Source of the DNA: a virus
Virus record (IMG/VR): IMGVR_UViG_3300033154_000080
Location: 1 to 30,521 of that record
Length of the DNA stretch: 30,521 nt
Direction: 5' to 3' (one strand)
This document shows positions 1-30,521 of the stretch, in pieces. The translations under genes were made by a program, and so were the position numbers. The notes beneath the pieces are model-generated. The model saw nothing but the letters and a program-made list of their open reading frames with translations, was not told the DNA's origin and made no database searches. Within the stretch, counting starts at the first letter, position 1. The number at the start of each line of letters is the position of its first letter.

Positions 1-73
1 CTCGTTTTCTTACACTAGAACCCCATTTCGGGGACCCAGGGGTCATAGACCGTGCCAAAAGTGCCACAACAGC

Positions 74-113
74 GTCGAGAATGCATATATGACGTCGAGA
101 ATACATATATGAC
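74..113. repeat. Two tandem copies of a 20-bp repeat
   Basis: Copies at 74-93 and 94-113 abut exactly and differ at one base (position 10, G or A). The unit begins GTCGAGAAT and ends CATATATGAC, so each copy carries an AT-rich core inside a GC-rich genome. A period of about two helical turns places both copies on the same DNA face. This suits a protein-binding iteron or tandem operator. The AT core could also be a -10-like element. Confidence 0.75.
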
Positions 114-143
114 GGTGTGTGACGCCAACTAACGGTTGTATGG

Positions 144-169
144 AAGGGTGGGGCGGCCATCCCACCCTT
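144..169 (+). terminator. GC-rich hairpin, terminator-like
   Basis: Arms AAGGGTGGG (144-152) and CCCACCCTT (161-169) pair perfectly over 9 bp with an 8-base loop. The plus strand continues TTAATT, a short T-containing run, so termination of rightward transcription arriving from the left edge is plausible. The T tract is weak, so an operator or other RNA structure is possible. Confidence 0.45.
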
Positions 170-180
170 TAATTGGGTAC

Positions 181-221
181 CAGAACCGAAAACCGGAGCC
201 GAAAACCGGTTTCCGGTTCTG
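181..221. repeat. 16-bp inverted repeat with internal direct repeat
   Basis: The left arm 181-196 and right arm 206-221 are reverse complements with one mismatch. The 11-base word CCGAAAACCGG also occurs as a direct repeat at 186-196 and 199-209. The combined direct and inverted symmetry suggests a protein-binding site, for example for a repressor or replication initiator. No T run follows, so it is not an obvious terminator. Confidence 0.65.
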
Positions 222-238
222 AACGGCCCGGAATTGCT

Positions 239-278
239 CAGTTGGAACATGGCGCGTTCCAGTTGGAACATGGCGCGT
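239..278. repeat. Two perfect 19-bp direct repeats, 21-bp spacing
   Basis: The sequence CAGTTGGAACATGGCGCGT occurs at 239-257 and again at 260-278, with a start-to-start distance of 21 bp (two helical turns). The junction also creates a palindrome, GTTCCA-GT-TGGAAC (256-269). Tandem operators or iterons are the simplest reading. This repeat is unrelated in sequence to the one at 74-113. Confidence 0.75.
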
Positions 279-399
279 CACCCTCTGCCAACAAAGGGAC
301 TCTCTGGGGGCTGGCTGGGTCACTTACGCCCAACATCACGCTAAAAGCCGCTCTCGCGGCCCACCCGTCCCCTAATGCCGACAACTCGGCCCTCTTAGC

Positions 400-429
400 T
401 TGACAACCGGCCCCTCTGTGCCGTTAGAT
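400..429 (+). promoter_or_regulatory. Possible sigma70-type promoter
   Basis: A perfect TTGACA (400-405) is followed after 18 bases by TTAGAT (424-429), a poor -10 match. A short inverted repeat GTGCC-N6-GGCAC (440-455) lies where transcription would start and could be an operator or leader hairpin. Location upstream of the long plus-strand gene block supports a promoter role, but the weak -10 keeps this tentative. Confidence 0.35.
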
Positions 430-477
430 GTGCCAACTCGTGCCGAACGTGGCACAATGACACAACGGAGGCACACA

Positions 478-852
478 ATGAGCGCGCCATATACCCGGTA
501 CCAAGGCAAAGAGCAGGGGTACTACCCCGAGATCGTCCACATCTATGCGAAGATGACGGTCGTGTCGGGGGAAATCACTGCCATCGCGGGGCGTGGCATT
601 ACGTCCGACGCTGCGAAGGCCGCCACTGGCAAGTACAAGATCACCCTGGACGACGCGTTCCTCGGTGGGCTGATCTACGGCAGCTGCAACGCCGAGGACC
701 TGAGCGGCTCGATCGAGAACGACAGCTCGACGACCGAGAGCGACCCCCACATCGACATCGAGTTCTGGAACGGCGACGGCGGGAGCCTTGAGGACCCGGC
801 TAACGGGTTTTTCTTCCTTCACTTCGTTCTGCAGACCATCAGCGAGAGCTAG
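478..852 (+). CDS. Putative small virion protein
   Basis: This is a 124-residue protein starting at ATG 478, chosen because GGAGG at 467-471 lies six bases upstream; an in-frame ATG at 457 lacks such a site. No signal peptide or membrane segment is visible. The middle reads as beta-rich, with the pattern G-x-I-T-A-I-A-G-R-G-I-T and then G-K-Y-K-I-T-L-D-D-A-F. Similar alternation is common in small phage decoration or fibre-tip proteins. The C-terminal half is acidic. It opens the plus-strand virion block, which supports a structural role, but no specific family is recognised. Confidence 0.7.
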   Translation: MSAPYTRYQGKEQGYYPEIVHIYAKMTVVSGEITAIAGRGITSDAAKAATGKYKITLDDAFLGGLIYGSCNAEDLSGSIENDSSTTESDPHIDIEFWNGDGGSLEDPANGFFFLHFVLQTISES

Positions 853-858
853 GCCCAC

Positions 859-1335
859 GTGAGCCAGGGCGTCCGATGCGGTGACATCTCCAAGACCTCC
901 GGCAGGCCCTGCAAGGGCTGGGCGGTCGGGGGGACGGACCCGCCGCGCTGCAGCAGCCATCTGGACCCCGGGGCGACGTCGCGCGGGATGATGGATGCCA
1001 AGGCAGCGCGCGCTGGCGAAGCTCCTGGGACGTTGGGAGAGCGCCCTACGACGCTCGACAGCATCGCGCAGTGCAGGGAGGCCTCGAATTGGGCGATCAA
1101 CAACCTGACGGCTGGCAAGATCAGTGACAAGAAGGCGGCAGCCGTCAGTTCGCAGGTGAAACAGGCCCTGGTGATCTTGTCGAAGCAGGAGGTCCTGGAT
1201 GCGAAGCACGCTGAGGACCTGGCAGCACCGGGCGGGGAACTGATGAAGATGCACCCCCAGGAGCTGGCGGAGAAGCTGGTGGCAGCGCTGCCGGAGTACC
1301 TGATGCTGGTGCATGAGAGGGTGAAGGCGGCATGA
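859..1335 (+). CDS. Cys/His finger protein, possible small terminase
   Basis: This 158-residue protein starts at GTG 859 with AGG at 851-853 upstream. Residues C7, C18, C31 and H34 form a C-x10-C-x12-C-x2-H pattern with an S-G-x-P-C-K segment, resembling a short zinc-type domain often seen at the N-terminus of phage proteins annotated as small terminase or HNH-like. The C-terminal two thirds is predicted helical and charged. Three genes lie between it and the large terminase, so a small terminase (DNA-recognition) role is an inference from context. No helix-turn-helix was confidently identified. The stop overlaps the next start (ATGA at 1332-1335). Confidence 0.75.
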   Translation: MSQGVRCGDISKTSGRPCKGWAVGGTDPPRCSSHLDPGATSRGMMDAKAARAGEAPGTLGERPTTLDSIAQCREASNWAINNLTAGKISDKKAAAVSSQVKQALVILSKQEVLDAKHAEDLAAPGGELMKMHPQELAEKLVAALPEYLMLVHERVKAA

Positions 1336-1787
1336 TCGGCCTCCCCATCGACATCCGCCCATCCGTGCCTGCCGACGAGCCGGTGATCTACTCGCATTGG
1401 ATTGAATGCCAGTCGCGTCAGCGCCCGTTCTCGAAGCTTGACACCAACTGGCACGCGGCTGGGCAGCATGCCCTCATTGAGCGGTTGCTGAAGCGCACTC
1501 GTGTGATGGTGGCGTGCGACCCGAGGGACCCTGATCAGATCTACGGCTATCTGGTGACTGGGCGGCCCCGGGTGCTGTATTGGATCTACGTCAAGATGGA
1601 CTTTCGGCGTGGGGCTGTGGCTACACGGCTGCTGAGACACGTTTTCGACGACTTGGGCACCAAGCCCATCGAGTTTACAACGCGCACCTGCGCAATCTTG
1701 CACCACCGTGACCGTTGGCGTCTCGAGTACCAGTCGCACTACCTGTGCGAGGAGTCCTGGCGTCACAAGGCGGAGGCCCAGCCATGA
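1332..1787 (+). CDS. GNAT-like acetyltransferase-fold protein
   Basis: This 151-residue protein is translationally coupled to the gene before it (ATGA overlap). The stretch at residues 81-104 looks like GNAT motif A: a hydrophobic strand (V-L-Y-W-I-Y-V), then F-R-R-G-A-V-A-T-R-L-L, the R/Q-x-x-G-x-A turn that binds the acetyl-CoA pyrophosphate. Length fits a minimal GNAT fold. Phages often carry a GNAT-like gene close to the terminase, of unknown role. The catalytic base and substrate cannot be read from the sequence, and the fold may be retained without acetyl transfer. Confidence 0.65.
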   Translation: MIGLPIDIRPSVPADEPVIYSHWIECQSRQRPFSKLDTNWHAAGQHALIERLLKRTRVMVACDPRDPDQIYGYLVTGRPRVLYWIYVKMDFRRGAVATRLLRHVFDDLGTKPIEFTTRTCAILHHRDRWRLEYQSHYLCEESWRHKAEAQP

Positions 1788-2497
1788 GCTACCAGCTGGC
1801 CCTCATCATCTCGGCCGCATCGCTCGTGCTTGTTTACGGCACGGCGTTCCTGTGGCTGAGGAAAGGGAGAAGCGACAATGGCAAGTCAGTACGCGGTAGA
1901 AAAGGGGACGACGATTGTGGTTGTGTTTCGGGAGACGGCGTGTCCAGCGATGTGGTTCCCGCCTCCCCCGCAGTTGGACGCGAAGGCGACGAACCAGCAG
2001 AGGATCGAAGCGTCGATGGCGGCGAGCCCGAGGTGGAACAGCCACGTCATGCAGTTCATCTCAGTGCAGGAGGATCGAGCTGGTCAGAAGACACACCTGG
2101 TGGCGACTTGGGAGCGTGGCAACCAGACGGTGGAGGCGCGGGTGCGGCTCGAGGACATTCTGATCTGGGGACCGCTGAAGGAGAAGGAGACCGCGCGCAT
2201 CAAGGCCGCAACGCCGGGCGACATTGCCAACATGGGCAAGAAGCACAACTAGGTGCCGAGGCGTTGCTCTTCCTGAAGGTCAAGGAGATTGTCCCCTGCG
2301 TCGAGGAGAAGCTGATCGACACCCGCAAGGGGTTCATTGTTCGGTTCGACCTCCCCGACGGGTGCAACGTGACACACCCGCACTGGCCGCCAGGGCGGCG
2401 GCTCTGGGTGCCGATGAGCAACGTCTCAGGCGCCGTCTTCGACGAAGATGAGCGACCTGGAACAGCTGACAAGAGAGGCGCTCCGGCGAGGGGCTAA
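1784..2497 (+). CDS. Small one-span membrane protein; true C-terminus unclear
   Basis: The start at ATG 1784 has GGAGG (1772-1776) upstream and overlaps the end of the previous gene by four bases. Residues 3-25 form one clear transmembrane segment (A-L-I-I-S-A-A-S-L-V-L-V-Y-G-T-A-F-L-W-L) followed by K and R, so the N-terminus likely faces out. After about residue 32 the frame lies under the gene at 1878-2252 and becomes Gly/Asp/Arg-rich low complexity, as expected of an out-of-frame shadow. However, it stays open to 2497, where it matches a separate credible small gene. The real product may be the full 237 residues, or a short peptide reached by frameshift. Confidence 0.5.
   Translation: MSYQLALIISAASLVLVYGTAFLWLRKGRSDNGKSVRGRKGDDDCGCVSGDGVSSDVVPASPAVGREGDEPAEDRSVDGGEPEVEQPRHAVHLSAGGSSWSEDTPGGDLGAWQPDGGGAGAARGHSDLGTAEGEGDRAHQGRNAGRHCQHGQEAQLGAEALLFLKVKEIVPCVEEKLIDTRKGFIVRFDLPDGCNVTHPHWPPGRRLWVPMSNVSGAVFDEDERPGTADKRGAPARG
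1878..2252 (+). CDS. Unknown 124-residue protein
   Basis: It starts at ATG 1878 with a GGGAGAAG ribosome binding site. No family is recognised. The N-terminal part (residues 5-20) is a run of beta-type residues including T-T-I-V-V-V-F-R, followed by a Pro-rich turn (F-P-P-P-P-Q) and a mixed segment with alternating hydrophobic strands (H-V-M-Q-F-I-S-V, H-L-V-A-T-W). The C-terminus is basic. Composition is that of a real soluble protein. It overlaps the membrane-protein frame at 1784 almost entirely, so only one of the two frames is likely to be fully coding here. Confidence 0.65.
   Translation: MASQYAVEKGTTIVVVFRETACPAMWFPPPPQLDAKATNQQRIEASMAASPRWNSHVMQFISVQEDRAGQKTHLVATWERGNQTVEARVRLEDILIWGPLKEKETARIKAATPGDIANMGKKHN
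2264..2497 (+). CDS. Unknown small protein before the terminase
   Basis: This is a 77-residue product from a proposed TTG start at 2264, with AGGTG at 2251-2255 upstream. The frame is the same as the one opened at 1784, but the composition returns to normal protein here (K-V-K-E-I-V-P-C-V-E-E-K-L, then I-V-R-F-D-L-P-D-G). A strand-rich fold containing W-V-P-M is suggested. Function is unknown. It overlaps the start of the large terminase gene by 50 bases. It may instead be the C-terminal part of the long 1784-2497 frame. Confidence 0.45.
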   Translation: MLFLKVKEIVPCVEEKLIDTRKGFIVRFDLPDGCNVTHPHWPPGRRLWVPMSNVSGAVFDEDERPGTADKRGAPARG

Positions 2498-3941
2498 ACG
2501 GAAGATACTGGACGACTGCCACGAAGGGCAGGATCGATTCCTTTGGGCAAGAGATGGAACTGGAGCACTCGCCAAGTTCGTCAACCTGCGGTCCCCCCGG
2601 CGCTTTGGGAAGACCGAGGGGTTTCTGCGTTACGCAGGACATCACTGCGAGACCATCCCGGGCTTCCGGGTGCTCTGTTGCTACCAGCAGGCCGTCGATG
2701 CCAAGGAGATTGCTTGGCCGCTCATTGAGGACCTCAAGGAGAAGTACGGTTGGAACTGCAAGCTAAACAGCGTCGAGATGGCAGCCCGTTGGCCAGCGGG
2801 TCGCGGCGTCATCAAGATTGTGGGCTTAGACAGGCCCAAGAAGCATCGGAGAGTCAAGGGCTCGAAGTGGGATCTGGTGCTCTTCGACGAGGGTCAGGAC
2901 TGGTACTCAGATCTGGAGCGGCTTGTGCAGTGGGTGATGCCTGGCGTTGGAGACCGGCGCGGTCGGATTTTCATGACGGGCACGCCGCCAGAGTTTCCGG
3001 TCGGCTATTTCCTCGAGGTCCAGAACGGGGAGCATCCGCAGTGGGTGACCGTGACCGGAACGGCCTTCGAGAACCCAGCGACGGCCGTGCAGCACCACGA
3101 GGACATCGCGCTACTGCAACGTGCGGGGGTGGACACCGACACCGAGCCTTGGGTGCGCCGGGAGTACTACGGCGAGCTGGCAGTCGACACGCGCAAGCAG
3201 GTGGTCAAGCTCCGGCCGGCGCTCAACCACCTAACCGAGTGGAAGCCCCATGTCGACGACCAGTACATCCTGACGATCGACTGGGGCGATACGATCGCCT
3301 TCGTCGTCCAGTGCTGGAACCAGGAGCAGCACCCTTGGCTGATCTTCCTCGAGGGGGAGACCCACCGGGAGCTGCTTGTCCAGGCGCACCCGGACAAGGC
3401 GATAACCGAGCCACAGATACTGGAGACCATCCAGCGCTTCCAGGCCAAGTACCCCAATCTGCTCATCGTGGCGGACTCAAGCGGCACGGCGAAGGCAATC
3501 GTGCAGGAGCTTCGGAACGTCCACGGGATTCCGATCATCAATGTCGACAAGGCGGACAAGCGGGGCGAGATAGAGCTGACCAACACCGACGCCTCCATCG
3601 GCCTGCTGAAGATCTTCTACCGTCAGGGCGTGACCGAGGTCCTGGAGGACGGCACGGAGATCAGCCCGCATCCGGAGAAGAGCCCAATCGCCGAGCAGTG
3701 GATGACGCACTTGTGGATAGTCGACCCCGTGACCGGCGAGAAGGAAGAGGGGACCCCCAGGCATATCAGCGACTGCTGCCTGTATGGACGCCGCTATACG
3801 GCGAAACACCTATACAAGGAGCCCGTGGAGAATCCGGCCCCCAACACGCCAGAGGCGTGGGCGGAGGAGGCCGCGCGCATGCGTAAGATCAAGGTCTCGC
3901 GCATGAAGCGGCAGAACCGGTCCTGGGCGGGAGAGCGCTGA
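2448..3941 (+). CDS. terL: Terminase large subunit (packaging ATPase-nuclease)
   Basis: The 497-residue motor protein pumps genomic DNA into the prohead at the portal and cuts it. The N-terminal ATPase has a Walker A variant S-P-R-R-F-G-K-T (residues 49-56), a Walker B strand ending F-D-E at 146-148 (catalytic Glu148), and a coupling-type T-G-T-P near 178-181. The C-terminal RNase H-like nuclease has the expected three acidic residues: D278 (I-D-W-G-D), D343 (V-A-D-S-S-G) and D442 (I-S-D-C-C). Length and motif order match typical large terminases with the R-x-x-G-K-T loop. Its stop overlaps the portal start (TGATG). Confidence 0.93.
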   Translation: MSDLEQLTREALRRGAKRKILDDCHEGQDRFLWARDGTGALAKFVNLRSPRRFGKTEGFLRYAGHHCETIPGFRVLCCYQQAVDAKEIAWPLIEDLKEKYGWNCKLNSVEMAARWPAGRGVIKIVGLDRPKKHRRVKGSKWDLVLFDEGQDWYSDLERLVQWVMPGVGDRRGRIFMTGTPPEFPVGYFLEVQNGEHPQWVTVTGTAFENPATAVQHHEDIALLQRAGVDTDTEPWVRREYYGELAVDTRKQVVKLRPALNHLTEWKPHVDDQYILTIDWGDTIAFVVQCWNQEQHPWLIFLEGETHRELLVQAHPDKAITEPQILETIQRFQAKYPNLLIVADSSGTAKAIVQELRNVHGIPIINVDKADKRGEIELTNTDASIGLLKIFYRQGVTEVLEDGTEISPHPEKSPIAEQWMTHLWIVDPVTGEKEEGTPRHISDCCLYGRRYTAKHLYKEPVENPAPNTPEAWAEEAARMRKIKVSRMKRQNRSWAGER

Positions 3942-5821
3942 TGGCGGAACAGAAGTTTTGGCACGAAGAGAAGAAGTTCCACGCTCACAACGGCTTGAAG
4001 CGGACCGTGGACAAGATCAAGGAGGACCAGAGCTGGCGCTACCGGGCCTACGAGCGCTACGCGGGCGCCTATCTGGACCAAGGCACCGTCCCGGGCTTCG
4101 AGCCGGGAGAGTGGCGCTCAGGGCACCTCAGCGCGAGGGAGGGTGACGACCGGGAGGCCACCTACAACGTCACCAGGGCTTGCACCGACACCATCACGGC
4201 GAAGCTGACGCTGCACCAGCCGTCCCCGGACCTGCTGACCACCAACAGCCCGGAGAGGCTGCAGGAGAAGGCGCGCGACTTTGAGCAATTCCTCATTGGC
4301 GCCTGCGAGCAGCAGCAGACGTTCCGGAAGAAGCGGCTGCAGCAGCGCGACGCGACGCTCTATGGCCTCGGGTTCCTCAAGGTCTATCCCTCGATGGGGG
4401 AGGTCCGGGTTGAGCTGACGCACCCTTCCCGCATTGTCGTGGACGACCAGGCCGCGCTCTTCGGGGAGCCGGAGTCCGTCTACCAGATAGAGCACTATTC
4501 GCGGACCAGGCTGCTGGCCGAGTTCGGCGACGGGCTGCAGACGAAGGCGCTCGGGATGATGCGCCAGAAGATCGAAGCATCGGGGGGCCCGGAGTCCAAG
4601 GTGGCTCAGACGGGCTCCCGGCTGGACCGTGATCTGGTGACGGTCTACGAAGGCTGGCACATGCCGATGGGGAGCGAGAAGGGCCGCCACGTCATCTGCA
4701 CGAGCCACGTCACGGTATTCGATGAGGAGTGGAAGGACCCGACCGCCCCCTTCTCGGTCATGCGTTGGAACAATGATCTGATCGGCTGGCATGGGCTGGG
4801 GCTGGGGCATGAGTTGCGTGGGATCCAGGCTGAGATCAACAAGACCATCCTGAAGATCGGCGCGAACATGGACATCATGGCCGTGACGTTCGGGCTGGTC
4901 CCGCTCGGGAGCAAGATCCAAGACCGGGACATGCTCACCAACGAGTGGTTCAAGTTCATCGACTACGCCGGGGAGAAGCCGTCGATCGAGACCCCGCCGG
5001 CCGTCCACCCGCAGGTGTTCCAGTACCTCGAGCAGCTCTACCAGCGGGCCTTCGAGCTGACCGGTATCAGCCAGCTGTCCGCCGGCTCGCAGCTTCCGAA
5101 GGGCATGGACAAGGCCTCCGGGCTCGCCATCATGACGTTCCTCGATAGCGAGACGCAGCGCTTCAGCCCGCAGGGCAGGACCTGGGAAGAGTCCCACGTC
5201 GACATGTGGAAGCTTATGATCCGAGCGGGGCGCCGGGTCGGCAACTGGTCGGTGCGGGCTCCGGGCTCCGACTTCATCCGGAGGTTGAAGTTCAGCGACG
5301 TCTCGCTCAAGGACAACCAGTTCCAGCTGATGGTCAAGCCGAGTTCCTCGCTGGCAACCTCGACGGCGGGGCGCGTGGAGCAGGTAATCCGGATGCACGA
5401 GCGCGAGCTGATCGACAAGGATGAGGGCCGCGAGCTGCTGGACATGCCCGACCTGGACAAGGCCAACAGGCTGAAGAACGCTCCGAGGGACGCCTTCCAG
5501 AAGATCTTCGAGGACATCCTGAAGGACGGCGAGGTCATGGAGCCGATGCCGAGAATGGGGCTGGACGTTGGCTTGAGGATTGCGCATGGGTACCTGTGCC
5601 GCGCAGTGATCGAAGAGGTGGAGCCGGAGCGCATCGGGATGCTCCACGACTGGATGGACAGTGCAGATCTACTCCTGAACCCGCCGGTACAGCCGCCCCC
5701 GCCGCCCGCTCCCGGCCCCGAGGCAGGCGGGGCGCCGATGCCTGGCCCCGGTGCTCCGGTGCCTCCTGGGCCCGCCGGAGGCCCTGAGATGATGCCACCT
5801 GACGCGCCGCCGATGGCGTAG
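3941..5821 (+). CDS. Portal protein
   Basis: This 626-residue protein immediately follows the large terminase and precedes the scaffold and capsid genes, the canonical portal position. Its size fits a podovirus-type portal, the dodecameric ring at one head vertex through which DNA enters and leaves. Features include an N-terminal charged helical region, a central mixed domain, a long Q/E/R-rich stem-like helix (around residues 355-420), and an unusual C-terminal tail (last ~45 residues) of almost pure Pro, Gly, Ala and Met. No active site is expected. The start overlaps the terminase stop by one base. Confidence 0.85.
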   Translation: MAEQKFWHEEKKFHAHNGLKRTVDKIKEDQSWRYRAYERYAGAYLDQGTVPGFEPGEWRSGHLSAREGDDREATYNVTRACTDTITAKLTLHQPSPDLLTTNSPERLQEKARDFEQFLIGACEQQQTFRKKRLQQRDATLYGLGFLKVYPSMGEVRVELTHPSRIVVDDQAALFGEPESVYQIEHYSRTRLLAEFGDGLQTKALGMMRQKIEASGGPESKVAQTGSRLDRDLVTVYEGWHMPMGSEKGRHVICTSHVTVFDEEWKDPTAPFSVMRWNNDLIGWHGLGLGHELRGIQAEINKTILKIGANMDIMAVTFGLVPLGSKIQDRDMLTNEWFKFIDYAGEKPSIETPPAVHPQVFQYLEQLYQRAFELTGISQLSAGSQLPKGMDKASGLAIMTFLDSETQRFSPQGRTWEESHVDMWKLMIRAGRRVGNWSVRAPGSDFIRRLKFSDVSLKDNQFQLMVKPSSSLATSTAGRVEQVIRMHERELIDKDEGRELLDMPDLDKANRLKNAPRDAFQKIFEDILKDGEVMEPMPRMGLDVGLRIAHGYLCRAVIEEVEPERIGMLHDWMDSADLLLNPPVQPPPPPAPGPEAGGAPMPGPGAPVPPGPAGGPEMMPPDAPPMA

Positions 5822-5832
5822 GAGGATTAGCG

Positions 5833-6744
5833 ATGGCCGACGAACCGACAAGTCAACCGACAAGTGACCCGACTGACCCGACAAGTGACCCGACAAGTGA
5901 CCCGACAAGTGACCCGACAACGGCAGCACCGACCCGCGCGGACCGCACGCAGGCAGCCATCGATGCTGTCCACCTGCTGGAGGCTGGCGAGGAGCCACTG
6001 GAGGCCGAAGGGGCAAAGCCGGCCGATGCGACCCCGGCTGCTCCCGATGCGGACGCAGATCCAGCCGAGGGCAAGTCCAAGACCGAGCTGTGGGCTACGA
6101 TCAACGAGCAGAACCGGCGCATGCGCCAGATGGAGGCCGCCGGAAAGGCCAAGGGTATCGGTGAGTACAGCGCCGACCAACTGTACGAGGAGCTGTTCTC
6201 TCGTGACACCCCGGCCGAGGAGGAGGTCCCGGCAGAGTCGGACGAGGAGGAACCGGTATACGTCGCCGAGATCCGAAAGGAACTCAACGAGCTGAAGAGC
6301 GCCCGCCATCAGGAGCGCCAGCAGGCTGACACCAACACCGCCTACCGGGTCATCGACCAGCGCATCGCTGCAGCTCAGGATGGGGACGCAGCCAACCCCT
6401 GGCCGTTTCTGGAGACAGGGAGGTCCGAGGGGAGCTATAATGAGGTCATCCATACCTTTAAGCAGCTCTGGGAGATCGAACAGGCGGAGCCGGAACTGGA
6501 TCGAGTGCTGAATGCGGTTGAACAATCGATCAAAGAGAGGGAGACTACGCGCCGAGGGCGTTATGACGCCCTCTTCAGCGATACCCCGCCGGAGAAGCCA
6601 GCAGCGCGGGCGCCGAGAGCGACAGAATCAAACGGAGAATCTAAAACCATTGGATCGAGAGGGGCGGGAGACACACCGACCCCCGACGATAAACCCCTGA
6701 GCCGTGAGGAGCGCGTGAAGCGCGCAATGGCTCTGGTAGAGTAG
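5833..6744 (+). CDS. Scaffold-like acidic protein with TSDP repeats
   Basis: This 303-residue acidic protein lies between portal and capsid, the usual place for a scaffolding protein that shapes the prohead and leaves before maturation. GGAGG (5821-5825) overlaps the portal stop and drives the ATG at 5833. The N-terminus is a run of T-S-D-P repeats encoded by 12-bp DNA repeats. The middle is helical and charged (around residues 85-200, rich in E, R, Q), suitable for a coiled coil. The C-terminus is basic (R-E-E-R-V-K-R-A), as is typical for capsid-binding ends of scaffolds. Assignment rests on position and composition. Confidence 0.7.
   Translation: MADEPTSQPTSDPTDPTSDPTSDPTSDPTTAAPTRADRTQAAIDAVHLLEAGEEPLEAEGAKPADATPAAPDADADPAEGKSKTELWATINEQNRRMRQMEAAGKAKGIGEYSADQLYEELFSRDTPAEEEVPAESDEEEPVYVAEIRKELNELKSARHQERQQADTNTAYRVIDQRIAAAQDGDAANPWPFLETGRSEGSYNEVIHTFKQLWEIEQAEPELDRVLNAVEQSIKERETTRRGRYDALFSDTPPEKPAARAPRATESNGESKTIGSRGAGDTPTPDDKPLSREERVKRAMALVE
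5848..5916. repeat. 12-bp tandem repeat array inside scaffold gene
   Basis: Units of ACAAGTGACCCG are found at 5860-5871, 5881-5892, 5893-5904 and 5905-5916, with a variant at 5848-5859 and a 9-base shortened copy at 5872-5880. Each unit encodes T-S-D-P. All length differences are multiples of three, so copy-number change would not break the frame. Slippage is the likely origin. Confidence 0.85.
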
Positions 6745-6764
6745 AGCACAGACAGGGCAGGCGC

Positions 6765-6833
6765 CCTCCGACTAGCAAGCCTCCGAGAACTAGCAACCCT
6801 ACCTGACGCGCCAGCCCCGAGTTGTCTCGGAGG
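6765..6833 (+). promoter_or_regulatory. Capsid leader: arm complementary to ribosome binding site
   Basis: CCTCCGAGA (6780-6788) is a perfect 9-base complement of TCTCGGAGG (6825-6833), which contains the capsid gene's GGAGG. A second CCTCCGA lies at 6765-6771, and ACTAGCAA follows both copies (6771-6778, 6789-6796). Pairing would hide the ribosome binding site of the major capsid gene. This suggests translational control of capsid output, unproven. Confidence 0.5.
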
Positions 6834-6838
6834 CTGAC

Positions 6839-8056
6839 ATGACTGTTACCGTTTCTTCACTCGACGCGATCGTCAAGGAACTTTACGACGGTCCAGGGCT
6901 GACCGAGGTCGTCCATGACCCCTCGAGCCGCCCACTCACCGCAGACCTCAAGAAGGACGAATCCTTCGAGGGTGACCTGCTTGCCGTCCCGATCTTCTGG
7001 GGGGAGCAGGGAGGCCGTTCGGCTCTCTTCGACGTCGCCCAGTCGACTCTCGAAGCGACCGAGCTGGGGCAGTTCCAGATCGACGTGGGCGAGAACTATG
7101 GAGTAGCCCGCATCACCAGCAAGGCCATGAAGAAGGCGCGCTCGAACCGTGGCGCTTTCGTGAAGGGCCTGCAGCACACCATCGACGCCAAGGTCAACCA
7201 GGTGGCCAACGATGTAGAGGCCAACCTCTTCCGTTCCAGCTCGGGCGCCATCGCTACGATCGGAACGGGGGGTGTCTCCGGCACCACCATCACGCTGTCC
7301 AAGCCGGCAGAGATTGCCGCGATCGGGAAGAACCAGCACCTGGTGTTCGCTGCGAGCGCCACGGCAACCCCGCGCCAGAGCGGGACCAGCGCGAAGGTGA
7401 CCAGCGTGAACCGGGTGGTCGGCTCGTTTGTCATCGACGCAACCCCGACCAGCACGGCCGCAGCTGACCTGGTCTTCAACAAGGGCGACTACGTTGCCGC
7501 ATCCGACAAGAAGAAGATCTACGGGCTCGAGGACTGGATCCCGGCTGCCGTGGCTGGGGCGACGGCCTTCTTCGGCGTCGACAGGTCCGAGGACACCCGC
7601 CTCCAGGGTCTCTACACCACCGGCTCCACGTCGGACATCGCGGGTTCGATCTACGAGGGTGCGGCGCTGCTCGGTCGCATGGGCAACGCCATCCCCAACC
7701 GCGCATACCTGTCCTTCGACAACTTCCGCAAGCTCAACATCCAGATGGGTGGCAAGGCTGAGCGGGACAAGGAGAGCGGGAGCGCCAAGGCGGGATACAC
7801 CTCGCTGGCGGTCTACGGCCCCAAGGGCTTGATCGAGGTGGTCGCCGCGACCTTCTGCCAGGATACGATCGTCTGGCTGCTGACGATGGACAAGCTCTGT
7901 CTGCTCAGCATGGGTCCTGTCGTCGACATCTTCGAGGATGACGGGATGCGGGTCCAGCGCATCAGCAACGCGGCTGGCGTGGAGGTTCGAGTCGAATCCT
8001 TCGCTCAGCTCTACACCAACATGCCCTGCGGACACTGCCGCATCACGCTTTCGTAA
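6839..8056 (+). CDS. Major capsid protein (HK97-fold type, inferred)
   Basis: This 405-residue protein follows the scaffold and has a strong GGAGG five bases before ATG 6839. Size and order fit an HK97-fold major capsid protein that forms the icosahedral shell. Early residues include L-T-E-V-V and a run of polar and aromatic residues (F-E-G-D-L-L-A-V-P-I-F-W-G). The centre contains an insertion-like Ser/Thr/Ala-rich beta segment (around residues 135-220). The C-terminal third has G-L-I-E-V-V-A-A-T-F and ends with a strand and Cys pair. Both gene ends are flanked by strong potential hairpins. Fold identity is inferred from context. Confidence 0.82.
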   Translation: MTVTVSSLDAIVKELYDGPGLTEVVHDPSSRPLTADLKKDESFEGDLLAVPIFWGEQGGRSALFDVAQSTLEATELGQFQIDVGENYGVARITSKAMKKARSNRGAFVKGLQHTIDAKVNQVANDVEANLFRSSSGAIATIGTGGVSGTTITLSKPAEIAAIGKNQHLVFAASATATPRQSGTSAKVTSVNRVVGSFVIDATPTSTAAADLVFNKGDYVAASDKKKIYGLEDWIPAAVAGATAFFGVDRSEDTRLQGLYTTGSTSDIAGSIYEGAALLGRMGNAIPNRAYLSFDNFRKLNIQMGGKAERDKESGSAKAGYTSLAVYGPKGLIEVVAATFCQDTIVWLLTMDKLCLLSMGPVVDIFEDDGMRVQRISNAAGVEVRVESFAQLYTNMPCGHCRITLS

Positions 8057-8066
8057 ACCTCTAACC

Positions 8067-8090
8067 CCCGGGCAGGGCAGCCTGCCCGGG
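8067..8090 (+). promoter_or_regulatory. Strong hairpin after the capsid gene
   Basis: Arms CCCGGGCAGG (8067-8076) and CCTGCCCGGG (8081-8090) pair perfectly over 10 bp with the loop GCAG. It sits 10 bases after the capsid stop. No T run follows on either strand, so a classical intrinsic terminator is unlikely. A 3'-end block to RNA decay or partial attenuation is more plausible. Confidence 0.75.
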
Positions 8091-8108
8091 ACCATCCAGG
8101 AGGCCCGC

Positions 8109-8312
8109 ATGGCAGAGCCAGCACAGAAGCAGCAACCGTCTCCAGCGGTCCTCATCGCTCTCGGCAAGGTCAAGGAGAAGATGTCCGGAGACGAGGACGC
8201 CAAGCTATCCGACATGGGGCAGGACGTGATGGACGCGCTGACGGCAAAGGACGCAAAGAAGCTAGGCCGCATCCTGCGCGACCTGGTCCGAGCGGGGTCG
8301 AACCGTGGCTAG
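8109..8312 (+). CDS. Unknown 67-residue head-region protein
   Basis: This starts at ATG 8109 after an AGGAGG ribosome binding site. The protein is charged and helical, with a Lys/Asp/Glu-rich centre (K-V-K-E-K-M-S-G-D-E-D-A-K) and no Cys. No family is recognised. Position between the capsid and adaptor genes suggests a small head or head-completion role, by context only. Its stop overlaps the next GTG start by eight bases. Confidence 0.7.
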   Translation: MAEPAQKQQPSPAVLIALGKVKEKMSGDEDAKLSDMGQDVMDALTAKDAKKLGRILRDLVRAGSNRG

Positions 8313-8994
8313 CAACGTGACGCTGCTGACCCTGCGCACCGCGGTGCGGACCAGGGGGGAGTTTCTCGACCCCTTCGTGACCGACACCGAGCTGACCGGG
8401 TACGTCAACGACTCGATTGCAGAGCTGTACGATGAGCTACTGAAGCTCGACCCGAGCCGGTACCGGTCTGTCTCAAGCAACATCCCCGTGGTCAGCGGAA
8501 CGGGTAGCTACCTGGTCTCCACCTACGCAGCGACGTTCTACCAGCTCCTCGGCGTCGAGGTGGCAGACTCCCGCTCCGCAACCGGGTGGTCGAACCTGTC
8601 CCGGTACAACTTCGAGGAGCGCAACGACTACGAGCTGAGGACGGAGAAGGTCGACGCTCGCTACGAAGTGCGCGGCGGGTACCTCTACCTGCTCCCCGAG
8701 CCGACCTGGTCCGCCAACGTCCGGTTGATCTTCATCCCGGTACCGGTGGCGCTGTCGGCCAATGGAGACACCTGGGACTCGGTGAACAAGTGGACCGAGT
8801 GGGTGGTCCTCGACTGCCTGGTCAAGTGCGCCCACAAGGAGGGCTCTATCCACTCGGCCGACCGCTGGGAGAAGAAACGGGACCGCAAGCTCGGCTCGAT
8901 CATGGGCCTCGCCGAGGTCGACCAGGGCCAGCCCAAGGTCAGGACCGACGTGTACCGTGGTGGACGCTTCCGCCGCTGCAGGCGGTGGGACTGA
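8305..8994 (+). CDS. Probable head-to-tail adaptor
   Basis: This 229-residue protein starts at GTG 8305, overlapping the previous gene by eight bases. The N-terminal half has helical segments (T-L-L-T-L-R-T-A-V-R-T-R-G and T-E-L-T-G-Y-V-N-D-S-I-A-E-L-Y-D-E-L-L), the sort of start seen in phage adaptor proteins such as the P22 gp4 class. It is followed by strands with V-R-G-G-Y-L-Y-L-L-P-E-P and a basic C-terminus (R-F-R-R-C-R-R-W). It sits directly between capsid and tail genes, where the ring that joins portal to tail is encoded. No exact family match is claimed. Confidence 0.55.
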   Translation: MASNVTLLTLRTAVRTRGEFLDPFVTDTELTGYVNDSIAELYDELLKLDPSRYRSVSSNIPVVSGTGSYLVSTYAATFYQLLGVEVADSRSATGWSNLSRYNFEERNDYELRTEKVDARYEVRGGYLYLLPEPTWSANVRLIFIPVPVALSANGDTWDSVNKWTEWVVLDCLVKCAHKEGSIHSADRWEKKRDRKLGSIMGLAEVDQGQPKVRTDVYRGGRFRRCRRWD

Positions 8995-9897
8995 GTGAAC
9001 CGGCGGGACACAAGGCGGCGCCTGGAGCGCACCGAGAGCGCGCAGGCCGTCGAGCGCGCCATGGACGAGATGGCGACGGAGATGGCACTCCTGGTCGACC
9101 GCCCTCTCGGTCTACCGCAGGGCGCGTTCGTCAGCGACCAGCAGGCCATCCTGAACGACTGCCTCCTGATGGACCCGACCGCTGGAGCCCTCAAGGTCTT
9201 TCTTCCGAGCCTGAAGCGCGAGGACATCGGGAAGGGCCTGAGCGCCGTGATCGCCTCGACGACGGTCAACGAGCTGCAGATTGTCCCGCCGCCTGGCGTG
9301 AAGATCGACGGCATTGCTGGCGTTGCGACAGTCCGTGGCGGGTGGTCGGTGACCCGGCTCGTTTCGATCGGGGAGCGCGACTGGTTCATCGCTCTCGGCA
9401 ACCCGAAGGTGACCATCGACGACGACGGCACGGACACGACCAGGGCTCCATTCGTCGGGGCACATGCCGGGCTCTACGCCTTCGATAACGCCGACGCAAC
9501 GGTCATCGCATCGAGTGGGAAGGACAACAAGGTTCAGTACATCGAGCTTGACGTCCTCGAGCCAAGCCGTGACGCGACGCCCAGCCTGGACGGCTCGGAC
9601 ATTGCGATCGAGGTGGCTGGGACCTATCTCGTCACGGTGAGCATCACCTGCTGGAGCGCATCGGCCAACCAGGAGGTGGGCGTGGGGGTCTGGAAGAACA
9701 ACGGGGCGACGGAGCTGCAGAACATCCACGCCCACCGGTCATTCCAGACAGCGAACAAGACCGGGTCCATCTCCATGTCTGGCCTGGTGGCGCTGGCGGT
9801 GGACGACACGTTGGAGCTGTGGGTGTGGAACGAGACGGCGGGCAACAATGTCGTACTCGGCGATGTCACGATGAGCGCGGTTAGGATTGACGTCTAA
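8995..9897 (+). CDS. Virion protein with C-terminal C1q/TNF-like domain
   Basis: This 300-residue protein starts at GTG 8995 immediately after the preceding stop. The N-terminus is a helical region rich in R, E and A, then a beta-rich middle. Residues about 198-300 follow the C1q/TNF jelly-roll pattern: a G-T-Y-L-V-T-V-S-I strand, V-G-V-G-V-W-K-N-N-G, then S-G-L-V-A-L-A-V-D-D-T-L-E-L-W-V-W-N. Such trimeric domains occur in phage fibres and decoration proteins, where they bind surfaces or sugars. Its stop overlaps the next start by one base. The N-terminal half is of unknown function. Confidence 0.65.
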   Translation: MNRRDTRRRLERTESAQAVERAMDEMATEMALLVDRPLGLPQGAFVSDQQAILNDCLLMDPTAGALKVFLPSLKREDIGKGLSAVIASTTVNELQIVPPPGVKIDGIAGVATVRGGWSVTRLVSIGERDWFIALGNPKVTIDDDGTDTTRAPFVGAHAGLYAFDNADATVIASSGKDNKVQYIELDVLEPSRDATPSLDGSDIAIEVAGTYLVTVSITCWSASANQEVGVGVWKNNGATELQNIHAHRSFQTANKTGSISMSGLVALAVDDTLELWVWNETAGNNVVLGDVTMSAVRIDV

Positions 9898-12800
9898 TGG
9901 CTGTAGGACCCAACGACAGGTTGATCCCGGTCCCCATCGCAGGGCTTGACCTCGGCACGGACCCGAAGATTGTACAGCGCGGGATGCTGAAGGTAGAGAA
10001 CGGCTACTTCCCACGCAAGGGGACGATAGAGAAGCGCAAGGGCCTGGCGTCGCTGACGGGCGCCTACGACAACAATAAGTTCCTGGTGCCATACAAGGAC
10101 AAGCCGCACCTGCTCGGCGTTGACGGGCTCTACACCCCGGACCTCTCGAGCGCTACTGCTGGCGACTTCAATAAGGCTGGCCACCTGCCGCTGATGGACG
10201 TCGGAGTGGAGGAGCTGGCAGCCGCAGCCGGCGGACGTGCCTACTCGCCCGGAATCGTGCAGTTGGACGATGTCGTCTGCGTGACGTTCTTGATCGTCAC
10301 TGACTGGGCAACTGTGGAGGTCGCGCTCCGCGCCGTCACGTACAGCCGCTTGACCGGCGCTGTGCTGGACACCGAGGACATCGTCGCAGCCAGCACCAGT
10401 ACCGAGGTAGAGCAGCGCGCGGTTCCCGTTATCCTGGGCTCCACCATCTTCATCTTCTACTGCAACAACTCCGACGAGCTGTGCTACCGCACCGTGGGCT
10501 CGGATGGCGCAGTGGCCTCCGAGACCGTCACGGCAGGCCTCGCCGGTTCGTCTGACTTTGACGCAGACAATCGCTTTCTCGACGTGTGCGTCTTCGGCGC
10601 GGACTCCGACATCGCCGGTATCTGCTACGCCAACGTCGGAAACGACATGCAGGTGATCACTGTCACCGAGGCCGAGGCCGTCGCCGAAGCCACCCCGATC
10701 ACTGCGACGGCCTGCCAGCGGGTGGGCTGCTTCAGGCAGTCCAATACCGTCTTCTCCGTGCTCTACCACGACACCAACGGTGGAAGTAATGATGGGGTCT
10801 ACGCTCTGGGCTTCGACGCGGACGCCCTGGGCGACTTCTCTACAACCACGTTCAAGGAGTGGGATCCGGCCGCCCATGGGCTCCCGCTCTCTCTGATCGG
10901 GTATGCCACAAGCGACACGACGGCGCGGGTGTTCGTCGACTACACCGGAGGGTCCGGGCACCCCTTCATTGAGCAGGACGACCTGAACACCGCCACCCCC
11001 GCGTTCGGCGGCACGGGCACGCCGGTCAACTTCCGACAGGATATCCTGATCGCCTCCAAGCTCTTCGAGCCGACGTTTGGCGATGCCCAGTTCCTAGTCA
11101 CCTTCATCGGGCACTCGTCCGCCCCCGTCTCAGTGCAGCAGTCCATTTACGCCATCACGACCGGAGAGAGCACGTCCGACATCGGACTGGTCACGGCTTC
11201 GATCCTTCCGACGCGCGCCGGGTGGTTCGCCTACGGTGTAAGCAACGTCCACACTGTCGCCACCGATCAGTGGCTGTCCGCATGCGGACTGTCGCTTCAC
11301 CACACCTCGGACGCGGACATTGAGGGCATCGCCAAGCTCTCCATCTCGGCCGACCCGGACACCCTGGACACAGCAGAGACCCTCAGCGCCCTTGCAATTG
11401 GCTCCGGACTGCCACAGCAGTTCAGCGGCGGGCTGGCAGTTGCAGAGCAGGGCTTTCTGACCTACCCGGAGGGCGTCACTGCGACGGAGCACGGCAGCGG
11501 TACGAGCCTGCCGGCTGGCACTTACGGGTTCAAGGCAACCTACGAGTACTACGTCGAGGGCGTGCGCCACGAGAGCGCGCCGAGTCCTAACATCTCGATC
11601 CCCACCGAGACCGCCAAGGACATCGACGTCGCAGTCCCCACCCTCGGACTCTCCAACAAGGGGACAGCGGACGACCCGATCCAGATCATCATCTGGCGCA
11701 CGGTAGACAACGGTTCCATCTGGTACCGGTGCGGCTCGGCGGACAACGATAAGTCGGCGGACAGGGTGACCGTGCAGGTCACTAACACCCCAAGCGACGA
11801 CACCCTCAGTACGGTTGACCGCCAGGACCCGAGCGAGATTTCCGCCGCCGCCCAGCGCACCCTCTACACGACCGGCGGGGTTCTGGAGCACACGCCTCCG
11901 CATCCATACAGGGTCTCGACGGTCTGGCAAAACCGGCTGTTCTACGTCGACCGCGAGCGCGAGAGCACCACCATCTTCTACTCCAAGGAGTTCATCAAGG
12001 GGGCAGGACTCGCCTTCTCGGACGTGCTGCGCGTCGACTGCACGCACGAGGGCGGGCGCATCTACGCCTTGGCGGTCCTCGACAACCGGCTGCTCATCTT
12101 CAAGGAGCACAGCGTCTACGCCCTACAGGGCGCCCCACTGGACGACAGAGCCATCACAGGCGGATTCACCAAGCCGTACCTGCTCAGCTCGACCATCGGG
12201 TGCTCGGAGCCCAGGACGCTGGTGCACTTCCCCGGCGGCCTCGCCTTCATGGGACCAGACGGCCTGTTCGCCATCGGCCACGACGCCAACCCGGTCTACA
12301 TCGGACAGTCGGTCCGACACCTGACCGAGGTGGACGCCCTGACCATCACCGCCGCCTTCGTCTCCCCGCCGGAAAGCTCGATCATCTGGCTCTCGAGCGA
12401 AGGCACCGCGTTGATCTACAACTACCGATACAACCTCTGGTCGACGTACAGCGACCATGGGGCGGTCTCCGGGTGCTACTGCAACGGGGTCTACTACCTC
12501 AAGAACAGCGAATCGGCAGGCGAGGCCCCGGTGGACGCCAGCACGATTGTACTGTATCGATGCGATGAAACGGGGGCGGGAGACGACCTGATCGACGCCA
12601 CGGACAACGGCTGGACCGGAGTGGCCACAGGCAACCCCAAGACTGCCGCCCCCATCACCGGCAAGATCGGCGGGGCCAGGGCGGTCACTACCGCCGGAGC
12701 TATCTTCTGGACGAGGGCGCACGATGCCTCGGTGGTGCCGCTGACGTTCACCATCGCAGGGTGGATCCGCCTCAAGGGCTCCAACAACTATCCCACATGG

Positions 12801-13676
12801 TTCTTCGGGAAGAAGAAGGGCTCCACGAGCTTCACGCTCCAGGGCGGCTTCGTCTACGTCGACAGCCAGATGCGCGCCTCCATGCAGATCTCGGAGGTAG
12901 GAGAGGGCAGCCAGACGTACTTCGAAGGCACTACGACGGTGACCCGGAACGTCTGGCACTATGTTGGCTATACGTTCGACGGCGCGGTCGGCAAGGTCTA
13001 CCTGGACGGCGCGCTCGAGACGTTGCACGTCGACCGCAACAGCATCCAGGGTGGTGGCGTCTTGGCCTATCTCGCCGGCTACAACTGGGAGGCTGGCAAC
13101 TACGTGATGTGGACCCAGGGCGAAGAGTACGACATGGACGAGGTCTACTTCTCGTCCGACGTCAAGGATCTAGCCTGGATGTCCAAGCGCGCAGTCGCCA
13201 CGGTGCCTTCCACGGTGCGCGCCCTGGCTCGCTCGACAGCCCTGGACGGTACCTCGGACATCAAGCAGACCGTCGAGACGGGCACGCTGTCCTTCGCTGG
13301 GCTCGGCGGCTGGGGCAGGGTGAAGCGTGTCCTGCTCATCGGCCAGGCCCGCGCCGGGCACACCCTCCGGGTCAAGGTGGCCTACAACCGGGAAACGCTC
13401 TGGACGGACAACGAGACCTACGACACGACCTCGGCGGACCTGCTTGACAGTAAGTGGGCGGACATCGCTGAGCACTACTCGATGGACAGCGATAGCGACC
13501 GGGCCGACAAGACGTTTGCCATCTGGGTCACGCTGTCGCGCACCAAGGCAAGCGCTGTGAGGCTGCAGATCTCGGACGAGGACAGCGTCGGGGCAGGGTT
13601 CAGTTTGACAGCAATGGCCTTCTTGGTATCGCCGGAGCACGGCGCCGAGAAGGTTGGATTGACGAGGGCTAGCTGA
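9897..13676 (+). CDS. Large tail protein, P22 gp10-like, with inserted LamG domain
   Basis: This 1259-residue protein likely forms or plugs the tail tube below the adaptor. The opening segment (V-P-I-A-G-L-D-L-G-T-D-P, then Y-F-P-R-K-G-T-I-E-K-R-K-G-L) and the beta-propeller-like core (for example R-L-F-Y-V-D-R-E-R and G-P-D-G-L-F-A-I) resemble P22 gp10-type stabilisation proteins. Around residues 882-1095 a concanavalin/LamG-like domain appears (F-T-I-A-G-W-I-R, W-H-Y-V-G-Y-T-F-D-G, V-Y-L-D-G-A). After it the C-terminal domain resumes with W-G-R-V-K-R-V-L-L-I-G. The insert looks like a spliced-in carbohydrate-binding module. Confidence 0.68.
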   Translation: MAVGPNDRLIPVPIAGLDLGTDPKIVQRGMLKVENGYFPRKGTIEKRKGLASLTGAYDNNKFLVPYKDKPHLLGVDGLYTPDLSSATAGDFNKAGHLPLMDVGVEELAAAAGGRAYSPGIVQLDDVVCVTFLIVTDWATVEVALRAVTYSRLTGAVLDTEDIVAASTSTEVEQRAVPVILGSTIFIFYCNNSDELCYRTVGSDGAVASETVTAGLAGSSDFDADNRFLDVCVFGADSDIAGICYANVGNDMQVITVTEAEAVAEATPITATACQRVGCFRQSNTVFSVLYHDTNGGSNDGVYALGFDADALGDFSTTTFKEWDPAAHGLPLSLIGYATSDTTARVFVDYTGGSGHPFIEQDDLNTATPAFGGTGTPVNFRQDILIASKLFEPTFGDAQFLVTFIGHSSAPVSVQQSIYAITTGESTSDIGLVTASILPTRAGWFAYGVSNVHTVATDQWLSACGLSLHHTSDADIEGIAKLSISADPDTLDTAETLSALAIGSGLPQQFSGGLAVAEQGFLTYPEGVTATEHGSGTSLPAGTYGFKATYEYYVEGVRHESAPSPNISIPTETAKDIDVAVPTLGLSNKGTADDPIQIIIWRTVDNGSIWYRCGSADNDKSADRVTVQVTNTPSDDTLSTVDRQDPSEISAAAQRTLYTTGGVLEHTPPHPYRVSTVWQNRLFYVDRERESTTIFYSKEFIKGAGLAFSDVLRVDCTHEGGRIYALAVLDNRLLIFKEHSVYALQGAPLDDRAITGGFTKPYLLSSTIGCSEPRTLVHFPGGLAFMGPDGLFAIGHDANPVYIGQSVRHLTEVDALTITAAFVSPPESSIIWLSSEGTALIYNYRYNLWSTYSDHGAVSGCYCNGVYYLKNSESAGEAPVDASTIVLYRCDETGAGDDLIDATDNGWTGVATGNPKTAAPITGKIGGARAVTTAGAIFWTRAHDASVVPLTFTIAGWIRLKGSNNYPTWFFGKKKGSTSFTLQGGFVYVDSQMRASMQISEVGEGSQTYFEGTTTVTRNVWHYVGYTFDGAVGKVYLDGALETLHVDRNSIQGGGVLAYLAGYNWEAGNYVMWTQGEEYDMDEVYFSSDVKDLAWMSKRAVATVPSTVRALARSTALDGTSDIKQTVETGTLSFAGLGGWGRVKRVLLIGQARAGHTLRVKVAYNRETLWTDNETYDTTSADLLDSKWADIAEHYSMDSDSDRADKTFAIWVTLSRTKASAVRLQISDEDSVGAGFSLTAMAFLVSPEHGAEKVGLTRAS

Positions 13677-15640
13677 TGGCATTCGACGCAAACGGAAACT
13701 GGATCCCTGGCAGTGCGCCTGGTGGCATGGGTGGTAGCAGCGGCAGCAGCGGTTACGACGCCCCACTAGGTAGCTACGTGGGTGGTGATGACGGCGGCTA
13801 CCAGGGCAGTGGTACCCAGATCGGTGGCCAGCTACCCGAGGCCCCCCTGGACGCGAGCCAGAGATATGGGATGGGGCCGGTAGGCCCAGGTGGCGCTCCG
13901 GCGAGTGGCGACTGGGAAGAGGAAATGCACCAGGCAGCGCAGCGGGCCAAGATGGGCGCCACCACCTACCGGGAGCAGCCGTCATCGCCCTGGGACATGG
14001 AGTCCGGGGCCGGAGCCTTTGGCGATAAGATGTACGGCGAGGCCATGGGGCAGTCGCTGGGCGATACGACAGCCTTCGACGCTGCCAGAGCGCAGCAGCA
14101 GCAGGGCCGCGAGGAGGCTGGGCTAGGCATGGGGCTCCTTGGCGAGAGTGCCCGTGGTGGTGGGGGCAATGAGCTGCTCAGGGAGAGCGCGCTGGGCGGC
14201 GGGGGCAATGAGTACCTCGGACAGTTCGCCCGTGGAGAGGGCGATATCGCCCAGACGATGCACGACCGGGCCATGGGTCAGAACCTTGTGTCCGAGAAAG
14301 TCGCCGCAGCTCAGAGGGATCAACTCGCCGGCCAGATTGCCAGCCAGGCAGCCAGCGGCAGGGGTGGTTACGACCCCGCAACCCGACGCGCCGCAATCGG
14401 TGCCATGTCGGAGCTAGGCCAGCAGGGAGCCGCTACGACCGCCGCACTGGGCGCCCAGGAGGCCGCGCAGGCAGGGGGGCAGTACCAGGGCATCCGGATG
14501 CAAGGCGCTCAGGGCTACCAGAGAGGCGTCCTGGGAGCGCAGCAGGCGTACCAGCAGGGCATGCTGGGATCTCGGCAGGCATACATGGGAGCCCTCCAGG
14601 GGCAGCGCGGGCAGGACCTCGGCCTCATGGGCGCAGAGCAGCAGGACCTCGGACGCCAGACCGCCGGGATAGTCGGGAAGATGGGCATCGGGCTTGGCTA
14701 CCAGCAGCTCGGGGTTCAGGAGAAGATGCAGCGCAACAAGGCCTTCCGTGCCTGGGAGCAGCAGCGCGAGAACAACCGCTACCGGGCGTCAGTACATCGC
14801 CTGAGCGGATCTCGGGCGCATGCGGCGGATGAGGCGGCGAGCGGCGCGAAGACCGAGAAGATAGTGGGTGCCGTGACAGGTGGGTTTGCCAACTTGGCCA
14901 AGATGGGTGGTGGTATGGCGGGCGGCGGGGACAGCGGAGGGGGCAGCGCCTACCCGGGTGATACGTCCTTCGTCGACGACTCAGACGAGCGCGGCAAGAA
15001 GAACAAGGAGCCGGCCGACATGGAGGCCTTCCTGAAGAGCCTCACGCCGCTCGGTGCTCCGGCGGCAGACAAGCCAGGCGGGGCCACGGAGGCAGACATC
15101 GCAGGGGCGATGCAGAACGCGTTCGTCTCGGTGGCACCGCTGACCGGCGCAAGGCAGCTCCAGGAGCAGCCATCCTTTCGGCCGACCACCCCGCCGGCTC
15201 CGTCGATGGAACGGCCTGCACTCCCGTCTCAGCCGGCCCCACCACCGGTAGACCCCACGCAGCCTGACACGGCCGTCTATGGTCACGGTGGCGCGGCGCC
15301 AGTGCCCCCCGAGGTCCTCCAGGCCATGCAGCGCACCGAGAGCCCTCCGCCGCCGATAGGTATCCACCAGGGAGCCAGCGCCCCCATGGGCGAGTTCGTA
15401 GACGACCTGGAGCCGTACCAGTACGACTACATCGACCAGGCGAAGCACGGTGAAGGTCGCCACACTGGCGTGATGGCGCAGGACTTGGAGAAGAGTAGCG
15501 TCGGGCGGGGGCTGGTGGGCACTGGACCTGACAATATGAAGACGGTTGACTACGACCCGAAGAAGCTCGGGCCGATCATGCTGGCCGCACTGGGACACCT
15601 GAACAACCGCATCGACAGCATGAAGAAGGGGAGGGGCTGA
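13676..15640 (+). CDS. Ejection-type protein with C-terminal S74-like domain
   Basis: This 654-residue protein has a Gly/Gln/Ala-rich helical body (about residues 1-420) that suggests an internal or needle-type virion protein. The C-terminal region reads as a peptidase S74 intramolecular chaperone: S436-D-E-R-G-K441 (Ser and Lys five apart, the spacing of the self-cleaving dyad), then E-P-Y-Q-Y-D-Y, G-V-M-A-Q-D-L-E-K, and V-D-Y-D-P-K-K-L. Cleavage would fall just before S436. About 120 residues, partly Pro-rich, separate the dyad from the E-P-Y-Q-Y strand, which is longer than usual. The start overlaps the tail gene stop by one base. Confidence 0.68.
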   Translation: MAFDANGNWIPGSAPGGMGGSSGSSGYDAPLGSYVGGDDGGYQGSGTQIGGQLPEAPLDASQRYGMGPVGPGGAPASGDWEEEMHQAAQRAKMGATTYREQPSSPWDMESGAGAFGDKMYGEAMGQSLGDTTAFDAARAQQQQGREEAGLGMGLLGESARGGGGNELLRESALGGGGNEYLGQFARGEGDIAQTMHDRAMGQNLVSEKVAAAQRDQLAGQIASQAASGRGGYDPATRRAAIGAMSELGQQGAATTAALGAQEAAQAGGQYQGIRMQGAQGYQRGVLGAQQAYQQGMLGSRQAYMGALQGQRGQDLGLMGAEQQDLGRQTAGIVGKMGIGLGYQQLGVQEKMQRNKAFRAWEQQRENNRYRASVHRLSGSRAHAADEAASGAKTEKIVGAVTGGFANLAKMGGGMAGGGDSGGGSAYPGDTSFVDDSDERGKKNKEPADMEAFLKSLTPLGAPAADKPGGATEADIAGAMQNAFVSVAPLTGARQLQEQPSFRPTTPPAPSMERPALPSQPAPPPVDPTQPDTAVYGHGGAAPVPPEVLQAMQRTESPPPPIGIHQGASAPMGEFVDDLEPYQYDYIDQAKHGEGRHTGVMAQDLEKSSVGRGLVGTGPDNMKTVDYDPKKLGPIMLAALGHLNNRIDSMKKGRG

Positions 15641-15641
15641 C

Positions 15642-17195
15642 ATGGCCAACGGTGACATAACGCAGCGTCCACTCCCGTTCCCGGAACTGCTAGCCAAGGC
15701 CATCGGCAGCACGCCGACTGGTGGACCGGATGTTCTGCCGTTCCCGAACATGGTACAGGAGGCCATAGCTGGCGCCCTGCAGACGCACCAGCTGCAGATG
15801 AGACAGCCGGAGGATACGAACCCGGGGATTGGTCCTGCGCCGCCGCGGGTGCCGACCACGCCCACACTGCCGGCCCGGCCCCAAGGCCCAACGGAGATCC
15901 CGCCCTACCTGCTCGGCACGCCTGACACGCCTGACACGCCTGCACGCATCGGCACCCTGACCAACACCACCACGAAGAGCGAGCTGTCACGAGTGACCCC
16001 GAAGGAGGCGGCGCACCTGGAAGCATCGCGGTACGGTGGCATGCGGCGCGAGCTGGCCTCCACCAGGTCCTTCGCTGCCCACGGTGCGAAGCTGGACAAG
16101 CTCCTTGATGTGACGACCACAGCCAAACGGTTCCAGCAGAAGGCGAGGCAGGGGGACCACTACGCGCAAACAGAAGCACTCGGCGCGCAGGCGCACCTCA
16201 AGAAGGCCACCGCCTCCTTCCTGAAGCGGAACATCGACCCCGACAAGTACGTCCGTGAAATGCCCACGTTCGCCAAGGTCCTACACGTCATCGCCGCCGG
16301 TCTCGGCGGCTTTGCCGAGGGGCTGTCCCAGGGCAAGATCAAAGACAACTCCATGAAGCTCCTGAACATGGCGATTGACCGGGACATCTCTTCGCAGAAG
16401 GCGAACATGGCCAAGTCGCTGCAGGGTGTGAACTTGTCACGCGCCCAGGCGGACAAGCTCTGGAAGAGGTATGAGGAGCACCAGAAGAACATCAAGGATG
16501 GGGCAAGCGAGATTGCCCAGCTGCATATGTACCGGTTTGCCGTCAAGTCCAAGACCATGGCCGGGACCATCGCGGGGTACCGCAAGGCCGACGAGATAAG
16601 AGAGTCCGCCATCAAGGCCAAGGCGGAAGCGCGGCCCAAGGTTACCAAGGTCACCAAGCAGCGCCAGGCAGTCATCGGCGGTGGGACAGGCAAGGGCAAG
16701 GGCAAGGGCGAGGGCGGGATGAACGCGGACTCCTCGAAGAAGTACCGCGAGGGAGTTATGAGTTTCGACCTCGCCAAGCAGGCCACCGCAAGGATCCGGC
16801 GGAAGCTGGTGAGGCTCAAGCATGCCAAGGCGACGCCCATGCTGTGGGCGAAGATCGATATCAACTCGGAGGGCCGGGACCTCATGAACGACTTCCGTAT
16901 GCTGGCGCTCCACAACCGGAAGTACATGAAGGACTCTGGTCCGATCCGGCAAGACGATGTTAAGACCTTCGACCGCATCGGGGCGAACTCCTGGCTGGCT
17001 CCGATGCTTGAGAAGGGCAGCATGCTGCGACGCCTGGGCGAGATGGACCGCATCGGCAGCGGGGCACGCAATGCGCTCGAAAAGACGTACCTGTCCACGG
17101 AGAAACAGCTTCGTCAGCAGGCAGTCATGCGACACGTGAAGATGGCCAAGAAAGACAGGAAGGCAAGAGTCAAAGGAAGGCTAGCGGCCCAGTAA
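15642..17195 (+). CDS. Putative ejection protein (517 residues)
   Basis: It has a strong GGGGAGGGG ribosome binding site before ATG 15642. The N-terminus (residues 1-95) is Pro-rich. The rest is mostly long, very Lys/Arg/Ala-rich helix with few Trp, including an amphipathic stretch (V-L-H-V-I-A-A-G-L-G-G-F-A-E-G-L) near residues 215-235. A Gly/Lys run (G-K-G-K-G-K-G) near 350 is low complexity. The pattern and position, between the S74 protein and a larger Gly-rich protein, suit a podovirus ejection protein that enters the host envelope with the DNA. No enzymatic motif is seen. It overlaps the next gene by one base. Confidence 0.55.
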   Translation: MANGDITQRPLPFPELLAKAIGSTPTGGPDVLPFPNMVQEAIAGALQTHQLQMRQPEDTNPGIGPAPPRVPTTPTLPARPQGPTEIPPYLLGTPDTPDTPARIGTLTNTTTKSELSRVTPKEAAHLEASRYGGMRRELASTRSFAAHGAKLDKLLDVTTTAKRFQQKARQGDHYAQTEALGAQAHLKKATASFLKRNIDPDKYVREMPTFAKVLHVIAAGLGGFAEGLSQGKIKDNSMKLLNMAIDRDISSQKANMAKSLQGVNLSRAQADKLWKRYEEHQKNIKDGASEIAQLHMYRFAVKSKTMAGTIAGYRKADEIRESAIKAKAEARPKVTKVTKQRQAVIGGGTGKGKGKGEGGMNADSSKKYREGVMSFDLAKQATARIRRKLVRLKHAKATPMLWAKIDINSEGRDLMNDFRMLALHNRKYMKDSGPIRQDDVKTFDRIGANSWLAPMLEKGSMLRRLGEMDRIGSGARNALEKTYLSTEKQLRQQAVMRHVKMAKKDRKARVKGRLAAQ

Positions 17196-19879
17196 TGGCA
17201 CCCGTCCAGGCATTCACCGACGCCAAGGGCCGCGTCTCCATGAAGGACCCGGAGACCGGCGAGCGGTTCTGGGTCACCAAGGCGCAGCTGCAGGACGCGG
17301 CGGATATCGGGCTTGTCGGGGTCACCCCTGACGACCACCGCGAGTACGAACTCTCCAAGGAGTACGAAGACAAGGACCTGGAAGCCATCGTGTACGGCGG
17401 GCTCGGCGGCGCGACGATGGGCCTCTCCACAGCCATCGCAACCGGGCTCGACCCGAGCAAGCGAGACCACATTCGGCGACTGCAGAAGGCCCACCCGGTC
17501 AAGTTCGGCATCTCGGACGTTGCCGGCTCCGTCCTCTCAGCAGCCATCCCAGGCGCCCCGCTGGCCCGTCTAGGCGGTCTAGGTGCGAAGGCGGCTGCGG
17601 GGCTTGGTCGAGGCAGGGGCGCCCAGTTCGTTGCCAGGGGGCTCACGGAGGGCGCCGGGATGGGCGCCGGGTCTGCCGTCAGCAAAGGCGCCATCACCGG
17701 GGACTACAGCGGGACAGACATTGCCAAGCATGCGGCCTACGGTGCTGCTCTCAGTGGCGCTCTCTCGCTCGCTGGGCACGGAATCGTAACGGCGGGCCGA
17801 AAGATAGCGGGCCGGGGCGCTGCTCGGAAGGCGCAGGCGCTGAGCAAGGCCGCGGATACCGATGCCGCCATGGCCACGCTGGGCAGACTGCAAAAGAGAA
17901 TCGGTCCACTGCAGAAGGAGCTAGAGGCCTCCAGGGGCGGCGCGCAGAAGCTGTCAGCCCTGGACAAGCAGATCGCCAAGCTGACAACGGACATCGGCGT
18001 TGCTCGCAAGGCAGCGGTGCCGGCGGCCGGTCGTGCCGGGCTTGGCAAGGCATACCGCGACCTCGGTACCGACCTCGGTCATCTCTCGGCGGCGAGGGGC
18101 GGCGGCGAGAGGGAGGTGGGGCTGCTCATGGCCCGCCGCCCGGCCATGCTGAAACGGCTAGGGCTTACGCCTGACGACGTCCCCGCCCAGTGGGGTGCGG
18201 CTCACAGGTTCTTGCTCAGCAAGGTAATGGCGAAGCGAGCGCAACTGAAGGCCGCACGCGGGCCTGTCGCGACGGGGCCCACGGTCGCCCCGAAGAAGGG
18301 CCCAGCGGCCCCGACGGAGGCGCAGAAGTCCGAGATCAAGCAGCTGGACAGCCAGATCAGGAAGGCGCTCGGTGATGATGGCGCGGTGGATGTGCTCCAG
18401 AAGGCCAGCGGTCCTAAGTCTGGGAGCAAGCCGAAGACGTGGTATGCCGTCCGCCGCGCCGCGATCGCCAAGCGCCTCGGTATCGAGCTGAAAAGTTACC
18501 CGCCACTGTGGAAGCACTTGCTCCCCAAGCTTCGGGAGAAGACGTCCTCGCACCTGAAGAAGCTGCAAAAGCAGCGCGAGGCGGTGATGTCCGCAGTGCC
18601 CAGGGCAGAGCGTGCGATCAAGCCTCCCGCCGAACCGAAGGTGTCGCGCGCGCTTGAGGGCCCAAGCAAGGCAGAGCAGATGCTAGTGGCGCTGCGAGCG
18701 GAGCGGCGTGCTCTCGTCAAGGCTGGCACCGACGTGGGAAAGGCGGCGAGTCTGGAAGCCAGGCTGGCCAAGCTACGCGGGCAGATGGGTGAGATCGAAA
18801 GCGTGGTCCCCATCGCCAGCGCCGCGAAGCTGGCAAGGACCCTGCGGGCGGACAGCCGCGCACTCGGCAAGCTGATGGATGATGAGTCCCTGGCCTTGAT
18901 GGGTAAGATCCAGAAGGCCGCCGTGGTCGGAATGGAGGACACTGCGTCGAAGACCGCCCTGATGTCCCGTCTCGGTGGCTGGATTCCGAAGGCGAAGCGA
19001 CCGCCATGGCTAATCGACAAGGCCACAAAGGAGGCCGACAGCGCAGTGCAGCAACTACGGCAACAGTCGTTCCAAAAGTCCGGTGGGTCTCTCAAGGCCC
19101 TGTCCGGTGCGGCAGGGCTGGTAGCCGGGGTTGCTACCGAGAGTATCCTGCTCGGCGGCGCTGTAGGGCTGGGCGGCAGGATGCTCCTCTCAGGGTTCGT
19201 GCGCCGACTGGCCGGCGGCACCATCCGTCGTAGCGGCAGGCTCATTACACGCGCCGCCATCGGCTCTGCCAAGACCGGGTCGAGGGTCACCACCAAGGTC
19301 ATGAGCCAGGCGGAGATAGAGGACATCGACGACGCCGTGAAGGACACCGACCCGGTGGCGTTCCGCGCTGACGTGGTTGCAGGCTACACCGCGGCAGAAC
19401 TGGAGCCAGCGACGGTGGAGCAGCTCGCGGACTTCCAGACGCAGCGCCTTATCCAGTACCAGCAGGCAGCCCCCGAGGCGGCCGAGGGCGGGTACGGCGC
19501 GCGCGCCAAGTTCACCAGACTGGACGCTGCGCTGCGCGACCCCCGCACCATCGTCAAGCGCGCAGAGCAGATGCAGTGGACCGCCGAGGACCAGGAGGTC
19601 CTTGCAAGATACTTCCCACGCCACCATGATCTGCTCATGGACGAGTGGCAGCGCATGCTAGACGAAGACAAGAAGCTCCCTTGGGCGGTGAAGAACCACA
19701 TCAAGAACGGTCTCGACCCCATGAGGGCGGCCAGTATCGCTGTAGCCTCAGCTCAGCTCTACGGAGCAGGGGCAGAAGAGGCCCCACCCAGTCCGAAGAG
19801 TTCCAAGTTCCCGACAGGCGCAAGTCCGCTTGACCGGATCAGTGCGCAGTCTGGGCTCTATGGCGGGAAGAAGGCGTAG
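17195..19879 (+). CDS. Putative ejection protein, large, membrane-active segments
   Basis: This 894-residue protein overlaps the stop of its neighbour (TAATG). It has an N-terminal region with Y-G-G-L-G-G-A-T-M-G-L-S-T-A and further Ala/Gly-rich hydrophobic stretches near residues 110-200 and 635-690, suited to entering a membrane. The middle is basic coiled-coil-like (K, R, A, L and Q rich). The end is acidic and helical. Gene order and composition parallel the internal virion proteins of T7- and P22-type podoviruses, which form a conduit across the host envelope. No lysozyme motif was found. Confidence 0.55.
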   Translation: MAPVQAFTDAKGRVSMKDPETGERFWVTKAQLQDAADIGLVGVTPDDHREYELSKEYEDKDLEAIVYGGLGGATMGLSTAIATGLDPSKRDHIRRLQKAHPVKFGISDVAGSVLSAAIPGAPLARLGGLGAKAAAGLGRGRGAQFVARGLTEGAGMGAGSAVSKGAITGDYSGTDIAKHAAYGAALSGALSLAGHGIVTAGRKIAGRGAARKAQALSKAADTDAAMATLGRLQKRIGPLQKELEASRGGAQKLSALDKQIAKLTTDIGVARKAAVPAAGRAGLGKAYRDLGTDLGHLSAARGGGEREVGLLMARRPAMLKRLGLTPDDVPAQWGAAHRFLLSKVMAKRAQLKAARGPVATGPTVAPKKGPAAPTEAQKSEIKQLDSQIRKALGDDGAVDVLQKASGPKSGSKPKTWYAVRRAAIAKRLGIELKSYPPLWKHLLPKLREKTSSHLKKLQKQREAVMSAVPRAERAIKPPAEPKVSRALEGPSKAEQMLVALRAERRALVKAGTDVGKAASLEARLAKLRGQMGEIESVVPIASAAKLARTLRADSRALGKLMDDESLALMGKIQKAAVVGMEDTASKTALMSRLGGWIPKAKRPPWLIDKATKEADSAVQQLRQQSFQKSGGSLKALSGAAGLVAGVATESILLGGAVGLGGRMLLSGFVRRLAGGTIRRSGRLITRAAIGSAKTGSRVTTKVMSQAEIEDIDDAVKDTDPVAFRADVVAGYTAAELEPATVEQLADFQTQRLIQYQQAAPEAAEGGYGARAKFTRLDAALRDPRTIVKRAEQMQWTAEDQEVLARYFPRHHDLLMDEWQRMLDEDKKLPWAVKNHIKNGLDPMRAASIAVASAQLYGAGAEEAPPSPKSSKFPTGASPLDRISAQSGLYGGKKA

Positions 19880-19892
19880 CGGATACGCTACG
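19875..19892 (+). promoter_or_regulatory. Hairpin covering the stop codon of the ejection gene
   Basis: CGTAGCG (19875-19881) and CGCTACG (19886-19892) pair perfectly over 7 bp with loop GATA. The arm contains the stop codon TAG (19877-19879). It divides the ejection genes from the fibre module and could slow ribosomes, protect the upstream RNA, or mark a processing site. There is no T run. Confidence 0.5.
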
Positions 19893-19904
19893 AGGATGAG
19901 CACC

Positions 19905-19919
19905 GGCCCCGCAAGGGCT
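19905..19919 (+). promoter_or_regulatory. Leader stem-loop with CGCAA loop, copy 1
   Basis: GGCCC-CGCAA-GGGCT (19905-19919) forms a 5-bp stem just before the GAGG (19921-19924) of the gene at 19930. The same loop and right arm occur at 23688-23702 before the gene at 23713, with a changed but still pairable left arm. Two leaders sharing this element suggest a regulatory or RNA-processing role. Confidence 0.4.
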
Positions 19920-19929
19920 TGAGGAAAGA

Positions 19930-20337
19930 GTGAACGTTCAACAAGTCAACCGCCGGGCCAAATTCTACCAGCAGGACATGGCGAAAACCTCCGCCACCGC
20001 AGCCCCGACACTGTCAACGCAAGGTATCTTGACGGGTCCGGTCGACACCGGGATCAAGGTGCAGTTCATCGCGCAGGTGACCCGGACCTCCGGCGACGCC
20101 GCCGTGACCCTGAAGGCCTACGGGTATGTGCCCTCGACGCACACCCCGGCCGGGGTCGAGACCCTGACCGGCTTCTGGACTCTCCTGGAGACGTTCGACG
20201 AGATGACCGTCACCGGAGCGGACTTCACCCACGCGCAGCAGCTCGAGGTCGGCGCCGCCTACCAGCGGATCTACCTCCAGCTCTCTGCGATCAGTGGCAC
20301 TGGCGCTTCAGCGAACCTCTACACCGGGATCAGCTGA
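19930..20337 (+). CDS. Fibre module protein A, copy 1
   Basis: This 135-residue protein starts at GTG 19930, with GAGG five bases upstream. It is beta-rich (Q-F-I-A-Q-V-T-R-T-S-G-D, L-K-A-Y-G-Y-V-P) and has no signal peptide. The region E-T-F-D-E-M-T-V-T-G-A-D-F-T-H-A-Q-Q-L-E-V-G and the following S-A-I-S-G-T closely match the protein encoded at 21130-21567, so the two are paralogs. Its three-base gap to the LamG-like gene at 20340 repeats in the second module. The role is likely decoration or fibre attachment. Confidence 0.7.
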   Translation: MNVQQVNRRAKFYQQDMAKTSATAAPTLSTQGILTGPVDTGIKVQFIAQVTRTSGDAAVTLKAYGYVPSTHTPAGVETLTGFWTLLETFDEMTVTGADFTHAQQLEVGAAYQRIYLQLSAISGTGASANLYTGIS

Positions 20338-20339
20338 CA

Positions 20340-21125
20340 ATGCGGGGGTATACCAGGGGCAACCGTGGGTTCAACGTCGGGCTCCCGGGGTACGATGTTG
20401 GCAACCGTGGGTTTACCCCGCAGGACGCCACCCCGGTGCTCCCTACCCTCATCCGAGGGAAGGCCCCGACGATGCGCTACCACGCAAAGGACGCTGGCGC
20501 AGGTGGCTGGGCCGCAGCTGACTACGGATCCGATTTGTCGCTGGTGTCGGCCGGCAGCGCCCCGACCTACAACAACGGTTCGGCCTTCACCGCGCCGGGG
20601 GCTGATGATTCAGTGAAGGGCAACGCCGGGAAGTGCTATGAGCGCACTGGCGACCCGACCTATGGTCAGCCCGGGACCGACGACTTCTGGGATAAGCTGA
20701 TCCTCCAGTACGTCTCGGAGACCACGCTCCTTATCAGTCAGCGCGAGGACGCCAACGAGTACTGGGAGTACGTCATGCTCCCGACCGGAGTTGAGCTGCG
20801 TATAGTCGGGATCAACTCCGTTGCGCTTGCGACCGGGGCCCTGGTTGCTGGCACCTGGTACGTCATCGACATCGTCTTCGACCACTCCGGCTCTGCGCGG
20901 ATATACCTCAACGGGCGGGCGAAGCAGACGACCAGTGTCAGTTCGCCGGCCGTCCTGCCCTGTGTCCCAAATATCGACATGGCTATCTTGGCCCGGTCCG
21001 ACCCATACGCAGCACCAACCAATGGCAGCATCGCCTACTACGCGAGGTGGCAGGGCGCCGGATGGCTGACGTCTGCGGACCAGGACAGCCTCGTCCTGCA
21101 GCACTACAACGACCTGATAGGGTGA
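20340..21125 (+). CDS. Fibre module protein B with LamG-like fold, copy 1
   Basis: This 261-residue protein has a Gly/Arg/Tyr-rich N-terminus (R-G-Y-T-R-G-N-R-G-F, then G-Y-D-V-G-N-R-G-F) encoded partly by a 14-bp DNA repeat at 20358-20371 and 20400-20413. The rest follows the concanavalin/LamG pattern: W-Y-V-I-D-I-V-F-D-H-S-G-S-A-R-I-Y-L-N-G and a final W-L-T-S-A-D-Q-D-S-L-V-L-Q-H-Y-N. It matches the protein at 21976-22824 along its length, so they are paralogs. LamG-like folds usually bind carbohydrate, so host-surface binding is inferred. Confidence 0.7.
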   Translation: MRGYTRGNRGFNVGLPGYDVGNRGFTPQDATPVLPTLIRGKAPTMRYHAKDAGAGGWAAADYGSDLSLVSAGSAPTYNNGSAFTAPGADDSVKGNAGKCYERTGDPTYGQPGTDDFWDKLILQYVSETTLLISQREDANEYWEYVMLPTGVELRIVGINSVALATGALVAGTWYVIDIVFDHSGSARIYLNGRAKQTTSVSSPAVLPCVPNIDMAILARSDPYAAPTNGSIAYYARWQGAGWLTSADQDSLVLQHYNDLIG

Positions 21126-21129
21126 TCGA

Positions 21130-21567
21130 ATGAGTGACGTACTAGTTGACGAGACAACCTACGAGCGGGTGACGTTGGTCAGGGACCGTGCGGACGAGGT
21201 CGTGTTCACGGAGGATCCCGGCTGCGCGGACAAGACCGCCGTCACCGCAGCGCCGACCACCTCGGCCCACGGCGTCGCCAAGCCCACGCAGAACATCCCC
21301 ATTGGCCTGCGCGCCCACATCGCGGTGGAGTTCACCCGGGCTAGCGGCGATGGAACCGCCACCATCTGGGTGTATGGGTACGTGACCGTGCTAGACACCT
21401 GGTATCGCATCGCGACCTTGACGCAGATGGCGGAGACCGGGGCCGACATGAATCACGCCGAACAACTCGAGGTCGGGCCGGCCTACGCGCGCCTCGGCTG
21501 CAGGGTCGCAGAAATCTCTGGAACCACAGCGACCGTCGTTGCGGTCCGCATCGCATGGAGCAAGTGA
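21130..21567 (+). CDS. Fibre module protein A, copy 2
   Basis: This 145-residue protein is the second copy of the 19930-20337 protein. Shared features include T-R-A-S-G-D, Y-G-Y-V, W-Y-R-I-A-T-L, A-E-T-G-A-D-M-N-H-A-E-Q-L-E-V-G and A-E-I-S-G-T. The N-terminal 40 residues differ and include a Cys in G-C-A-D-K, absent from copy 1. The ATG at 21130 follows the previous stop by four bases. Sequence drift is substantial, so the duplication is not recent. Confidence 0.7.
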   Translation: MSDVLVDETTYERVTLVRDRADEVVFTEDPGCADKTAVTAAPTTSAHGVAKPTQNIPIGLRAHIAVEFTRASGDGTATIWVYGYVTVLDTWYRIATLTQMAETGADMNHAEQLEVGPAYARLGCRVAEISGTTATVVAVRIAWSK

Positions 21568-21568
21568 C

Positions 21569-21979
21569 ATGAGCGTACTGGGAGACATCCTCGAGAGGCT
21601 GAAGGAAAGCGTTGGTAAGATTGCAAAGGCGGAAGAGTGGGGCTACCGGGAGCAGGAGCACTACGACGAGGAAGACCCGCCTGGGTTGATCGGAACGGTG
21701 AGGGTGGCAACGTTCCGCGCGCGCTTCAGGCTGACCGACGTGCCCGACGACGCCACGGCTGCAGCCGCCTCGCTGCCCAAGGGCGTCAGGGTGCAGTTCA
21801 AGCCGAAGACATGGGGCATGATCACGGACGTTGACAGCGGCAGCGCGCTGACCCAGCTCCGGACGATGATCACGAAGGTGGCAGACGCCATCGCAGCTGC
21901 GGAGGTTGCCGCTCTGGACTCGCGGCGCATCCAGTGCCTCGGCTGGCTCGAGGCCGAGGACGGGGCTGAACTGCCGTGA
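21569..21979 (+). CDS. Unknown protein between the duplicated modules
   Basis: This 136-residue protein starts at ATG 21569, immediately after the stop at 21565-21567; an upstream in-frame start at 21539 lies inside the previous gene and lacks a ribosome binding site. The N-terminus is a charged helix (D-I-L-E-R-L-K-E-S-V-G-K-I), then a V-R-V-A-T-F-R-A-R-F-R strand and an Ala-rich helix. There is no copy of it in the first module. It may be a small connector or chaperone for the neighbouring fibre proteins, by context only. Its stop overlaps the next GTG start. Confidence 0.65.
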   Translation: MSVLGDILERLKESVGKIAKAEEWGYREQEHYDEEDPPGLIGTVRVATFRARFRLTDVPDDATAAAASLPKGVRVQFKPKTWGMITDVDSGSALTQLRTMITKVADAIAAAEVAALDSRRIQCLGWLEAEDGAELP

Positions 21980-22824
21980 GCTACCGGGTCTACGGTGAGC
22001 AGGGCTACCGGGTGCCTCGGCAGAACGGGGGGTACAGGAAAGGTCCGGGGCAGGGGTACCAGCGTGGTAGTGCTGCCGCAGCAGCTCCGCCGTTCGAGGG
22101 TGGCATCCCCGAGACCATCCTGGGGGTGACGCCTTATGCTCGATACTACGGCGCCGACGCCACCCTCGCCGGCTGGCCTGCTGCTGACTACGGCGAGGAC
22201 CTGACGTATTGGGACCAAACTCCGGGCGATGCACCCACCACAGGGGTCGAAGGCCTGTACGAGTACGCCGACGGTGTCAATGAGGGAGTGACAATCAACT
22301 CCAACCCTAGTTATCAGGCCGACACATACAGGCACACAGGCGACCAGACATATTGGGCCTTCGGAGATGACGATATCTGGCTCAAGCTGATTTGGAAGGT
22401 GGACACCAGCCTCAGCGGGCTTCGGTACATCATCAGCAAGCGAGTGGCTGCGGCCGGGTTCTCAATGCACCAGTACCATGCTCCAAGCGACTACATGTTC
22501 ATCCACTGCGGGGGGACTCAGGCAGTAATCTACGAGGCAGACGGCTACATCAACGGCGCCTGGATCGTCGTTGATTTCGTTTATGACAATGGCGCTAAGT
22601 CGCGGACTTACCTTAACAGTGCGGTGCACACTGCAGCAGGGAATGCCAACCGCGGCACCCTGGGCGACGCTTCTGACCTTGTCATTGGCGCCAACCAGGC
22701 TGGTGGCGCTGCCATCACTGGCACCTTCGCCTTCCTCGGCATCTGGAGAGCAGCCGCTGGCTGGCTAGCATCCCACGACCAAGACACCCTTGTCGCTGCT
22801 CACTACGCGCAGCTAATCGGATAG
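21976..22824 (+). CDS. Fibre module protein B with LamG-like fold, copy 2
   Basis: This 282-residue protein starts at GTG 21976. Its N-terminus again is Gly/Tyr/Arg/Gln-rich (Y-G-E-Q-G-Y-R-V-P-R-Q-N-G-G-Y-R-K-G), and the remaining residues align with copy 1: R-Y-Y-G-A-D, A-A-D-Y-G-E-D-L, W-I-V-V-D-F-V-Y-D-N-G, R-T-Y-L-N-S, and W-L-A-S-H-D-Q-D-T-L-V. A LamG-like carbohydrate-binding role is inferred. The copies differ most in exposed loops, which would fit different receptor targets. Confidence 0.7.
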   Translation: MSYRVYGEQGYRVPRQNGGYRKGPGQGYQRGSAAAAAPPFEGGIPETILGVTPYARYYGADATLAGWPAADYGEDLTYWDQTPGDAPTTGVEGLYEYADGVNEGVTINSNPSYQADTYRHTGDQTYWAFGDDDIWLKLIWKVDTSLSGLRYIISKRVAAAGFSMHQYHAPSDYMFIHCGGTQAVIYEADGYINGAWIVVDFVYDNGAKSRTYLNSAVHTAAGNANRGTLGDASDLVIGANQAGGAAITGTFAFLGIWRAAAGWLASHDQDTLVAAHYAQLIG

Positions 22825-22834
22825 GAGGACTCAG

Positions 22835-22930
22835 ATGGAGACGTTCCGTTCATTCGCCTTGACCCTGGCCCTCTCGGCTGCGGCTGCTACAGGAGGCACA
22901 CTGCTGCTATGGCTACTGCGAACAACATGA
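22835..22930 (+). CDS. Very small one-span membrane protein, holin candidate
   Basis: This 31-residue protein starts at ATG 22835 with AGGAGG (22823-22828) upstream and ends with TGA 22928-22930. It begins M-E-T-F-R-S-F and then is almost wholly hydrophobic (L-T-L-A-L-S-A-A-A-A-T-G-G-T-L-L-L-W-L-L). One membrane span with short ends fits the smallest holin-like proteins. It overlaps the following gene. Function is inferred from size, position and the strong ribosome binding site. Confidence 0.5.
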   Translation: METFRSFALTLALSAAAATGGTLLLWLLRTT

Positions 22931-23091
22931 AGTCCCGCTGGCCTAACGTGGTTCTCGCCTCGCTCACGTTGATCTGTGGAACGTTGATCATGCTGTTCGG
23001 ACCGAGCGAGGAAGTACGCCTGATCGGCGCGACGCTACTAGGAACGGGCGGGCTCGCCACGGCAGGGGCGATCAAGGGGGGTCAGAAATGA
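22909..23091 (+). CDS. Two-span membrane protein, holin candidate
   Basis: This 60-residue protein starts at ATG 22909, inside the previous gene, with AGGAGG at 22891-22896; an alternative start at 22927 would lose six residues. Two hydrophobic segments (V-V-L-A-S-L-T-L-I-C-G-T-L-I-M-L-F and I-G-A-T-L-L-G-T-G-G-L-A-T-A-G-A-I) are joined by an acidic turn (S-E-E-V-R). This layout fits a class II holin, which opens the inner membrane at lysis. Its TGA overlaps the next ATG (ATGA). Confidence 0.55.
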   Translation: MATANNMKSRWPNVVLASLTLICGTLIMLFGPSEEVRLIGATLLGTGGLATAGAIKGGQK

Positions 23092-23489
23092 AGCTCTGTG
23101 CTCTGGTACTAGCGCTCTGCACGGCCGGCTGTGGCAACTGGTTGACGACCTCGAAGCGGACGTTGATCGGGATGCATGCTGGGGCTGACGCTACAAGGCA
23201 CGTCAGCAGCTACGTGTACCACTCCCGGTGCATGAAGGTGGCCGCACAGTGCGAGGTCGCCCCGCCCGCCTGCGCGTCCCTGAAAGCCTGCCACGCGGAC
23301 CGGGCGAAGTTCAACTCTGCCCTGACGATGGTCTATCGAGCCCTCAATGCGGCGCGCGCGCTAGTCGAAGCGGCGGCTGTGGCGAAGGTGCCAGGGACCT
23401 TCAGGGACAAGGTGCTTGCGGTGGTGCTCAAGGTCGTGACAGAGTATCGGGCACTTATGGCACTGGCCGACTCGATGGGAGTCCAATGA
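23088..23489 (+). CDS. Lipoprotein-like protein, possible outer spanin
   Basis: This 133-residue protein begins M-K-L-C-A-L-V-L-A-L-C-T-A-G-C, a short signal peptide with a lipobox-like T-A-G-C, so Cys15 is a candidate lipid-modified residue. The position -3 residue is not the usual Leu, which weakens the call. The remainder is helical, with four more Cys residues between about 48 and 68 and an Ala/Val-rich C-terminus. Placement after holin candidates suggests an outer-membrane spanin or lysis lipoprotein, but it is longer than Rz1-type spanins. It is coupled to the next gene by ATGA. Confidence 0.45.
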   Translation: MKLCALVLALCTAGCGNWLTTSKRTLIGMHAGADATRHVSSYVYHSRCMKVAAQCEVAPPACASLKACHADRAKFNSALTMVYRALNAARALVEAAAVAKVPGTFRDKVLAVVLKVVTEYRALMALADSMGVQ

Positions 23490-23686
23490 TGCTAGACTTG
23501 ATATGGAAGCTCCTGGTGCTAGCGAAGGAAGCCATCGATAAGGTTGCAGCGGAGCCGGAGATGTACACCACGGCTCAGATAGACATGGCGATCGAGGCCC
23601 TGGAAGAACTCCGGGTCCTCAATGAGAAGCTTGAAAACGCTCGGGCGTCCCGGGCCGCTGTGGAGGCCGCAGCGTCTGATAAGTAG
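23486..23686 (+). CDS. Small helical protein after the lipoprotein
   Basis: This 66-residue protein has the start codons ATGATG at 23486-23491; the first overlaps the previous stop. The N-terminus has a short hydrophobic stretch (L-D-L-I-W-K-L-L-V-L-A) and the rest is a charged helix with coiled-coil spacing (E-A-L-E-E-L-R-V-L-N-E-K-L-E-N). An inner spanin-like partner of the lipoprotein is possible, but the hydrophobic part is short for a membrane anchor. No family is recognised. Confidence 0.55.
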   Translation: MMLDLIWKLLVLAKEAIDKVAAEPEMYTTAQIDMAIEALEELRVLNEKLENARASRAAVEAAASDK

Positions 23687-23687
23687 C

Positions 23688-23702
23688 AGCCTCGCAAGGG
23701 CT
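23688..23702 (+). promoter_or_regulatory. Leader stem-loop with CGCAA loop, copy 2
   Basis: AGCCT-CGCAA-GGGCT (23688-23702) forms a 5-bp stem (with one G-T pair) ten bases before ATG 23713. The loop and right arm are identical to those at 19905-19919 while the left arm differs but still pairs. Its AAGGG could also contribute to ribosome binding. Confidence 0.4.
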
Positions 23703-23712
23703 CGAGATAAAA

Positions 23713-24210
23713 ATGGCACTCGTCAACACTGTACAGAGATGGCTCAAGCAGCTCTTCATCGGCCCGGACCCGGCGGACGGTAGCTACAGCACGGACCTGC
23801 TCCGGATGTTCCAGGGCTGCGTAGAGGGCCCCCAGCTGGCCCTGGAGAGCAACGGAGCAGCGGCCACGGCGACCACCTACTTCTGGAAGGCCCGGACCAA
23901 TATCACCATCAAGAGCGCCCACCTGGTGCCCAGTGATGCCGGGGTTCAGAACGCAACCAACTTCTGCGACTACTTCCTCCAGACCGCTGCCGGGGCTGGC
24001 GGAGCGCTGACCAACGTCGGCACCGTCAGCACCAACGCGACGCTGGCCAACGGCAACATGGCTGCGGGCATCCCCTACGCGCTGACGCTGACGGCGGCAA
24101 GCGTGGACTTGGATGCTGGCGGTGTGATGGCGTACCAGGTTACGAAGACCGGAGCGGGTGGCCTGGCGATTCCGGCGCACAAGATGGTAGTGCACTACGA
24201 GGAGCGCTAG
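23713..24210 (+). CDS. Putative virion decoration protein
   Basis: This 165-residue protein is the last plus-strand gene before the convergence point. After a helical start (residues 3-16) it is beta-rich and dense in Ala, Thr, Gly and Asn (R-T-N-I-T-I-K-S-A-H-L-V-P-S-D-A-G, L-T-L-T-A-A-S-V-D-L-D-A-G-G-V), which is typical of small phage surface or decoration domains. No signal peptide is present. A head decoration or fibre-tip role is inferred from composition and position. Its TAG stop shares bases with the convergent endolysin stop. Confidence 0.55.
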   Translation: MALVNTVQRWLKQLFIGPDPADGSYSTDLLRMFQGCVEGPQLALESNGAAATATTYFWKARTNITIKSAHLVPSDAGVQNATNFCDYFLQTAAGAGGALTNVGTVSTNATLANGNMAAGIPYALTLTAASVDLDAGGVMAYQVTKTGAGGLAIPAHKMVVHYEER

Positions 24211-24950
24211 GTCCTGCAGGGGATGAAGTGGACCAGGCTACTATCCCGCGACTTCGCCGTACCTAGCAGCATCGCCTCCCAGCTGAACCTCGGCGTCACC
24301 CTGTGGGCGCCGGGGTCCCAACCTCCACCCGCATCGTCACGCCACCAAGGGCACACGTCCTCGTGCCCGAGCACCCCGACCCTGTTGTGCGGGATGCCGT
24401 GCCGGGTGCAGATGTCCAGCACGAGCTTGTAGCCGTTGACGTACTGCGCCTCGGTCAGCAGGAACTGACCACCCCACTGCACGAACTCGATGGAGACGCT
24501 GTTGTGGTTCGGTGACTTCGCGCCATGGGGCAGCAGGTCTAGCGGGTGGTCGAAGGTCACGGGGTCATAGAATGACTTCTCAGCTAGCCCCATGTTCAGG
24601 TCGACGTCGGCCCACGCCTCGGTCCACCAGCGCGGCGGTGGCATGCGCTTGTCCATGATCTTACGGTAGGTGCCCTTCCGGTAGCCCTGCGCCCAGGAGC
24701 GCATATCCTCACTGCCGTGGCACCTGACGTTGCCCCACGGGTCCATGCTGTAGGTGCTGAACACATCGCTGCCGGGCCTCTCGAACAAGATCCGACCCAG
24801 CCGGTCCAGTACGTCCTCGCCTCGGCGTTCGGCGTTCCGGAACGTCTGCCTGCCGGTGATGTGCAGGTAGACCCGGTCAACCTTCCTTTGAAACGTCGTT
24901 GACCTCGGCGTGCTCGTCACCGTCACAAACGGGAGCTTGCTGCAAATCAT
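24207..24950 (-). CDS. Endolysin, zinc amidase of the Amidase_2 type
   Basis: This 247-residue enzyme likely cuts the bond between N-acetylmuramate and L-alanine in peptidoglycan. Motif order fits Amidase_2: first zinc ligand H30 (V-Y-L-H-I-T-G), central N-S-V-S-I-E-F (150-156), then G-H196-E-D-V and W-D212-P-G, giving the H/H/D ligand set. The segment between H30 and N150 is longer than in short family members. No signal peptide is visible, so a holin would be needed. The start at 24950 has GGAG upstream and overlaps the previous gene by 74 bases. Substrate bond is inferred from the family. Confidence 0.75.
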   Translation of the reverse strand: MICSKLPFVTVTSTPRSTTFQRKVDRVYLHITGRQTFRNAERRGEDVLDRLGRILFERPGSDVFSTYSMDPWGNVRCHGSEDMRSWAQGYRKGTYRKIMDKRMPPPRWWTEAWADVDLNMGLAEKSFYDPVTFDHPLDLLPHGAKSPNHNSVSIEFVQWGGQFLLTEAQYVNGYKLVLDICTRHGIPHNRVGVLGHEDVCPWWRDDAGGGWDPGAHRVTPRFSWEAMLLGTAKSRDSSLVHFIPCRT

Positions 24951-25119
24951 CTATCCACTCCATGTCGTAGTTGAGCTTCGCTCTGTTAAATTCCCACCTG
25001 GAAGCGAAGAAGGCCACGGCTTGCATACCGGTCCACCTCACGACGTAGGCCCCGTCGTCGCAGCAGACCCCCTCGGCCGCTACGCGGCCACTGATGTGTC
25101 TCAGGTTGAAGCGGCGCAT
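24877..25119 (-). CDS. Unknown small protein
   Basis: This 80-residue protein starts at ATG 25119, inside the end of the radical SAM gene (25101), and ends inside the endolysin gene. An upstream in-frame start at 25203 is deep in the radical SAM gene and is less likely. The segment S-G-R-V-A-A-E-G-V with Y-V-V-R-W-T-G and W-E-F resembles a recurring small phage protein of unknown function. Two adjacent Cys (V-C-C-D-D) are present, and the C-terminus is acidic. No function is assigned. Confidence 0.55.
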   Translation of the reverse strand: MRRFNLRHISGRVAAEGVCCDDGAYVVRWTGMQAVAFFASRWEFNRAKLNYDMEWIDDLQQAPVCDGDEHAEVNDVSKEG

Positions 25120-26069
25120 CGCCGTGCCAGGAAGTGGTTGATCGCTGCACCGTATGGCGGGCATGTAGGAACCCGGCACTCCGGCCGGTACCCTCGAATC
25201 CATATCTGCTGGAACGATGCCGCCAGAGCATCACCGATCCAACCACCCGACGGTGACGTGTGGTGGTCGCAGAGGTAAACCCCCCCGTCCGACCCGATAG
25301 TGCCCAGGAAGTGTTGGAAGCGGCAGCCATCCTCCGACCGCCACTCGTGGGTCTCCCTGTGGACGACCCAGATCTTGAACTTCTCGTCCTGGAGGGCGTC
25401 CCTTACTCTGCATATCTCAACCAGCTCCCCGGTCCCATCCGGTGGTGGGCTGGCGATGTCAAACTTCACCCGGAGCGAGTCGGCCCCAGCCATCTTGGCC
25501 AGCCTGGCGCACTCGTAGACTTCGAGCGGCTTGTCCGGTACCACCACATACCCCACGTTGATCTTGAGCTTGCTGCCCCGGTTGTTCCTGATGTCATTGA
25601 GCCCGGAGATGTTGTCCAGTGCCTGCATGGAGTACTGGCTGACATGCACGTACTCGATGCGTGACAGCACGTCCCAGGTCTCCCCGTCCATCAGCGTGCC
25701 GTTCGTGAACAGGCCCACTTCGAGCCCTGCCTTGGTCAGGTCTCGCATGGCCAGCAGCGTTGCGTACTTCTTCATCAGCGGCTCTCCGACGAACCCGGAG
25801 AACTTCACCCGGGAGATACCGAGCCCCCCTATCTCGCAGTCGATCAACCCCCTTGTGATCAACGATATGTTCCCGACGTTGATCTTGTTTGGCAGCTTGA
25901 GGGTGCTCAGCCGCTTCCCGATGCACCACGAACAGTCAAGGTTGCAGCTGCTAGACATCTGGATCTCCACCTCGTATGGAGGGAAGGGCTGGCCCAGCAT
26001 GTAGGCATCAAGGTAGGGCTTCTGCCCCGCAAGGAACAGGCGCTCGTAGTCGTTCAAGGAGTCTTGCAC
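25101..26069 (-). CDS. Radical SAM enzyme with SPASM-like C-terminus
   Basis: This 322-residue protein starts at GTG 26069 with GGAGG six bases upstream and overlaps the end of the dehydrogenase gene. C42-N-L-D-C46-S-W-C49 is the radical SAM C-x3-C-x2-C cluster motif, and G95-E-P matches the SAM-binding G-E-P position. Near the C-terminus, C249, C267, C298 and C303 could hold an auxiliary iron-sulfur cluster, as in SPASM or twitch enzymes, some of which dehydrogenate amino-sugars or modify peptides. No peptide precursor is visible nearby. Substrate unknown; sugar chemistry is inferred from neighbours. Confidence 0.8.
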   Translation of the reverse strand: MQDSLNDYERLFLAGQKPYLDAYMLGQPFPPYEVEIQMSSSCNLDCSWCIGKRLSTLKLPNKINVGNISLITRGLIDCEIGGLGISRVKFSGFVGEPLMKKYATLLAMRDLTKAGLEVGLFTNGTLMDGETWDVLSRIEYVHVSQYSMQALDNISGLNDIRNNRGSKLKINVGYVVVPDKPLEVYECARLAKMAGADSLRVKFDIASPPPDGTGELVEICRVRDALQDEKFKIWVVHRETHEWRSEDGCRFQHFLGTIGSDGGVYLCDHHTSPSGGWIGDALAASFQQIWIRGYRPECRVPTCPPYGAAINHFLARRCAAST

Positions 26070-27040
26070 GGCGGCCTCCGTGGGTTGTTGGCTGCTCGGG
26101 CAGGGTCGGCGTCGGAGTACTCCCGGCAGCCGGCAGGGAAGTCAGCTGCGAGCACCCCAAGTCTATCGCAGATATTCCAGATGGGAGGGTGATCCTCCCG
26201 AGCATGGAAGTCCAGTGGTGCACCGAGCATGGAGCAGACCTCGGTGCACCTCTCCTGCACCCACTGCACGCCACGTGGGTCTGCGCAGTCGGTCTCCTTT
26301 ACCTGCATGTTCCAGTTCAGCACCCCGTCGAGGTACCAGGCGACCGCGAGACCGTGCGGGATGCCGTGCTCCGCGGTCCATTGGTAGCTCATCCCGTGGG
26401 CCAGCGTGGTGCCGGCGATGGCGATGGCTCGGCCGGACAGGTTGGCAGCGTGCATCATGGCTCGCCGGAAGTCGGTGTCGGGGCGTCGGACCGACATGAT
26501 GAGGTTCTCCACGCACAACCCGATGCACTCCCGGCTGTAGCACCTCGACTCCGCCGTGCTCTGGATCGACCAGAGCGACTCGATGCCCTGGCAGAGCGCG
26601 TCAAGCCCGCTCGCAGCCGCGACCTCCTGCGGCATGGTCATGGTCAGCTCGGGGTCCAGAACGGCGTAGTCGGCCTCCTCGCAAGCCACGGACTCCTTCA
26701 CGCCGTCTCGGTAGACCGTGGCGAACGGGGTCATCTCCGCCCCGGAGCCGGCGGTGGTAGGGGCGACGATGAGCGGGACGTTCGTGTCGCGATGCAGGAG
26801 CTTCGCAACATCCATCGCACTCCCACCACCGACGCCGACCACAGCATCATAGTGCGTCTCGATCTTGCCACGCTTGACGAGGCTGGCTGGTGGGTTGGGA
26901 GCAACCTGGAAGTGACAGTCCACCGGGATGTCCAGGCCCACCCGTGCGTCCAGCCCCGTCACCAGGAGCACCTTCTCCGCCCCCATCTCCCGCACCAGCT
27001 CCTCGATCACCCGGACCGACCCGTGGAGTACCTTGGTCAT
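26054..27040 (-). CDS. Iron-type alcohol dehydrogenase, phosphonoacetaldehyde reductase-like
   Basis: This 328-residue protein starts at ATG 27040, overlapping the previous stop (TGATG). It has the group III dehydrogenase nucleotide motif G-G-G-S-x-x-D-V-A-K (71-80), P-T-T-A-G-S-G (95-101), and metal positions D147, H215 and H229, with Gln151 where a His is common. The pattern D-A-L-C-Q-x-I-E-S-x-W-S-x-x-S-T and G-I-P-H-G resembles, from memory, phosphonoacetaldehyde reductases, which reduce phosphonoacetaldehyde to 2-hydroxyethylphosphonate. No PEP mutase was seen in the window, so another aldehyde is possible. It is shorter than typical family members of about 380 residues. Confidence 0.72.
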   Translation of the reverse strand: MTKVLHGSVRVIEELVREMGAEKVLLVTGLDARVGLDIPVDCHFQVAPNPPASLVKRGKIETHYDAVVGVGGGSAMDVAKLLHRDTNVPLIVAPTTAGSGAEMTPFATVYRDGVKESVACEEADYAVLDPELTMTMPQEVAAASGLDALCQGIESLWSIQSTAESRCYSRECIGLCVENLIMSVRRPDTDFRRAMMHAANLSGRAIAIAGTTLAHGMSYQWTAEHGIPHGLAVAWYLDGVLNWNMQVKETDCADPRGVQWVQERCTEVCSMLGAPLDFHAREDHPPIWNICDRLGVLAADFPAGCREYSDADPARAANNPRRPPCKTP

Positions 27041-27915
27041 CAGAAGCCCCAGTCCGCATAGCGTGTGCCCAGCATGTCCAGCGCGCCCTTGACAGCCTTC
27101 TCGATGCTGACTGTGACGCGGTTCCGCCACCACTTCGCAGCAGCAGCAGCCTGCGCATCACGCTCGTCGTCGGACAGCTCGACCGTCGTCATGAGCAGGT
27201 CCACTAGGTCCTCGTAGCGCGCCGACGGCACGGGGCACCCAGGCCACATCTTCCGGTACATCTCAGAGTCCTCGATCACCGACAGGCTGCCGTTGCTGAG
27301 CAGGTACCCACACCTCATCGGGTTGAACATGTCGTAGTCGTAGAAGAGGGGGTAGGGCAGGACCTTGGACATCGCAGCGATGCGGTCTCGATGCTTGCCC
27401 CACATCCCGTTGCCTGAGTTCTCTACATGCTTGCCGTACCTCTCCAGCTGCCCAAGGATGAGCGCGCGACGTGGGCTCATCGCTCCGACGAAGAAAAAAT
27501 CCACGGGCTTCTTGGCCTGCTGCTCGTACCTCTCCCACACCGGATGGTACTCGATCGGAGCGTGTATTGACTGGATGCCCTCCGCCGCCAGCTGCCAGTA
27601 GTTGCTCTCGAACGGGGTCCAGATGGCAGCCTGCTCACGCCACCAGTCCATCGCCTCGGCGCGCTCGCACTGCCGACCGAAGAGCCTGTCGTCCCCGATG
27701 ACCTCGGAGATCACCACGATGCGTGGCTTCGTGATCTGCTTGTCCTGGCTGCGGTCCCAGCCCATGAACAGCGGCACCCCCTTGTCGGGCCAGCCGTGAC
27801 GGTAGATGGTGCTCTCGATGCCAGCCGAGATGAGATGTGCATGGATCAGGTCCCGGTAGTCCTCCAAGGACCTCATCCTGCCACCGTAGCTGTACTGCAC
27901 GATGTCAAGTCTCAT
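27040..27915 (-). CDS. Putative GT-B-like glycosyltransferase
   Basis: This 291-residue protein has an N-terminal start V-Q-Y-S-Y-G-G and a C-terminal half with F-F-V-G-A-M-S-P-R-R, Y-L-L-S-N-G-S-L-S-V-I-E-D-S-E, then a repeated acidic/helical tail (E-L-S-D-D-E-R-D-A-Q-A-A-A-A). The pattern resembles CgeB-like or family 1 glycosyltransferase C-terminal domains, where the nucleotide-sugar donor binds. Motifs are loose, so the fold call is moderate. It is translationally coupled on both sides (ATGA with the nucleotidyltransferase, TGATG with the dehydrogenase), implying joint expression. Confidence 0.5.
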   Translation of the reverse strand: MRLDIVQYSYGGRMRSLEDYRDLIHAHLISAGIESTIYRHGWPDKGVPLFMGWDRSQDKQITKPRIVVISEVIGDDRLFGRQCERAEAMDWWREQAAIWTPFESNYWQLAAEGIQSIHAPIEYHPVWERYEQQAKKPVDFFFVGAMSPRRALILGQLERYGKHVENSGNGMWGKHRDRIAAMSKVLPYPLFYDYDMFNPMRCGYLLSNGSLSVIEDSEMYRKMWPGCPVPSARYEDLVDLLMTTVELSDDERDAQAAAAAKWWRNRVTVSIEKAVKGALDMLGTRYADWGF

Positions 27916-28640
27916 CCCTCACCCCCTACCCAGCGCCGCGCCCGTTGCTTGCGCCAGGTGACGAGTTGCTCCCACTCGTCGAAGTCCTCGGTCCAGTCCT
28001 CCCACTCCACCCACGTCGGGCAAAATCCGATGGCGTGGACGTTGAGCGGGACCCCGACGATGGAGCGGTAGACTTGCCATGGAGAGCCGACCATCCATGA
28101 CGGACGCCCAGGGCCTACGGGATCTGCGAGCGCATCGTCGAGCGCCTCCTCCATCCCGTCGCGCAGTAGCTGATACTTCTGCTGTGCGCAGGTGATAGAC
28201 CACACCTCGCCAGCCCCGCTACCAGTCAGCCCGCTACCGCTCTGCCTCCCGAAGAACCGGATCACTTCCTGATCGGCGAGGGCTTCCATGCGGTCGAACA
28301 GGTCGTCGGAGTACCAGACGTCACCGAGCAGGACCAGCAGGCAGCCCTCGTCAGGCCACAGGTCTTGCGATGCGTTCAGCGACTCGACCCAGGACTTGCA
28401 TCCCTCGTGGTCCTCCTTGATCTCCACCGACTGGACGAAGTTGTGCTCGACGATGGGGTCGTTGTGGTTGACCAGCAGCACCGGCTTGATCCCGCGCTCG
28501 ATGCACTGCCGGATGATCCTGTCCAGCAGGACCTCGTCGTTCTCGTCAGGCTCGGGGGTGCAGAGCTGCTTGCGGATCCCTCCGCTCTCCTCCTTGAACC
28601 GCGTACCCCTGCCGCCTGCTGTGATCAGTGCGGTTTTCAC
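27912..28640 (-). CDS. Nucleotidyltransferase (NTP-transferase type)
   Basis: This 242-residue enzyme starts at GTG 28640 with GGGAGGTG upstream and overlaps its neighbour by GTGA. An upstream in-frame ATG (28718) lies inside the glycosyltransferase gene and encodes a basic tail, so it is rejected. Residues 5-14 (L-I-T-A-G-G-R-G-T-R) form the nucleotide-binding loop, K24 matches the conserved Lys, and L-L-G-D107 matches a metal-binding Asp. The family makes nucleotide-activated sugars or alcohols such as CDP-choline. The activated group is unknown; a sugar phosphate or a phosphonate are both consistent with the neighbours. Confidence 0.72.
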   Translation of the reverse strand: MKTALITAGGRGTRFKEESGGIRKQLCTPEPDENDEVLLDRIIRQCIERGIKPVLLVNHNDPIVEHNFVQSVEIKEDHEGCKSWVESLNASQDLWPDEGCLLVLLGDVWYSDDLFDRMEALADQEVIRFFGRQSGSGLTGSGAGEVWSITCAQQKYQLLRDGMEEALDDALADPVGPGRPSWMVGSPWQVYRSIVGVPLNVHAIGFCPTWVEWEDWTEDFDEWEQLVTWRKQRARRWVGGEG

Positions 28641-29311
28641 AATGCACCTCCCTGGCTGTACGGGTGGGCGTCGATGGCGGTGAAGATTGCCTTCCCGACG
28701 TGCCCCGTCACCGGCCACAGGCTGGCGAAGACCCTACCGAGCTTGTACATGTCGCGGTAGTAGCGCTGGATAGCCCAGTCCTCTTGCAGCTCCTCGAGTC
28801 CGATCGACTTGTCGGGGTTGAGGACGTGGATCGGGTGGAAGAACGGGTGGTATCCGTGCCCCGTCATCGGTACGTGGTTGGACAGCGCGATGAACACCTC
28901 CCTACTGTAGGCGACCATGGCCCCGCCGAGGTAGCAGTGCTCCGGCAGCTCAACGACCTGCTTGGTAGCCAGCTCCCACTTGCCGGGTGGCAGCCTCCCG
29001 CCGAAGCCCCGGCCGTTGCACTTCTTGCTGACAAGGGCGCCGACGATGGCGCTCCGCTGGTAGGCCTCGAGTGCCAGGTAGTCGAGGTCACCCTGCCGGA
29101 AGAGCACGTCGTGATCGAGCTGGATCATAACGTCCTTCCCGGTAGCTAGGAAATTCATGGCACTACGAGCACGGGCCCGGTTGACCGCGGCGTCGGGCGG
29201 CTCCCAGGTGGTGCTCCAGTCGTATCTTGAACGGTCCCGTTCGACGTTGATTGCCTCGACGACTCCGTGGTGGAGCCCGCCGTAGCAGAGGACTGACAGG
29301 TGTGGTCTCAT
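28637..29311 (-). CDS. GT-A-type glycosyltransferase
   Basis: This 224-residue protein starts at ATG 29311 with GAG upstream and overlaps its neighbour by ATGA. The N-terminal strand (L-S-V-L-C-Y-G-G) precedes an R-A-R-A-R-S-A helix, then I-Q-L-D68-H-D70-V-L-F, the position of a GT-A metal-binding D-x-D. Further hits include L-G-G-A-M-V-A-Y-S-R and F-F-H-P-I-H, and E-D-W after the acceptor region, typical of GT2-like folds. It is small, with no membrane segment. Donor and acceptor unknown. Likely acts on a product of the nucleotidyltransferase next door. Confidence 0.62.
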   Translation of the reverse strand: MRPHLSVLCYGGLHHGVVEAINVERDRSRYDWSTTWEPPDAAVNRARARSAMNFLATGKDVMIQLDHDVLFRQGDLDYLALEAYQRSAIVGALVSKKCNGRGFGGRLPPGKWELATKQVVELPEHCYLGGAMVAYSREVFIALSNHVPMTGHGYHPFFHPIHVLNPDKSIGLEELQEDWAIQRYYRDMYKLGRVFASLWPVTGHVGKAIFTAIDAHPYSQGGAL

Positions 29312-29757
29312 GAGTCTCCTCGTTTCGCTAGTCGGTCGTAGAGGACCACGTTAACCGTGGCCGCCAGGTTCAAGCATCCGATCGTCGGCACCCGCACCAC
29401 GTGTTGGCATGACGTCAGCACGTCATCTCCAAGGCTGCCGTCCTCGGGGCCGAAGATGTACAGCGCCCGGTGGGGGTGGACGAAGTGGTGGAGTTGAACA
29501 TCCCCCGTAACCTCGATGGCGATTGCTTGGCAGCTGTGGGGGACCAGGTCATGCAGCCGATCCACCGTGATTAGCGGGCTGCCTCTGCCATAGCGGTGCA
29601 CATCGGTCGGGATGCCACCGAGCCTGACGGACTTACCCCACCGGGGCCCCTCCATGGCCACGAATGCAGCGCCGAAGCAATGTGCAGCCCGGAGTACCCC
29701 GCCCACGTTGATCGGGTTCTTCGGGTGGTACAACCCGACCGCTGAGTACCCACGCAT
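29308..29757 (-). CDS. TrmL-like SPOUT RNA methyltransferase
   Basis: This 149-residue protein starts at ATG 29757 after GAGGGAGGG; the longer frame upstream overlaps the next gene and is rejected. The trefoil-knot motifs are all present: N14-P-I-N17-V-G-G-V-L-R23, F-G-P-E-D-G-S-L-G (102-110) and V-P-T-I-G-C-L-N-L-A-A-T-V-N-V (123-137). Length and order match TrmL, which puts a 2'-O-methyl group on the tRNA wobble base. The usual S-L-N-V-S of motif 3 reads C-L-N-L-A here. A host or phage RNA target is inferred. No tRNA gene is in the window. Confidence 0.8.
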   Translation of the reverse strand: MRGYSAVGLYHPKNPINVGGVLRAAHCFGAAFVAMEGPRWGKSVRLGGIPTDVHRYGRGSPLITVDRLHDLVPHSCQAIAIEVTGDVQLHHFVHPHRALYIFGPEDGSLGDDVLTSCQHVVRVPTIGCLNLAATVNVVLYDRLAKRGDS

Positions 29758-29801
29758 TAACCCTCCCTCGTGACGCTGTAAGGCGTCCTGGTTTTCGGGG
29801 T

Positions 29802-30089
29802 CTACCCCCCGGGACTGGGCCAGGACATCGTGGCGGTCGCTGAGGAGGGGTCTAGGCCCTCCTCCTCGGGCTCTGGCGCCAAGCCTCGTCTGGCCCGGTG
29901 GGCTGTCACCGCCGCGGTGTTTCGGAACTGGTAGAGCGGGCACTTCGGAGCGGTACATTCCTCCACCTCCTTCCGAACACCACACATGCACTCGAGGCAG
30001 TGGGCCTTGATGGCAGCGCTACGGTTCCCACCTTCCGCACGCTTGAGTAGGTTCCTGTGATAACTGTTGAATATCGTTCGAGTACTCAT
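29802..30089 (-). CDS. Small Cys-rich zinc-type protein
   Basis: This 95-residue protein starts at ATG 30089 and couples to the preceding gene by ATGA. C31, C34, C36, C45 and C50 form H-C-L-E-C-M-C-G-V-R-K-E-V-E-E-C-T-A-P-K-C-P-L, a pattern that recurs in small phage proteins (C-L-D-C-C-x-G ... E-V-R-x-C-x4-C-P-L) and suggests one zinc or iron-sulfur site. The C-terminal 35 residues are Pro/Glu-rich and probably disordered. Function unknown; a nucleic-acid or protein-binding role is possible. Confidence 0.65.
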   Translation of the reverse strand: MSTRTIFNSYHRNLLKRAEGGNRSAAIKAHCLECMCGVRKEVEECTAPKCPLYQFRNTAAVTAHRARRGLAPEPEEEGLDPSSATATMSWPSPGG

Positions 30090-30256
30090 GTCGGATTCTC
30101 CAGGGCTGCCACCGCTTTGCGGTATGCTGTATGCAGGTCTGCTGCCTCTCCGATCGTAAGTCGTGGAGTGGCTGGTATACCGTTGGAGCAGTAGATGAAT
30201 GGCTGCAGCTTTACGGTCAGCTCCTTCAGTAATGCGATGGCTGCGTCATGTGTCAT
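30086..30256 (-). CDS. Unknown 56-residue protein
   Basis: It starts at ATG 30256, overlapping the nuclease stop by ATGA; the longer upstream frame to 30310 lies inside the nuclease gene. The protein is helical with T-H-D-A-A-I-A-L-L-K-E-L and A-D-L-H-T-A-Y-R-K-A-V-A-A-L. No family is recognised. Its tight coupling to a nuclease and a Cys-rich protein places it in the replication/repair side of the minus-strand operon. Confidence 0.55.
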   Translation of the reverse strand: MTHDAAIALLKELTVKLQPFIYCSNGIPATPRLTIGEAADLHTAYRKAVAALENPT

Positions 30257-30521
30257 TTCAGCTTCTTCTCCAGGTCGTAGAGCTGCCGGGCAGCTACGAA
30301 CGCAGCCCACGCTGGAGCCATCGACTCCGCCGGCCAGCTCTTGTGGGTGAACGAGGCGTCGGACTTGCTGAGGATGAGGACATGGTAGTCTTGGATCTGC
30401 TCGTCCGGGTGGTGCTCATCCCAGAGCTTCCCGTAGGCAGAGATCTGTACAGCCATATCGGGGTAGTAGGCCTTCGAGGTCTTGAAGTCCAAGACGCTCC
30501 GACGCCCGTTGTCCATGAACG
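30253..30521 (-). CDS. PD-(D/E)XK nuclease, RecB/Cas4-like (N-terminus cut off)
   Basis: This gene runs off the right edge; only the C-terminal part is present. V-L-D-F-K-T-S-K carries the D-x-K active-site pair of PD-(D/E)XK nucleases, and Q-I-S-A-Y matches the Q-x-x-x-Y motif that follows in RecB-like exonucleases, including phage Cas4-like enzymes. These usually act in phage recombination or DNA end processing. The upstream His and Glu ligands and any Cys cluster would lie beyond the window. ATG 30514-30516 is internal and not the likely start. Confidence 0.68.
   Translation of the reverse strand, partial: FMDNGRRSVLDFKTSKAYYPDMAVQISAYGKLWDEHHPDEQIQDYHVLILSKSDASFTHKSWPAESMAPAWAAFVAARQLYDLEKKLK

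Follow-up and report, generated by a model that had tools for sequence, protein, structure and literature searches.

A run of five enzyme genes in phage record IMGVR_UViG_3300033154_000080 raises the question of whether they serve one pathway and, if so, what that pathway builds and where its product is attached. The window analyzed here is the whole 30,521-base IMG/VR record, which has no reported end repeats and is probably a fragment of a phage genome. The source virus is an uncultured short-tailed-like phage. The original prediction proposed two possible targets for the encoded enzymes, a host surface glycan or the phage DNA. Our analysis indicates that the genes very probably serve glycan modification of some kind. 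The fuller reading that we favor, a single co-transcribed phage glycan-decoration cassette with phage structural proteins as the most likely acceptor, is probable to a lesser degree; for the virion as acceptor, taken by itself, the chances are slightly below even.

Organization of the gene run

Five minus-strand open reading frames, chained by overlaps as originally described, occupy positions 25101–29311 in the order GT-A glycosyltransferase (GT), nucleotidyltransferase, GT-B-like GT, iron-containing alcohol dehydrogenase (Fe-ADH) and radical SAM enzyme. The region comprises the following features, given in the direction of the minus strand:

29308..29763, minus strand: SpoU-type RNA 2'-O-methylase (PF00588, 6.8e-14, above the Pfam cut-off)
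28637..29311, minus strand: GT-A-type glycosyltransferase, 224 aa, ATG start, QLDHDV (DxD-like) motif
27912..28640, minus strand: nucleotidyltransferase, 242 aa, GTG start, NTP_transf_3, phrog_33187
27040..27915, minus strand: probable GT-B glycosyltransferase (Glyco_trans_1_2/CgeB-like, via the intermediate L103), 291 aa, ATG start
26054..27040, minus strand: iron-containing alcohol dehydrogenase, phosphonoacetaldehyde-reductase family by conserved residues, 328 aa, ATG start
25101..26069, minus strand: radical SAM enzyme (322 aa; GTG start) with a CNLDCSWC cluster motif and, toward the C-terminus, cysteines of SPASM/twitch-like type
24207..24950, minus strand: N-acetylmuramoyl-L-alanine amidase endolysin (PF01510, 1.9e-13), at the downstream end of the same-strand run

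Successive genes of the five overlap by 4 (GTGA), 4 (ATGA), 1 (TGATG) and 16 bases, which makes co-transcription probable. The predicted placement between nuclease and RNA-modification genes and an endolysin also holds: an exonuclease fragment and the SpoU methylase, which probably stands outside the glycan function, lie upstream, and the amidase endolysin lies downstream. The overlaps do not mark the limits of the cassette, since the same-strand chain runs on past both ends, with the SpoU gene (29763-29308) overlapping the GT-A gene by 4 bases and an 80-aa open reading frame starting at 25119 overlapping the radical SAM gene by 19 bases. Plus-strand structural genes likewise overlap by 1 to 4 bases (at 3941, 9897, 13676, 17195 and 23088), so that overlap is a general trait of this genome rather than the sign of a special unit.

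GTs and radical SAM enzymes are present in known DNA hypermodification pathways, and the five enzymes might accordingly make a sugar or alcohol and attach it to modified bases of the phage DNA. The adjoining exonuclease and RNA methylase genes are compatible with this function; however, no thymidylate-synthase-like hydroxymethylase, dNMP kinase, TET/JBP or pyrophosphorylase-type gene was found among the scanned window proteins, much of the replication region lying outside the record, and the relatives of the cassette genes sit with protein or surface glycan genes. We consider DNA hypermodification highly improbable; of the two targets originally listed, it is the one left without positive support, whereas glycan modification is well supported.

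Enzyme families and their recurrence

The original family assignments were confirmed for the GT-A protein, the nucleotidyltransferase, the iron dehydrogenase and the radical SAM enzyme, while that of the GT-B-like protein is supported through an intermediate only. Neither GT has a direct Pfam match. An AlphaFold model of the GT-A protein (pLDDT 64.7, pTM 0.72) retrieved STIV A197 as its first Foldseek match (E 1.1e-7), followed by collagen galactosyltransferases, mimivirus R655/R699 and the PBCV-1 capsid GT, so that the predicted structure confirms a glycosyltransferase fold. A homologue at 30% identity occurs in Rhodobacteraceae phage LS06-2018-MD06. The GT-B-like protein matches L103:2946-3779 (phmmer, 4.1e-5), which in turn matches PF13524 at 1.4e-7; hhalign against phage CgeB-like GTs gave an E-value of 2e-5 for the pair of both proteins and 0.015 for the single sequence. 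Its structure model was of poor quality (pLDDT 49). Through L103, the product of 27040..27915 is thus linked to PF13524 as a probable GT-B glycosyltransferase.

The nucleotidyltransferase scores just under the Pfam cut-off for NTP_transf_3 (5e-5), its family being confirmed by homologues, and matches phrog_33187 at 1.1e-12. It keeps the family-invariant residues G10, W95, D107, E145, D215, D219 and D221, and both homology and motif (GD, E, D-x-T-x-D-x-D) agree with the phrog_33187/Yara gp29 type family. With 148 viral relatives, this is a widespread phage family. A GT lies within five genes of the relative in 15 of 42 representative loci, with no obvious GT neighbor in the other 27; in five loci, a CgeB-like GT is directly upstream. 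FkbM methyltransferase, PhyH and polysaccharide deacetylase genes also occur nearby.

The radical SAM protein likewise falls just under the cut-off for PF04055 (9e-6), is confirmed by homologues, and matches SPASM at 0.043. Cysteines C42, C46, C49 and C249, C267, C303 are invariant across four homologues; the phage enzyme has no cysteine at the position where the relatives have their fourth ligand, but C298 is a possible substitute. The best match (30-32%) lies in a plasmid-borne glycan cluster of Streptomyces, and relatives from 397 actinobacterial genomes score below it against the phage protein. Cellular relatives are found in sugar-nucleotide clusters. There are 22 viral relatives. Radical SAM relatives on IMG/VR contigs have GT2, methyltransferases, RmlD, DegT and UDP-sugar dehydrogenase as neighbors, and genes for major head protein, head protease, portal and tape measure in the flanking regions. 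Sequence searches of solved structures with the nucleotidyltransferase and the radical SAM enzyme returned superfamily-level or spurious matches only.

The original prediction named a lack of conserved co-occurrence in related phages as grounds for refutation, and this holds by half: among the sequences searched, no other phage has all five genes together, but sub-combinations of them recur with GTs in other phages. Single-protein scans of IMG/VR with the Fe-ADH, the nucleotidyltransferase, the radical SAM enzyme and the terminase gave no relatives; at that sensitivity, IMG/VR holds no close relative of this phage. The uniqueness of the set, together with nearest relatives that differ among the five genes, could reflect unrelated accessory genes that came together by chance and share no pathway. 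Against this, four of the five genes belong independently to families of phage or bacterial glycan loci, and all five are translationally chained; we regard chance as improbable.

The iron dehydrogenase and a possible phosphonate product

The original prediction named an iron-type dehydrogenase, correctly as to family, and missed its most specific clue, a kinship to phosphonoacetaldehyde reductases (PnARs). The Fe-ADH Pfam match (5.6e-19) is above the cut-off. TIGR03405 (PsrA, Phn_Fe-ADH) is the best-scoring NCBIfam model (4.6e-40), although the protein scores 137.5 bits against a curated cut-off of 423.7 and is not filed as a member. Identity to the aepXY-linked reductase of Segatella copri is 34-37%. 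The phage protein keeps 58 of the 70 columns conserved in PEP-mutase-linked members, among them Y110, C150, Q151, W157, S161, R256 and R315, as well as 10 of 14 PnAR positions absent from three generic Fe-ADHs. Judged by these conserved residues, it belongs to the PnAR family. In our tree, it groups with the PnARs apart from generic Fe-ADHs (support about 95/93); with midpoint rooting, its long branch falls outside the reductases already known. Matches in the phage collection, mostly UNVERIFIED wastewater or fecal contigs resembling bacterial DNA, served as outgroup only.

These observations raise the prospect that 2-hydroxyethylphosphonate is made or diverted: the dehydrogenase would reduce phosphonoacetaldehyde, the nucleotidyltransferase would form a CMP-phosphonate, and the product would pass onto a glycan, with PEP mutase and decarboxylase supplied by the host or by the missing part of the genome. 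As to substrate, this is a special case of a glycan-decoration cassette and does not exclude it. Besides the conserved columns, genomic context points this way, since among the 80 nearest cellular relatives of the Fe-ADH, 69 lie beside a PEP mutase and 71 beside a phosphonopyruvate decarboxylase, and one family member (L123) adjoins, by inspection, apparent phosphonate-catabolism genes. Bacterial phosphonate pathways proceed predominantly through nucleotidyl activation, and CMP-HEP is the product of Fom1 (PMC6697681). Moreover, a separate myovirus contig (G001/L197) carries a PEP mutase (399 bits, cut-off 320), a decarboxylase and a PnAR-family reductase within a glycan cluster. Another candidate contig, L196, was set aside because its match is weak (26%) and neither a PEP mutase nor a decarboxylase lies close by.

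Several results weigh against this product. PEP mutase (TIGR02320) was not found in the 30.5 kb record, so that a phosphonate product is rated as possible and not higher. Beyond the long branch, five planctomycete or verrucomicrobial relatives with the same key residues come from metagenome-assembled genomes, possibly incomplete, without PEP mutase above the cut-off. The nucleotidyltransferase, moreover, resembles PntC-type enzymes at superfamily level only. Overall, we consider a phosphonate product rather unlikely. A bolder version is slightly more doubtful still: the five enzymes may place nucleotide-activated 2-hydroxyethylphosphonate, or a related C-P compound, on the phage particle or host surface, and phosphonoglycan building by phages might be general because a second, unrelated virus, the myovirus above, carries the corresponding genes. 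Literature searches found no earlier report of a phage pepM, which is not proof of absence.

Glycosylation by phage enzymes is established but little understood, and the host is usually presumed to supply the building blocks. A phage that encodes both activating and redox tailoring enzymes, including one of phosphonate type, would command its own glycan chemistry. Bacteria use the family of this dehydrogenase to make carbon-phosphorus (phosphonate) decorations, which in a phage glycan, if confirmed, would be without precedent. Bacterial surface phosphonoglycans have been proposed to protect from viruses and grazers (PMC8931226); phages equipped with this chemistry would mirror that defense directly.

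Acceptor and comparison with known systems

In the glycan-decoration reading that we favor, the building block would be a sugar or an alcohol-phosphate or -phosphonate that the nucleotidyltransferase activates. The iron dehydrogenase and radical SAM enzyme would reduce or oxidize this unit, or else tailor the sugar once attached. The two GTs would then carry out the transfer, for which phage structural proteins are the most likely acceptors and host surface glycans the next choice. Joint function, step order, substrate and acceptor are all inferred. No sugar-nucleotide dehydratase, epimerase or aminotransferase was found in the window, so the pathway would depend on host precursors or genes outside the record.

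The virion was not among the targets originally listed; it fits better than either of them because the relatives' cassettes lie inside head and tail modules. The cassette itself is on the strand opposite the structural genes, beside nuclease and lysis genes, and the argument for the virion therefore rests on those relatives. Candidate acceptors among the proteins of this phage are its major capsid protein (6839-8056), LamG-domain proteins (20340-21125 and 21976-22824) and tail protein (9897-13676). Its position outside the structural operon would suit the host-surface target of the original prediction, in which host glycans are altered during infection or lysogeny for superinfection exclusion or receptor change, as would the capsule and surface-glycan clusters that hold the nearest cellular relatives of the dehydrogenase and radical SAM enzyme. 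However, the cassette lacks a membrane-bound GT, flippase or O-antigen-type transmembrane protein, no integrase or repressor was seen in the window, and virion genes flank the relatives' cassettes. A host-surface target is thus doubtful.

Among known systems, Streptomyces phages Yara and Rooney share a GT beside a homologous nucleotidyltransferase (25% over 218 aa), arranged as GT, NTP transferase and methyltransferase a few kb downstream of the endolysin. Their cassette has the methyltransferase in place of an iron dehydrogenase or radical SAM enzyme, and pairwise comparison detected no homology between the Yara GT and the window GT-B. Podovirus ctQWt234 (MW202801) carries a homologous radical SAM enzyme (23-24%) followed by GTs, in the order radical SAM, GT, PhyH, methyltransferase, NodB and GT; its tailoring enzymes differ, its GTs have no detectable homology to ours, and its cassette lies between major capsid and tail genes. 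Bacterial aepX-aepY-reductase capsule clusters (e.g. on a Segatella copri plasmid, L011) share the same-family iron dehydrogenase with its DALCQGIES motif and a nucleotidyltransferase domain in the pathway, but contain the PEP mutase and phosphonopyruvate decarboxylase absent from the phage record and no radical SAM enzyme of the phage type.

The fosfomycin-type pathway, with its reductase FomC and its radical SAM B12 methylase Fom3, combines the same three enzyme types: nucleotidyltransferase, PnAR-type dehydrogenase and radical SAM. Its Fom1 is a cytidylyltransferase/PEP mutase (PMC6697681). The phage differs in having GTs. It also has no PEP mutase in the record and a SPASM/twitch-like rather than B12-type radical SAM enzyme, and for these two reasons we lowered this parallel as the main reading. 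Actinobacteriophage virion glycosylation shares phage-encoded GTs with this phage. To our knowledge, the known systems of this kind are described by their GTs, with no phosphonate-type dehydrogenase or radical SAM enzyme. Those GTs are taken to glycosylate the capsid, according to PMC11256854, which cites Freeman et al. 2023.

Layout of the window and identity of the cassette genes

The window takes in the whole of an IMG/VR virus record, 30,521 bases long, for which no end repeats are reported, and the record is therefore probably a fragment. A head/tail module occupies the plus strand, and the minus strand runs in the order exonuclease fragment, small ORFs, SpoU methylase, five cassette genes, an ORF of 80 aa and the amidase endolysin.

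Main features of the window
Plus strand: terminase (phrog_2, 3.4e-20)
Plus strand: portal (weak SU10/podovirus-type matches)
Plus strand, head/tail module: major head protein
9897-13676, plus strand: 1259-aa protein with a LamG domain
Plus strand, head/tail module: protein bearing an S74 chaperone
20340-21125 and 21976-22824, plus strand: two LamG-domain proteins
Minus strand, one end of the run: exonuclease fragment (phrog_298, 5e-8)
25101-29311, minus strand: five-gene cassette

The two shorter LamG proteins are related to each other, each adjoined by a small protein, and together with the 1259-aa protein they are possible glycan-binding virion decorations. A scaffold-like protein on the plus strand begins with TSDPT-type repeats (5833-5930; weak PT disordered repeat). 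Directly upstream of the cassette, a phage-encoded SpoU-family RNA 2'-O-methylase (29308-29763) overlaps its first gene.

ORF coordinates bore out the original prediction of five cassette genes with short overlaps, which measure 4, 4, 1 and 16 bases. These overlaps support co-transcription but do not set the boundaries of a unit, because genes flanking the cassette on either side and several structural genes overlap too.

Most of the predicted enzyme types also held. The GT-A glycosyltransferase (GT) had no significant Pfam or PHROG match, and its AlphaFold model (pLDDT 64.7, pTM 0.72) resembles solved glycosyltransferases; the best match is the archaeal virus protein STIV A197 (E 1.1e-7), and viral capsid-type GTs of PBCV-1 and mimivirus are also among the matches. 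The nucleotidyltransferase matched NTP_transf_3 weakly (5e-5) and phrog_33187 clearly (1.1e-12), and retains the conserved acidic motifs of a wide viral family. The radical SAM enzyme carries a CNLDCSWC motif and C-terminal cysteines resembling those of SPASM/twitch enzymes, and the iron-containing alcohol dehydrogenase (Fe-ADH) matched PF00465 at 5.6e-19. The GT-B assignment stood in part: the protein is tied to PF13524 indirectly, through an intermediate relative (L103), and fold prediction yielded no usable structure.

Kinship of the Fe-ADH with phosphonoacetaldehyde reductases

The top NCBIfam model for the Fe-ADH was the phosphonate-linked TIGR03405, scoring below its cut-off. By E-value, its top plasmid match, at 144 bits and 6e-36, was the phosphonoacetaldehyde reductase (PnAR) encoded in an aepX-aepY capsule cluster from Segatella copri; the remaining plasmid matches listed reached at most 135 bits and 8e-27 at best. 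Scanning GTDB genomes with patterns made from these two sequences, and present in the phage Fe-ADH itself, yielded 80 loci in archaea, Planctomycetes, Verrucomicrobia, Bacteroidales, Clostridia and others; a PEP mutase lay nearby in 69 and a phosphonopyruvate decarboxylase in 71, counts that are biased towards the PnAR family because of the origin of the patterns. On alignment, the phage protein retains 58 of the 70 columns conserved among PEP-mutase-linked members, including Y110, C150, Q151 (histidine in generic Fe-ADHs), W157, S161, R256 and R315. In the tree it groups with the PnAR family against generic Fe-ADHs (support about 95/93), as a long branch outside all other members, so it may represent a sister family. 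Judged from its sequence, membership of the PnAR family is well supported. A phosphonate product for the window cassette falls short of that and is not well supported; the 30,521 bases contain no PEP mutase.

The PnAR-type family is linked to the PEP-mutase pathway, but the tie is not absolute, since some relatives with the same residues occur in genomes without a PEP mutase above the cut-off. Another aldehyde may be the substrate of those at planctomycete and verrucomicrobial loci L132, L134, L173 and L185, in whose genomes no PEP mutase was detected. At a further planctomycete locus of this kind (L123, 2-3228), the Fe-ADH directly follows an aldehyde dehydrogenase and what looks like a phosphonoacetate hydrolase, neighbours that we read by inspection as phosphonate-catabolism genes, in an arrangement of breakdown rather than synthesis.

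Relatives of the cassette genes in other phages

The original prediction called for a search for the same gene order in other phages; our searches did not find the five-gene set elsewhere, and individual members do recur near GTs. The nucleotidyltransferase has 148 viral relatives, of which 80 were retrieved and reduced to 42 representatives at 80% identity. A GT-like gene lay within five genes in 15 of the 42, most commonly CgeB-like and mostly directly upstream; FkbM methyltransferases, a PhyH dioxygenase and a polysaccharide deacetylase also occurred. The radical SAM enzyme has 22 viral relatives, besides phage ctQWt234 and a 735-kb phage, with GT2 GTs, methyltransferases, RmlD, DegT, a carbamoyltransferase and a UDP-sugar dehydrogenase as neighbours, and with many major head, head protease, portal and tape-measure proteins in the wider viral flanks. 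Its bacterial relatives lie in sugar-nucleotide clusters on a Streptomyces and a Solidesulfovibrio plasmid.

Among 50 records checked, a PnAR-type dehydrogenase occurred only in the window and in viral contig IMGVR_UViG_3300025127_006784 (G001), which was also the sole IMG/VR match when this family was scanned for more broadly. G001 (L197, 7752-10720) encodes a PEP mutase that scores 399 bits (cut-off 320) and is fused to a cytidylyltransferase, alongside a phosphonopyruvate decarboxylase split across two frames and the PnAR-type Fe-ADH, within a glycan cluster of GTs, NeuA/NeuB-like and RmlC/D-like genes. The contig is myovirus-like, with an SLT baseplate-hub protein, a PhoH-like gene and, by inspection, other baseplate-type genes, and the phosphonate set appears to be phage-borne. 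The literature searched contained no report of a phage PEP mutase.

Proposed function and comparison with known systems

Most likely, the cassette makes an activated building block from a host precursor: the nucleotidyltransferase, Fe-ADH and radical SAM enzyme would yield an activated, tailored sugar (or an alcohol phosphate or phosphonate), which both GTs would attach. Virion proteins would be the favoured acceptor, because relatives' cassettes are placed in head/tail modules. Host surface glycans, one of the two targets originally proposed, are a possible acceptor. For the other, hypermodification of phage DNA, there is no positive evidence in the window, which covers part of the replication region. 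Streptomyces phages Yara and Rooney have a partly similar gene run, carrying a GT, a nucleotidyltransferase and a methyltransferase, in that order, downstream of the lysin. Glycosylation cassettes in phages are already known; the five-gene set, which combines a radical SAM enzyme with a dehydrogenase of the PnAR family, is best regarded as a new form within this known kind, and G001 strengthens the idea that phosphonate chemistry for glycans can be carried by phages.
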